Source: Isoetes taiwanensis (taxonomy: Eukaryota > Streptophyta > Lycopodiopsida > Isoetales > Isoetaceae). From it: 64,000 nucleotides of DNA. Below the pieces are notes generated by a model, which was given only the letters and a program-made list of their open reading frames with translations, had not been told where the DNA came from and did not search any database. How positions within the stretch are numbered: the stretch's first letter is position 1; each line of letters begins with the position of its first letter. The DNA is taken from positions 7,025,645 through 7,089,644 of the forward strand of contig JAJEKV010000062.1 in assembly GCA_021234155.1 (NCBI GenBank). The letters run 5' to 3'. The position numbers and the translations under genes are program-made. Shown one piece after another: positions 1 to 64,000 of this stretch.

Positions 1-400
1 GAGTGGTGATCGGCAGAACTCAATCCCCTGGGCACTTGTAGGCCGGAGCCACCTCTACCTCCTCCCCAGTAAAGTGAATGGGAAGTTTTGGTCACTGATG
101 ATGCATCATGACACCCTAGTTTTGGCCAAGTTAACTTCATGCCCGTGAATTGGCAAAAAGTGTCAAGAGCATCCGGTGACGTTGCATGTCCCTCCCGGAG
201 TATAGGCCATGAGGTTGACATCACAAGATATATGAGATGCCTTAATTGTGTGATGTATGAGATGTGTGCCCGCACCTCCATGTTCGAGAGCCAATCTTCC
301 AACCGATCAATGTATAGGCCAAAGAGTGTGGGGGAGAGGGGGGCAACCCCACGACCCAATGCTAACATCAATCGGTTGTGCCTAGCGTGATACGCCTCGA
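1..400 (-). pseudogene. LINE reverse-transcriptase remnant (LINE-C)
   Basis: Read on the minus strand from about 375 downwards, the DNA encodes PLSPTLFGLYIDRLEDWL, the block after the GxRQG motif of LINE reverse transcriptases. It is followed in shifting frames by DVNLMAYTPGG (the stretch after the catalytic YADD box, here destroyed) and DALDTFCQFTGMKL. Part of the GVRQGCP motif is deleted, and at least two frameshifts plus a stop break it. The window edge cuts it off. The motif style differs from LINE-A and LINE-B in this window, so it is probably another family. No function remains. Confidence 0.75.
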
Positions 401-479
401 AAGCATGCCCCGCATGCCTATATATAATTTATCGCAAGTCCGGAGGGTCCCCAGCCCAAATCGTCTCCCAAGAAGAACA

Positions 480-2624
480 TAAATCAGATATTGGCATCAA
501 CAAGAAAAATGAAGAAGTTAAAGGTTTGACTACTAATAATGAATTTGGTATATTTGCTAACATCTCTGATAATATTATAGATTCTATAGAATCTAATGAC
601 CCTACAAGAGAAAACCCTTTCTATTCTGTACGTGTGCCTCCTCCTAATAATATTAATCTCCTTTTTGAACCTATGGAAAATATCCAAAATCAAGCATATC
701 CATCTGATCTTATTGATCTCTCTTCTCCCATTGAGTATATTTTACCTTTTTTTACCAATGACTATGTTCATGCAATGATCGAAAAATAGTTAGCTAGCTT
801 GCAAGAAGATTTATTCATAGACAATAGTCCGATGGTGCAAAACTCTACGTTGGTGTTGGAAAGTAAGTCTGTCAGTGACTCTGTGGTCAATAGAGCAGAT
901 TTGGATCATGACTTTATAGCAGATGGAGATTGTGACTTTGTTATGGACACCCCTGAGAAATTGGTTAATTATGATATAGGGATGGACAATCCTTTCTTGA
1001 AGAGTCTAACAACTCCCAAGCAAGTTCTCTCTCCAATTCAATCGCCTATTGTTGCTAATAATAATCTAATGTGAAGTCCATGGATAATCAATTTGAAGAC
1101 ATGTGTTAATAAATGTTTGAATTTGTCTCTGGAGGCCTTTCCTCTTTTGATGAGAATTGCTCTTTAAATGTTCCCTCTTCTGCGATAAGGAAAATTGGGA
1201 TAATGATTTATACCTCTTAGAGCCTTTTCATTTCAGGCCTGTTGGTAAATCCAAAGGTAGGGGTAAAAAGAAATATAGCCTGCTGCCAATATCAGAAGTA
1301 GCAAGAAAAAAAAAAGAAAAATCTCGTTAGGCCTCTTCCTTCTGTCTTCTGATTCTCTGTCATCTACTTTATCCTGGAATTTAAGGGGTCTTAAGGGTGC
1401 ACTTAAAAGGAGACATGTTATCTCCCAGATTAAACCTTATGATGCTGATATTATCATGCTCCAAGAGCTTAGATTTCCTATCTTTGAAAGCGCTAATTTA
1501 GTTGATTGGATTTACCCTGGTATCTCTTCTATCTGGATTGAAGCTAATGGTACCTCTGGAGGTCTTTGTATTATTTCGAAATCTATCTCTTAATCCCATT
1601 TTTATAATAGTGCCAGTAGAATATGGCAGATTGCTATTTTTGAACTCAATAATGCTTCCTTCAGAATTATCAATGTTTATGCCTCCAGTAATTCCTTCAT
1701 TGGAAAGGATCTCTGGGAGGAGATAAATATATCCATTTCTTCTCAAATCATTGACAATTGGATAATAAAAAGGGACTTCAACAATGCTCCTAATTGGGAT
1801 CAGAAGCTTGGTAATAATCTGAACATAAATTCGTTTGAAAGGGACAGATAGGATTCTTTGTTATCTGATAGTTCCTTTCACATACTGCCTTTCTCTACTG
1901 CAAAGTTTACTTAGTTTAATAAAAGATTAGGTAAAGATAGGATCTTCTATGCCTTGGATAGATTTTATTTGTCAAATCCTGCTAATGTTCTTTGGGACAA
2001 CTATTATGTTACAAGTGATGAGGGCACTTCCATCTCAGATCGCCAACCCCAATTTCTCATCTCTGCTACTCTAGTCTTCTTGCCGAGATCTTCCAATATT
2101 CCTTATAAATTCAATTGTTCTCTCTTGAACTCTAATTCCTTTTGTGCTGACTTTAGTAAGTTCTACTCTGATCTTCCAAGGGTTCAAGTGAGAAATTCTA
2201 TAAATTCCTTCTATGCTAAGGCAATCAAGCATTGGATAAAAGGTTGATCAAAAGCTAAATATCTAGAAAGAAAGCTAGTAGGTCATCAGATCCGCCCTCC
2301 AAGATGAAGGTCATCTTGGAGGTCATTAGATAAAGCAAATGAAGGTCATTAGATCCACCCTCCAAGATGACCCTTTCAATGTGGACTTACAAGTGCATGA
2401 GGATAGATTAAAAGCTATAAAAAATATAGAGGAAACTAGAACTAAATCTGCTACTATTTGCTATAAGACATTAAGAATCTGGATCATCGGAATTCAAAGT
2501 TCTTTTTCAGACTGGCCAAGAATAGAATTTTTAAAAAAAGCATCACTCAGATTCTTGATGACAATGATGCTTGTAACAGCAAATTTCTCGTTTCTTCCAA
2601 TCTAAATACAATGAGCTTTTTTCT
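480..2624 (+). mobile_element. LINE-A, 5' segment (ORF1-like, linker, endonuclease)
   Basis: This is the left third of a degenerate L1-type non-LTR retrotransposon, interrupted at 2624 by the Copia element. Positions 526-1074 read in one frame with a single TAG and give an acidic, Ser/Asp-rich protein that could be ORF1. Positions 1210-1310 encode a basic linker (KSKGRGKKK) of the kind found before plant LINE endonucleases. The endonuclease follows from about 1351. Positions 2281-2371 contain a small local duplication around a GGTCAT...CCTCCAAGATGA unit. The true 5' end is not visible; 480 is an estimate. Confidence 0.65.
1351..2249 (+). pseudogene. LINE-A apurinic endonuclease domain, broken
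   Basis: The translation starts with LSWNLRGLKGALKRR and DADIIMLQELRF, the signature opening of the exonuclease-endonuclease-phosphatase fold in L1-type LINEs. Later come RDFN (degenerate GDFN) near 1775, DRFYLS near 1960 and SDRQPQFLIS near 2036, where an intact enzyme has SDH. In a live element this enzyme nicks target DNA to prime reverse transcription. Here several stops (for example after ISKSIS near 1590) and frame changes inactivate it. Confidence 0.75.
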
Positions 2625-3459
2625 TGTTGAGAATTCAGCTAATAAGTCATCTGCATAGTCTACCTATGAGAAGCAGTGGCAGTAGGTTAGACCAACTTGT
2701 TCATTAAGTTATCTGCATAAGTTATCTGCATAGTTATCTATGAGAAGCAGTGGCAGTAGGTTAACTTGTAGATTATCATGTAACCTAAAGTACAGGAGAG
2801 ACATTGAGTATATGTTAAGATGAGTAAATGTTGAAGATTGAATGTTCAATGTTAACATGGATGTTAAGGAAAAAGGAGTATTTTGTTAACATGGGAATTG
2901 TGGAGGAAAGTTTAAATGGAAAAATATGTTCAATGGTCGAAAAGCCGATTTCCAGTGTTTGTCCTGTGGGATATTATCGAAGAGATGACAAACCGAGATT
3001 GGAAAGTAAATCCAATCCCATAACTGCCGGATTCATGCGTATAAGACTGATGAACTAGCAGGAAATGATTAGGTAGGTTGGATCGAGCTGTAGGTTCCGA
3101 AGTGGAGCCATAATCTCTCAGTCAAAGGATCTACAGTAATCAGGTCAATGCCCAATGAATAGTGCTTTATCTGCTTCAGTTTTTAATGGTTTAGACCATT
3201 GCAATCATTATTGACAACAAGCTTATTGTCATAGGATATCTTTGAATGTATTCATAAGCTTTGATTGTAGTCATGAACTTGAAGTATGATCATGAAGTAT
3301 ACATGATGATTATGATGTATACATGATCTAGTGAAAATTAGTGACCATATCTTGGCTTTTCACTAGATCATTATTTGTATTCTATTGTTCATAAGCTTGA
3401 AGAATCTTGCTAGACATCAATATTATATTTATTGAGTTTATTATTCTCAAGATCTAACA
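2625..3459 (+). repeat. Copia 5' LTR
   Basis: The LTR is 835 bp, TG...CA, with its partner at 7672-8507. It starts directly after TTTCT and ends one base before the primer-binding site. A 76-codon open frame at 2828-3058 occurs unchanged in both LTRs; it is most simply LTR sequence conserved because the copies are recent, not a gene. Short internal near-repeats (AGAAGCAGTGGCAGTAGG) occur twice. Confidence 0.95.
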
Positions 3460-3460
3460 G

Positions 3461-3472
3461 TGGTATCAGAGC
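3461..3472 (+). other. Primer-binding site, initiator Met tRNA type
   Basis: TGGTATCAGAGC lies one base after the 5' LTR. It is complementary to the 3' end of plant initiator methionine tRNA, the usual primer for Copia minus-strand DNA synthesis. Confidence 0.9.
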
Positions 3473-3479
3473 TAGCATT

Positions 3480-4496
3480 ATGTCTAGCAGATTTGGAGCA
3501 AGCTTGCTCAACACTGTAGATGTGTATGCTGGAGGTCCTGGTTTCCAAATCTGGAAGGACGCTATAGTACATATCTTGGAGGTTGAAGACTTGTGGGATT
3601 TAGTGGATCCCCAAGGAAATGTTACTGCAGGGGTGCTGACCAGGTTTGGTTCTAATTCAGCAAGCTCTATTAATGCTGCAGATGCAGGTCAGACTTCACA
3701 AAGTGCAGGTGCAGGAGGCACAGCAGTGGGCAGTAGCTCTGGAGGTAAATCCTTGTATGCCAAAGCTAAGGAGGCTCAAGGAATCATATCTTGCAAGGTA
3801 AGTCCTACAATTAGGTTGAAATTGAGAGGGTTAAGTCCACGAGATATGTGGAAGTATATGCTTAAACACTATGAAGATAAAACATCCTCTCAAATTGATT
3901 TACTTGAAAATGAGCTAAGAGGATTAAAATTAGGAAAAGATGAGGATGACTCAGGGTTCTTTGATAGCTTTGATAACCTTGTAGCAGACCTTGCTGGAGC
4001 AAATGTAAATATCTCAGATAGAAGTCAAGTATTGCAAATATCCAGGGCAGTGGATAATGAAAATCTGGCCTTGTTCATTAGAAATACTTGTAGGTCAAGA
4101 GAGGAAGCAGAAAATTGTTTGAGAACCGAATGGGAACAAAAGAAAATATCAAGGCAACAGTCTAATGAACCTGACGTATTAGTTGTCAAGAAGAAAGTGA
4201 CTTGTTATCATTGCCATGAGCAAGGTTACTATAAAAATGAATGTCCCAAATTGAAGAAAGAATTTAATTGCTATACATGTGGGGGAAGAGGTCAGGTAGC
4301 CTCTAAATGCCCAACTCCAAAGAATTATGGGAGGGGAAGAGGAAGATCTGATAGCAGAGGTGGCAGGTCTTCAAATAGAGGAAAAGAAAGAAGCTATAAA
4401 AAAGCTTTTGTAACTGAAGAACATGAAGAAAAGTCTAAGGCAAATTCTGAAGATGAAGATGATGAGGTATTTAATGAATTTGCTATTCTTGACTAA
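3480..4496 (+). CDS. Copia Gag, open frame with damaged zinc knuckles
   Basis: The frame is 338 codons from ATG 3480 to TAA 4494. The N-terminal half matches the Copia Gag (UBN2-like) layout: FQIWKDAIVHIL near the start, then RLKLRGLSPRDMWKYML and LLENELRGLKLG. Two CCHC knuckles follow at about residues 241-275, but the histidine is lost in both: the first reads CYHCHEQGYYKNEC (Tyr for His) and the second CYTCGGRGQVASKC (Gln for His). A basic RGRGR/SRGG tail and an acidic end follow. Gag would form the particle and bind RNA; knuckle loss predicts poor RNA binding. The start follows the primer-binding site by 7 bases. Confidence 0.85.
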   Translation: MSSRFGASLLNTVDVYAGGPGFQIWKDAIVHILEVEDLWDLVDPQGNVTAGVLTRFGSNSASSINAADAGQTSQSAGAGGTAVGSSSGGKSLYAKAKEAQGIISCKVSPTIRLKLRGLSPRDMWKYMLKHYEDKTSSQIDLLENELRGLKLGKDEDDSGFFDSFDNLVADLAGANVNISDRSQVLQISRAVDNENLALFIRNTCRSREEAENCLRTEWEQKKISRQQSNEPDVLVVKKKVTCYHCHEQGYYKNECPKLKKEFNCYTCGGRGQVASKCPTPKNYGRGRGRSDSRGGRSSNRGKERSYKKAFVTEEHEEKSKANSEDEDDEVFNEFAILD

Positions 4497-7400
4497 ACTA
4501 AATCTAACAAATCTGATTATATGGTAGTTGATAGTGGAGCTGAACGATCAGTAGTGCAATCTACTGATCTTCTGAAGAATCTTACAAATGCAAATTCAAG
4601 AAATATACAAGTTGGTAATGGAGCTCTTCAGAAAATTCAGAGTAGGGGGTTGCTGCAGCTTGAGGATCTGAATGGTGACATTGTAAATATACAGAATGTG
4701 TTTTGTGTGCCTACAATAATCAAGAACTTGATTTCAGTTAGTCAATTGGTTGACCTAGGTTATAGGGTCACTTTTGACTCAATGCAATGTAATATTTTCC
4801 TCAAAGATGAATTGAAATTTCGTGCTACCAGAATTGGAAATCTATTTGCAATGAATAATGTTGTGAGCATCAATACAATCAAAGAAAAAGGGCTAGAATT
4901 ATGGCATAATCGTCTGGCACATACTAACAACAAAAATCTCAAGCATTTGATCAAACAAGGCTGGATATTCTGTGACAAAAACTCAGACCATTTTATATGT
5001 GAAGGATGTGCCTTGGGAAAGCTAAATAGATTACCTTTTACCAAAAGAAAGACCAGAGCAACTCAAGTGCTTGAACTGGTGCACACAGATCTTTGTGGTC
5101 CTTTGAATATTAAAAGCAGGACAAATAAAAGATACTTCATTACCTTTACGGATGATTACAGCAGAAAATGCAAAACTTATGCATCAGCAACCAAGTCATA
5201 AGCACTGTAAGCATTTAAACAGTTTGTAGTTGAATCTGAAAGACAAACGGGAAATAAACTAAAATGTATTAGATCAGATAGAGGTGGAGAATACCTATCT
5301 GATAAATTCAGTTTATATTGTTTAAAGCATGGCATTAAAAGACAATTAACATGCAGACATAGTCCTTAGCAGAATGGTGTGTCAGAAAGAAAAAACAGAA
5401 CAATATTGGATGTTGTAAGATCTATGCTGAAGCAAAGTGGTCTACCTAGCAACTTGTGGGAAGAAGCATTAAAAACAAGTGTGGAAATTCAGAATAATTT
5501 GCCCTAGCATTGTTGGAAACTTGCCTTGTTTGTTATGGAATCCTAATACAAAAGTCAATTTTGACAAGTACAAGGTATATGGATGTTTAGCATATTCTCA
5601 CATACCCAAAGAACTGAGGAAAAAATTGGATGAATTGGATGATAAGGCTGAGATTGGCTTTGTAGTAGGGTACGATGAGGAATCCAAGGGATACAGAATC
5701 TACAATCCAGAAAACAAAACAATTACTATTAGTAGAGACGTCTTGTTTAATGAAAATGTAATCTACAAACATAGATATAAGAAAGGGCATAAGGTTAAGG
5801 AGGAACATACTGAAAATAAGGGTGTGAAATTTGACATTGAAGAAGATGCTGGGAATAACCAAGATGTTGATGTGCAACAAGAAGATGTACAACAGGAAAT
5901 TGATCAACCTCAGCAGATTAATAATGAGAATCATGACAATAAGGAAACAACAGTCAGAAGAAAAAGGAAAAACACAAGTTGAAAGACTTATAGAAGAAGC
6001 AAAGTTAGGAGATTTACCATATGGCAGGGATGAACAAGGGAGGAGTAGAAGAAATATTACTAGTGATGAACCTGAATTTGAACAAATAATGGCCCTGCTA
6101 GAAGATGAAGATTTACCACAGATTTTTGAAGAAGTTCAGCAGAGTGCAAATAAAAGCAAATGGATAGCAGCTATGAATGAAGAGCTAAAGTCATTTACAG
6201 AAACAAAGACATATGAACTAGTTGACCTTGATAGCAGTAAAAATGTGATTGGAAGTAAGTGGTTATTCAAAATCAAGGAAAATCCTGATGGCAGCAAAAG
6301 ATATAAAGCTAGATTAGTAGCACAAGGGTATACTAAAAAAAAGGGTAAAGATTATGAAGAAACTTACTCCCCTATTGTCAAGCTCACAAGTATTAGAATT
6401 TTGCTTGCTATGGCTAATGAAATGAACATGGAAATACATCATATGGATGTTAAAACAGCTTTTTTAAATGCTACTTTAGAGGAGGAAGCATACATGAGAT
6501 AAGCTCCTGGGTTTGAGCAGGGAGAAAATAAGATTTGGAAATTGCACAGGGCAGTTTATGGATTAAAACAGTCAGTCCCCTAAGGAATGATATCTCTGCA
6601 TGAATCAGTTTCTACAAGAACATGGATTTGAAAAATTAAAAAATGATGGAAATCTTTATAGATTCCAACAGGAAGAATAATTTTGCATTATAGCACTTTA
6701 TGTTGATGATTGCATAATGATTGCAAACACCATGAATATTCTTAATGAAGCAAAAAGGATTCTGAAAAATAGGTTCCAAATGTCAGATTTAGGAGAACTA
6801 AAGAAATTCTTGGGTATAGAAGTCATTAGAGACAGAGATCAGAAATATATAAAGTTGTATCAGAAGACTCACATTGATAATATGGTGAGAAGATTTAATT
6901 TAGAGGATGCTAAAGTAGTGAAGATACCTATGACACCTGGACATGCACTTACAGCAAATTCACAAGACATGCCAAGTACAAACATGGAAAAAACACCATA
7001 CATGGCTTTAATTGGATGCTTACTGTATCTGGAAAATAACACCAGACCTGACATTGCATATGCAGTTAACATCTTGAGTAGAAGATGTCACAACCCTACA
7101 AAGAATCATTGGGAAGCAGGAAAAAAAGTGTTGAAATATCTCAAGGGAACATCCACTCAAGGTATATGTTATACTTCAGAAAAGTTAAAACTAACTGCCT
7201 ATAGTGATGCAGATTGGGGAGGTGATCTAAGCACTAGAAGGTCAACATCAGGGTATGTCATATTCTTAGGGAACAATGCCATAACTTGTAGATGCAAGAA
7301 ACAAGCAGCTATAGCAATGAGCTCTGCAGAAGCAGAGTATGCTGCTTCGTCATTGGTGGCTAAAGAATTAGTCTGGTTAAGGAGATTATTGCAAGAATTA

Positions 7401-7658
7401 AATTGTGCACGTGATGGAGCCACTGAAATCATGACATACAGTCAAAGTTGCATAGCTATAGTGAAAAACCCTGTTCATCATGATAGAACCAAGCACATAG
7501 AGTTAAATATACATTTCATACGGGATTTGGCAGTGCAAGGTATTATTCAAATGAGATATGTTGATACTAACAGTCAAATAGCAGACATATTTACTAAGGC
7601 ACTTGCAGAAGTTAAATTCAGTAAATTTAAAGAGAAACTAAATGTGTTGGACTTATAA
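4497..7658 (+). pseudogene. Copia Pol (protease-integrase-RT-RNase H), broken
   Basis: The protease motif VVDSGAERS is at about 4524, in the same frame as gag after a single TAA. The integrase HHCC region reads LWHNRLAH...CEGCALGK (4900-5025), followed by HTDLCGPL and FTDDYSR. The frame then has stops at 5199, 5208 and 5367 (SP*QNG for SPQQNG) and shifts near 5490 and 5970. Reverse transcriptase runs from WIAAMNEELKSF (6160) through KTAFLNATLEEE to a stop at 6500, with the YVDD box intact at 6699-6710. RNase H reads AYSDADWGGD and SSAEAEYAA (7196-7350), ending with DIFTKAL. All domains are recognisable, but the polyprotein cannot be made in one piece. Confidence 0.93.
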
Positions 7659-7671
7659 GCTGAAGGAGGAA
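7659..7671 (+). other. Polypurine tract of the Copia element
   Basis: GCTGAAGGAGGAA immediately precedes the 3' LTR, the position of the plus-strand primer in LTR retrotransposons. Confidence 0.75.
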
Positions 7672-8507
7672 TGTTGAGAATTCAGCTAATAAGCATCTGC
7701 ATAGTCTACCTATGAGAAGCAGTGGCAGTAGGTTAGACCAACTTGTTCATTAAATTATCTGCATAAGTTATCTTCATAGTTTACCTATGAGAAGCAGTGG
7801 CAGTAGGTTAACTTGTAGATTATCATCTAACCTAAAGTACAGGAGAGACATTGAGTATATGTTAAGATGAGTAAATGTTGAAGATTGAATGTTCAATGTT
7901 AACATGGATGTTAAGGAAAAAGGAGTATTTTGTTAACATGGGAATTGTGGAGGAAAGTTTAAATGGAAAAATATGTTCAATGGTCGAAAAGCCGATTTCC
8001 AGTGTTTGTCCTGTGGGATATTATCGAAGAGATGACAAACCAAGATTGGAAAGTAAATCCAATCCCATAACCGCCGGATTCATGCGTATAAGACTGATGA
8101 ACTAGCAGGAAATGATTAGGCAGGTTGGATCGAGTTGTAGGTGCCAAAGTGGAGCCATAATCTCTCAGTCAAAGGATCTCTAGTAATCGGGTCAATGGCC
8201 GATGGAATAGTGCTTTATCTACTTCAGTTTTTAATGGTTTAGAGCATTGCAATCATTATTGACAATAAGCTTATTGTCATAGGATATCTTTGAATGTATT
8301 CATAAGCTTTGATTGTAGTCATGAACTTGAAGTGTGATCATGAAGTATACATGATGATTATGATGTATACATGATCTAGTGAAAATTAGTGACCATATAT
8401 TGGCTTTTCACTAGATCATTATTTGTACTCTATTGTTCATAAGCTTGAAGAATCTTGCTAGACATCAATATTATATTTATTGAGTTTATTATTCTCAAGA
8501 TCTAACA
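7672..8507 (+). repeat. Copia 3' LTR
   Basis: This 836-bp LTR matches the 5' LTR, with about two dozen substitutions and single-base indels seen by eye, clustered in the first 130 bp and around 8120-8260. It ends CTAACA and is followed by the target duplication TTTCT. Confidence 0.95.
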
Positions 8508-9487
8508 TTTCTATTCAACCTAAATCTCCTTCTGTCTTTGAGAATGCTGAAATTTTGTACCTTGATCAATGATACTTCAGCTTGTCCTGATCTTATGGAT
8601 AATAACATTATTGCTAGTTCTACAGAAGGGGAAGCCTTTGCTATTATTAAAAGCTTTTTCAAAGGTAAATCTTCTGGTCTGGATGGTCTTCCTCCTAAAT
8701 TCTAACTTCACTTCTGGAATATCTTAAAGGATGACTTTATTCTGTTTATTTTTTTTTTTTTGGACTACTAATCACTTGCATACCTCTATCTCAAATGGTT
8801 TAGTCTCTCTCATCCCAAAAGTCGACTTCCCTTCTCATTTCTCTGATTGGAGATTCACCTTTCTATGTAAGGCCTCCTATAAAATTTATGCCAAGATCAT
8901 TGCTCTGAGAATCAGGCCCTTCTTGCAAGCTAATATAAGTTTGAATCGATCTGCCTTTCTTCTTAACAGATTCATTTTGAACAGCTACATTCTTGCCATA
9001 AAAGGATTACATTGGAACAAAGTAAGTGGCCAAGACTATGTTCTTTTTAAATTGGATTTCAAAAGAGACTTTGACACTATTTCTTGGGAGTTCATTGACT
9101 TTGCTATGACTAAAATTGGTTTTGCTTTGAAGCTCAGGCAATTAATTATTGGTCTCAATTCTAGAGCCAATTCTGCTATTTTGATTAATGGATCCCCTTC
9201 CAACTTCTTCCGTCTTCAAAGAGGTGCGAGACAAGCATGATCTTTAGCTCCTTATCTCTTTTTAATTCTTGCTGGGCTTCTAACCAAATCAGTGCTATAA
9301 CATAAACATCATGGTAATGTTGAGTGTCAAAAGTTGCCAGATTTTGATATCTCTCTCTATCCTTCAATATGCTGATGATACTTTCTATTTCCTCAAGACT
9401 GATGATGCTAATATGAATTCCTTCATGGGTATCCTCAATCAATTCTCTAATGCTTCTGGTGTGTATATGTTGTCTTCACGCTGTTGC
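8508..9487 (+). pseudogene. LINE-A reverse transcriptase, middle segment
   Basis: This resumes LINE-A after the Copia insertion. It encodes GKSSGLDGLPPKF, then NGLVSLIPKVDFPSHFSDWR, ASYKIYAKIIALRIRPFL, YVLFKLDFKRDFDTISWEF (palm motif A with its aspartates) and FRLQRGARQA. A stop follows at 9238, and the catalytic YADD box is at 9368-9379 (QYADDTFYFL). A stop near 8703 and the stop at 9238 break the frame. A second insertion at 9488 interrupts the next part (NASGVYML). Confidence 0.85.
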
Positions 9488-11086
9488 TGTGATGCTCCCA
9501 GAACATATACGGCACCCGGCCGTATACATACGGGGACTTTCCCCTCCCATGGCCACCATTCGCCATGAGCAGGGCCCTCCGTCTAACTCGGGCCATCTAT
9601 GGAAAGATGCTCGAGTGAAGGACACAGAGGGATCATTCGGCCCACGCCTTCAATGGGGCTCCTATGTCGCGGAAGCGTGAATACAAGGTTAGCATACAAC
9701 ATAATCATATCATAAATACCACCACGAAGAGTGGCACATCCATCCAACTGATAACAACAGAGAAGATACATTTAATACTAGAGAAAACACCCCCCAAACC
9801 CGTGGTTCTACCCCTACCTGGACTCGGTGAGGATCGATTGATCTGGCTAGGTCTCAAGAGATCGCCAGACCGAAGCTTGACATGGCGCTATCGGCATAGA
9901 ACATCTACTAGGGTTGTCCACTCCATCCGCCCCTTTTGTGCACACTTTGCGGTCCGGTCGAATCATGCTATGGCATCACTATAGCCTTCCTCCGAGACGC
10001 AGACTGGGTATCACCCTTCGAGCCCGCTCCGGGGTTCATGAAGCCCCGTCCGATGAGAGGTCGTGGAAGTGTCCCCTTCCGGGATCACGGCCCATGAGTG
10101 AGCTAGAGAATACGTGCCGCATCACGACCCCCGCATCCATACGGAAACTTACTCACCCTAAATCTACTCAAAGCACAGGGGTGCCCCATACGGGTCACAC
10201 CTCTCAGCACCCGTGGAGTGTCGGACCCATACCCGCCCTCACGTGGACCCGCCTATCGGGCCTAGCCCACTGTAGGAGTCCCGGGAGCCTTGTATGTTCG
10301 TGCAAGACCCCACCCCCACTTCCCCCACCCGGTCCCTTCTCGGTGCTAAGCAATTTCATAGCATCCACGACTCGGTGGTCTCTTGTGTGCATGTGCCACT
10401 TTAATTGGGAATTAAAGGAGCTACTAGGAGCATACTAAAGCATAAGGCATAGGGGTCTCTACCCCTCTAATCCCCTCAACTACGGAAGGCTAATTGTAAA
10501 TACTTTCATAGATTCATCCATCCATAATAAACATAATCCATAATTGAAATGTAGTCCTAATTATCAAAGAAGGGTTAATCCTAAGCTAGAACAACCAGAG
10601 AAGACTCAGAGAACTTGACTAAAGCGCTAGCCTTAGAGATATCAAACTAGACTGTCTACTAACCCGAATTTCGACTTGATCCATTATCATGGGGTGGCTC
10701 CATCTTCTAAGGCTTGGGTGTTTAGCAAACTTGGGCACTCACAAACAGCCTTGACAAACTTGGGCGCCAAATTGCTCCTCCCCGCTCGATTTTGGGGTCA
10801 AATGGGACAAGGTTCAATGTTGATGCCCCAAGTTAGCATCCCCATCTTTGGCCAATCGAGTTTGGCCAAGTGGCTGTTTCCTAATCCATCCATTATCCTA
10901 ATTAATCCAATTAGAGATTAATTCCTTAATTATAGGTAATTAACCTTTAATAATTAATTTAGCATAGCTAAATTAATCCCTTTTAGGTCAACCCCCTAGG
11001 TTAAAATACCCCATGGTGGTGTACCTCTACTGGGTGACGTGTCCGTATATTTATGCGTATACCGTATAAATACTTGGAACGTCACA
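9488..11086. mobile_element. Solo-LTR-like insertion, 1.6 kb, in LINE-A
   Basis: It begins TGTGATGCTCCC and ends GGAACGTCACA, flanked by the 5-bp duplication GTTGC (9483-9487 and 11087-11091). TG...CA ends, a 5-bp duplication and no coding capacity point to a solo LTR, left after recombination between the two LTRs of a full element. The outer 25 bp on each side form an imperfect inverted pair (about 19 of 25 matching, ending TATACGG inside). This also allows a TIR element, but 5-bp duplications with TG/CA ends favour an LTR. The interior is GC-richer than its surroundings until about 10450. Open frames in it resemble nothing known. Confidence 0.75.
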
Positions 11087-12450
11087 GTTGCAAATGCTTC
11101 TTTCTCTTGATCCCAATCTCAAAAGTCTATGGTCTCCTATAGTTGACAAAATTAGGAAGAAGTTAAATCATTATAAAGGTTGCCTTAGTTTTGCTGGGAG
11201 AAGTATAATTGCTAATTTTGTTCTTGCCAGTTCTCATGTCTTCTATTCCTCATCTATGATTGCTCCTAAGATTGTTTATAATAAAATAAAAAAAATTATC
11301 AGAAACTTTGTTTGGCTCTGGTTAACTAGAGTACTACTACTAAAAACAAAAGGAGTGGTGGTATTGCTTGAAAAAATCTTCATGCTCGAGTTTGTGCTCT
11401 TGGTGGTAAATATATTTGGAGAGCCTTGATGTGTCTTGATATGCCAATGTCCTATTTTATCAACCATTGATTGAAAAAAAAACCATGTGGCTAATCATCC
11501 TTCTATTGATCACTCTCTGCCAAACTCTATTTTCAACAACATTTATCCAGCCAGTAATACCTCTCCTATCATGAGAAATCTAATCAAGGCTTGGAATCTT
11601 ATTCATCCCGTCGTTGATTTCACTCATGTGACTGATTTGCACTTGATATTTCTATTTTCTGGAGCCCTCTTTTCAAGGATCATCAATATCACTGCCTGGC
11701 TATTAGGCATCCTAGAATTTATAAGAAATGGTCTACTAAAGGTATCTCTTCCATAGGGATAGATAAGTGTCTTGGACTGCTTTAAGAAGATTGGTTGCTG
11801 GTGTTTCTACAACACTTATTTGTATATTATGAATATTATTCAAAACCTTGTCCCTAAACATATCTATTTGACTGCTCTAGACTAGAAATTGGATAATACG
11901 AGCTCTTATATGGTCAAGAAGATTTACAACTTCCTCAACAACTCAGATACTAGAGGTGTCTCGAAGTGGAGACTTTCCAATAATAATATGCTTAGATTGT
12001 TCTCTAATATCTGGAACTCATACTGTCATCCTAAGGTCAGTTACTTTATGTGGATCATTTCCCTTAGCAAGAGGAACCCTGCTATTTCTCCCTTGTGTCC
12101 CTTCATTGTAACCAAGGGTAAGATATGGAGCATATTTTTTGTTGTCCTAAACTTGTCTATTTTTTGCAGTGGTTTGATTCTAACTTCAATATTATACATG
12201 GCAACTCTATTTTGAGTTATATTCAAAATGATGATCCTTTCAAAAATACCATTATATTTTTGGCCATGTGAAATATTTGGAAAGGTAGAAATAGAGTGCT
12301 TTATAATAGAAAAAACCTTTCCATTATATGGATGCTTCATTTTCAATTTGATGTTGAATTGCTGACCACGGCTCATAAACGAGAATAGGGAGACAAATAT
12401 GATAGAAAATGGAACTAGCATGGAATTTTTACAGGTTCCTTTCAATTATA
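11087..12450 (+). pseudogene. LINE-A 3' part: RT thumb and zinc-binding domain
   Basis: The reading resumes as PNLKSLWSPIVDKIRKKLNH and FAGRSIIANFVLASSHVFY, the conserved post-palm region of plant LINEs. At 11900-12170 it becomes KWRLSNNNMLRLFSNIWN...CHPKVSYFMWIISL, the zinc-binding module at the C-terminus of plant LINE ORF2 (zf-RVT). The segment that normally holds YLG(I/V)P between YADD and this point is missing, so a deletion accompanies or precedes the solo-LTR insertion. No poly(A) tail is visible; the 3' end is estimated. Confidence 0.75.
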
Positions 12451-13049
12451 CAAATCTATTTAAATGTTGCTGGTACTAATATTGATTTTTTTGCTAATAG
12501 AATACCTGAATTCTTGTAAGTGCAAAGGAAAGTTGAGCATAAAATTTAGTACATATGTCCTAAGTATTTTCGTGTTTTGGACGCCAATTTTTTTTATGGT
12601 GATCGGAAACTCATTTTTGCCCCCTTTTTTTAGACAAATAGTTTTTGTTACCTTTAGGTCGAGTGCTTTTTTCTTTTCTTTTCTTTTCTTTCCTTTTTCT
12701 TTTTTCTTTTTTTTTTCTTTTTTTCTTCAAAACGAGGCTGAGCTTTTTTTAGAATCTATCCCCTAATATAAATTCCCGAGCTTTTTTAGAATCGATTCTC
12801 TCTTTTTCAGATAAACATATTCTAGAGCTTGCTTTTCATGCACTAATCTGAGACTATTCTATTCTAATGTTGCAACTGCAGAGCTTGAACAGGTAGAACA
12901 TGGTATGGAAATTTTCTAACTGTAGATGTGGAAATTAGGCCATCCAAGGGTGTTTGTTAATTTAGGCTCACGTGGCAGAGCATGTGAATTGTTGTGGGGG
13001 GTTGGGCAAGCCTCCTAAAAACTAACACTCCGTTGGAATCCCTCCCTAA
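12451..13049. other. Intergenic, pyrimidine-rich tract
   Basis: No gene is seen. Positions 12667-12727 form a T/C-rich tract (TTTTC units), and TTTTTTAGAATC occurs twice near 12745-12795. This could be decayed LINE 3' sequence or plain intergenic DNA. Confidence 0.5.
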
Positions 13050-13194
13050 GGTTGGGTTCACATGCAGCGCTGCCTTTAACGGCTGTGTTACCCTGTGTAA
13101 ATAGAGCATAGGCTGTGATGATGCTCGAAAAATGGCAAGCCATGTTGTGCGACTTCTAGTTGGACGGCTCTCGATGGCGCATGTGAACGGAGCC
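13050..13194. mobile_element. Tourist-like (PIF/Harbinger) MITE
   Basis: The 145-bp element has imperfect terminal inverted repeats: GGTTGGGTTCACATGC at the left and GCATGTGAACGGAGCC at the right (13 of 16 match when inverted). It is flanked by TAA at 13047-13049 and 13195-13197, the target duplication of PIF/Harbinger elements. It codes for nothing. It ends 285 bp before the exonuclease start codon and so lies in that gene's likely promoter region. Confidence 0.7.
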
Positions 13195-13228
13195 TAATTG
13201 AATCAAACGAACTTGAGATAAAACGCAC

Positions 13229-13268
13229 ATTGAAACAAGGCAATGCTTATTGAAACAAGGCAATGCTT
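13229..13268 (+). repeat. Perfect 20-bp tandem duplication
   Basis: ATTGAAACAAGGCAATGCTT occurs twice head to tail, in the 5' flank of the exonuclease gene. Confidence 0.9.
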
Positions 13269-13478
13269 CCTAAAATGGGCATTTTCCTGGAATTAAATAA
13301 AATTCCTTACACTAATATGACGTGGCATCGTGGCAAGGTTCGTTATCGGCCAGGTCAGCGATGCCAGACCAATTCCCGTTTCCTCCTGCTATGGCTATGC
13401 TGCCGATATACGTTTCCTTCCAATCCGGATCCAACTCTGTGCAGATTTCTGTGTTGCTAGCACATTTTTTCTTTTGAA

Positions 13479-14528
13479 ATGAGGACGATTTCGGTGGGTT
13501 CATCGATCGGCACGTCTTTCTCTGGCTTGCCTGTTAAGTTCCATCGCAAATGCGTAAGTTTTTCCATTTGTTCAGTTTCTGCTGGATCTGAACCTCCATT
13601 AGGCCAAAGCCATGGTAAATTAGACATCTCCATTGCCTTTGGTAGATCGGGCCCTCCAGCTGAGAACGAAGGAGGCCCTAAATCGTTGCATTCTAAGCAG
13701 AATGATATATTAGATAGTAAAAATTCTCCTGTGGAATTGGTTACAAGTAAGGTAAATTCAGGCCTTCATCAACGTAGTGAGGAATGGTATGCCCTTAGAA
13801 GGGACCGGTTGACTGCTAGCATGTTCGGAGATGCTTTAGGGTTATGGAAAGGGAGAAGATTACAGGTTTGGAAGGATAAAATAGGGATCCTTGGAAAAGG
13901 GTTTGAAGGAAATGAAGCTACAAGATGGGGCGAATCCTTAGAAGGTGCTGCCATACATAGATACAAAAGAATAACTGGAAATCAGGTAAATCTGCTTGGC
14001 TTCAAAATATACAAGGAAGAAGATGTACTGCAATCATGGATAGGAGGATCTCCTGATGGCCTGATAGATGGCAATGGAACAAAATCTTCTGAGAATGGAG
14101 GCATTTTGGAAGTAAAATGCCCCCATAATAAAGGCATGCCATTTTTAGGTACACCTTGGCACAATGTTCCATCTTATTATCTGCCTCAGGCACAAGGATT
14201 GATGGAAATTCTGGACAGAGAATGGATGGACTTCTATGTGTGGACCATGAATGGAAGCTCAATATTTAGGATAAAGAGAGATAGAAAATACTGGGCTTTA
14301 ATTTATGCTGTATTGAGTGATTTCTGGTGGGGCAATGTCGTCCCTGCAAAGATGGCTCTTGAAGAAGGGCAACCTTTTGATCAAGTGCAAATTAAGTATG
14401 CTCCAGGTCCTGATCATCTACTGACTCCAATTATCAAGAAAAAAAGCACAGAGCTTGCTTTGACATATCCTTTGATTCTAACTGATTCAAGGGGTGTCGT
14501 GAAGAGGCATTGTATACCAGATTCCTGA
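13479..14528 (+). CDS. YqaJ/lambda-exonuclease-type PD-(D/E)XK nuclease, probably organellar
   Basis: This is an uninterrupted 349-aa frame from ATG 13479 to TGA. The core matches the YqaJ viral recombinase family: SEEWYALRRDRLTASMFGDA (100-119), a Gly-Glu-Ser-x-Glu block around residues 151-155, GGSPDGLIDG (189-198, Asp193), ILEVKCPH (209-216, Glu211 and Lys213 as the ExK pair) and YYLPQAQGLMEIL (233-245, Gln237 and Gln239). The family degrades double-stranded DNA 5'-3', with the metal held by the Asp, Glu and Lys; plant homologues are annotated as restriction-endonuclease-like proteins. The first ~35 residues are rich in Ser, Arg and hydroxylated residues with almost no acidic ones (MRTISVGSSIGTSF...), consistent with a plastid or mitochondrial transit peptide. 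No intron is needed; GTAAG-type strings inside the frame are unused. All key residues are present, so it is likely functional. Confidence 0.88.
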   Translation: MRTISVGSSIGTSFSGLPVKFHRKCVSFSICSVSAGSEPPLGQSHGKLDISIAFGRSGPPAENEGGPKSLHSKQNDILDSKNSPVELVTSKVNSGLHQRSEEWYALRRDRLTASMFGDALGLWKGRRLQVWKDKIGILGKGFEGNEATRWGESLEGAAIHRYKRITGNQVNLLGFKIYKEEDVLQSWIGGSPDGLIDGNGTKSSENGGILEVKCPHNKGMPFLGTPWHNVPSYYLPQAQGLMEILDREWMDFYVWTMNGSSIFRIKRDRKYWALIYAVLSDFWWGNVVPAKMALEEGQPFDQVQIKYAPGPDHLLTPIIKKKSTELALTYPLILTDSRGVVKRHCIPDS

Positions 14529-15484
14529 TGTTTATTTTGTTTATTGTTGTTGGCTCTTGATGGTCAACTGTCAAAGATTCTTTGTGGCAGGGTAGTCTTC
14601 TGGACAAAGTTTACCATATTCATTGACAGTAACATGTCTCTCAACTTGCAAAGCTGGTTGTGAATATGTTCACGTGTTTTGATTTCATGCCAAAATCTAT
14701 GAATTGTTATCAATTTCATTGCCACTGGATACTTCGAATGAAGTAGTTTGGCTAAACAATCTGGTTTGGATGCTTGTTGAAACTCTCTAGCAGAAACAAC
14801 CTTACTTACCATCACTATTTATATGCAAAACAATTCTATGAGATATGCTGGAAATGCTCGGATTTGCATCTGTGTAGCCATGGAGGAATCAAAAGTCTTG
14901 TCTACGAAATGGTTTTATACACCATTCCAAGTTCCGTTGGCTTGTTAGCTGTTTGCAATCATGTTAACCATTTGCAAAGCACTTTTGCAAGGGAACTTTC
15001 CGTTTGTGTTAGCTGTTTGCAACTCATGTTAACTATTTGCAAAGCAGTCTTGCAAGAAACTTTCCTCCTCCTGTAGGATCAGTTGTGGTATTTTAATTTG
15101 GTTTGCATCCATGTCAGGGTAATTATTTGCAAACCCATATTAACTATATGAAAAACATTCATAGTACAGGGAAATTGATATCTCCTCTAAGATCAATTCT
15201 GGTATTCTTGGACTCCAAGCATTATGCTTATCAACACCGATTCTTTAACATTGCACCTGACACAATGATCTGCAATCATCATTCATTCTGTGACCGGAAT
15301 GTAGACGTCAGTTGGCTATAGGACAGGTCAGCCATAGTACATACATATATGTTGTAGGATGGACGCTATAAGAAGCGTGATGAATCTATTTTTTGGTAAA
15401 TATAACAATGCACATATTGTTTCAGATAGGTAGGTAGGACAAGGGATCTAGATCATTTATAAGTCTATGTATAATTTCAAGAAG
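14529..15484. repeat. Downstream flank with ~61-bp tandem repeat
   Basis: This is non-coding 3' flank of the nuclease gene. Positions 14943-15066 hold two copies of a ~61-bp unit (GTTAGCTGTTTGCAA...ATTTGCAAAGCA..CTTGCAAG), with a degenerate third copy at about 15103-15160. The rest shows nothing recognisable. Confidence 0.7.
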
Positions 15485-15500
15485 TATATAAACACAACAA
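15485..15500 (+). promoter_or_regulatory. tRNA upstream TATA-like and CAA motifs
   Basis: TATATAAA at 15485-15492 and CAACAA at 15495-15500 sit just before the tRNA. Plant tRNA genes commonly carry a TATA-like element and a CAA transcription-start motif at this distance, helping RNA polymerase III initiation. Confidence 0.6.
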
Positions 15501-15584
15501 GTCAGGATGGCCGAGTGGTCTAAGGCGCCAGACTCAAGTTCTGGTCTTCGAAAGGGGGCGTGGGTTCAAACCCCACTTCTGACA
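15501..15584 (+). tRNA. tRNA-Leu (anticodon CAA)
   Basis: The 84-nt cloverleaf starts GTCAGGA, pairing with TTCTGAC at the end, with discriminator A. The A box is TGGCCGAGTGG and the B box GGTTCAAACC. The anticodon stem CCAGA/TCTGG encloses the loop CTCAAGT, with CAA at 15535-15537. A long variable arm (CTTCGAAAGGGGGCG) marks a class II tRNA, as expected for leucine. There is no intron and no encoded CCA, as expected for a nuclear gene. It would decode UUG. Confidence 0.96.
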
Positions 15585-15589
15585 GAATG

Positions 15590-15596
15590 TTTTTTT
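15590..15596 (+). terminator. RNA polymerase III terminator
   Basis: A run of seven T residues starts 5 nt after the tRNA end. Confidence 0.85.
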
Positions 15597-15954
15597 GGCT
15601 CCCTTACCTCAAATTTTTTTTTGGCTTCTTTTCTCTTAATCTGTGCAACTGGCATCGCGAAAAAGGCTATATCTGTAATGGTCGTTTACTGTATCGCGAA
15701 CAAGGCTATAGCCATCCAGATGCATAAACTTTGCTCACTTAATTTGTTGGACGAAAAAGGTTGCAGCAGATCTTTGAGCTGAGAATCACATTTGCGCCAG
15801 AATTAATGGCGTTGTTGCAGTGGTTTTCTCGGCTGGAAAGATCTTATAGGTATCACTGCAAAATCCTGCGATATCCATATCCTTAACCGGCAGGCGTTTG
15901 GATCCAAGCATTCCTGGCCATTGATTCATGCCCTGTGATAGGGCATAACAGGCA

Positions 15955-16145
15955 ATCAAAACTTCTGGGAGGCACAACAGCGTGCACAACGGTGGACAGG
16001 GCAAGCAGACTTCTGGGAGGGACATCCCCGAACCTATGATAATCGATCTGGACAGCCCCGAACCTCTGATAATCGAGCTGTGCAGCCTCCCAAACCTCTG
16101 ATAACCCATCTGCTGCCTGCCCGAACCTCTGATAATCCAGCAATG
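15955..16145. repeat. Minisatellite, CCGAACCTCTGATAATC units
   Basis: Four imperfect copies of CC(G/A)AACCTCTGATAA(T/C)C at about 16026, 16057, 16089 and 16122 have a period near 32 bp. They are preceded by two copies of ACTTCTGGGAGG about 50 bp apart. The spacers between units are themselves similar. This is not a CRISPR array: units are imperfect, the period is short and the genome is a plant's. Confidence 0.75.
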
Positions 16146-16273
16146 GATGAGGCAGCTTGCCTGCCCGGGCTCGCCAGTTTATCTGAGGTAATGGGCTCTC
16201 AGGGGTGTTTATCCCCTTCATATACCTCCCTTTTTGGCATATTTGCTCCAAACATTTGATATGCTTTGAAGTA

Positions 16274-16348
16274 GCCGAGTCGTGAACTTGAACTGAGAAG
16301 TAGAACTGAGAACTGAGAACTGAGTCGTGAACTTGAACTTGAAGTAGC
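16274..16348. repeat. Short-period repeat GTCGTGAACTTGAACT / GAACTGA
   Basis: GTCGTGAACTTGAACT occurs twice, with GAACTGA-type heptamers between. The tract probably arose by replication slippage. Confidence 0.75.
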
Positions 16349-16421
16349 ACGGGTTCAGTGGGCCATGGCTGTTGCTTTTGTATCTTCCTCCCTCGGTGAG
16401 TAATCGAACATTGAAGGGGTA

Positions 16422-16580
16422 GATAACGTCCTCCCTCGAGGCGTTATGGCCCAGGAAAATGGCTGAGTGGCCATGTGGGCTAGGAAATTCCGAGGCGTGC
16501 GGCGACGGCCGGGAATTTCCTCGCCACATGGCCACGCAGGCCATTTTCATGGGCCATAACGCCGGGGGAGGACGTTATCG
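16422..16580. repeat. Long inverted repeat (fold-back) with ~70-bp arms
   Basis: The left arm, from GATAACGTCCTCCC to AGGAAATTCCG (16422-16492), and the right arm, from GGGAATTTCCTCG to GGGAGGACGTTATC (16510-16580), are close inverse complements with ~18 bp between. Similarity continues weakly outwards (GAACATTGAAGGGGTA versus its counterpart after 16580). The arms are CG-rich. No coding is seen, and the target duplication is unclear. Likely a fold-back or MITE-type element. Confidence 0.8.
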
Positions 16581-19400
16581 ACCTTTAACGCCCTTGGCCG
16601 AGGCATTTGGCGGAGAGCCATAGCCAAACTTGGCGGCACCGCCTTTGATTCCGGCAAGAAAAAATGCACTGGCGAAAATTTTTGTCCTCTCGTAATGTTT
16701 CTTCGGGCATTTTGGGTCTCAAATCCTCAAATTTGAAGATGCCTTTTGGATTTTCGTTAGGAGGCCTATAGTCCAAAAAGGGGGCAATATCTCATTTTCT
16801 TCGGGCATTTGATGCTCTTCGATTTTCATTAGAGGCCCAGAGTCCAAACGGGCAAAATCTCATTTTCTTCAAGCATCCAGAAGATTTCACTCCGTTTTCT
16901 CCGCGAAGCTTTTTACGCTCTGTTTTGTCGTCAAAATTATTGCTTTGTGCCTAACGGACAAGGCAACAAGTTTACTCGTTCAGCTTCTATATATGCTCGC
17001 CTTAAGTCAGATATGCAAAAATAAAGCTTAATCTCTTCGTTCAAACTAAAAGGGGCTCAAAGATTCTTCCATAAGCTTTTTATTCGACCAACAAAAGTAA
17101 CAGAGGCCCATGGTTTATGAGCTCTTGTTTAAAAATGCATGCAACAAAGACGCCTTACATCAAAAGCACCGACCGCTATCTTGAGGTATCCGCCTGCTTT
17201 TTGTTCTTCTACGTAAGTGCTTTGTAAATGCAGAGTTCGAAAGTTACACCATTGTAGACCATTTGCTTCCTTCAAAATCACCGCCCCCTTTGGGTCGGGT
17301 AAGCATACATGCAAATCAGATAAAAACGCAAAGTGTAAGCACAATTAGCACATCATCAAAATTCAGCCACATGAGAAGCCTACGCCTGGAGGTCTCAAGC
17401 TATGGCTTGGAGGTTCGGCTATGGCGGCCAGAGCGCTAAGGATCGACCACGAGGCGAAAGTGCCCGTAAAAATATTTCGTGGCAAAATAGAGGATGTCAT
17501 GGACATAACATTCTTGTTATGGTCATAACAGTTTTGGCCCAAATTGTTACTGGATATAACCTCTTAAAATAGACGGCTGGGATTTAATCCTAGGGCTAAA
17601 TGCAGAGGCCAAGGACGTTAAGGAAAAAAAACCCAATGACGATTGCTGAGGAAACTGCAAGGGCACTCCCACCCCGGTGTGGGGCCGCTCGGGTGGTGGT
17701 GGTTACTTCTTAAATGGCCAGAAAAAATTGAAAGCACAAGGCTGAAAAACCGTGATGCAAAGCATTTTTTGTTTTCTATAATCAAACAACAAGAAAAGAA
17801 TCTAAAACCATCAATGTAGAGTAGTTTTTGCGATTTGGCAATGTATAGTAGTTTTTGTGTTTTGGATCAAACAGGAAGAAAAGAAATGCTAAAGAATGGA
17901 TTTAGACATCAAAATTTTCGAGATTTGGATCAAACAGCTTCTAAAACAAATAATATTAACAGAGGGAGATGAATTCGTCCGGGGGGGGGGAGATAAGCCA
18001 AACTAGCCCAGAAAAAACAAAGTTTGAGAGCTTCAAATTAAAGAGATTTAAAATAAAAGGGTCCTGGAACTTACGTGAATGCCTTAGAATCTCTCCAGCT
18101 AGCTTTCAAAGCACAGTTTGCAATGGATTGTCTTGCTGTGACCATGAGGACCAGGGCCAGTATGGAGAAAGCCAGCCCCAAAATACGCAAAGAAAAAGGT
18201 TGCATGAATGCAGATATTTTGTCTTTTTTTCACACTGTGGTGCTATGGCACCACCAACTCTGTCTGTGTAGCTCTTCATTTTGGCCTTTGCCTCCTCCTC
18301 TCTACAAACTGCTTCTTCTTCTCTATAGAATTGCACTTACAAAACATATCATTTCTGTCATTTAAAAGCTTCAAAAGTCCAGCAGCCCCCCATGGTTCTT
18401 TTCACACTAGCTCGCCCTCAACATTTTTCGTCCTCAATTTTTTTTTTGTTCCCTTTAAAAAAAGGGCAAAAAAACTACATCAGCATTTGTATATCACCAT
18501 GGTTACCTATTATAAGTAGATATTACTTTTTACGTCATAACGATTATAAGTAGATATACTGTATATATAAAAGAAAAACATGTTTACTCAATATAATCTT
18601 TAAAGATTGTACAGTTAATTTTGTCTATCAGTCATAGACGCAACATTAATATTGCTCTACAAGTCCATGCCCTACAACTACTAAATACAAATACACAACC
18701 CCTGCCTTATCCATGCATAAAGTTCCTCAACATTCAGAAAGCAATAAAGTTTCCACCAGCAATTGTTTTCCCTTCTTTTCTGACTTTTTCTAGCCTCTTC
18801 ATTACTCGCCACAATCATTAGGGTTATTGTTCTATGTCTACAACTAGACCAAAGCTGGAGTTCCATAACAAAGTTATTGGATATTTGTTTCCTTAAATAA
18901 CGTACAAATACCTATACAAGCATGCAAAATTACACTAGACTTCAATGTGTAGATCATGTGCCAGAAGTACAAGAGCGGTGATAGCCTAGGGCTCAGCATG
19001 CAAGGAGCAGACCCTCTTCAATCACGTTATCTCTCCAATCATTTTAGAATTTTAGGTGTTGGGCTCTTTTGCAATTTACTTCTGTGAAACTATACATTAC
19101 ATTCTCGCGTCGTGTTTCTTAACTTGCAGATGATCACCATCTTAAATTCGTGGGTGAAAATATGTCAAAGCTTATAAAGGATGCAATCTAAAACATAGAA
19201 TTACAGGATTAAGAATTCAAATGGTATTTAGCTCATATAGTATTCATAGGATGATTTCAATTTTTCAAATTTGAATATCCAAACAAAAAAACTTGCTTAT
19301 TTCATATTTGCCAAATTTTCAATTTGAAGTTCCAAACTAAAGACAGACAAACTTAATTGCACATTTTGCCATAAAATCACGTGCAAAAGGAGTAAAAAGG
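16581..19400. other. Intergenic, no gene recognised
   Basis: Near 16790-16870 the strings CTCATTTTCTTCGGGCATTTGATG and variants recur (TTCTTC(G/A)(G/A)GCAT three times), suggesting decayed repeat DNA. Positions 17800-17940 repeat a GATTTGG...TTTTGGATCAAACAG motif. Positions 17980-17990 are a run of G. Positions 18510-18570 repeat TATAAGTAGATAT. Open frames here are short and show no family features. Confidence 0.5.
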
Positions 19401-20418
19401 TATCTTCTTATGTGTGCAGAATATTGCGACGTGGAGTAGCTAATGCTTTATCATTGACGACTTGCTTTATATTATTGGAACAAGAAAATAAAGTGAATAC
19501 AAGTAAGTTGCCTTGCACATCTATTCGTGCATTGTGTATCATTTCATTAATTGTTTTTGTGAATAGTAGAATTTGTGGATCAATGCCTACTAGAAAGCGA
19601 CTAGCTAGTTTAACCGAGAGACGTAGAGATAGACTGAGACAATATGTAGCACAGTAACAGGGGGGTTTTTGTGATTTTATACGCTTTTTGGCATGGTTTT
19701 CATATGATTTCATGGGCGTATTGCACGAGGCATACTAATCGGTACATCTAGAGTGCACCAAATTTTTGCATGGAATCTGTGCAATTTTTGTTTCATCCTC
19801 CTCAATGGTTAAGATCAGAGGGCTTACAAAGAAATCTCTCTTTTAATTCAAAAAGATCCAAGGGATTATAATAAAAGCCCTTTTCTCATGAGATTCGAGA
19901 CAACCGAAATTAGGGCACAGTTAGGGTTTGTGGAATCGATGATGGCAGCTGCTTACTTGGAGTCATGCATAGCCGATGGAATAGGGCAATCTCAGGGCCG
20001 ATTCTAACTATGGTGATCTCAGGGCCGATTCCAACTGTGGTGTTGCTAAATATTAGAAAAAACACAACATAGAAGTTCTGGAGGGTTTACAGCAAAAAAG
20101 TTTAGCAGATTTGGCTATGGCGGCCCATTTGTGTGAGGCAGATTCTGCAAAAAAAACAATGTGAATCCCTCAGGCTTTAATTCTTCCCTTTGTTCCACCC
20201 GGGTGGTCCTTCTGCAGAGTTTTTTGCAGTGTTTTTAAGCAGTTCGATCCAAGGGGGTAGGTCAGTTCCCCCGTTTTATTTTCCCATTCAGGTGTATTTC
20301 TGCTGATAAGAGCCAGGTTGGGGTTAAGTCGATCTGCCTCCTCCCGCCTCTTCCGAATGTATTAATTAGCTTCTTCTTATAAATTTGTTGAAAAAAGAAA
20401 GGAAATATAAGCAAGGAA
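19401..20418. other. Unassigned, short ORF and a 27-bp tandem repeat
   Basis: An 82-codon plus-strand frame (19412-19657) ends in a basic TRKRLASLTERRRDRLRQ segment, but it matches nothing I recognise. Positions 19989-20042 are two copies of ATCTCAGGGCCGATTC(T/C)AACT(A/G)TGGTG. The remainder shows no gene. Confidence 0.45.
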
Positions 20419-21023
20419 ATGGAGCAATCTCCTGCTTGGGCTTCCAAAATCATACGTCTGCATTGTAAAGTATGCCGCATAGGCCACATGATTTATGAGA
20501 AGCAGTGCCTCTTGTTTAAATCCTTAATGGATTTGGCAGCTCAGTATGTGCGTTGGTGGATTGATATCTTTAAAGATGAAAGAGCTCAAAATGTGCAGAT
20601 GCAGTGGGAAGGGAATCGCTTAGTGTCTTACGGGCTGGAGATGAAATCCTGCAGAGCTGTGCTGCTAAAGACGTCAGTTTGATCATTCTAGGAAGTGCAG
20701 GTATGTATCGTGAGATTATTGATGATGTTAAAATGTATGCTCAGATGATGAACAGTCTAATCAGTAGTGTTGTTCCATCTGACAACGAACTGAGACGAAA
20801 TATTATTAATGAACTGAGGCAAAAGGTAGAATCTGATTGCAAAACTTTGCAGTCTACTCTTGCATGGGATTGTGCACAAGACAGGATTGCACTGTTAGAC
20901 TTCTTTGAGAAAGATGCTAGGACTAGATGGATGCGAAAGTATCCCACAAGTATTTCTACAGCTTTTCAATTGCTCCTTGGGTCAGAAGCAGCAAGGAGCT
21001 CTTTCGAGGACAAGGTACTTTAG
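20419..21023 (+). pseudogene. Unrecognised coding-like frames, possibly one eroded gene
   Basis: Two plus-strand frames overlap: 20419-20682 (starts MEQSPAWASKIIRLHCKVCRIGH) and 20604-21023. The second has coding-like composition, with amphipathic helix patterns (NELRRNIINELRQKVESDCK, DRIALLDFFEKDARTRWMRK). Joining them needs a frame change between about 20604 and 20680, by frameshift or a missed intron. There is no signal peptide or clear domain. CKVCRIGH could be part of a zinc site but has no partner. I do not recognise the family. Confidence 0.35.
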
Positions 21024-21256
21024 GACAAGATGCTTTTGGACTCTTCATGGGTCAGCACCGGGTAGATTTTTCTGCAGAAGTTTCTTCGGGGTCAGCTCCA
21101 ATTGTTTCAGGGTATAGTTGTAGTTATTTGCAGTGGTCGTTTGCTTAACTGACAGCTCCATTTGCTCACCAAGTTGCAATCAGATTAAAGCTGCAAGAAG
21201 TTTTATTGTGACCATTTGCTTGGCAGCGGCGTTTGTTTCTCAGTTGCAGCAAGAAG

Positions 21257-21475
21257 GCATCTTCGTCCTTGGCAGTTGAGATGGAGTCTTTGTTGCCCAA
21301 AACCTTGTTTTCAAGATTTTTGCTTTCGGTTCTTTCGTCTTTTTTTTTTATTGCATCTTCGTCCTTGCTTCCCAAAACCTTGTTTTCAAGATGTGCTTTC
21401 GGTTCCCTCCATTTTGATTGCATCTTTGTCATTGACAGTGAGATTTGAGCTTTGCTTCCCAACCCTTGTTCCTAG
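21257..21475. repeat. Three degenerate copies of a 60-90-bp unit
   Basis: GCATCTTCGTCCTTG ... CCCAAAACCTTGTTTTCAAG ... TGCTTTCGGTTC occurs at 21257 and 21353. A weaker third copy starts at 21420. The first carries a 20-bp internal segment (GCAGTTGAGATGGAGTCTTT) that the second lacks and the third retains in altered form. The unit is non-coding. Confidence 0.75.
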
Positions 21476-22180
21476 TTGGCTTTCTGGTTCTCTGTTTCGT
21501 TGCACCTTGCCCAGCAGGTTGCAAACTCGTGTGCGGATTTGTTGGCTGCGTAATCAGAGGTTCGATGCCCTCGGTTTTTTTAAGGGCAGTGACTAAACTA
21601 GAAAGACATCAATGTCTCAGCGACATCAGCAAGAGGTATATTTGCAACCTCGTCAAACATGGGATCTCAGGATATGCACAACAACAGGAAGGTTACTCTC
21701 ACGAAGATCACTCTGCTTTGCAATTCTTTGAGAACATGCAACAAGAGGGCATAATGCTAGACTAGATAACACCCTTAAAGCAGGGAGAGAACATCCATGA
21801 ACTTATTATTGGAAGGAAGTTTCAGGTCAACATTGTCCTTGGAAATAAACTTTGATAGGTGTTCCAAGTGTGCAAGCTTAGAGGATGCAGAGAGAGCTTT
21901 TTGACAAGTTGTTGGATAGAGATATAGTGTTATGGATTCATATGATTTCAGCACATACACACATGAGCACTTTATGTGCCTTCACAAATGGCAAATGCTT
22001 TTATTAATAGGCCGTTGGTAGTGGAGACAAATTTTTGGAACTACCCAAGTAATGGCAAGTGTCGTTGTCATTAATTTTACTAAACTGTTGTTCATACGAC
22101 TAGGTTGTTTAACGATTTAGGCCTTTAAAGTTTATCTACGTTTGCTTTTGTTAGGGCCCGAAGGGCCCAAAATTTTTTTT
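21476..22180. other. Intergenic, no gene recognised
   Basis: I see only short frames without family motifs and no strong repeat. A GGGCCCGAAGGGCCC palindrome lies at 22154-22168, just before the fold-back arm. Confidence 0.5.
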
Positions 22181-22643
22181 AATATAGCAATCAATACACA
22201 ACTATTATTAACATTATTAACACAAACCATTGCATTTAACACATTTAAATTAAAATCCCCCTTAAACCCCCTTTGGTTTGGGTGCACATTCACACGGGGG
22301 GTTACTCCGGGCAACGAGAGCTGTCGGATGGGCATATTTGCCCTTTATTCCAATATCTGGACCGTACATAGCGATTCTCGTTTGTGGGGTATGCATGTAC
22401 AAGTTTATGTATACTGTATATTAAGGTTTGCAAAATACTATAAGGTTTGAGAGAATGTACTTAATGGTGTTAATTTTGTACATGTATTGTAAATATATTT
22501 TTGGGGCTCTCGCTGCCCTACGTAACCCCCTGTGTGAATATGCACCCAAACCAAAGGGGGTTTAAGGGGGATTTTAATTTAAATGTGTTAAATGCAATGG
22601 TTTGTGTTAATAATGTTAATAATAGTTGTGTATTGATTGATAT
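22181..22643. mobile_element. Fold-back element with ~140-bp inverted arms
   Basis: The left arm runs from 22181 (AATATAGCAATCAATACACA) to about 22322. The right arm (about 22505-22643) is its near-perfect inverse complement, including TTAAACCCCCTTTGG and ACCATTGCATTTAACACA on the complementary strand. The spacer is about 180 bp and does not code. The arms are AT-rich outside and GC-rich inside. Its right end abuts the Helitron remnant. Likely a MITE or terminal arms of a deleted transposon; no certain target duplication. Confidence 0.8.
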
Positions 22644-22659
22644 GCTACACGGATTGAAG

Positions 22660-25490
22660 AGGAAAGAAAAAAGAAGAGACAATGTTTTGCAAATTTATAA
22701 ATGAAGAGGATGAGAATAGAGTACGAAATAGAAAAAGGGAGCTTTATAGACAACAATTGTCTAGGCCAATAGAGGATATGCATATAGAAGATAGGAACAT
22801 GGTGTCTACTAAATTGAATACGGGCTCGACCATTAATGTAGATAGAGGTTCCCAGAATCTTAATAAACAGATTGTTGTAGATACGACGAGATTAGGCGCC
22901 ACGCAGGGTCCAGAATTAATTCATTGGCAAGCTTGTGCATGACGTATGAGTTTGGCAATAAATCGAACTTGCATGATCATGCACGTGGAAGAAGTGGTGT
23001 ACCTATTGCCAGATCCCACTACTTAACATTGAGCAAGATGGGTTTTGTTGTAATAATGGGAGATGGCAGTTGCCACGGTTAGCCCCTTTACCTCGAGCAT
23101 TAAATAACCTGTACAACATACCCGATTTTGATACAAAAGCCAAAGGTGAATAAATTATTTAGTGCGCTCGGAGTTGACGGTGGATTTGTAAACCTGGATT
23201 TTCCATCATCTGTTACGATTACAGGTGCACATACCATCGACTACTTCCTAAGGCAGACATTGGAAATCCTATGCATTGGTACATCTATGGTGAGTCACAA
23301 CGCTACATGCAGACATGAAATCAAAGGGTGCCATTCCAATGGATTGCAATTATCAGTTCAATCCTTGATCAGATAAATCCATTTATTCGAAACATCCGGA
23401 CTATGTATAGCTTACGCATGCCATTAGAATACATAACAATTGAAGGGGCAGTTGCAAGCGATGAAATTGCGGCCATTGCCAAAGTCGATAACACAGTCGA
23501 CATTAGGCCTCGAATCGCTAGTTTCTAGGTACAAAATCAAGGGGAACCAACCTTTATGAGCATTCTTGATTCTATGTATGAACCACTTCAATATCCCTTG
23601 TTTTACCTACATGGCACATTAGGCTGGGGACCTGAAAATGAGTACAATATCACGCAGTTGCAATGGTACAAGGCGAGGTTGTTGCATGAGGATCGACTCC
23701 TCCAAGTGGGCCGCCTGTGTAGGGGGTACTTGGTAGAGATGTAATCGAGGGTGGGGGATGCTCGGTTAAATTACTTCAGAAAGCCAAACTTTCGAAACAG
23801 GAGGATACAATATGATGAGAATTATTCCGAGCGGGAAAAAGATGGCCAGAATGACATAATCTTACCTGCATCATTCTTGGGGTGCAAAAGATGGTGTTCT
23901 GTACAAGTAGCGGATGCATTATCACTCTCGAGTGCAAAAGGTCGTCCTACACTATTCATCATGATGACGACAAACACAGAGTGGCCCGAGATATGAACTG
24001 CACTTAAACCTGGACAAAACACATATGACGCCCCTATAATTGTTGTTCGTTGTTTCTATGGTAGACTGCAACAACTAACGGAGTTGCTCAAAAAGTTTTT
24101 TCAGCGTATATCATACATGATGCATGTAGTAGAATTTCAAAAACAAGGATTACCTCATGCACATTCTTGCACAATCTTACCTGCATCATTCTTGGGGTGC
24201 AAAAGATGGTGTTCTGTACAAGTATCGGATGCATTAGCACTCTCGAGTGCAAAAGGTCGTCCTACGCTATTCATCATGATGACGACAAACACAGAGTGGC
24301 CCGAGATACGAACTGCATGAGGATTACCTCATGCACAATCTTATCTGCATCATTCTTGGGGTGCAAAAGATGGTGTTCTGTACAAGTAGCGGATGCATTA
24401 GCACTCTCGAGTGCAAAAGGTCGTCCTACGCTATTCATCATGATGACGACAAACACATAGTGGCCCGAGATACGAACTGCACTTAAACCTGGACAAAACA
24501 CATATGACGCCCCTATAATTATTGTTCGTTGTTTTCATGGTAGAAGACTGCAACAACTAAAGGAGTTGCTCAAAAAGTTTTTTCAGTGTATATCATACAT
24601 GATGCATGTAGTAGAATTTCAAAAATAAGGATTACCTCATGCATATCTTGTGTTACGTACGGAGCCTGAGATACCATTGGATTGCATCGATCAGAACGGG
24701 TCCACTTCTTCAAGGACAAGTTCAAAAGTTCATAATACATAGACATACAGAGAGATGCTCTCCAAATAACGCTTCCTGCTGCTATAACTTTTCTAAGCCT
24801 GTTAATCCCATAACATACCTCGATTCAAGGGGTTATGTACATTACAGAAGGAGAAATGTAGAGGACATGTAGGTCGTTCCCTATAATGCGTTATTGCTCC
24901 ATGAGTTGGATTGTCATATTACTATTGATATTGCATCTATTGTACATGTGTTTTCCTATCTCTATAGTTAAATATACAAAGGGTTCGATATTGCCAATTT
25001 TCGAAAAACCCAAGAGAGCTAATCTATGATAATATCGTCGTCAAGGAATAATTAACAGACACATCATATGTCAGAGTCTGTATTAGCAAATGTAGAACAA
25101 AGAACATGAGCAATAAGAGAAATATCTGAAAACGTACCAACAGAGCAAATCGCGAGACCACCTACTAGAAATGAGACACGAGACTATGTGGATGCACGAT
25201 ATCTTTCTGCCACAGAGGCATCGTGAAAGATAATATCCCATCACATAACGGATAAATCTCCATCCATCAACTGCCTCCCATTACACCTACAATTACAAAA
25301 TACAAATTCACTCTTGGACCGCTACTTTTTACGGCCTATAAATCCCCAGTTTGGCAATTTGATATACATCCAATACCACGAGCAATTTAGATTAAGTGCA
25401 TACAATGGAACATTTAGAGCAAGAAAGAGCAGGATACACAAAAAACAGGCGAAGCGTGTTTGCAGGGAACATATAAACAGGTACGTCCTC
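22660..25490 (+). mobile_element. Helitron remnant: Rep (Helitron-like N) region
   Basis: In broken frames the plus strand encodes ENRVRNRKRELYRQQL (22712), DPLQYPL-like EPLQYPLFYLHGTLGWG (23583), EDRLLQVGRLCRGYLVEM (23690), GRPTLFIMMTTNTEWPEI (23939-23996), NTYDAPIIVVRCFYGRLQQL (24020) and MMHVVEFQKQGLPHAH (24117-24165, the HUH motif of the rolling-circle Rep nuclease). After these come NPITYLDSRGYVHYRRR (24805) and NETRDYVDARYLSATEAS (25169). This is the order of plant Helitron Rep proteins. The frame is riddled with stops, and the Pif1-like helicase half is absent after about 25490. In a live element Rep nicks and joins the ends for rolling-circle transposition. Confidence 0.88.
23855..24640 (+). 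repeat. A-B-A-A-B duplication inside the Helitron Rep
   Basis: Segment A (about 148 bp, from ATCTTACCTGCATCATTCTTGG to CGAGATA(T/C)GAACTGCA) occurs at 23855-24002, 24170-24318 and 24334-24480. Segment B (about 160 bp, TTAAACCTGGACAAAACACA to the HUH codons) follows the first and third A copies only (24003-24165 and 24481-24640). Copies are about 95% identical by eye, so the rearrangement is younger than much of the decay. Confidence 0.85.
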
Positions 25491-26690
25491 CTCTACGTGT
25501 TTCTGGTTGCACAGGGGCGGTGGCGAGTTGAGCGGCTTCTGCAAGCAGGGTGTGATGCTTGGCTCTCAAGCAAGCTTTGATTCTGGCATCAGAGCAGGTT
25601 TTTGGGTTGCCCGAAGGGCAAAACCTAGGAATGGGGAGTGGAATGAGAATATGCCACGGAAATGTCAAGTGGAGATTCGTGGAGGAAGATATTTTGAGGG
25701 CTGGGATAAAATATTGAGGAGTAAGCATGTCAAAGCCATATTGCATCAATATAAACTCTGGTCTTATTACGTATAGTTAAAAAAAAAATTGAGGGAGGGG
25801 GTGGGGGGGGATGGGAGGGGAGGAGAGGAGAGAAACCACCTAGAAGTTTGATAAGTACTTGATGAATTTGAATGTTGTGTATACAATGCAGATATGTGTA
25901 ATGCATGATGTTTGTCAATGGATTTATAATTTGTGAATCCTACGATACAACTTTTTTCCTTCTAATGATACATGCATCTTTCCTGCTTATGACACCTAGT
26001 ACTTTGGATGAGTGCGGTTTGGATTAAGTTTTTCAGGGTTTTGCTTAGCATTCCGTGAGGGCAACCCTCTATGCAATAGCACCTTATTTATGTAGGGCCA
26101 TGTTTCTTGCCTTGTGGAATTGGGAAGTGGATGCGGTTATGCTTCTGGATACAAGCAAGCTTCGATGCTAGCATCAGAGTGGAGTCTTTTTTTATGTAGG
26201 ACTATCATTTTTTCCTATGTACAGAAGCAGAAGTGGCTGAAGTTCTTTCTTCTCATCCCAGCTTCAGATTCCGAGCAGCTTCAGAGTTTTGCTTTTTATC
26301 AAGATCATGATAGAGAACTGAATTTAGCACTTATCTGTAGAGATTGCTATGTTTGAAGCTTGTAGATTGTGCAATAATAGTGACAATGATCTAAAACTAA
26401 TTACGTAAGGATTTATAAATTTGTAGTACTTGGAGAAATGAGAGTTCGAATTTGCTATATAGTCTGTAAAAATTTTGGTAAAGTTTAATGTAGGTCTGGC
26501 ACTGGCTAACGTTGTGTGTTTCAGATTGGGTTTTGAACATGGACCTTTGGTGAATACTGCCTACATTTTGAATTTGGCTATGTTTTTCCTCTTCAATCCT
26601 TTGTTTGAACACTCAATGGTATTACTCAGGTTCGATTCATGAGGAGCAGCATTGTTTCTGTAATCATTGTGTATGGGTTATTATAAATTC
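25491..26690. other. Unassigned, purine tract and dispersed 42-bp repeat
   Basis: Positions 25780-25833 form an A-run followed by a G-rich GGGAGG tract. GATGCTTGG-type sequence (about 25556-25597) recurs at about 26141-26182, CAAGCAAGCTT(T/C)GAT.CT(G/A)GCATCAGAG, at roughly 80% identity. No gene is recognised. Confidence 0.5.
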
Positions 26691-26696
26691 AGGGAT

Positions 26697-27005
26697 TTAA
26701 CATATTTTATACGTTCGGTATTCCACAAGATGGCCTGTCAACCCGTAACCAAGCTTTCTAATATCCAGATACGTGACGGTATAATGGCCCACCACACCAA
26801 ATGACATCAAGTTACTGATACACATAACATTGTAGCCAAATGCCATTAAAGTATCTCTACACACCTCTGTTTGATAGAAGACATCCACAAGAGGCAATTC
26901 AAAATCAAGTTGACTCTCCTTTACCTGAAGCTCACTAAGCAAACTACCAATATCCTTCCTGTTATTCTGAACCATCATATCAATAGAAGAAACTGTTAAA
27001 GACAT
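26697..27005 (-). CDS. Unrecognised 102-aa frame next to LINE-B
   Basis: The minus-strand frame stays open upstream of its first ATG (through RNTRERFCEWIKKDM) to about 27050. It has coding-like composition: SSIDMMVQNNRKDIGSLL, KESQLDFELPLVDVFYQ, and the end TYLDIRKLGYGLTGHLVEYR. It runs opposite to LINE-B, so it is unlikely to be LINE ORF1. It could be a captured or truncated host-gene exon. I do not recognise a domain. Confidence 0.35.
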   Translation of the reverse strand: MSLTVSSIDMMVQNNRKDIGSLLSELQVKESQLDFELPLVDVFYQTEVCRDTLMAFGYNVMCISNLMSFGVVGHYTVTYLDIRKLGYGLTGHLVEYRTYKIC

Positions 27006-27361
27006 GTCTTTCTTAATCCACTCACAAAATCGCTCTCGTGTGTTTCTGTTGGCAGTGGCAATTGCTCTCTAATGTAAGGCAGGCAGAGAGGCTAAAGGTG
27101 GAGGAACAGGGGGAGTGAAAGCATTACCAGAAGATGCAATCTGACCCGCAGTAGAAACAATAGGTGCAGATTGCAAATGATTCAAGAGCAGCAGGAACGG
27201 CGTGAAAGAGCTACAGATGGCTGGACAAAAGTTAATTTGAAGAAATCTGCCCGTAATAAATTTGCTCAGTCTGCCTCTTAGGCAGCACATTCTAGTGGAG
27301 ATAGTCATGGTAGTGCACAACAGCATGCCATCATTCCCTTATCAGAGGATGAGGTACTCCG

Positions 27362-27510
27362 TGGAGGGCTAGAGCAGAGAGGAGGCTCTTCCTTACCACA
27401 ATCTGCACATAACATGGAGAGGGTGGAGCAGAGCGGCGGCTCCCCCCTGCCAATTGTTCCAGGACACAATGGAAGGGTGGAATAGAGAGGAGGCTCTCCC
27501 TTGCCACTTA
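27362..27510 (+). repeat. Three tandem EQ.GGS.LP-coding units in LINE-B ORF1
   Basis: A 57-60-bp unit coding VEQxGGSxLP occurs three times (GAGCAGAG.GG.GGCTC...). The third has a TAG for Gln. The repeat lies between the ORF1-like region and the endonuclease. Confidence 0.7.
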
Positions 27511-27597
27511 CTCGCACACGATGGGCAAACCTCTTAGATGCAGTTAATCTTCCTGGGGCCACTGAGATGGATGTGGAGGACCCTCAACTGCCCACAT

Positions 27598-28383
27598 GAA
27601 TATTCTTTCTTAGAATGTTAGGGGAGTGGCTTCCAAAAGAAGTAGGTGTCCCTCTATCTATCTAAGTTCTCCATGGATTTATGTTGTTTTCAAGAGCACA
27701 AGTGCGGTAAAGGCGATGTTCAAAAGTTGGCTAACATTTTGGGGCGTGATTATAATGTGCTTGTGGCGGCTGCTGATTCTGCTAAAACAGGTGATTTTAC
27801 TGCATGGAAGCCCTCTTTGAATGTCACTTTCAATCAAGTGCAAAGATTCGGTCGTTGAATAATTGTTAAGTGAAAAGAGCGGGGGCAAGAATGTGGTTTA
27901 GTGAATGTTTATGCTCACAATTATCCGCGTCAAAAGGGAGCTTTGTGGGCCTCTCTTCGTCGCAAAGTTCTCAGGCTAGGCAATAATGTGGCATGGTTGC
28001 TCATTGGTGATTTCAATATGGTTGAAATTGAGGCAGACAGGTGTGGCAGGGGATCACAGGTGGTTCAAGAATTTGAACGGGAGCAATGGCAACGCCTCCT
28101 GCATGATTGTGGCCTTGTGGAGATCGAGGGTGATCAATCCTTCACATGGTGCAATGGATGGATAGGCAACGATAGAGCTTACGCCGGACATGATCGTGGT
28201 TATTATAATGCAATAGCTACTGATTTTCTTCAGTTGCAGAGAACTAATTTGTTGGATAGTCCAGTCTCAGATCATAATCCACAATGGTTCTCTACCGGAC
28301 AACCTCTATGGCGAAGAGCTACAAAAACTTACTTCAAGCTCAATACTAAACATTTGAAGGATAGTGAATTCATTGCAGGTTGA
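27598..28383 (+). pseudogene. LINE-B endonuclease domain
   Basis: The domain starts MNILS*NVRGVASKRSRC (Trp replaced by TAG) and continues, after a frame change, with QEHKCGKGDVQKLANILG. Then come VNVYAHNYPRQKGALW, LLIGDFNMVE (the GDFN box, about 28000-28028), DQSFTWCNG and SPVSDHNPQW (the SDH catalytic box near 28260). The 27901-28383 part is an uninterrupted frame. It once supplied the nicking activity for target-primed reverse transcription. Confidence 0.88.
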
Positions 28384-28754
28384 TGTTCTCATGAATTCTC
28401 CGTGGCATGGCCAGTATTGTTGCTGCTCTCAGGGCTGTTAAATCCTTTGCAAAGCAGTTGGGTCATGCACAGGTGGTCCAGACTAGAAACCACTTAATCG
28501 GGTTGTATCAGGAGTTACAGAGATGTCGCACTCTTGCCCCTTCTTCTGGTATTAGAGATAGCAATATTGACATAGATTAAAGCCATTGAGACGGCTCATG
28601 TGAATCAAGCGTGGATAAAGGCTGGACTAGAATGATTATCTGGTGATAGATGGTCTCACTTCTTTTTTTGGGTCGTTAAGAGAAGGCGTATGATGGCCTC
28701 TATTAACTCCCTTATTTTGCATGATGGTTTCAGAGTGTTCTGATCCAGTTCAGT

Positions 28755-30470
28755 TTGAAGCAGTATCTTCATGACCACTTTTCCTCATTTTTTTCCACAC
28801 ATCAGTTGCCCTTTCAGAAGGATATGCAAGCTACAGTCTTGTCGAAGGTCCATCCCATCGTGGCAGCGGAGCAACTTGCACACCTAGAATCAAACATCAC
28901 CATCAATGACTTACATTCAGCTGCTTCTCTTTTAAAGAAAGACAAGTGCCCTGGCCTAGATGGTTTTCTAGTGGAAGTTTTCCAGGAATATTGGGATTGA
29001 TTGGGTTGCGATCTTTATAATGCTTTCTGTGAGTTTCATAGGTTCAGAAGTTTAGATAAGATCCTCAATACTGGCTGCATTTCTCTTATTCCCAAGTGTA
29101 AAGAGCCGAAGACAATATCTGACTGGCGCCCTATCATATTATTGTCTTCCGTGTATAAAATCTTTGTGAAGGCCCTTGCAGACAAAGTGCATGATGTCTT
29201 GGCTGTATCAATCTCTCCTACTCAATCTGGATTCTTGCCAAGGAGGAGCATTTTAGACAATGTTGCTGCTTCTTATGAGGGTATGTATTGGGCCAGATTG
29301 AAAGGTCAACGTATACTCTATCTTAAATTAGATTTTGCCAAGGCATAGGACAGTGTGGATTGGGAATTTTTGGAAAAATGCCTCGTCTTAACATTGGGCT
29401 TTGGTCAGCAATTCACCAGTGATGTTATGAAGCTCCATATCTCGACACGGTCTACTGTGTTGTTTCAGGAGGAACCCTCCACTATTTTTTCGGTTGGGCG
29501 GGGTCTTCGCCAAAGATGCCCATTAGCTCCACTTTTGTTCACAATAGTAGTTGAGGTCCTCTCACATCTATTTGCTAAGGCCGTGCAGGATGGGATAGTG
29601 CAGGGGTTGAGTATGGAGGACGGTTCACAGGAAATTTGTAACCAGTATGCTGATGACACGATTCTCTTTCTTGTTGCTGATGCGGATAATCTTCAGAATG
29701 CAAAGCTTCTTCTTCATACTTTCTCTTTAGCATCTGAAGTTCTTGTTAGTTGGCCAAAGTGTTCTGCATTATGGATGCTTGATGGGCTTGTGCCTCCTTG
29801 TGTTGTGGATTTTCCTTAGAAGGTGCTTCCTCATGGGAAGGCTACTAAACTTTTTGGTATTCCTGTGGGCATTCATATTTCTACCTCCGATGCTTGGGGT
29901 ATTATCATAGAAAGGTTGCGAAAGTATTTGTTTTGGTGGAATACTGCTAAGCTCTCTCTGCCAGCGCGAATAACTGTTGCTAAGCATGTTTTCAGTAATT
30001 CCCACGACTATATGACCTCTGCCCTTGTGGCTTCTCAATCAAAATTTCAGGTGATTGTTATCATTGTCCGTAATTTTATTTGGGGTGGGACTGAGAAGCA
30101 TGTTGTGGTCAAGATTGCATGGTCCAAATGCACCAGACCAAAATTTGCAGGTGGTTTGGGGATGACAGACTTCCATCTGCAGAGTAAGATTCTAATTTCT
30201 AAGTTCATTTGGAGGATCCTTAAGGATATGGTTGATTCACCTGGAGTGCGGTTGGTGAAGCAGTCACTTGCACATTGTGTTCCTTTTGAGAAAGCTTCAT
30301 TAAAACTGCTTCTTTCTTGGGGTCTCTTTTATCAGCTATGCCCTTTTCCTAATGCCTCCCCTTTTTTGAAAGGCTTGCTGGAGTCTTGGGACACAATATG
30401 GACCTTATTTCGTCGTATTGATCTTGCTGCATGCCATCAGTTGAGTGCCCTTGTTAATGGATACCTGTAG
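28755..30470 (+). pseudogene. LINE-B reverse transcriptase domain
   Basis: The RT blocks are in order: DKCPGLDGFLVEVFQEYW (28940), SLIPKCKEPKTISDWRPI (29080), QSGFLPRRSILDNV (29225), LKLDFAKA*DSVDWEF (29325, Tyr to stop), GLRQRCPLAPLLF (29500) and QYADDTILFL with YADD at 29646-29657. The post-palm blocks LFGIPVGIHISTSDAW and LSLPARITVAKHVF follow, to FIWGGTEKHVVVKIAW. Stops at 28998, 29347 and 29817 separate the open pieces. The catalytic aspartates remain. Confidence 0.9.
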
Positions 30471-30641
30471 AAAATAATCTTTCACTTTGTGCCTCAGTTC
30501 ATCCATTAACTCAACGGTGCTGGAGGTTAGCAGGAATCTTGACAGTTGCAGCATGGTATGATTCTAGCCAGTTAGCGACATGGCAAATCTTTCAAACAAA
30601 ATTCTCATTGTCTCGATGGAACAGACCGATTTGGCAAAAGG

Positions 30642-31427
30642 TTGCTAGTACTCTGCCATTGGTTGCTCCAGAGGCTATTGAAGGGTGCATGTGGCATTCC
30701 CACTAAAAGTGTTCACGAGCATAGGCTTGTGAACTCTATGTATAGGCTGCTTGTCAATGGTGATATCCTTCCGCCATCCACTTCCATTCAGCTCTCACCT
30801 CCTAGTTGGAGACATATGCGGACTTGGGCTTGGGATAAACTACTCCATCCTAAGGTAGTTGTGCTTTGGTGGCAGATTCTTCACAGATGACCTCGTGTGA
30901 ATGTGCTTGTCCATAGATTTGATCCTCGAGTGTCAGCACTCTGGCCACTGTGCAAGCAAAGGGACAAGACCATTGAACATTGTTTCTTTTTATATGATCA
31001 TCTCCAGCCTATTTGGTCTTGGTTGCTTTCTGTTTTGCACGTGACATTGACAAGTCAACAAGTGCTTCTGGCTATTTATTCGAATACTTGGAATAAGTGG
31101 CGGAGCCAAGCATTTCATTTAGCATCAGGTTGATTGTTGTGTGGTCCATCTGGAAGCGCGGAAGATTGTATATCTTTCAGGGTTTGGATGATCCTCCTGC
31201 AGTTGTCCTCCAGGACGCACAAGCTAGAATTGCTAAGGCCTACCATTGCTCTTCGCTTGGTCTTGCCAAGCGACAGTTGATATTTGAGTCCTATCTGAGT
31301 GTGTTGTCTTATGCAAAGGCTGGTGGTTCTACTCAGTGGATCATGATTATCCTCCGAGATTTTATTCCCGCCTCTGCATGTGTATTTTGCTTTTGGCTTG
31401 GAGTTTCAATGAAGTTTGTCGTTCTTC
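30642..31427 (+). pseudogene. LINE-B zinc-binding region and 3' tail
   Basis: WDKLLHPKVVVLWWQILHR and SALWPLCKQRDKTIEHCFF (30830-30995) resemble the zf-RVT module, with the first cysteine of the CxxC pair changed to Trp and a TGA between. The tail from 31270 to 31427 is repeated in a truncated copy at 52955-53106. Confidence 0.8.
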
Positions 31428-31454
31428 AAAAAAAAAAAAAAAAAAAAAAAAAAA

Positions 31455-32439
31455 CTTCCAATTGGGGTTTTCTAATTGCGGAACCAACTTATTTAATTGG
31501 TGAATAGTATCACATCCTTCCAAGAACAATGAAAACAAGCAGAAGGCGTCCATTGACTACGCCCTTAAACGAGAAAAGTGTTGTAGCATTGATCTAAACA
31601 TCTTGCAAGCCATGCATACCACATGGCAACGTGCCCCATCTATATTACAAATTTTGTTGCATTTCATGGTGGCCACACTATTTCAACTTTTGATGTGCCA
31701 AATTGGTAGAGGTATTGGTACCATCAAGACTAGTGGGTAGCCACATAAGCATCAGGATGATCATTTAAGGTTGTCGTGCAAAATTGTTCAGTTTATTTAT
31801 GACAATAAGGGTTAAATCTATGTTTCAAATAATATTCACAGCTGAAACATCTACCAAGCTTATATCTAACAAGTTTGATGAACAAAAATCTTAGTTGGAA
31901 TTCAGTAAATGTGGATCGAATTTAACAAATTTGTTTCACATTGGAATGCATGATCTAGAATATTCATGAAAATAACTGCCTTGAAGATCGAGCATCGAAG
32001 ATCGAGCATCATGCAGACATACGTATAAACACATAATATTGTATCATAAGTTGCATTTTTCATTAATTTTGCCAGTAATTAGAGCATATTACAAGTCATT
32101 AATTGGATGGCCATACAAAACAAACCTGTCATATAGATGCTCTTGCACATTATTATCAGCTTGGTCAACAGCGCTTGCTGCCACATCCATTATAGGAAGA
32201 ACTATTACAATGTCTTAGGTAGCATTCACTTGTTGGACATATAAAATGGCGCGTACAATTAGATAAGGTAAGATAAGATAAGATTTTTTACGTCCACGGA
32301 AACCCAACGGGTTATGGGACGGCACATGCAAGGGCAACAGCCCATCTAAAACCAAATATTAAAAGGCTACTAAGAAACATAGCTCTTAAGTCTACAATGG
32401 TGCATATCAAAGAAGTCTCTATTCGGGCGTAAGCCTCTA
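31455..32439. other. Intergenic, no gene recognised
   Basis: A GAAGATCGAGCATC unit is duplicated at 31984-32011, and a short GATAAG repeat occurs at 32262-32285. Nothing coding is supported. Confidence 0.5.
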
Positions 32440-32760
32440 CGTGTTCATAGTGCAGTCGCAGCCGAGACATACGAGGAGGTGCCGCACGTGAAACCTACCA
32501 AGCTAGTTGCAAGTAGAGTGGTAGGTGGGCCGAGTCCACCTCCTCATCTCTACTTTTTCCTACTTGGAAGTGCTCGACGACATGCATATCATGTTCCGCC
32601 ACCAATAAATAGTCCAACACACTAGGCCTCCCCCTGGTTCTCCCGCCTGCAGGTGTGGTTGCGAGAGGAGGGCCGGTACGCCAGTCCATTGCAGATTACC
32701 CGGTCAAATATACTATGCAGTAGCAACAACTATCTACCATAGTGCGTGATCTGATTGTCA
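32440..32760 (-). pseudogene. LINE endonuclease remnant (LINE-C-like), antisense
   Basis: Minus-strand reading gives a block around SRNHTCRR and then GRPSVLDYLLVAEHDMHVV and a DSAHLPLYLQL end. This is the SV(I/V)DY...SDHxPL ending of LINE endonucleases, with SDH changed to DSAH. It is frame-broken and isolated. It could belong to the same family as the fragment at 1-400, but the two do not overlap, so this is not shown. Confidence 0.5.
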
Positions 32761-34320
32761 TGTGATACCCGTGGCCAAGCTCCTTATGTAGGCTGCAATT
32801 GTGACACATTGTTAGCCAGGGGATCAAATCTCATGGGTTGTTCTGTGCCGGTGCGTGCACTGAAGTCTCTGAAGAGCGTGACCCTACCCAACTGCTTATC
32901 TTCTTTTTTATTTTGGGATGGTGTTGGTAGTTGTGCCGGGAAGCCGCATGTAACGCCGCATGCGGCGTTCCCTTGCCGCTTGCGGGTCCCCTTCCGGGAC
33001 TATTTTGAAATCCGTCCCTCCCTGGTTGCGATTTGAATTTCGTACTTCAAACTGTTCAGACTGGATGGTGGCTGTGGCTATGGTGTCTGGCCGCATTCCA
33101 TCCTGATTTTTTGGATTTTCGGCCAAAATGTTTCCTTCACTCTATGTTTTGAGTCAAAAATTTTAGGCAGAGAGAGACATCTTTTCGATGATGGCAAGCA
33201 GTATTCTCCTTTTCGCCACAAGCAGGTTTATTTACTTTTCTCTCCTCCGGCTACATGGGTGGAGCTTGAAGCGTATTACATAACTTATCTCCTTTTCTTT
33301 TTTGTTACAGCTTAAAGAAAACTCTGTAGTACAAAGACAAGACTTGAAGAGTTCTTTGCCGTACAAAGACAAGTGTTCTTTGAACGTTCAAATCAAAGGC
33401 AAAAGCACCGTTTTTGGAGCCCGCAACATTCTGTTTCTTTCACGGCACATAGAGGTTGGTCTTATGATAGAGCCGTTTCTATTTCTTCAATGGCTCCAGT
33501 TGAATAATGGTACAAAGCCTTGCTTTATCAGGCCTGAATTCTTGCTTCGCCAGTTCTCTGAATTTTGCCACGAGCATGTAAATCCTTTCTTCAGATGCAT
33601 TCTCTGTTTCTTCCAGCGTGTTTTTTCAGAGGTCTTCATTCATCTAGAGAAGAACGTTTTGCTAATCTCTTTCTATTTTTGCAGCTTCAAGAGTTCGGCA
33701 AAGGGCTTAGGCTATGAAAAAATGTCCAGGTAAATTCTTAGATGTTTGTTTTTTTGATAACTTTTGTTTAAGATGTTCTTCAAAGAAACGCCAAGGAATA
33801 GCCAAATTGACCTCAAGGAGTAGCCAAATCGACCTTAAAGAATAGCCAAATCGACCTTTTGCTTCCAAGTCTTGTACCAGAAAGCCTTGAAAATCCAACA
33901 ATCTGTCCAGTTGAACCCATGTCAAACAAACCTGCAGAGCTCAAAAATCCTGGTAAAATCTTGCTTTATCTCTCAAAAAAATAGAACGCAGATCTTTGTT
34001 TGCTTTGTCTACTTTATTTCATCTGATGCTATAATATTTCTGGATTTTCACTTTTTTAAGCCTAAGCCCAGTGGTTTTGACAGTGATCTTTTAGAGAATG
34101 TTTGATCGGCATCTCTATCGCAGGTTCTCTGTTTCTTTAAAAGCTTTAGAGCAAGCAGAGCTCCGATTGTGTAATGAGTCTTTTGAAGCATCGTTTAAGG
34201 TAACCCGTCATCCAGTTCTCTTTTTAATCTTATTTGATTTTCCTTATATATGGAGTGAGATATTTGAGTTCAGCTCTAATACACTTGCAACTGAAATATT
34301 CGTGCAAGAAGACTAATTAG
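32761..34320 (+). other. Exon-like segments, gene not recognised
   Basis: Several open stretches are bounded by good splice-like signals: TTACAG before 33311 with an open frame to about 33452; TTTGCAG before 33684 with CAG/GTAAAT at about 33730; a Pro-rich open stretch near 33852-33952; and TCGCAG before about 34124 with AAG/GTAACC near 34199, coding FSVSLKALEQAELRLCNESF. The intervening DNA is T-rich like plant introns. Positions 33787-33860 hold three copies of AATAGCCAAATCGACCT. This could be a decayed or non-coding spliced gene; no family is recognised. Confidence 0.3.
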
Positions 34321-36270
34321 CAAGAAGTGCTTCTCAATTGCGTCATAGTTCCAGCTGGAAGCATCATGCAATGTAATCCATCTTTATGTTTTTTTGCTTT
34401 GTTGCCTTTTTCTGTTGTCAAATAGCCCTTTTCTAAGTTTCTTTGTTTGGATTGCTCATCTTGAATAAGTCCATCCTGCATGCAAAAAAAAAAAAACAAA
34501 AACTCTTGAGAGTTGAGCAGTTGATCTGTGTAGAAGTAATCTAACATTTTCTATGTTTCAGATAAATCTTCATTTGTGAACTGGAGCAACAAATTGATTT
34601 ATGAGTTCTAAAAGGTGTAAAATGCAACCACATATTACCGCCTTCTATTTTTCTCTAATATTTGATTTTCCATGTTGTTTTTCTTTTTCTGTTTCTCTAT
34701 GCGGATTGCTCATGCTTGAAAAAGCCCACTATTCATTAGTTTTAGAATTTGCAAGCACCTACTCTTAGAAGCAATATTGTCATACCATACATATGTTGAT
34801 TGCAAAGAACAAATCGAAGCTTCATTGCATATTGATCTATCTTTCATTCCGCAATAAGGTATACAGGATCTCAATTTGGTACCTTAGAGCCAAGTTGGTG
34901 AAATAAAGTATGTGTGATTACAGATAACAGCAGAGCAAACATGAGGTTTCTTATCATTTGTCATCGTTAGAAGCAAAAGCACTTCACAAGCATTATTCCA
35001 CAATATTTTGAGCAGGGTTCATTGTGTTAGACTTTATTCCACAATATTTTGAGTGGGTTCATTATGCTAGACACGAGGTCCTTTTTATTTTAGACCTTGG
35101 CTTCCCTTCACAATTGTGCAATACTGTATTTAGTGAACTTCGCAATTAAAAATGCAAAATCTGTAAAAAAAAAGTGTTCCCACTTTGATATTGGAGCATG
35201 CTTTAGATCTTGGCTGAATTTAGCGTCCTTATCAACGTGTTCAGGATAAGAACCAATTTCTCTTGCATGGCCCAATTTAGCATTGTCCTTACCAATGCGC
35301 AAAAGGTAAGAACGATTTCTTTTGCATGTTTTTGCTCTTCTACATTAATGTTCTAATGATCTACATTGTTGGTCCATGTGTACAGGTTATGAACAATGGA
35401 TTTGTTACATGTTTTCAGGAGTTGAATCAGCAAAAAGAGTAACTAAGAGATCTGGTTTGTTCTTGAAATCTATATGTGTGCCCTTAATTTAAATATATGG
35501 CTATGTCAACGTGGTATTATGATATGTGTGTAAAACTCTTCTTTCTATATTCCTCTTTTTGTTCATGATTTGCTCTCAGGGGCTTCATTTTGCTGTTATA
35601 CTTGTGTTCCAAACTAGGGCATGGCTTAACAATCACCTACTCCACAAGGTACACCTTCATTTTTGGAAGATTTCTTAGTTTATTATATTATTTTCAAAGC
35701 CTTGGGATATATTTTTATGTAGTTTTCATAAATTCAGAGAAAAGACGAAAATGGAGCCGGAGTGAAAGAGCATAACGAAGCTTCTTGAAGATCCTAATAT
35801 TAGGGATATTTAAAAAGTCCAAATATTGGACTTAATAGCATGCTGATGCATTGTGGCATATCCATGTCACAATGTTTCATTTTGAATTGTGCTACATGTG
35901 CCCGAAAGGTAATCAACTAGAATTTATGCTAAGATTCTACAAGAAACAAGTACAAGTTTTCTTTTCTCCTTTGTTTCTTTAATTTAGTAGTTGTGTTTGC
36001 ATCCTTACTTTTCCACACTCCCCATAACGGGGCAGAGTTGTTGCTTCTTATTATGCAAGATATTGAATTGTATAGACTTGCATGAATAACATTTTTAATA
36101 AAAATGCTTATTATTATGATACAACTTCTTCGTTACTGATTATTATTTCCTCTTAATTGTAATTTGGCTTTAGTCACGGGAGAAAACATTGCACATGCCA
36201 TTTATATAAAACATTCACAAAGAACTCGCATTGGTTATAAGCATAACATAAATTTAAGTAAGTGCACAAA
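34321..36270. other. Intergenic, AT-rich, one 40-bp tandem repeat
   Basis: Two near-identical 40-bp units (TTATTCCACAATATTTTGAG...) lie head to tail at 34993-35032 and 35034-35072. Otherwise no gene or strong signal is seen. Confidence 0.6.
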
Positions 36271-36493
36271 AGAGGCAATTGTGTAATTTCTTTGTACAAG
36301 ACACTCACAAACAACTCATATTGGTAGCGCATAAAGGTTGTGCCTAAATATGCCTATACTACATGCACACCCATACATAGCCAAGGCAATTGTGTAATTT
36401 ATTTGTACAAGACACTCACAAACAACTCACATTGACAGCGCATAAAGGTTGTGCCTAAATATGCCTATACTACATGCACACCCATACATAGCC
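36271..36493. repeat. Tandem duplication of a ~110-bp unit
   Basis: GGCAATTGTGTAATTT(C/A)TTTG through CACACCCATACATAGCC is repeated twice with few differences. A degenerate earlier partial copy (AACATTCACAAAGAACTCGCATTGG) lies at about 36210. The unit is non-coding. Confidence 0.85.
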
Positions 36494-36641
36494 TAACATT
36501 GTCGGGCACCTCTACCCAATAGACAACCAATGGAATAGCTAAAGCTTTTAGTTTAGGTTTAGGGTTTATAGATTTAGGTTATAGAGTTTATTATATCATC
36601 CAATTCAACAATGGAATTTTTAAGATTTATCAAATGAAAAT

Positions 36642-36715
36642 ACAACCGCTAATACCCATTAGTTCAGAATTAAAGGTGACACAACCATTAACACCCATTA
36701 GTTCATAATTAAAGG
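36642..36715. repeat. 35-bp direct repeat
   Basis: ACAACC(G/A)(C/T)TAA(T/C)ACCCATTAGTTCA(G/T)AATTAAAGG occurs at 36642-36676 and 36681-36715. Confidence 0.85.
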
Positions 36716-38639
36716 TTTAGGGATTAAAAAATAGCAGATTTAGGGTCTAATATCATTATCATCATGAATTACGAAGAACTAAGAGGGTGTAACATACATC
36801 TCATAGATCGAGTATGCAATGGTAGATATCCATGTCTTCACATCGTCTAATATATGTTTCTTAGAAAAATTGGATGGGCGTAGACATGAGTTACATGGAT
36901 GGCATGACTATGCATAATTAAAAATAACGATAAAATCATATTCTATTCTATTCTTCTTATGGAAATACAAAAAAGTAGTAAGTTTTGCAGTAAATCGAAA
37001 CATATGATTGAAACTTCATATCTCATATACTCGCCACACTGAAGTCTATGTTCCATTACCCATTCTATCTTACAGCATGCGTTCCATTATTCCTACCACG
37101 CACCCAAGGGTATTGCTCGACATATCTAAGCCAAATCTTCACATTTTCACCTAATACATCCACTTATTCTTCCACAACTATGCCCGGCATCGCCGGGCAC
37201 ACGTTTCTAGTGCTGTTGTATGTCATCATATAGATCGACATAGGGTTCACATCTAAGTGGGTGTGATAGAGTTTCTATCAGCATGTGGGAAGTAGCAGGC
37301 TGCCATATAGAGAGGGTTGCCACTGCAGTGTTGTACGCACACCTATAGGTACCGGTTGTGCTTCTCTGTCTTGTACAGGTAGACTGATTGTGTCAAAGCC
37401 ATCCAGTAGTAACAGGTGACCCCCCTCCCCCCTCCCCGGTCTTCTCTTTCCAGTGCACTCATTGAAGATTAGCGCTAGTATCCTGGCAAGTCGGATAGCA
37501 TGTGTCCTGCGTTCTCCCAAGTTTCCATAAGGAAGATAATGTTCGTATTGGCAGCAACCAAGTTCAAACTATTGCCCTTTTGACATGGGGAGCAATTCTA
37601 GGAGACGATGCATATGCACAACCCCAATTTGCTATTAGAAGTTGCAGCTGCAGATTCGGTGGATGCAACACAAGAAGGGGCTAGAGGTAGAGGCAAAGAT
37701 GCAAAGTGTGCATGCAAAGTGTGCATGCAAAGGCGTGTGAAGCAACAGAGGCGGAATGTGCGCTTGTAGTAGGTGCAAAGGCAGGGGGCATGGGTCAGCG
37801 GTTAGGGCCACAATAGGAGGGCCCACGAGAGTTTACTGGCTAAATGAGTAGCGTTTTGGCGCTTGGAAGCTTGTGATTAATAATAAACTCACTATTGATT
37901 AGATTTTGAATATTTTTCTCCATGTGTACACGCATGGGAAGTCCTTCTCTAGAGTTTTGTACATTGATTCTAGAAAAGCTACCGTATATATTTTACTTCC
38001 CACTTAAGTATTTTATTATTTATCTCCTGCCAGTTCTCCACTTTATCAGAGTGCGTATTAGTATAAAGCACCCTCTACTGCAAAAGCATGGTTCGAACTA
38101 AAGCAAACTGCAAGGATTTATCTAGCTAGTGTTAGGTCATGTGAATATATTCCTTTTCCTTCTTCGAGTGCATGTGAAGCTTTTAATCATGATTCACCTT
38201 TCTCAAACAATGCCCTCGTGGAAAGGCTAGAAAAGGAATTTTGCATGAGAATAATGGAGAAGGAACTTCATTCTTGCAAAGAGCAGTCTCCCGATAAAGA
38301 GATGGAGGTGGAAGAGCTTCCAATCGCAAGATCGAACAACATATTATGATGTCCGACAAATGCTTGGGCAAGTGTCTTCAAAGGAATTCATCGTAGTCCA
38401 CCAATGAGCCCTCCAAGGGCAAAAGCTCAATCAAGAAAGAGCAAAAGTGAACAATTGCCTATAAATGTTAAGAGGCAAAAAGGGCTCCATTGGTGGTAAA
38501 AGTCATTGATCAAGGTTCAATCCATCTCGAGAAGATCAAGAGCCTCATCCAAATAAAAACAAAGAAAGACTCTATGGTTAAGTTCAAGGGTAGCAAGAGC
38601 CGCAACAGCCACCAAAGCCAACAAGGAGAACTAAGTGGA
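36716..38639. other. Unassigned; shares sequence with 62 kb repeat
   Basis: Most of this stretch has no recognisable gene. From about 37940 it aligns with 62080 onwards: ATTTATCTC followed by TATAAAG.(A/G)CC.T.TA, then GCATGGT.(C/T).AACTAA. This marks the leader of the repeat that carries the histone H3-like pseudogene. Positions 37700-37735 repeat GCAAAGTGTGCAT. A CCCGGCATCGCCGGG palindrome is at 37183. Confidence 0.55.
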
Positions 38640-38965
38640 AAGTGAAACTTGGGATTGAAGCCTCCGTGAGATTAAGAAGTATCAAAAAAAACATTAAATT
38701 GTTTACCATACCTCCATTTGTCAGGTTAGCCTGAGAGGTTCTAGGTGAATGTGGAAAAATTTTTTACACCTCATATTGATGCAGAGGCGACAACCTTGAA
38801 TGCTTTTCAAATGGCCATGATAATAATTGCGATGGGTTTGTTTGAGGACTCGCAACTTGCAGCCATACATTTCAAGAGAGTCCATATCTTACCCAAGGAT
38901 ATGTGCTTGGTCTTATGCATTAGAAATTCCAAGTACTATGGTCATAATTTAGAAGATAAAGAAGC
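38640..38965 (+). pseudogene. Histone H3-fold pseudogene, CENH3-like, copy 1
   Basis: The translation aligns with the H3 histone fold. ATTAAGAAGTATCAAAAA codes IKKYQK (H3 IRKYQK). Then, with a frame change, come IPPFVRLA*EV (H3 LPFQRLVREI), AEATTLNAFQMA (alpha-2 start) and GLFEDSQLAAIHFKRV (38835-38882; H3 GLFEDTNLCAIHAKRV) followed by HILPKDMCLVLCIR. At least one frameshift and one in-frame stop kill it. Three features lean to centromeric H3: Val in PFVR where canonical H3 has Gln, a longer loop-1 spacing between the REI and ALQ positions, and DAEA just before alpha-2 (CENH3 TAEA; H3 has QSSA). The assignment within the H3 family is inference. Confidence 0.75.
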
Positions 38966-40470
38966 AAAAAAAAAGGGAGCTTCGAAATTAATTTAGCATG
39001 CAACTTCAAAATTATAACCATTCGAATCTTCTTTTCTTTTGAAATGCTTGTAAATGTTTTTATTTCCCAACATATGTAATGTGTTTTTTTTCATAATGTC
39101 TTCCTATGAATTTAAAGTATTTCATAGATCTTGCGTGGTATTTGGTTGAAGATAAGATAATACAAGTAGAGAAGATACATTGCTCTCATAAACAACAAGC
39201 TTTGAGTGGTGTAAGCCTCAGCGTCGTGTGCTCAAACCCTAACCCTAAAGCATATGAAGGAATATCTTAAACGACTTTCATCTACTCTATTTCTAAAACC
39301 ACAATCGTTGTTTTCTTTTGCACTTATACGCATCATTCTAGATCTTGTATCACCTTGTATATCTTGTGTCGCCTTTTGATATGGATTGTTTTGCGAAGCT
39401 TTTGGAATGGTATTCATTATCTCCACATGCAAATGAAGAGTTACATAACATTTATCCTTTCTATTTTAAGGAGATGAACATGATCTTCAATAGGCATCAG
39501 CTCAGATGCTATGACAATTTTGTTTTTGTACTGTTTATATTCAAGCGACAAGTTTTGGGGTTATTTCATGCCTTTTCCTAAATCTGCATTGGAGAAAGCC
39601 ATAATGCATTTGCCTCCAAAACCTTTTTGAAGAATGCGTTCCGCACAACATCAGCACAACACGGGGTTCCGAGGAAAATTATTTAATTCCAATTGTTAGT
39701 GTCTGTAATTAATGTTAATGGTGGTTGTATGTCATTTATTAATGGTTATATTGTATGTTGATTGTGAATTATAGCTTCTTACTCTGACATAGTCTGTGAA
39801 ATGTTGGCGATATAAAGTTGTGCATCTATCTATCAATACTGTGTCAAACAGTTCTATCTTGTTGTGCATTGGTCACAGTTCTAAGGGGTGTCTTCATTTG
39901 GCCTGATTTTTTTTATTCAATGTAGAACATTTTTGGTCAACATTACTTCAGTAGGCAAGTTAGCTGTGTTATTTATATAAACGGCGAATGGAGAAACTAA
40001 TAAGTCCACTAGTTAAGGATTAAAGGCCTTTATTAATAAGGTGATATATCGTGAAGACATTGGCTGAATGATTAAGCTGTGATCTAGCAGATTGATGTTG
40101 GCGTGATAAAAGCTTTAAGACCCTGTCCAGAATATGGTTTTTTTACAACTAATTTTCCTAGAGAAGTATCTTTGGTACCATTATATTCTGAATTGGTTGT
40201 TGCATCATGCTAGTGGCAGGGGCCAGGGACTCCCAATGGTTGAGGCAAAGCATGCCTTGATTTAATTTAATTTAGTAGTTTAACATCATACCACTTTGGC
40301 AGCATCCCTTCTGGGGACTATGCCGATTATGACGAACATATGATGAGACTCGCACTAACCTATGCACACACATTACATATGATGGCTTAGGAATGCTGTG
40401 GTGACAAAAGTTAGTAATCGATAGGGCACTTAAATAATTAAATTAAATGTGCAAAAGCCGAAAAAAAAAA
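38966..40470. other. Intergenic, no gene recognised
   Basis: Only short frames are present. AAACCCTAACCCTAA at 39235 is two telomere-type units, too short to mean much. Nothing else stands out before the H2A promoter. Confidence 0.5.
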
Positions 40471-40528
40471 GGTGGCCATTTATAAAGACCCGTATGGAAG
40501 GAAGCGTGAGAATGTGTTTCTTTATTGG

Positions 40529-40571
40529 CACGTCAGCAATCCAAGGCGGGAGTACACGTCATCGATCCGGG
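40529..40571 (+). promoter_or_regulatory. Two plant histone type I promoter elements
   Basis: CACGTCATCGATCCGGG at 40555-40571 matches 16 of 17 bases of the plant histone type I consensus (hexamer ACGTCA plus octamer CGATCCGCG). A second, weaker copy, CACGTCAGCAATCC, is at 40529-40542, and an ATTGG (reverse CCAAT) box precedes it at 40524. Such elements drive S-phase expression of plant core histone genes. They sit about 145-185 bp before the H2A start codon. Confidence 0.8.
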
Positions 40572-40609
40572 CCACTCCCCCGCCATTTTCTAATTTGAAC
40601 CTGCCCTAC

Positions 40610-40617
40610 TATTTAAA
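40610..40617 (+). promoter_or_regulatory. TATA box of the H2A gene
   Basis: TATTTAAA lies 98 bp before the start codon and about 40 bp after the type I element, the usual order in plant histone promoters. Confidence 0.6.
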
Positions 40618-40714
40618 CCTCTGCATTCGACATTCGTTTACTCTGCGCTTGCCCCCTCTACTCCGTCGATCGATCCTGAAAACCCAAGTATTTTCTCCAC
40701 ATATCTTCATTTCC

Positions 40715-41293
40715 ATGGCTGCCGGAGGTAGAGGAAAGACTGTTTCCCGCAAGAAGGCCACCTCCAGGTCTTCCAAGGCCGGGCTTCAGTTCCCCGTCGG
40801 AAGAATCGCTCGCTTTCTTAAGCTCGGGAAATATGCTACCAGGGTCGGATCTGGCGCCCCTGTCTACCTTGCAGCAGTTTTGGAGTACCTTGCAGCCGAG
40901 GTAAATTTATTCTTTGCTTTCTTCTTAAATCAGCATTAGGCTCTGCAATTATTTAATTCGGAATCTTGCTTCATATGGTTGATCTTTGATGTACTGGTTC
41001 TTCTTTGTTTTAATCGCTTTCTGGTACTTGATTTTTTCATTTTTCAGTTTTTGTTATGACCTAACTAAAAAGGACATTTGCTGTTGCAGCTTCTTGAATT
41101 GGCTGGAAATGCTGCCAGGGACAACAAAAAGACTAGAATAATCCCTCGTCATGTTCAACTGGCTGTCAGGAACGATGAAGAGCTGAGCAAGCTGCTTGGT
41201 TCTGTTACCATAGCTAGTGGAGGAGTTCTCCCCAATATTAATGCTGTGCTTTTACCCAAAAAGGTATCCCACTCCAAGGACGCTTCAGAGTGA
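40715..41293 (+). CDS. Histone H2A, two exons
   Basis: Exon 1 is 40715-40900 (62 codons) and exon 2 is 41090-41293, giving 129 aa. The intron is GT...TTGCAG in phase 0, between LAAE and [14 protein letters not shown], the conserved plant H2A intron site. The histone fold is intact: [48 protein letters not shown] and [18 protein letters not shown]. It forms the H2A-H2B dimer of the nucleosome. The C-terminus ([14 protein letters not shown]) lacks the SQE(F/Y) end of H2A.X and the SPKK motif of H2A.W, so it is a canonical-type H2A. Unusual residues are Leu instead of Val at the exon junction and Ser in RVGSGAP (usually Ala). ATG 40715 is chosen because MAAGGRGK matches H2A tails; the frame is open upstream only by chance. 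Confidence 0.97.
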
Positions 41294-42030
41294 TATCTTT
41301 TTTTGAATTATGGTGTTTTTTAACACCACCTATAAAAGAATTTTTCTCTCCTCTTTGCTTAGTCTATTTGCTTGAGAAGTTGGAAAGGCTTGCAAACATA
41401 CAAAATCATAGTCTGCAATTGTGCTTTTTACTCGCCCTTTTAATTCTGTACATCTGTTGCGAATTGAATCAATTTTTATATTGCAATGTTTAGAAATAAG
41501 TGATCAGAAAATAGTACAAACGCTTTTTGCAGCAAGCGGCGGTTTCTGTTTTGTTTATAAACTTGTATTCATATATTGCCTTCTAATATTTGTCTATCAT
41601 GTTCAACAATTTTTTGTGGACTTCTAATAACATGGCATGTCGGCATAGTGTGTGGTTTATCGCAAGGTAATGGAAGTTGGATATTGATATACTTTTTTGA
41701 CAAAATGGGTTTTTATTTAAAATATAACTTGTGAATGTAAGTTGGAGATTGATATACTCTGTTGACAGAATGTGCTTTTATTTAAAGATAAAAACATGCT
41801 TGAGAATGTAATATGGATATTGATATACTTTGTTGACAAAGTCTATTTTTTTTTAAATGATAAAAAAAATAATTCGTACTATGTTTTGTAGGTCGAACAT
41901 CTTGTGTAGGTCGTGGATTGACAAAGTCAACAGCAGATATGTAAGTAAATAACAAAAGCATGTGAGTATTAGTTTAAAAAGTATAAACATGCATGATTAG
42001 TAGAAGACTGAAAATATTGGCATTCTAATG
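41294..42030. other. H2A 3' flank and intergenic DNA
   Basis: This is non-coding. GGATATTGATATACTTT(G/T)TTGACA(A/G)A recurs three times (about 41670-41700, 41745-41770 and 41815-41840), each followed by a T-rich stretch. This gives a loose 70-bp tandem repeat. Confidence 0.6.
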
Positions 42031-42032
42031 TC

Positions 42033-42040
42033 TATATATA
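42033..42040 (+). promoter_or_regulatory. TATA box of the GDSL lipase gene
   Basis: TATATATA ends 36 bp before the start codon, implying a very short 5' leader. Confidence 0.5.
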
Positions 42041-42076
42041 TGGAACTGTGTTAAAGAGAAATCCATTGTGTTGTAT

Positions 42077-43483
42077 ATGGCGTTAAAGTTGCTGGCCTTG
42101 TTGATGGTGTTAATTGCCAGGGGAAGTTGCCAAAATGAGCTAAATGTGCCTGCTATGCTTGTATTTGGAGATTCAACAATGGATGTGGGCAACAACAATT
42201 TTCTCCTCACCCTTGTGAGAAGCGACCATGCTCCCTATGGCAGAATTTTCCCAGAGGGAAAATCCACTGGAAGGTTCACAGATGGAAAGCTCTCTATTGA
42301 CTATATAGGTTTGAACAAATTGAACTTTTTTTTTTCGTGTTGATGTTCCTCCTGCTTTCTTATGATTGTAATATTTTTTATGCGCAGCGGAAAAGTTGAA
42401 TTTGTCTTATCCATTACCCTACCTGGACTCAAGAGCAAAGGGCAAGAACTTATTAAATGGGATCAACTTTGCCTCCTGCGGATCGGGTCTGCTGGATTCC
42501 ACAACAAATATACTTGTAAGTTTACAGAAGATGTTGAGAGAGTATTCTTTACAGAACATTTGTAAGTTTATAGAACATTTACATTTTTAAGAGTAGAAAA
42601 TTTGTGCAGAATGTCATAAAATTCAGGGAGCAGTTAACCTGGTTTGACAAGTACAAAGCCCAACTGGTGAAATTAGTGGGAAAACGCAGATCTGCTTCAA
42701 TTATATCCAAAGCATTATATGTGGTAGGCACTGCAAACAATGACTACATCTACTACAAGCAAAATTCTGCAGTCTATCCCAAATACAACACTGCTCAGTT
42801 CACAAGCCTGCTGATCCAAAATATGTCCACATATCTGGAGCAAATATACGCAAAGGGAGGACGGAAAATTGGTGTCCTTACCGTTGGTCCATTAGGCTGC
42901 CTTCCAGCCGAGAAAAGTGCTGCAAACAGACCACTTGATCCAAAATGCTTAGATGATGTAAACGCGGTAGTTGAATCATATAATTCTCAGCTCCAGGATT
43001 TGCTGCAGACTCTTACATCCAAATTGAGCGGATCTAAGTTTGTATATTTGGATAGCTATAGCATTCTTCTTGATGCAACTCTAAATCCGGCCAAATATGG
43101 TACTTCACCTCTCATCTTATTCTTTGCTGATATGTTGAAAGAAAAAGCATAGAACTGTACTATGTCAACTAGTTATTGCTAACAAAAATAAATTGGTAGA
43201 TGGACAATGAACCTTTAACGCTTGCAGATAACTTCTATTATACTTCGTACATGATGTTCACTAATTATTTGAGCTTTTTGTTCCAGGATTCAAGATTTCA
43301 AATAAAGCCTGTTGTGGCACAGGCCTCACCGAGTCCGGTCTCACATGCAATTTTCTCTCTCTAGGCACCTGCAATGACTCGTCAAGTTACGTGTTTTTTG
43401 ATAGCTACCATCCCACAACAGCAATGGACAAGATTATAGCAAATAAGTTCTACACTGAAGCAAAATATAAATTTCTAGGATAG
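42077..43483 (+). CDS. GDSL-type esterase/lipase, four exons, secreted
   Basis: Exons are 42077-42308, 42388-42515, 42610-43099 and 43287-43483, all with GT/AG introns (phases 1, 0 and 1), giving 348 aa, the usual family length. Residues 1-19 (MALKLLALLMVLIARGSC) form a signal peptide, so the enzyme is secreted or apoplastic. Block I is FGDSTMDVGNNNF with nucleophile Ser33. Block II is GINFASCGSG (102-111). Block III is GTANNDYI with Asn164; the usual Gly two residues before it is Ala162. Block V is FFDSYHPT with Asp322 and His325, completing the catalytic triad. Such enzymes hydrolyse ester bonds in lipids, cutin or cell-wall acetyl esters; the substrate is unknown. Exon phases match other plant GDSL genes with five or fewer exons. 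Confidence 0.93.
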
Positions 43484-44248
43484 TAATAACTTGCTTAAGT
43501 CAATTATTTACTATTTTGTCTCTTTTCTTGGCTTATATTTGGTTATTTATTTCATTGTGGGATCTTAGGGTCTTGTTTATGAGGAAATAAATTTGAAGGG
43601 TGTACATTCTTTTTTCCTTCAATTCACGGTTGGGAACCTTTTAAAGAACTATAACCTAGGTTTGCTTTTCTTTTCCCTTTCAATCTCTACCGTGGTGGTA
43701 GCAAGATTATAGAATATTTAGAGCAAATTCAGAGGCGGGAACAAATGATAAAAATGGATTAGGAAGGCTTTGTACTTTGAAAAGCCATTTGCGAGAAAGG
43801 TGCAAATAGCTACCTGCCTAATTTTGTTAGCATCTACAAATGATGCCATGATTTGGATCCATCCTATTGCCCACATCACAAATCCATTAGCAAATCTATG
43901 GTCTCTATCCCCAGCAGTTTTACAATACACACCAGATCTATGGAATGTAGTCACCACTTTGACCAAGGCACCTTACCATCAACATATGTCAATGTCTCAT
44001 ATCTATACCTTGTGTTATATCTACAAGAAACTTATCGCGGCGGCCTAATGTCCTAACCTGTCCAATTGGATCTATTATAATGTTCTAACGGTCACAAATT
44101 CCCCGCCGGGCAACTAACTTTTGGACCACATTTTGTTAGATCCGTAAGATCTTTGAGATTCCGTAAGATCGTTGAATTTGCCATGTTGTATGTATTATGT
44201 ATCCTCTATGTTAGCATCGCAATATATGATATGAGTTAATAAATTATG
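43484..44248. other. GDSL 3' flank, no gene recognised
   Basis: Short frames on both strands near 43718-44060 have no family motif. GAT(C/T)CCGTAAGATC is duplicated at 44139-44172. Confidence 0.5.
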
Positions 44249-44520
44249 ACATACCTGGAGCCGCAGCCAAACGTTCCAGCAAGAACGGTGGTCACATGGG
44301 ATTCAATCTCCTCCAATAACTTGGCTAGTCCAAACTCTGATAATCTTGACTTTAGATTCATGTCAATTGATACTCTTGGCTTTAAACTCATGTCAAGAAG
44401 TATATTGCTTGATTTAATGTCATTGTGTATGATTCATGGATTGCATTCATGATGTAAATAAGACAATCCTTTTGCAGTTCCAATAGCAATTTTTAATGGT
44501 GCAACACTTCATCCTTTCAT
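44249..44520 (-). pseudogene. LRR receptor-like kinase catalytic-core fragment
   Basis: The minus strand encodes [34 protein letters not shown], the catalytic loop of plant LRR-type receptor kinases (FEI-like in style). [18 protein letters not shown] and LAGTFG, the activation segment, follow. It is dead: an in-frame TGA follows NP, the catalytic HRD is HND, the metal-binding DFG is EFG, and a ~14-codon tandem slip ([20 protein letters not shown]) sits before EFG. AG/GTATGT at the end suggests a former splice donor. No extracellular or other kinase exons were found with confidence nearby. Confidence 0.85.
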
Positions 44521-45724
44521 AGGACTCCATTTCGAAATACGACTTAGCTTCTCATGCACTTAATAAACAAATCAAAAATTTATGTTGTTTTTAAAGCCAT
44601 CATTAGGAGTATCATTATTCCACTGAGCCTGATGTTGAGGGATTTTGGATGCCACTACATTCATCCATCATGAGTCTGAGTCGTGCCTCTTTATTTAAAC
44701 GCTGATATTACTACAATCTCATGGCAAGGACATGAAGCTAATGTTTTCAAAGAATAATTCACACTTCCTATAGTCAAATAGGCCTTCCTTCGATCGCTAT
44801 ATATGCCTAAAGAGATGCATCCTCCGGGCTTCCCTAAATGAACTTTAGTTTCAAAGACATGGCACTTTCTTTTGCACTCGCTCAAAATCAATCTTCCATT
44901 CTCTGCCTATGTAACTATAAACGCTTTGCAATGCGTTGAGAAAATGGCAAGATAGAAGCAAATTGGCATGAAAAGGGAAAATTTAAACAAATTTGCAGCG
45001 AGGACAAAGAAACGGTTCTCCTTTGTGCAAATTGGGATACTAACATATTTATGAAGCTCAACAAACACATCATTTTAGTTTCTCGTTAAACATGGAGAGC
45101 CTAAACAGAAAAAATGGCCGTGTACTTTTGTCCGCATAAGTTTATTCCAGGTTCTCTTTAAAGGCATCGGTCTTCACAGATAATTCACAAGTTGGGCCTA
45201 CATATAGCATAGTCGGTAGCGGCGATGACATTGATATCGCCAAAGAAACAAACCGCAGCAAGAAGAACCAACCACACACTTATAACAAAAATCATCAATA
45301 TCCTTAAAGTTACCATATTCATTTATTTGATGAGCCACTTTTCCGGGTCCTAATAAGGTATGTATGTATGAGCACCCAGGTAGCATTTGGATTTTCCCCG
45401 CCAAAGCCCATCTTTTAGCTTTATCCGTGGTGGCTTCCATGCCTCTTCCGACCGATGGTTGTGCTAACAGAAACCCTCGTAACCAACTTTCAGGGTGCTC
45501 ATATTCTACTATTACAAATCGATTCATTTCAATAAAACGATCCTTCAAAAAATTCCAAGAAATATACTTGCTCACGGCATGAAAGTCCAATTAGGAGTGC
45601 ATCTATCAATTTTTGATGGGTTCCTGTGATGTATTAGAACAAATAATTGGGAAGTTGCAAAATTTAAATACAATTCTGAAAATATAATGGTTATGCTAAA
45701 AGAAAACCTCTCTTGCAAGGGCAT
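44521..45724. other. Unassigned, includes a 130-aa minus-strand ORF
   Basis: A minus-strand frame at 45198-45590 (130 codons) has coding-like composition in FVIVEYEHPESWLRGFLL but matches no family I know. It might belong to the kinase remnant or to a transposon. The rest shows nothing. Confidence 0.35.
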
Positions 45725-45731
45725 ATCGGCC

Positions 45732-45789
45732 GGTAAATGGGTGAACTATGATGATATCGGGTGGTAAATGGGTGAACTATGATGATATC
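45732..45789. repeat. 27-bp direct repeat
   Basis: GGTAAATGGGTGAACTATGA TGATATC occurs at 45732-45758 and 45763-45789 without change. Confidence 0.9.
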
Positions 45790-45889
45790 TGCAAGAAAAG
45801 AAATCAGAAGTAAGTGCATCATAATATATAGCACTTAAGAAACACACTTTCTTTTCATATATATACCTTCGTCCCCTTTCGGATTGATC

Positions 45890-46640
45890 AAGAAGGTGAA
45901 ACTAATTTGATAATTGTTGCTTTCAAAGCCGAAAGAGCAAAGAAACAAAATCTTCATATTTGTATAAGAGCAACATCATCCATGATGCATATCTAGCATG
46001 GCTTGTCTATGAATAGGCATGTATGCCGCAGCCTCCCATAATAGCAATTGACTCTATGAATCTAAAAGCCGAATAGTCTTTAGATGCATTAGCGATGCAT
46101 CAAAGATCCCGCATGGCACATAGCAACACACAACGGTTCTCAAGATAAGCAGGAGACTATAGTGGTGTCCGAAATGGAAAATAGAGATATAGTTAAATAT
46201 CCCTATTGATTACTACCTAAAGCAAAAAGAAATTTTCTACTCTTGCATCCGTTCCAACTCACGGGTTAAACTAATTTGACGATTGTTGCTAGATTGTTGC
46301 TTGCGGCAGGCGTAAAAACACCAAATAAAGTCTTCATAACCAGAAGAGCCCCATTATCCATGATGCATGTTCGTCATGGCTTGTCTATAAATCGACATGT
46401 GTCGCGTACTGTGTAACAAAGAATTGACTATATAAATTTAAAGGCTAGAATACATTCTTTAGATGCATTACCAATGGATCAACAACAGCGCATTACATCA
46501 TAACACACAACGATTGTGCAAAGGCAGGAGACTATAGTGGTGCTAAACATAAAAAAAATAGAGAGACAATTTACTATCCCTTTGATTTCTACCTAGAACA
46601 AAATGAATTTCCCTACTTTTGCATCCGCTCTACCTCACTT
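45890..46640. repeat. Tandem duplication of a ~370-bp unit
   Basis: The unit from AAACTAATTTGA(T/C)(A/G)ATTGTTGCT through ATCCATGATGCAT, GGCTTGTCTAT(G/A)AAT, TTAGATGCATTA and CAGGAGACTATAGTGGTG to TTGCATCCG occurs at about 45890-46255 and 46265-46640. Identity is roughly 75-80% by eye. It is non-coding and the origin is unknown. Confidence 0.8.
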
Positions 46641-47410
46641 GTTTTCTCACGCAAGGAGACATGCACAAGAATATAATATGATATTTCAATTGAATGGTAA
46701 AGGGAGCTTTCGCAAGACCGCACCGCATGCTTGGTTGAAAGAAACTGCTCATTTGAATAGCTCAATTAAATACCGGAGATAGAGACTTGAAAAGAAGCCT
46801 TTGAGTAACTACCTATGGATGCCATCATAGTTCGAACACAACAGTATCTCGCACCCATATCCTATCCAAAATCGTTACATGGACCAGTTGTTGCAATTGC
46901 CATTAGCATGTAATACTCGAGCTCTAAGGCAAAGACGACTTCCATGTTTTTTAGAAGATGCGCAAAACACCGATCCTTATTGCATGTTATAACCCCGTCC
47001 CAAATTCGAGTAGTAGAGCTTCACATTTCCAAATCAAATGTTCTTATTCGCTTGTTCCGGACCATATAAAACCAAAATAATTCGATGATACTAACCCGCC
47101 TGAAAAAAAAAGTGAGCTGCGATATGAAAAAGGGGAATAAGAAGCTCCAAAGGCGAAAAGCCATGGCGGTCCCAAAACGCATTCTAGGGTCGGAGTTGCA
47201 GCGACAATGGGATTGAAGACAAACAAAGGGGCCAACAAATATTGTTTAAGGCAAATCGGCTGTTTTGAAATAGACCTGACCATGCCGATATAACCTAATA
47301 ATGACCCTTCCTCGCGGATTTGCATGTGGCCAGCCGAATCGAGAATTTATCTACATTAGGGATTTTTGAGATCATAAAAGGGCCTTCTAAGAATCATTGA
47401 TTAAAGCTAT
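46641..47410. other. Intergenic, no gene recognised
   Basis: Short frames only; nothing supported. Confidence 0.5.
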
Positions 47411-47823
47411 ATGAACTACCAATCGTAAAACAGAACTGATATTCAAGTTAGGCTATAACTAACTCATTGATCACATTTTCTAAAGAGCAGTGTTGATAGA
47501 AAAGTCCAAATGAGTTTTTGTTTGGTGCAATAGATAGATCTCATTGAGATCTTTCTAATCTTGGGTGGTTTGCATATCTTTTAGCCCCGTAGGATAGTAA
47601 AAAGTGGTAAAAACCATATTTTTTGGAGTTTTGACAATCATAAGTGGTTAAAATATGTGCAAAGCACACAAGATTGGAAAGATCTCAACGAGATCTATCT
47701 ATTGCACTAAACGTGAGCTCATTTGGACTTTTCTATCAATAGTTATGCTAGAAAATGTGATCCAGTGAGTTAGTTATAACAGCTTTTGCCGACCGACCCG
47801 GGAACTCGGGATTGGTAGTTCAT
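47411..47823. mobile_element. Fold-back element with ~175-bp inverted arms
   Basis: The left arm starts ATGAACTACCAATC (47411) and runs to about 47585. The right arm, about 47645-47823, is its inverse complement and ends GATTGGTAGTTCAT. Shared inner strings include TTGATAGAAAAGTCCAAATG, GCAATAGATAGATCTC and GAGATCTTTC(C/T)AATCTTG. The spacer is about 60 bp. The right arm has an extra ~25-bp CG-rich patch (GCCGACCGACCCGGGAACTCG). No certain target duplication was found. Non-coding, MITE-like. Confidence 0.82.
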
Positions 47824-48562
47824 TTATCTTCATTTGGCTTAGTTGGCATGTTTTGAAGGCCCTTTTTTAATCTCAAAAAAACCCTAATGTTTATCTGCCA
47901 AGCTTTGAGAAGAATGATCAAGCCAGGAGCTAATTTTGAAAGAATCAGGGTTATAGCAGGCGGAGTTTGGCCGATTTGAGGAGATTTGTGCAAGTCGGGA
48001 CTTGGCCGGATTTGAAGAAAAAACCATGGCTGCCTGGTGCTGTTTGATGGGAGCGATTTGCTGAAGCTTTGAAGCACGCGACAGATCCAGAGCAGAAGTT
48101 TGCTTCCAAGGCAAGAAATCCGGAGCCCGTCAAATTTTCTTTCTTATTTTCATTTTTTCTTTTTCAAAAACACGTGTCGCCCCCAGAATTTTTGCTGGCG
48201 AAAAAATATTAGGATCAAACAGAAATCCCTTGTATTAAGGCATCCATCCACGTGTCACCCCCAGAAATTTTGCTGGCGAAAAAATATTAGGATCAAACAG
48301 AAATCCCTTTTGCTTTATATATGTTAAGATACCAAAACACAAGGGGTTGCAAAACATACAATGAATATAAGATCATCGGAAAGAAATTTTCATGTCTGCT
48401 GACACCACACAGGGCCATGAGACGACACAGAACAATGATCAAGGGCATGAAAGCCCCATCATAGAACTAGGGCAAATGCCCAATCAAAACATAACAAAAC
48501 AAATCATAATAACAAAATAAAGGGAAAAAACCCCAAAGAGCACTACGTGCAATCAGACCATG
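47824..48562. repeat. Intergenic with 62-bp direct repeat
   Basis: CACGTGTC(G/A)CCCCCAGAA..TTTGCTGGCGAAAAAATATTAGGATC ... AAATCCCTT occurs at 48171-48233 and 48250-48311 with few changes. No gene is seen. Confidence 0.85.
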
Positions 48563-48780
48563 CACTACAAGAGAAAGGTATCTATAGTGTCTAGTGTAAT
48601 GTCAACTTTTTTGACACAAACAGAACCTGCCAAAACCCAATTATTGTCACAACCTTGCCACTATACTTGTCGTATCATTTGTCACAAACATGCCACAATA
48701 GTGTCAAATGTTGTGTCAAGCTTGCAGCTTCAATTTATGACATAATATTGACACAAAATCAATTTGAAACTATATGGCAG
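48563..48780. repeat. Left subterminal repeats of the CACTA element
   Basis: The GTGTCAA/TTGACAC and TTGTCACA motifs occur repeatedly in both orientations: GTCAACTTTTTTGACAC, ATTGTCACAACC, TTTGTCACAAAC, AGTGTCAAATGTTGTGTCAAG and ATTGACACAAA. The same motifs fill the right end (57700-57870). In En/Spm, subterminal motifs are bound by the TNPA protein. Confidence 0.8.
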
Positions 48781-48794
48781 TCTAGAAAATGGCG

Positions 48795-49112
48795 AACTTG
48801 TGACAATATTTAACAACATTGTGATAAATAAATAAAAGTCCATATGACTATTACATCAACATTATCGCAAGCTAGTGACAAAGTAGTAGCTATAATTCAT
48901 CCACAATAAGACAGCCAATAAGAAAATTTGTGACACATTTTGTATCTAAAAAATAGCTAGTGTTGTGACCACATTGTGATAAATAAATAAAGCTTATACC
49001 AACTACACAGCATCAACATCATGGCAATGTAGTGACAATATAGTAGCTATAATCCCATCCACAATAAGACAACTAATAAGAAATTTTGTGACTAGTTTGG
49101 TGTCCAAAGAAA
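48795..49112. repeat. Two ~150-bp tandem units in CACTA left part
   Basis: ACATTGTGATAAATAAATAAA through CATCAACAT.AT and TAGTAGCTATAAT to CCACAATAAGACA and AATAAGAAA.TTTGTGAC occurs at about 48825-48945 and 48985-49112. Confidence 0.8.
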
Positions 49113-50749
49113 CACTATTTTTCATTGTTGTGACCTTAACAATTTCTATGAGTTTTGTGTCTAGGTAATAGCTAATTTAAGACAATTTATGCATTGTATC
49201 TTGTGTCAAAAGGATAAACATCTAAGTATTTTTTTGCTTGAATAACAAATATTCTGATTTCTGAAATTCGATAACAAAAAAGTCAAAGTAATAAAGTTTC
49301 ATTGATCAACAATGAATTTCCAACATAACAAATGCCCATAAAAAATGAGTTGAGGCAAGGGTATTAAATATTAATGTCAACAAAAATAATCAATATCACC
49401 AATTCAAGGCTCGCTATTTGCTGGTTCATCTCCATAACTATTCTTTTCTTGAATACCTCGTATCCACGTTTTTCTAATATTTCTTTCAGCATGTCATCGG
49501 TAGGCATCGAGCCCCAATCTCGAAACTACGTCAGCTCACAATAGAGTAGATTGAAATACAAGCCCAAAAAAGGAAAAATTCAAGACAAAAGCATTAGAAA
49601 GAAAGAACAACTTCTACTTACAAATTTAGTTTTCAATGACATTATCCCTCCTGAACTAGTGCGTTGTCGCTTTTCCCGCTTGGATGCCGATACTTTTGAC
49701 GCTCATAAGTTTTTCCACATGATTCTACAAACCTCTTCCAAGATTCCTCGCCCACATGCATTGTTCTTGTACCATTACCAAAGACGAATAATGTTCCTTC
49801 AAAAGATTATCCCTACATAAAAAGAAATTCATATAAAATCACAACTAGAAAAATAAATCTCAATATCTTTTCTTCAAAAATCGTATAATATCCATCTCAC
49901 TAAGTCCATCCCCAAACTGATCATAAATGTACTTCAACGTCTTTTATATGTGGCGAGGCTTAATTTGTTTGAAATGTTTGTCCACATCCCGCAATATGTC
50001 TTCATAGCATCTGAGGCTTTCTGCTCAAATTCTTTACCCGCATCATCTCTAAGGAGCTCCCCTTTGCAAAAGCACACCTAATTTAATATCTTGTTAGCAG
50101 CAACACTTAAGATAAACAGAGCTGCTGTAGAACAACACCTCCTAGCAGCACTACCTCTACCCAATGAATTGGAACAACCCCAAACTCTACAAAGGCACCA
50201 CTAAACTATGCTAAAACTGGCATGCAAGCCCCCTGCACTATCTTCTACATGCAGCCGAGAACCTAAACAGGCCTGCAAGCGCCCTGCAAACAGGCCCGCA
50301 ACAACAACCTAGAGATATAAAAGAGGTTTTTCCATCAAACCTGAAATCGAGAAACCTAAAAGTTCAGCATCAATCCTTAATCATTTGTGAAAATAGAATA
50401 CTGCTGATAGCAAAAATCGGGCAGAAGAAGGCATGCTCCTAATATGAACATCCTTTGGAAAAGCATACCTAGATTAAAATATCTTGTTAGACAAAAAAAT
50501 AGCAAAAAGACGGTCTCCTCCTATATGGACATGAATGAGAGAGGACATGCTTTCCTGTTATCTGTTCACTTGAATTCAGAGGAAAATATCCCTTAAAATC
50601 TAGACCATAAATTTCACTTTACATTACTTTTATAATGTAATCCACCTACGTATTTCTACAATGCTTATGGACATCGAGATGCAAGAGATAGAAAATTAAA
50701 AACTTAGGGATGCTTGCACAAATTACATATCTCAAATTTAGATAAGTTC

Positions 50750-52040
50750 ATACCTCAGATTTAGATAATTTCCTGAATCGCATCGTAAGAAGAGAGATCA
50801 ACCTCAACCGCTTGGTCTTCGGTTCAACATTAGAAGAGCGAGAGTCTTCACCATCACTATCATCCTTGCTACATGATGATGAAGCACTCAATACCACATT
50901 CCTGCTTAAGATGATATGACCCGCATTTTTTTTTCCTTTTGCCTCCTTGTTTTGAAGTTTCTGCTTCTGGGATATTGCAGGAACTCGATGAGCGTCGATG
51001 CTCCTCCAACCTAGAAAGAAAGTTCAGCAAACAGTCCAGCAAAAGGTTCAGCAAAAATCCAGCAAACACTTTGAGCAAACGATCCAACAAAAGGTTCAGA
51101 AAAAATCCAAAGCAAACACTTTGAGCAAACATCCAAAAAAAGATAGCAAAATCCAAAGAAACACTTTGAGCGATTCCCTCGCCTTCATACACGTTTAGTC
51201 TATCTTTAATACCATGGTTGTACAAAAAGACCATCAATGTAGAATTTCTTATAAATACAGTAGCTGAAATTACAATTCCTTGCGAAGAAAGAAGACTTTG
51301 AAAAGTTATAAGAAAGAAGGCTTGTCTACCTAATGAAATTCCAATTACAGTTCTCATTTCAAAGGATTTGGCATTCTTGGCTGTCCTCCTAATAAATACG
51401 ACGAGAGGAAAGATGAAGTTGTGGATATAGGTAGTGCCCTTAATCCAGCATACATAGCACTGCCCTTTAGGAAAGAACCAAGTATATCATAACAAGCAAA
51501 GTTCTACAAGTCATACATGGGAAATCTTTCCAGAGATATGCTTCTAAAGAAAAGATATGTGCTAATTACGCAATATTTGGAGTTGAAACGTCTCAGCAAG
51601 TAGACCTATTTGCAAATTCTCAAGGAAGCAAAGATGCAGATTTTCAGGCAAAATCTTAATGAGCTCAGAAACTTTTTTAAGAAATAATAGCACCAACAAT
51701 ATTGGTTCGTAGCTTCAAAAAACATGAGCAAGATCAATACAAACTCAATATTAGTTCATAGCAATCAAATTCTCACAGTTCGGATGTCAGAAGCAAAGTT
51801 GAAAGATGGATAAATGAAACGTATAATTTACCTTCCCTTTTCATTCTTTTTCTTGTGCAACTCCTTTCCAAAAGTCATCATTTTTGTCTTCAATATTTCT
51901 TCGAATACTCTTCTCCAATTCTGTCATTAGGGCAGCCAAAACATCTTCTGGCACATTGGCCACGAAATTTTCCAGCGTACCTCCATTAGACTCCTCCGTA
52001 GATACACTTTTGCCCTTGTCGGATCTGTTGGAAGCCACTA
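50750..52040 (-). other. Minus-strand exon-like segments inside the CACTA element
   Basis: On the minus strand, an acceptor-like TCTTTAG at about 52038 opens a frame to 51841 coding SNRSDKGKSVSTEES and VPEDVLAALMTELEKSIRRN. Nearer 50770-50880, a frame coding CSKDDSDGEDSRSSNVEPK and TKRLRLISLLTMRFRKL ends at a GTATGA donor. Both are hydrophilic and coding-like. They could be exons of a TNPA-type accessory gene or of a captured host gene. I cannot name the protein. Confidence 0.3.
51012..51180. repeat. Tandem repeat, (AAA)GGTTCAGCAAAAATCC units
   Basis: Units with GTTCAG(C/A)AAAAATCCA and AACACTTTGAGC(A/G) alternate about three times, with a period near 55-60 bp. It lies between the exon-like minus-strand segments. 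Confidence 0.75.
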
Positions 52041-52139
52041 AAGACCAGAAGAAAGAAAAAATTAGAAACTGACAACGATATAAATGCCAGCAAATGAGGA
52101 AATCTAAAAACAAAATTTTTTTTGCCAGCATTTTTGTAT

Positions 52140-52954
52140 TCTGCTTGAGATTTCAAGATGCTTACTGATGGTGCTTTGCGACTTCGAACGAAACCTAAAA
52201 CTGCAGGCGCTACTCAGGAAGATTCAATCAAGATTTATTGGTGCTCGACATGAACCAAGGTAATCCATCCCATTTTTCCTCGCTCCAAATGAATCCTTGT
52301 TTTTCCATTTTTTCATTTTTTCTTGCCATTCTTAAGAAGTCGCCATTGTGTTGTTCATCTGACGATGTTTCATTGATCTCTAAGTCATTATTGCCCTCGA
52401 TATTGAAATCTTATTGAAATCTTGAAATTCCTTAACTAGTGTAGAATATACTAGCCGCTAATATAACATATGGTGTGTTAATGTGTCAATGGTGTCTAAT
52501 GGTGTCAATGGTTAGTGGTGTTCGGCGGTGATTAATGTATTGTGTTAATGGTGTCATTTTTATTTTCATTAGTCCGGCCCCCATTTAACTTTATATAAAT
52601 CATCAAATCTTTGAACAGTAAAACAAGGTCGGACTCAAAGCAGGGACGGTGGAGGCAATTGCTTACACATCAGACCGTGAACAAAACCATCATGCTCATC
52701 GTCTGATGTGGGATTATCAAAGTCATCTCATCAGTTTTGTCATCTCATCAACCAAGCAGCAAATGGCTAGACAAGGCCCAAGCAAAGCTTTCTACCTCCA
52801 TCGACGCAGCTTGTTGGTGCAACAATTGTAAAGGCAAGTCTAGTCGTCTTTAATTGATTCACAAGACATGAAGTGAGATTTGGTCTTTGTCGAGCCAACC
52901 AACCCAATTTGATGAAGAACATTATTCAACAAAACAACTCCCCGCGTTTTACGC
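52140..52954. other. CACTA interior, GTGT-rich tract
   Basis: Positions 52468-52560 contain repeated GGTGT(C/T)AATG words (GTGTCAATGGTGTCTAATGG). No gene is supported. Confidence 0.5.
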
Positions 52955-53106
52955 TGATATTTGAGTCCTATTTGAGTGTGTTGTCTTATGCATAGTCGGT
53001 TGTTCTATTCAAGGATCATGATTATCCTCTGGAATTTTATTCCCGGCCAGATTTATATCCGCTTTTGGCTTGGTGTTTCAATAAAGTTTGTCGTTTCAAA
53101 AAAAAT
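52955..53106 (+). mobile_element. 5'-truncated LINE-B 3' end with A-tail
   Basis: The sequence matches 31278-31428 closely, from TGATATTTGAGTCCTAT through TGTGTTGTCTTATGCA, ATCATGATTATCCTC and TTTTGGCTTGG to AAAGTTTGTCGTT, then nine A residues. A short 3' fragment with A-tail is the typical product of incomplete target-primed reverse transcription. It inserted within the CACTA element, so it is younger than that insertion or arrived inside it. Confidence 0.85.
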
Positions 53107-53339
53107 TAAGATAAGTTGTCTCCTCTTCAATAGATAATTCATTTTAACATTATAAGTAAATCCCAAAGGGTCTCCCCCATTAGTTTTTATGGATTGCCAT
53201 TCTATCTCATTAATTTTTATAGTTGCTTTGATTCCCAGTGATTGTGGTTCATGTAGTCACTGATCAAGCTGCCCGCTCACATGTTGCATTTGTTGGTGAG
53301 GATGTGATCCACAAACTATTATGGATTTTTTCCGATAAA

Positions 53340-56000
53340 TGAAACAAACCAATGGTTACCAGATAATGATGTTGAGCATACCTGCAATGTGGATGACTTA
53401 ATCATGAGAAAAAGGCAAATTTCATATCTCTATAATGAGGCAAGCACACCATTGTTCCCTAATGTTCGTGAGCCGCCTGCAACATGTATGTTGATTCTAA
53501 ATCTCCAACATAAAGTTGGTCGGAGCAACAACAATGTGTCCGAATCCCTTTTCGATATGTATACAAAGCAAGTCATCCTTTTGTTTTGTGTGGACGGAGA
53601 ATACATATATATAAGAAGGACGCATTTGAATTTTATAGCTTGCTTGATAAGATATTACCGTGACGGACACCTGCCTTCAAATGACTACGCTCTTTGACCG
53701 AGTATAACATTGCATGTATGTATTAATGATTAAGGCCTTTATCTCCTCAAGTAGCATTCATGCAAATCGTGAATCATGTCCAAAATGCAAGGAAGCACGG
53801 CACTAAGAAGGTAGAAAACAAAGGTGGGTAAGAAAAACATTACGCCACATGCCTATAATCCTCGTGATTCGGCCATATATTCCGATCACAACACTTCAGG
53901 TAACTCATGGATTATCATATACACCATCGTAGCACCGATGGAAAAAATGAGAATCCTCGCAGCATGGAGCCTTGTGGAAACAGATTGAAGAAAAGTGGCC
54001 CATATTTGCCTTGATGCTTGGCTAGGAATTACGATGTTTGTCCATGGGGTTCTAGGTCATCCTCACATAGTGTGTGGCTCTATGGTCAAGTATCACTATA
54101 ATATCCCACCATGGTTGGACATGCATAAAACCCCGCTATATTATATTTGACTTTGATTACCTAGGTAACGCGATGCATATAATTTTATATATACTTTATA
54201 TTAAGCATAAAATAGAATATTGCGTGAAAATAAAGTTTCAATATGGACGTTTCAATTCGAAACTCCTCGTGAGAAGAACTTGAGGTTTTATGGAAGGGAG
54301 TGTGTATAAAGACATTTCTAGAACTCCACATGACTTTACTGCCCATGGGATGTTATGCTTTACTCTCTCTTCACTTCATCATCCAAGCATTTCTAAAGCC
54401 GTGTATGGTATAATGTATAGTGCGTAATCATATAATTTCAATTGTTATTTAAATGCTTCTTTCTTTTATTCTCATTACTGGGTGTGTCTACAAACAAGTG
54501 GTGTATGTGGATGTCCATCTTGTGGGACTAGCTTAACCTTTATATTCAAAAACATTTGAAAAAGCAACATATTTGGGGTATATGGCGTGATGGCCATTCT
54601 CAAGACGTGGCTTTGATAAGATACCAAGGCCAAAGCGATGGACACCCAAGGATTGGGTTGATGCGTATGTAAGAAGAACCTGATGTGGATTATTTGATTT
54701 ATTATAAGGATGTCAATGCAAAAGTTCTCCTAAAAATGAAGAGGTTATCTATTTTCTGGCTGTGTTGGAGTATTGACCCGGGACTTGGAGTTTGTCCATT
54801 TACGGATCCTATGTAACATTTTCAAAATGTTGCTCTATTCCTCTCTTTGGCAAAGATTTAACAGAGAGTGGGAAACCTGAAAGCGCAAAAAATAAAAAGA
54901 AATATTGGCCCATTGAGAGGAAAAAGGCAAGAAGACTTTACATGGAAACAAGGTGCATGGGTTTGGGAAAGAAACACCGCATTGAAGTGAATAAGAGGAT
55001 AAAAGGTAATGACACCAACCTGGATACATGAAGCATCTTTGAGAAAAGCATTTACAAAAAAGGTAGCCTAACGGATTAAAGCGACACATGATTGGCATAA
55101 GCTCTCCGTGTATGCTTTGATTCTTACTCGCTTCTTGTATTGGGAATTATATTGCAAAGTATACAATGATATTACATGGATTCTTTATAAAGATATACTT
55201 CCCATATGTGATAGGGGACTTCTTTGACCCCACAACCAAGGAGCATTATATTTCGATTGATAAATTTGCAAGGTGGGTCTCCAAAGAAATTGAAGTGGTC
55301 ATATCCCAAAGGTGGAGGAGGAAGTGATTATACCGCTTTGTGGCATTGAAAAGGAATCTCCCACTGCTTTTGTCCCACAAAAATTACTAATCAAATTCTA
55401 TGCAATCATGTGTAATTTTATTTCTAGCAACTAGAGGTACAATTAACAATGTGCTTATATACATATGTACATCCGTTGATACATATTCCAAATGAGATAT
55501 AATATGGACTCGGCTTCAGCAGATGGATGTTTTTCTAGAAGGTGCTCTAAAGATTTTAGCATCAAATGGCAAAACCAGAGGGTTGTATTGGTTGAAGGCC
55601 ATCTGTACAAGAGATTAATCGCTTTATCTAAATGATGCCACTATTCTAGATGCCATCCTAAAGGTCCTACCAGGGAGACTCAAGAGCCCAAGGAGATTTT
55701 CTACTTCCGTATATTATAGGGTAACGGAGTAGAACTAAGTCCGAAAGGATGATTACGCTCTCTTGGCAGAAGCACATTTGTTCTTGATAATACCGCAAGT
55801 TTAGCACAATGGAGTGGATTTGTATGAAACTACCAAGGAGGATGCACAAAGATCAACAGTAATGCATCAATAGGCCAATTCTATCTCCCGCATGTTTTCA
55901 TGGATAATGCATCGTTGTTGGCTCGCATGGGACGGCTAGGTATTCATGGGCTGGCATTCCATGATGATTATAAGCTTGCCCCTTGGTTGTAGCAAGAAGG
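53340..56000 (+). pseudogene. CACTA TNP2-type transposase, decayed
   Basis: ASTPLFPNVREPPATCMLIL with NLQHKVGRSNNNVSESLFDM (53440-53560) matches the TNP2 start (TPLYPGC...LL.L...KN.WS..SF..LL). A CPKC pair (53790), PPWLDMHK/GWTCIKP near 54105-54140 (the PPW motif region), and a late block around PTAFVPQKLLIKFYA (55360-55400) follow in different frames. Many stops break it. TNP2 proteins bind and cut CACTA ends. The domain is recognisable but cannot work. Confidence 0.7.
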
Positions 56001-56257
56001 TATAAAATTATAAATCTTTTGATCATAAGCCCATTCCCTTTATACTATATTACTCATAATTAATGTTATTTTGATCTAGGCACGATATTATTCCCTCAAT
56101 GTGGGCATACCGCAACATTTTCACATCAACAAGGTTGGATAAGTCTAGGGTTACACGACGGTATGGATCAGCCTGAATTTGAACAAAAGAGTCAATCTAG
56201 CAAAAGCATTTGCAACCGAGAGTAACCGAATTACATGGGAATCTTAATATATTATTG

Positions 56258-56515
56258 AGTTGGATTATCGTAGCTGTGATAAATGTCAGTGAAGGCAACG
56301 ATGGTTCAAAAGTTATATACAAAGGTCGTGAAGTAAGACAATTAGAACTCATCCATCAGGATTTCCGTATGGATTGTTCAAAGGTAATACGGAAATGAGA
56401 ACCTTTTATTTTCCGCTAGGTCGAAAGCGTGATATTTGTTCATGAGAATCCTAATGAGACAAATTGGTGGATTGTCATACATTGTCATCCAAGAGCTCTA
56501 CGCAGTAATTGATCT
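56258..56515 (+). pseudogene. DUF4216-type C-terminal domain of the CACTA protein
   Basis: GSKVIYKGREVRQLELIHQD and, after stops, EPFIFR*VESVIFVHENP with NETNWWIVIHCHPRAL match the DUF4216 pattern (VxLFKC..., EPFxxASQAxxVFYVxDPxxxxWxVVxxxxPR) that follows TNP2 in plant CACTA proteins. Two stops interrupt it. Confidence 0.75.
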
Positions 56516-56601
56516 TATCCAGAAGGTAACAATATGGAAGAGCTCTCCCATGACATCTATGCTACCGATGATGATGATGCTAATCACTTAATTTTAATGC
56601 A

Positions 56602-56622
56602 TGTTGTTGTTGTTGCTGTTGC

Positions 56623-56656
<34 letters not shown>

Positions 56657-56772
56657 GCTGCTGTTGGTTGCTGTTGTTGCTGTTGTTGTTGCTGTTGTTG
56701 TTGTTGTTGTTGTTGCCGTTGCTGTTGCTGTTGTTGTTGTTGTTGTTGCTGCTGTTGGGTTGTTGTTGCCGC
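56602..56772. repeat. (GTT/GCT)n trinucleotide microsatellite, ~170 bp
   Basis: Mixed TGT/TGC triplets with no interruption longer than a triplet. All frames are open and read as runs of Val, Leu, Cys or Gln; none is a gene. Confidence 0.95.
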
Positions 56773-57699
56773 CGCTGTCACCGGGCCGATGATGATGATT
56801 GTGGCAAGGGGAGGGCGATGACCCATTATTGCATGAAGCGTATGAGAAATCCAAGAAATTGTCATCAACGCTGCGCAGGAAGGTGCATATCCGGGGAGAA
56901 GTTGCTATCTCAAGGTGGTTTGTTTGAGGATGATATCGATGAACATGTTCCTTGAATCTCCATTCATGGAACTTTCACATAGAGAGGAAGTTGTCAAAGA
57001 AGTGAATTACGCCAACCGGGACTTCCATTCAATTCACTCAATTCACATTCGTGGGACATAATGAGGATTATATAGAAGATGAAGAGATTAAATCCAACAT
57101 GGAAAATGATCCATCCTAAGCAATTAGGGGATTTGACTCTTCGCTATATCTGTGATGATGATCTAGATAGAGGATATCGAAAGCACGATCTTAATGAAGT
57201 GGTTACATATGATTAATTAACATTGTTAATCTTATTGGATATGACACGGCGGTATGATCATTTGGTATTGAGCTGTTGTTTTTTATCTTCCTATAAATCT
57301 GCTTTCCCGTCAAGTTTTCGTGTATTCACACCATTATCTATTCCCTTATCATAATTTTATCCAAAATCATTCTTTCTACCAAGTAATAATTTCGTGCAAT
57401 ACTAAATCTTTTATTGATGTATATAAATACCAAACACGATTCTACTAACATATTAGATACAAGTTGATGGCATTATATTATAAGTCTTATGAAAATGTTA
57501 TAAATGATGTAGTCATAAATTGTTTAAAAATTGTTGCAACATAAATTGTAATATAAAGTTGATAAAGTTCTCAAAATCTGCTAAAATATTAGATGAAATT
57601 TTGATAACCTTTTGTTATATGTCTTAAGAAAAGGTTGCACAAATTTTAGTTTAAATATTGCTTAAAAGTCGCTGCAAAAAACCTACTTAATATGCACAA

Positions 57700-57870
57700 A
57701 AAGTTGACAAAAGGAGGTTATTGCTTGACAACATATTTGACACACCACGACAGACACAATTTTGACACACATACAATTTGTGTCAAGACGGCAAGATTGA
57801 CAATAAATTTGTCACGTTTCTAGGGTTTGTCACAAGGGTTGACACTATACCCCTCTATCCTCTTGTAGTG
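57700..57870. repeat. Right subterminal repeats and end of the CACTA element
   Basis: TTGACA(A/C), TTTGACACAC, TTTTGACACAC, TTGTGTCAAG, TTTGTCAC and GTTGACAC are packed in the last 170 bp before CTCTTGTAGTG, mirroring the left end. Confidence 0.8.
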
Positions 57871-57873
57871 ATG

Positions 57874-60800
57874 GGTAATGCATTATAAGTCACTCATCAC
57901 TTATAATGGTTGTTCATCCAAGATAGACAACCCATTTACCTTCTTAACCGTGACTTTTTGAACTTTGGCTAATTCTCCTTATTAGGGCGGATTTGGGATC
58001 CCAAATGGCTCATAACTTGATTAAGAATTCCATGTCATATTTGGCTTCACTCAAATGTTTTTGCATTTTTTTTATATTAAATCAGATATTGGCAATAATA
58101 AAGGAAGGAGCAGTGCTCATTTTGCATCCCATGGCAGGTTTTCATATGAGATGGATGCATTTATTAAGTACCACATTAATGACCCTCATTTTACAAAATC
58201 ATTCAAGGGACCAAAATGTTGGCTTTGTCTTCCTATTGTGCACGCACTCCATGCACCAATTGCTATTATCAAATTTTACTTAAAACCCTTTTTAATGCTC
58301 ACCCCAAGGTCACTAAGACTCATCCCTCTCCTCCTTCACTTTCTATTCATTCCAACTGTATGTTTCTATTCATTCCAATTCTAGGTCTCCTATAATGTTT
58401 TGTGTTTTTGCCCCATTTACAACACTCTCTGCTGTCACCGGAGGTGGGACATTATGTTCCATAGGGTCGTAGATGAGAATGCCGCCATTGGCAAGCCACA
58501 ACGACGGCTGGCGTGCGCATGCACCGGATATGGGAGAGTAAACGAGTCAAAATTAACCAGAGAACATGATGATTGTGATGAGGCTATTAAACTAAGCGGC
58601 ACAAGGAGGATGATTATATTCTGTATGGGTGGTTTTGCTTATGGACTATTTCATCCCCTATGTCAGCGATCCCCTTGTATGTATCTTGATTTTCCTTGAT
58701 AATAGATTGTCGTCATTCAAAAAAAAGTTGAAAGTACCAATACATCATGCATATACTCCTTTGATATGGTAAAAGAACTAATTTCAACAATAACAACATT
58801 TCAAAAATTGCCCCCAATGGTAACCTCTATGGATATGATTTTCTTGGCATATGGTTATGATGCATTTGCTTGAAATACATATGCCAATCGCGGGAAGAGT
58901 GCGTAGATTTTCTCTATTGATGTCTTTCTCATCTGAACTGCTGATATAAGCTTGGAAATACATTGACCACCGCAGAAGATGGCATTTCAAGAAGGTAATT
59001 CTTCAAACTGCTCACAAAATATGGAATGTCTGGGAAAACATGCAATGATCGTAGACTTTGTAATGAGTATTATCCGCCACCCGCATATAAAATGGGTCAT
59101 GCAGTTAGCTAAGTTGGTATGCAAAGCATTACTTGTTCGCTTAGCCATTCACACAGAAGGACGCTCTATTCAATTTTGGATTGTTGCATTCACAATGTTC
59201 AAAACTACAAATGCTATCTTGAGAAGTCAAACTTAGAGCATGAAACTTAAGCTTGCCCGCAAAATACCGTATAGAAATAGTACCGGACGATGGCCAATTG
59301 AAGTGGCTCACAGGCCAGATGAGCACATTTTCATGGCGGCCCATGAAACTATTGTCGCTACTTCTAATTTCAAAAATATGCAAATGATAATCGATTAGTC
59401 GAAATGTATGAGAAACTAGGCTTACAGAGAAGTTATGCATAGCTTACCAAGTCACATGCATGTTGATGGTTGCCACCGTGTTTGTTGCATAGTTTATGTC
59501 TATAACGATGGATGTCATACAATAATCAAGAAGGATCCACACTTGAAGAAGACCTATCGCACATGTATCAAAGTGGACATCCCATCGATCCGGAGCAAAT
59601 AATTGCCAAGAAATATTTCAAATTTCTGACCGCCAAATAAATGATAGCTCATGTCAATATAAACGGTACGTCGTGCTCTCCACAACTCTTGTTGAATTTA
59701 AATGGTATGTTGGGCTCTCCATATTAGCCAAGCCTCAAAGATAATCATCATCAAGTAATATTAATTGAAGATGACACAATACCTAGATCATTTTGAACTT
59801 CGAGTTTGATATATGACGTACAAAAATTTTATGATAGACATTAATGGAACTTCAGCTTGCCAAGCATAATAGATCTCACTTCAGATAACATGGCAAAATC
59901 TAGAGAAACAGAAAGTAAAGATAGATATCTTATCATCATATGTAGCAAATGAGTTTGATCTATTCCATTAGTTCTTTTTTCTGCCTAGTTCTATTCCATT
60001 TGATTAAAGCAACCTCGCTTTTTTCTCATATAAACCACCATGTACAATGCCTACCTAAATCACATCACCACTACAACATGCCTACAACAAACGACCATCA
60101 CCCTAATATCCCTAGCATCTCTTATTTAGCTAAGTGCACTAAAGGAGCATTGCATGTCCCTAGATACCAAGAGCACTAACCCGGAAAACGACAAATAAAC
60201 CCCTTAAGACCGCAACACAACCGACATCTTTGACAAATCGGGCTCAAACTAGAACACATGCTCCTTCTTTGCCGCTTTTAACAACATTGAAGCATTGATA
60301 AGAATGATGAGAAATGTCCCAATATTGTAAGTCAGTGGGTATACAATTCATCAACAAGCTATTTTTTGGTCCTCAGAGTGTGGCTTTTTACTCCTTTGAA
60401 TTTCGCCTTGTTCAGCTTCCCAGAATAAGGAACATCATATAGTCAAGTATATCACCTATGTAACATGTTCATGCAATAAAATCGCTTCAAAGACACAAGG
60501 ACATGATATTTCGTGTCGTAAAGATTGCTAAGGTCGTCTCGAATACCTCGTAAAGCAAGCTATACAAACTGTTCTCGCCCAGCAAGGTTCCTAATTCCAC
60601 GTGGATTGACCACTAAAATGGTTATCATTCAACACCGCGACCCTCGAAATTCCGCTACATTAGCAAAATTCGCCCCAACATATTTTGAATGCCAATACAT
60701 GTGCATACTCTTACAGTACTATAAACATGCCAAAGCCTCCTACCAAGGACTAATGCTCTGTGACAATGATGCTTCTTGAGGAAGATATCTAAAATTTATT

Positions 60801-61780
60801 TCAATAAAATTAGCCCATTCTAGTTGCTATCCTAACTAAATTTGTCGCAATGAACTTACATGTCTTATCATATAGCCTTCTAATCGCCATACAAGTAATG
60901 TGAAACCAATTACATGGGGTAACAAGAGAGAAACGGCCCTAGCTTTCCACCATTGAGAGGGATCATTACTTCGAACGCTTGAATCGGGTCGAAAGAAGAG
61001 GTGCACAAGAAAAATAGACCGCTTGGTACGAAAATCAGAATGCCATTAAGCACTCGACACAAATCCTTGCTTTCTTGGCCAAGTTTAGGGACCGCGATTC
61101 CACATCCAAACGTATTTCTGTTAGAGCCTTGCAAGAAACCAATCACCGAACTGGGTAAAAATACATGCAACATGCCAAAACGAAGAGATAGCTGCATATG
61201 CAAAATTTGAGAAGTTTAAAACTTTCTCCGTCTATCACATTACGTTTTATATGGAATATTATTGTGAACCCCTTTGATCGCCTAGAAATGATGCCGTGGA
61301 ATGAGCTTCACACCTCTTGGGTATTTACTTACATATTACAGATGGGCAATTGGCATGCAAGGCTCCAAAGACATGCACGTGCTTTTTGCCCCCTTGATTA
61401 TGTGGATTGCATATTTTAAGTTCCTCTCAGATATTCATATCCACGCATCTTTCACTCAATGAATGGAGTGCTGTATTTTTAAATCCTGTTTTAAGTTTAG
61501 ATATTTTTTTCCAAAATAGTATCTATATGTAAATTGTCAACCTGAACAGTTGAAACAAAAGACGTAGGGCTTCCACATTACATTGCATCCATTTGAAGAT
61601 CATACCGCATATTAGATCGCATTTCCAAATATTCAAGTTATGAGGTGAAGATGTTTTTATATAGCCAAGTGGGAAGTCAAATGGCCATTGTTAAAATCCA
61701 AGATTGTTGGTGAGACGAGGATATTGCATCCGACTCTTCACTACTTCTTAGGGTGGGTATAGTAAATTTAGAAGGATAAT
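57874..61780. other. Unassigned repeat-like DNA
   Basis: No gene is recognised on either strand. Frames at 57993-58384, 58979-59236, 59141-59440 (minus) and 60910-61203 (minus) are short and lack motifs. Positions 58690-58730 end in GTCGTCATTCAAAAAAAA, reminiscent of a LINE tail. The region may be strongly decayed transposon DNA. Confidence 0.4.
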
Positions 61781-61784
61781 AGAT

Positions 61785-61990
61785 GATAGATAGTATTTTA
61801 GAATGTCAATGTACCACTAGGCAGCATCCAACTCGACAGACTACACACCACACTACATTGCTCGCTTGGGCTCAGCTTCAACCACCTTTACATTAAGGCC
61901 TCGTTAGGATTTGACCCCAACAAGCACTGAAAAGTGATCAAGGCCTCAACTCGAGACCACATTGTTAGTGAACCAGTGCTACCACTCAGA
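61785..61990. repeat. Start of the H3-pseudogene repeat unit, copy 2
   Basis: GATAGTATTTTA..AT(G/C)(T/A).. CATCCAAC(T/C)(C/G)GACA, CACTACATTGCTC and GGCCTCAACTC(G/T)AGACC recur at about 63050-63250. The spacing is about 1.26 kb, so the unit is at least partly tandem. Confidence 0.75.
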
Positions 61991-62159
61991 CCAAATGTAA
62001 ACTTTTAGTGAGTTTGGCGATAATAAGATATTCTTTATTGCTTAACTTTTTCTTGTACTTTTTGTGTGTCAAGTTCTTTCTAGTGCTCCAACATTTGGTT
62101 CAAAAATTACCAAAGATATTTTCATTTTAATTCCATTGTTATTTATCTCTACCAAATTC

Positions 62160-62950
62160 TGGCCCATTTTGCCAAAGTGTTTGTAGTATAAAGTGCCTTT
62201 TATCGAGAAGCAAGCCATGGTCTAACTAAGCAAATTGAAAGGTTCACCTAAGTGTTCGTGAGGGTCAAAGAATACATTTTCCCACCTCCCCTGCTGGGAG
62301 GAGACACACACACACACAATAACACACACACACGATAGAGAATAAATGGCATTTTGATAATGGCCAACAAGATATTTAAAAACTCAAGACAAGGAATGAA
62401 ATGGAAAGGAACTACATCTAGTGTACATAGAGAGGTCTCTCACGGTAAGGAGAGAAGAAGAAAAACGAAAGAGCTTCTGTGAGATTGGAGCTGCATTAGA
62501 CACGAATACATTTCTAAAGTACATGGCTCTTACATCTAATAATTACTGGCCACATATATATATATATATTAGAGGGGTGAGGTCACCAAGAAAGAGAAAG
62601 CTCAAGGCTACGAAATGTAAAGGAGGCACCAAGTGGCGAACAAAAACGCAGGGAAGTACAACATGAGGAAGCGAAAGAAACAAGTGCCCATCGTGGAGTT
62701 TGTAGCATAAAGATCGTGAACCACCAACAAGAAAAAAATAAGCGGTGAGAAGAAACTTGGTATTAAAGCCCATCCCAGAAGATTAAGAAAACATCGAAAG
62801 CTAATCGAAGTTGGTTATCATACTCGTACAACATTCAAGCAAATTTCTGAATGCTCTAGATGGCAAAAGAAATAGCCGCGAATGGGTCTATTTGAGGACT
62901 TGCAACTTGGTACCATACATGCCATGGGATGATTATGCATAAGCATGCAA
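62160..62950 (+). pseudogene. Histone H3-fold pseudogene, copy 2, with shared leader
   Basis: The leader (TATAAAGTGCCTTTTATCGA at 62188) aligns with 38070. Positions 62590-62660 are Lys/Arg-rich (RKRKLKATKCKGGTKWRTKT), as in an H3 tail, though this is weak. Positions 62840-62930 encode GLFEDLQLGTIHAM, matching GLFEDTNLCAIHAK of H3, after CTGAATGCT, which parallels TTGAATGCT in copy 1. Relative to copy 1, about 70 nt of the loop-1 region are deleted. It has stops and shifts throughout. Copies 1 and 2 share non-coding flanks, so they descend from one already-dispersed unit. Confidence 0.7.
62303..62345. repeat. (CA)n microsatellite
   Basis: ACACACACACACAC with one interruption, followed downstream by a (TA)n run at 62552-62569. 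Confidence 0.95.
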
Positions 62951-63049
62951 GGTTTTGATTCACGCAGGGCCAGATCGGCGTTACTGGCCCTAATTTGGAA
63001 AATGACTGATCGAAGCCCACCAGGAAATAAAATGACTAATCAAGCCTAC

Positions 63050-63255
63050 TTTGAGATAGATAGATAGATAGTTATTTTAACATCACGCCATTAGACATCA
63101 TCCAACCGACAAATGACCACATTACACTACATTGCTCTATTGGGCCTCACACAACCACTTTTACATTGCATCTGGGATTCGATGCCCAAATACCGTGAGT
63201 GCACTTAGGCCTCAACTCTAGACCCGGTGAGAAGCTGCTAGAACCAAAGGCGCTA
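63050..63255. repeat. Start of the H3-pseudogene repeat unit, copy 3
   Basis: It aligns with 61785-61990 and begins with a (GATA)n tract at 63056-63073. No histone-like sequence follows before the window ends. Confidence 0.7.
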
Positions 63256-64000
63256 CTACCACTAGAAAATGTTTCTACCGGATGCTTCGCTTGATAGAAT
63301 TTCATATAGAGAGCTCTAGCCATGCACTTCCAATCATGTCAAAATCACTTCCTTCTTTCCCAATACTAGGTGCTCCAACATCGAGTACTTCCAAACCTCG
63401 AGAGATAAACCCAGTGACCATTATTAAGACAACTTTAAATCAATGAAAGTTTTAGTTTATTGGAGTTTCTATAGCAGGTTCAACCCGTGTATGAGGATAT
63501 CCTATTTGATCTTTTAAAAGTTTTTTCTTGTAGACCTTTGAAACACATTTGCATAAACCAACTGCTCATGCAAAACATAACGCCTTGGCGCGGGTTTGGG
63601 CTTCACATTTAGTGTAACTCATTGCTTTGTATTTCCATTGGCCCCCTTTAGTCGATATAGGTGGAAACAAATCATCGGCCTATTTCACTCTTATTATTGT
63701 CACCAACTCTGTCCCTTTGTCTTTGAATGGCAACTAATTGGCAAAGCACAATAGATCTTGTTAGTCAAATTTGAACCGCTTAAACTCACTTAGCTTATAG
63801 ACAAGTTGTTACTACCCCACCGCATGTTGGCAAGGAATAATATGCTTGTTGAAGGGGAAACTCATTGATGATAGAGAGATCAAATACTTATTGAAGTGGG
63901 AGGTTGATATACCGAGTCAGGTGCGACGAGGAGAAAGGCAAGGATGAAGGCATGGTCGCATTGAGGCTAGAGTAGTACGTAACTGAACGAAGTACAACAA
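63256..64000. other. Unassigned right edge
   Basis: Probably the continuation of repeat copy 3; no gene is seen. The copy-2 counterpart of the histone fragment would fall near or beyond the window end. Confidence 0.4.

Follow-up and report, generated by a model that had tools for sequence, protein, structure and literature searches.

Remnants of histone H3 in the window

The window, a 64-kb stretch of the genome of Isoetes taiwanensis, contains a fragment with the histone H3 fold that is detected by a plain H3 query (E = 4e-8). The fragment and its surroundings relate to two groups of dispersed sequences treated below, the F2 repeat family and F1, an H3-bearing Ty3/Gypsy chromovirus. The features of the window that bear on these are:

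9487..11087, minus strand: F1 long terminal repeat (LTR) remnant (blastn against L069, L070 and L074)
at least 34309..42584, no strand assigned: segment holding the H3 fragment, duplicated on contig C927 at 96-98% (blastn to L073)
37972..39089, plus strand: decayed copy of F2 ORF1 with some 5′ leader (blastn to L082, L004 and L007)
38088..38126, plus strand: remains of the N-terminus, MVRTKANCK, with a degraded start, MVRTK, at 38088 (translation)
38633..38776, plus strand: alpha-N, alpha-1 and part of loop 1, with IPPFVRLA and an internal stop (tblastn with F2 proteins)
38784..38975, plus strand: alpha-2, loop 2, alpha-3 and C-terminal extension in a single open frame, GLFEDSQLAAIHFKRV (tblastn; tree)
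62102..63004, plus strand: second, older remnant of F2 ORF1, with MGLFEDLQLGTIHA at 62882-62923 (blastn)

The two peptides singled out in an earlier note on this DNA are both present in the sequence, in two different frames. IPPFVRLA is in frame 2, within 38528-38776, and is followed by a stop; GLFEDSQLAAIHFKRV is in frame 3, at 38784-38975. At least one stop and at least one frameshift lie between them. The description of a broken, non-canonical H3 situated in repeats is borne out. With L082, an open-frame relative from the same genome, the match reaches E = 1.5e-24. The limits given earlier, 38640..38965, do fall on the fragment but are too narrow, the real extent by blastn being ∼37972-39089. 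The alignment with L082 spans 37972-38975 (60.5% over 1020 bases, E = 2.5e-55), and the match continues to 39076 in L004 and to 39089 in L007. The piece at 38784-38975 is 61% identical to L076 and L082 over 64 amino acids (tblastn).

A second fragment, previously only hinted at, was located at 62102-63004. It aligns with L082 in two blocks, 62102-62818 (56.6%, E = 7.6e-14) and 62825-63004 (64.9%, E = 1.3e-11), and also with L076 (62136-62948) and L077 (62118-62948) by blastn. The limits of the duplicated segment, 34309-42584, are those of the C927 stretch that was fetched (L073), and the true extent is at least as large; part of the segment is doubled again within L073. The F1 LTR remnant matches L069 at 79% over 9487-10475 and at 66% over 10922-11087.

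Several other features were observed. A two-exon H2A gene (40715-40903 and 41075-41263) is found ∼1.6 kb downstream of the H3 remnant and also in the C927 duplicate; its exon 1 alone is below the Pfam cut-off. By eye, 2625-8507 is a copia-like element with terminal repeats of ∼835 bases that are 97% identical and with gag, integrase and reverse transcriptase (RT)-like open frames between them, and 27874-30467 has open frames resembling a LINE-type endonuclease and reverse transcriptase. A tandem repeat at 24168-24481 (164-base unit, ∼1.9 copies) lies inside a longer duplication, 23855-24650.

The F2 repeat family compared with CENH3

The dispersed repeat F2 comprises a leader, an ORF1 that carries an H3 fold and an ORF2. 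In an assembly of 1,658,258,908 bases and 1110 contigs it has at least 178 matches, obtained by scoring 150 of 7640 candidates. Open copies of ORF1 encode a protein of ∼275 amino acids (∼273-291), which consists of a MARTKQTAR-type start resembling that of H3, a spacer of ∼145 residues in most copies, the H3 fold and a short C-terminal extension. Of the 12 regions fetched, seven keep the frame open all the way from the MART start to the end of the H3 fold. The exact MARTKQTAR start is found in six of the eight copies with a visible start (L075-L078, L084 and L006), and the remaining two, L080 and L082, differ by one residue. The position of K9 is occupied by isoleucine in seven of these eight and by threonine in one. 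L006 has a stop soon after the start, and the Pfam Histone match to this copy has an E value of 6e-29. Stops are present in many F2 copies outside the top-scoring rows.

ORF2 lies downstream of ORF1, on the same strand and within 6 kb, at 34 of the 60 best-scoring ORF1 places, and in none of the 60 is it upstream or on the opposite strand (the best 60 of 178 ORF1 matches were compared with 150 of 162 ORF2 matches). The distance between the two frames is 735-1262 bases in 33 cases and 4145 bases in one. Repeated sequence covers 10.6 kb or more in the copy on contig C1045. For six of the 40 leader places listed, comparison by eye shows the leader together with a 3′ segment of the repeat, both on one strand and within 4.4-11.4 kb (C1045, C907, C908, C1103, C1063 and C106).

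The pieces of F2 that were read yielded neither RT nor integrase nor LTR. Downstream of one copy on C1045, L087 has no match to the F1 gag-pol or integrase and L089 has no long open frame. A tblastn of the whole window gave no F1 gag-pol or integrase remnants beside the window copy at an E of 1e-3 or better, and no same-strand pairs that could represent LTRs were seen by eye within F2 copies (40 of 575 candidates with a leader query and 40 of 1412 with a 3′-part query). One F2 ORF1 is followed 12 kb downstream by a gag-like piece, in L091 (Pfam gag E = 0.012, below the cut-off), which was considered as a clue to an F2 pol region and set aside. It probably belongs to another element, since comparison by eye of 40 scored places, of 4218 candidates, showed it next to no other F2 copy. 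Just downstream of an F2 copy, C1045:6604445-6604747 and 6606600-6607050 are two places of a repeat with a gag-like end, 98% identical over 303 bases; of the 40 places scored, none was seen next to another F2 copy.

The earlier note had read the fragment as centromeric H3 (CENH3), on the basis of PFVR in place of PFQR, a longer loop 1 and AEA before alpha-2. PFVR is indeed present in the window fragment. It is consistent with the F2 family form, PFAR, and one F2 copy, L081, itself displays PFVR. Loop 1 is longer than that of H3, as had been claimed: between fixed anchors it comprises 22 residues in the two F2 relatives measured, 18 in H3 and 19-20 in three CENH3s. The length comparison proposed earlier sets the F2 relatives apart from H3. 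The excess of four residues is also outside the one to two residues by which a CENH3 loop is expected to exceed that of H3. Nor does F2 show the H3 loop length and the near-identity over the fold expected of a canonical H3, as its fold is 57-62% identical to human H3 with a 4-residue insertion in loop 1. H3 position 84, in loop 1, is isoleucine in nine of nine aligned F2 rows and alanine in the window piece; tryptophan at this position, a mark of CENH3 judging by the three CENH3 rows compared, is absent.

In the tree, which had been suggested as a check, the window piece is within F2 (97/90), the CENH3s form another group (87/84) and F1 is on one side of a branch (82/78), with bootstrap values that had not settled. 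In AU tests computed with the window piece and F3 (see below) left out, a clade of F2 with CENH3 is not rejected (p = 0.063) and a clade of the F1 and F2 histones is weakly rejected (p = 0.043). Protein queries of the genome, which were swamped by other H3s or came back empty, identified no Isoetes CENH3 gene.

Descent of the window fragment from a CENH3 gene captured by a repeat appears quite unlikely. The PFVR/PFAR motif, the lengthened loop 1, an ATAL that resembles the AEAL of CENH3 and the AU result are in its favor, but the fragment and its relatives do not have the loop-1 tryptophan, the loop has 22 residues rather than 19-20, six of eight F2 copies start with MARTKQTAR, H3 chains rank best among the PDB chains listed and CENH3 stands apart from F2 in the free tree. 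The CENH3 reading is therefore not upheld, although the AU value speaks against its rejection. Given this AU value, and with no CENH3 of the genome itself found by the protein queries, F2 might still have an old CENH3 origin. It had also been remarked that pseudogenes of a single-copy centromere gene spread through repeats would be unusual; the spread through repeats is confirmed, but ∼150 scored places, rather than one, do not fit a single-copy CENH3 source. An ordinary processed or fragmentary pseudogene of canonical H3, with no link to mobile elements, is hardly credible. H3 genes are multi-copy, with at least 15 intact canonical ones in this genome, and H3 retrocopies are common in eukaryotes, but the closest relatives of the remnant are F2 open reading frames with a longer loop and a C-terminal extension, and the remnant matches F2 over 1020 bases that include sequence outside the H3 fold. 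The window fragment is probably a dead ORF1 copy of the H3-bearing repeat F2 and not a CENH3 retrocopy.

A third H3-like group, F3, was read in one copy, L088 (C907:28948430-28948860, 431 bases). Its loop-1 segment has 39 residues, ∼20 more than in H3, and it displays CENH3-like residues around loop 1, TRFTADALDALHEAAE. With a CENH3 query, 43 of the 150 rows listed score above the first canonical H3; in 33 of these 43 the match starts at query residue 5-8, as in L088, and it is by match start that these rows are alike.

The H3 fold of a Ty3/Gypsy chromovirus

A canonical H3 query detects, among the best 150 of 9022 candidates, at least 15 intact canonical genes and at least 135 further rows that are 71-86% identical; 51 of the 135 non-canonical rows have open frames of at least 400 amino acids. 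Queries with other core histones give far smaller numbers: H4 has 69 candidates and 43 matches in the genome, and H2A has 103 candidates, with 78 matches of which many are single exons. Among the three core histones tried, H3, H4 and H2A, the expansion is specific to H3, because the first-look candidates number 69 for H4 and 103 for H2A against 9022 for H3.

F1 comprises at least three subgroups of an LTR retrotransposon whose 5′ open reading frame terminates in a near-canonical H3 fold. In the ORF1 protein scanned, an N-terminal part with no Pfam match is followed by a basic stretch and then by the H3 fold (Pfam Histone, E = 4e-41). The fold is 77-85% identical to human H3 in 22 sequences. 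In a full copy of 13.1 kb, C974:15271966-15285078, the H3 open reading frame is between two LTRs of ∼1606 bp with the ends TGTGACG...CGTCACA. The pair has 74 differences in 1580 aligned sites (MAFFT), or 92.8% identity by blastn with gaps. The element is flanked by a 5-base target site duplication, CCGGC, and has a purine tract before the 3′ LTR. Adjoining the 5′ LTR is TGGTATCAGAGCC, which presumably is a primer site of the tRNA-Met type. The H3 frame is followed, in the same orientation, by ORF2, gag, protease, RT, RNase H, integrase and a chromodomain. Pfam matches include RVT_1 (2e-38), Ty3_capsid (5e-16), RVP_2 (4e-13), the integrase zinc-binding domain (8e-18), rve (8e-8) and Chromo (2e-8). 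The features by which a Ty3/Gypsy chromovirus is recognized, i.e., LTRs, target site duplication, primer site, gag, protease, RT, integrase and chromodomain, are thus all found in the C974 copy, the one F1 copy in which the complete set was read. Collinearity among three F1 loci extends over 8.4-8.6 kb, at 89-90%, and in L054 a gag frame directly follows the H3 frame. In two further subgroups the N-terminal part is 43-46% identical to that of F1a and ORF2 is 44-49% identical.

F1 and F2 show a weak kinship in ORF2 (13.8 bits, compared with at most 3.5 in 200 shuffles), which suggests that they may be related elements. As the clade of F1 and F2 histones is weakly rejected, there may have been two separate captures of H3.

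The H3 fold is encoded within the LTR element and has a low dN/dS among copies. In ten copies of F1a, picked by similarity to an H3 query and by an open frame, so that dN is biased downward, dN/dS is ∼0.03 in the histone part (mean dS 0.57) and 0.10-0.11 in the N-terminal part (mean dS 0.93), the latter being absent from the query used for picking. Seven F1c copies also give 0.03 for the histone part. Seven F2 copies give 0.29 for the histone part, and 0.44 (sums) or 0.59 (median) before it, selection on F2 being weaker. The F1 H3 looks preserved by selection. The eight H3-H3′ contact positions listed for the comparison are conserved in all 22 F1 rows; the listed DNA-contact positions are kept at a mean of 0.91 in F1, 0.56 in F2 and 0.59 in CENP-A. 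We infer that the F1 H3 may have retained the ability to pair with H4 and to assemble into tetramers.

Known systems and possible roles of an element-borne H3

H3 sequences are described in hAT transposons of Dothideomycete fungi, as H3L in Pyrenophora tritici-repentis (PMC3538342) and in Pseudocercospora fijiensis (PMC6710886). As in the Isoetes case, a mobile element carries an H3 coding sequence that has been multiplied to tens or hundreds of copies, and ESTs exist for the Pyrenophora H3-like gene (PMC3538342). The fungal elements, however, belong to the DNA transposons and have a hAT domain and inverted repeats. In F1, an LTR retrotransposon, LTRs and RT were found in the copy read, and Pfam gave no transposase in the proteins scanned. 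In P. fijiensis all H3 copies except the original gene are described as inactivated (PMC6710886), whereas the F1 H3 forms the C-terminus of a fused open reading frame with low dN/dS in the subgroups tested. The Isoetes case is new with respect to known transposon-borne H3 in its element class, its kingdom, the fused open reading frame and the low dN/dS.

With the Ty3/Gypsy chromoviruses of plants, among them the Tcn1-like elements that PMC2864245 describes from non-seed plants, F1 shares LTRs, the order gag-PR-RT-RH-IN and a chromodomain after the integrase. It differs in its additional 5′ open reading frames, the first of which ends in the H3 fold. Additional frames in such elements are described there as of unknown function or env-like (Athila), and the phrase histone H3 is absent from the main text of that paper. 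Orchid Gypsy elements with an m6A demethylase frame (PMC9289625) have also gained a host-type domain in an extra frame, but the domain is a different one; in the main text of that paper, histone occurs twice, in connection with marks bound by chromodomains and with demethylation and not with a captured histone. Virus-encoded histones, as covered in a review (PMC9145170), are similar to F1 in that a selfish genome encodes a core histone. One scan of viral contigs gave a single giant-virus-like contig, L090 (IMGVR_UViG_3300033144_007251), whose similarity to F1 ORF1 is confined to the H3 fold (residues 310-400, 37%). A viral origin of the element H3 was rejected, this being the single viral match and restricted to the H3 fold. 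By eye, one open reading frame of L090 has apparent H2A-like and H3-like folds in tandem.

No published LTR retrotransposon carrying a histone was found among the top results of the literature searched, most subscription papers being outside its scope. According to PMC8566536, the I. taiwanensis genome measures 1658.30 Mb, with 204 scaffolds and a further 909 unplaced contigs. The authors identified repeats similar to plant proteins and excluded them from their repeat library, and histone appears nowhere in the main text of that paper. Such filtering of protein-like repeats could hide H3 elements, which therefore may be more widespread.

A mechanism can be proposed mainly for F1. The element would produce an H3 of its own, joined to an element-specific domain, and the protein may pair with host H4 and enter nucleosomes or tetramers. 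An F1 H3 that does not have the tail with K9 and K27 might, speculatively, tether the integration complex to chosen chromatin. Alternatively, and equally a matter of speculation, chromatin with F1 H3 on the element might escape host silencing by H3K9 methylation, which would fit a tail-less F1 H3 and the replacement of K9 by isoleucine in seven of eight F2 copies with a visible start. The chromodomain of the integrase may recognize chromatin of either the host or the element. F2 would be a relative of F1 in which H3 has drifted further, with a longer loop 1 and fewer DNA contacts.

Two other accounts have to be set against a working histone. The element-borne H3 might be a passenger, a captured fragment amplified without function in the manner of the fungal hAT H3, for which PMC6710886 and PMC3538342 provide a published precedent. 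The F2 dN/dS of 0.44-0.59 before the histone part and the many broken copies agree with this, but the F1 histone dN/dS of 0.03 at a mean dS of 0.57, in picked copies with the downward bias described, does not, nor does the occurrence of one fused layout in three F1 subgroups, two of them at 43-46% to F1a, with ORF2 conserved as well; a passenger is on balance unlikely. It is unlikely that the H3 domain acts in the particle, binding nucleic acid or helping to package it, instead of being a nucleosome component. Histone folds bind DNA, and the domain is in a separate 5′ open reading frame with a basic linker, but the listed H3-H3′ positions, fully kept in F1, would not be needed for DNA binding alone.

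As a tentative hypothesis, which we hold a little less probable than its negation, a chromovirus lineage in a lycophyte captured H3 as a working element protein. This tail-less or re-tailed H3 would form nucleosomes with host H4 and would steer integration or escape silencing by H3K9 methylation. It would since have diversified into F2, with its stretched loop 1, and perhaps into F3, with its 39-residue loop-1 segment and CENH3-like surroundings. The fragment in the window is probably what is left of a decayed H3-carrying repeat, one branch of the expansion of H3-bearing repeats in Isoetes, and not a dead centromere-histone gene. Chromodomain retrotransposons read histone marks. If the hypothesis is true, a retrotransposon with its own histone would be a selfish element that builds part of the chromatin and does not merely read it, and Isoetes would offer a naturally occurring collection of H3 variants in which the tail and loop 1 are altered.
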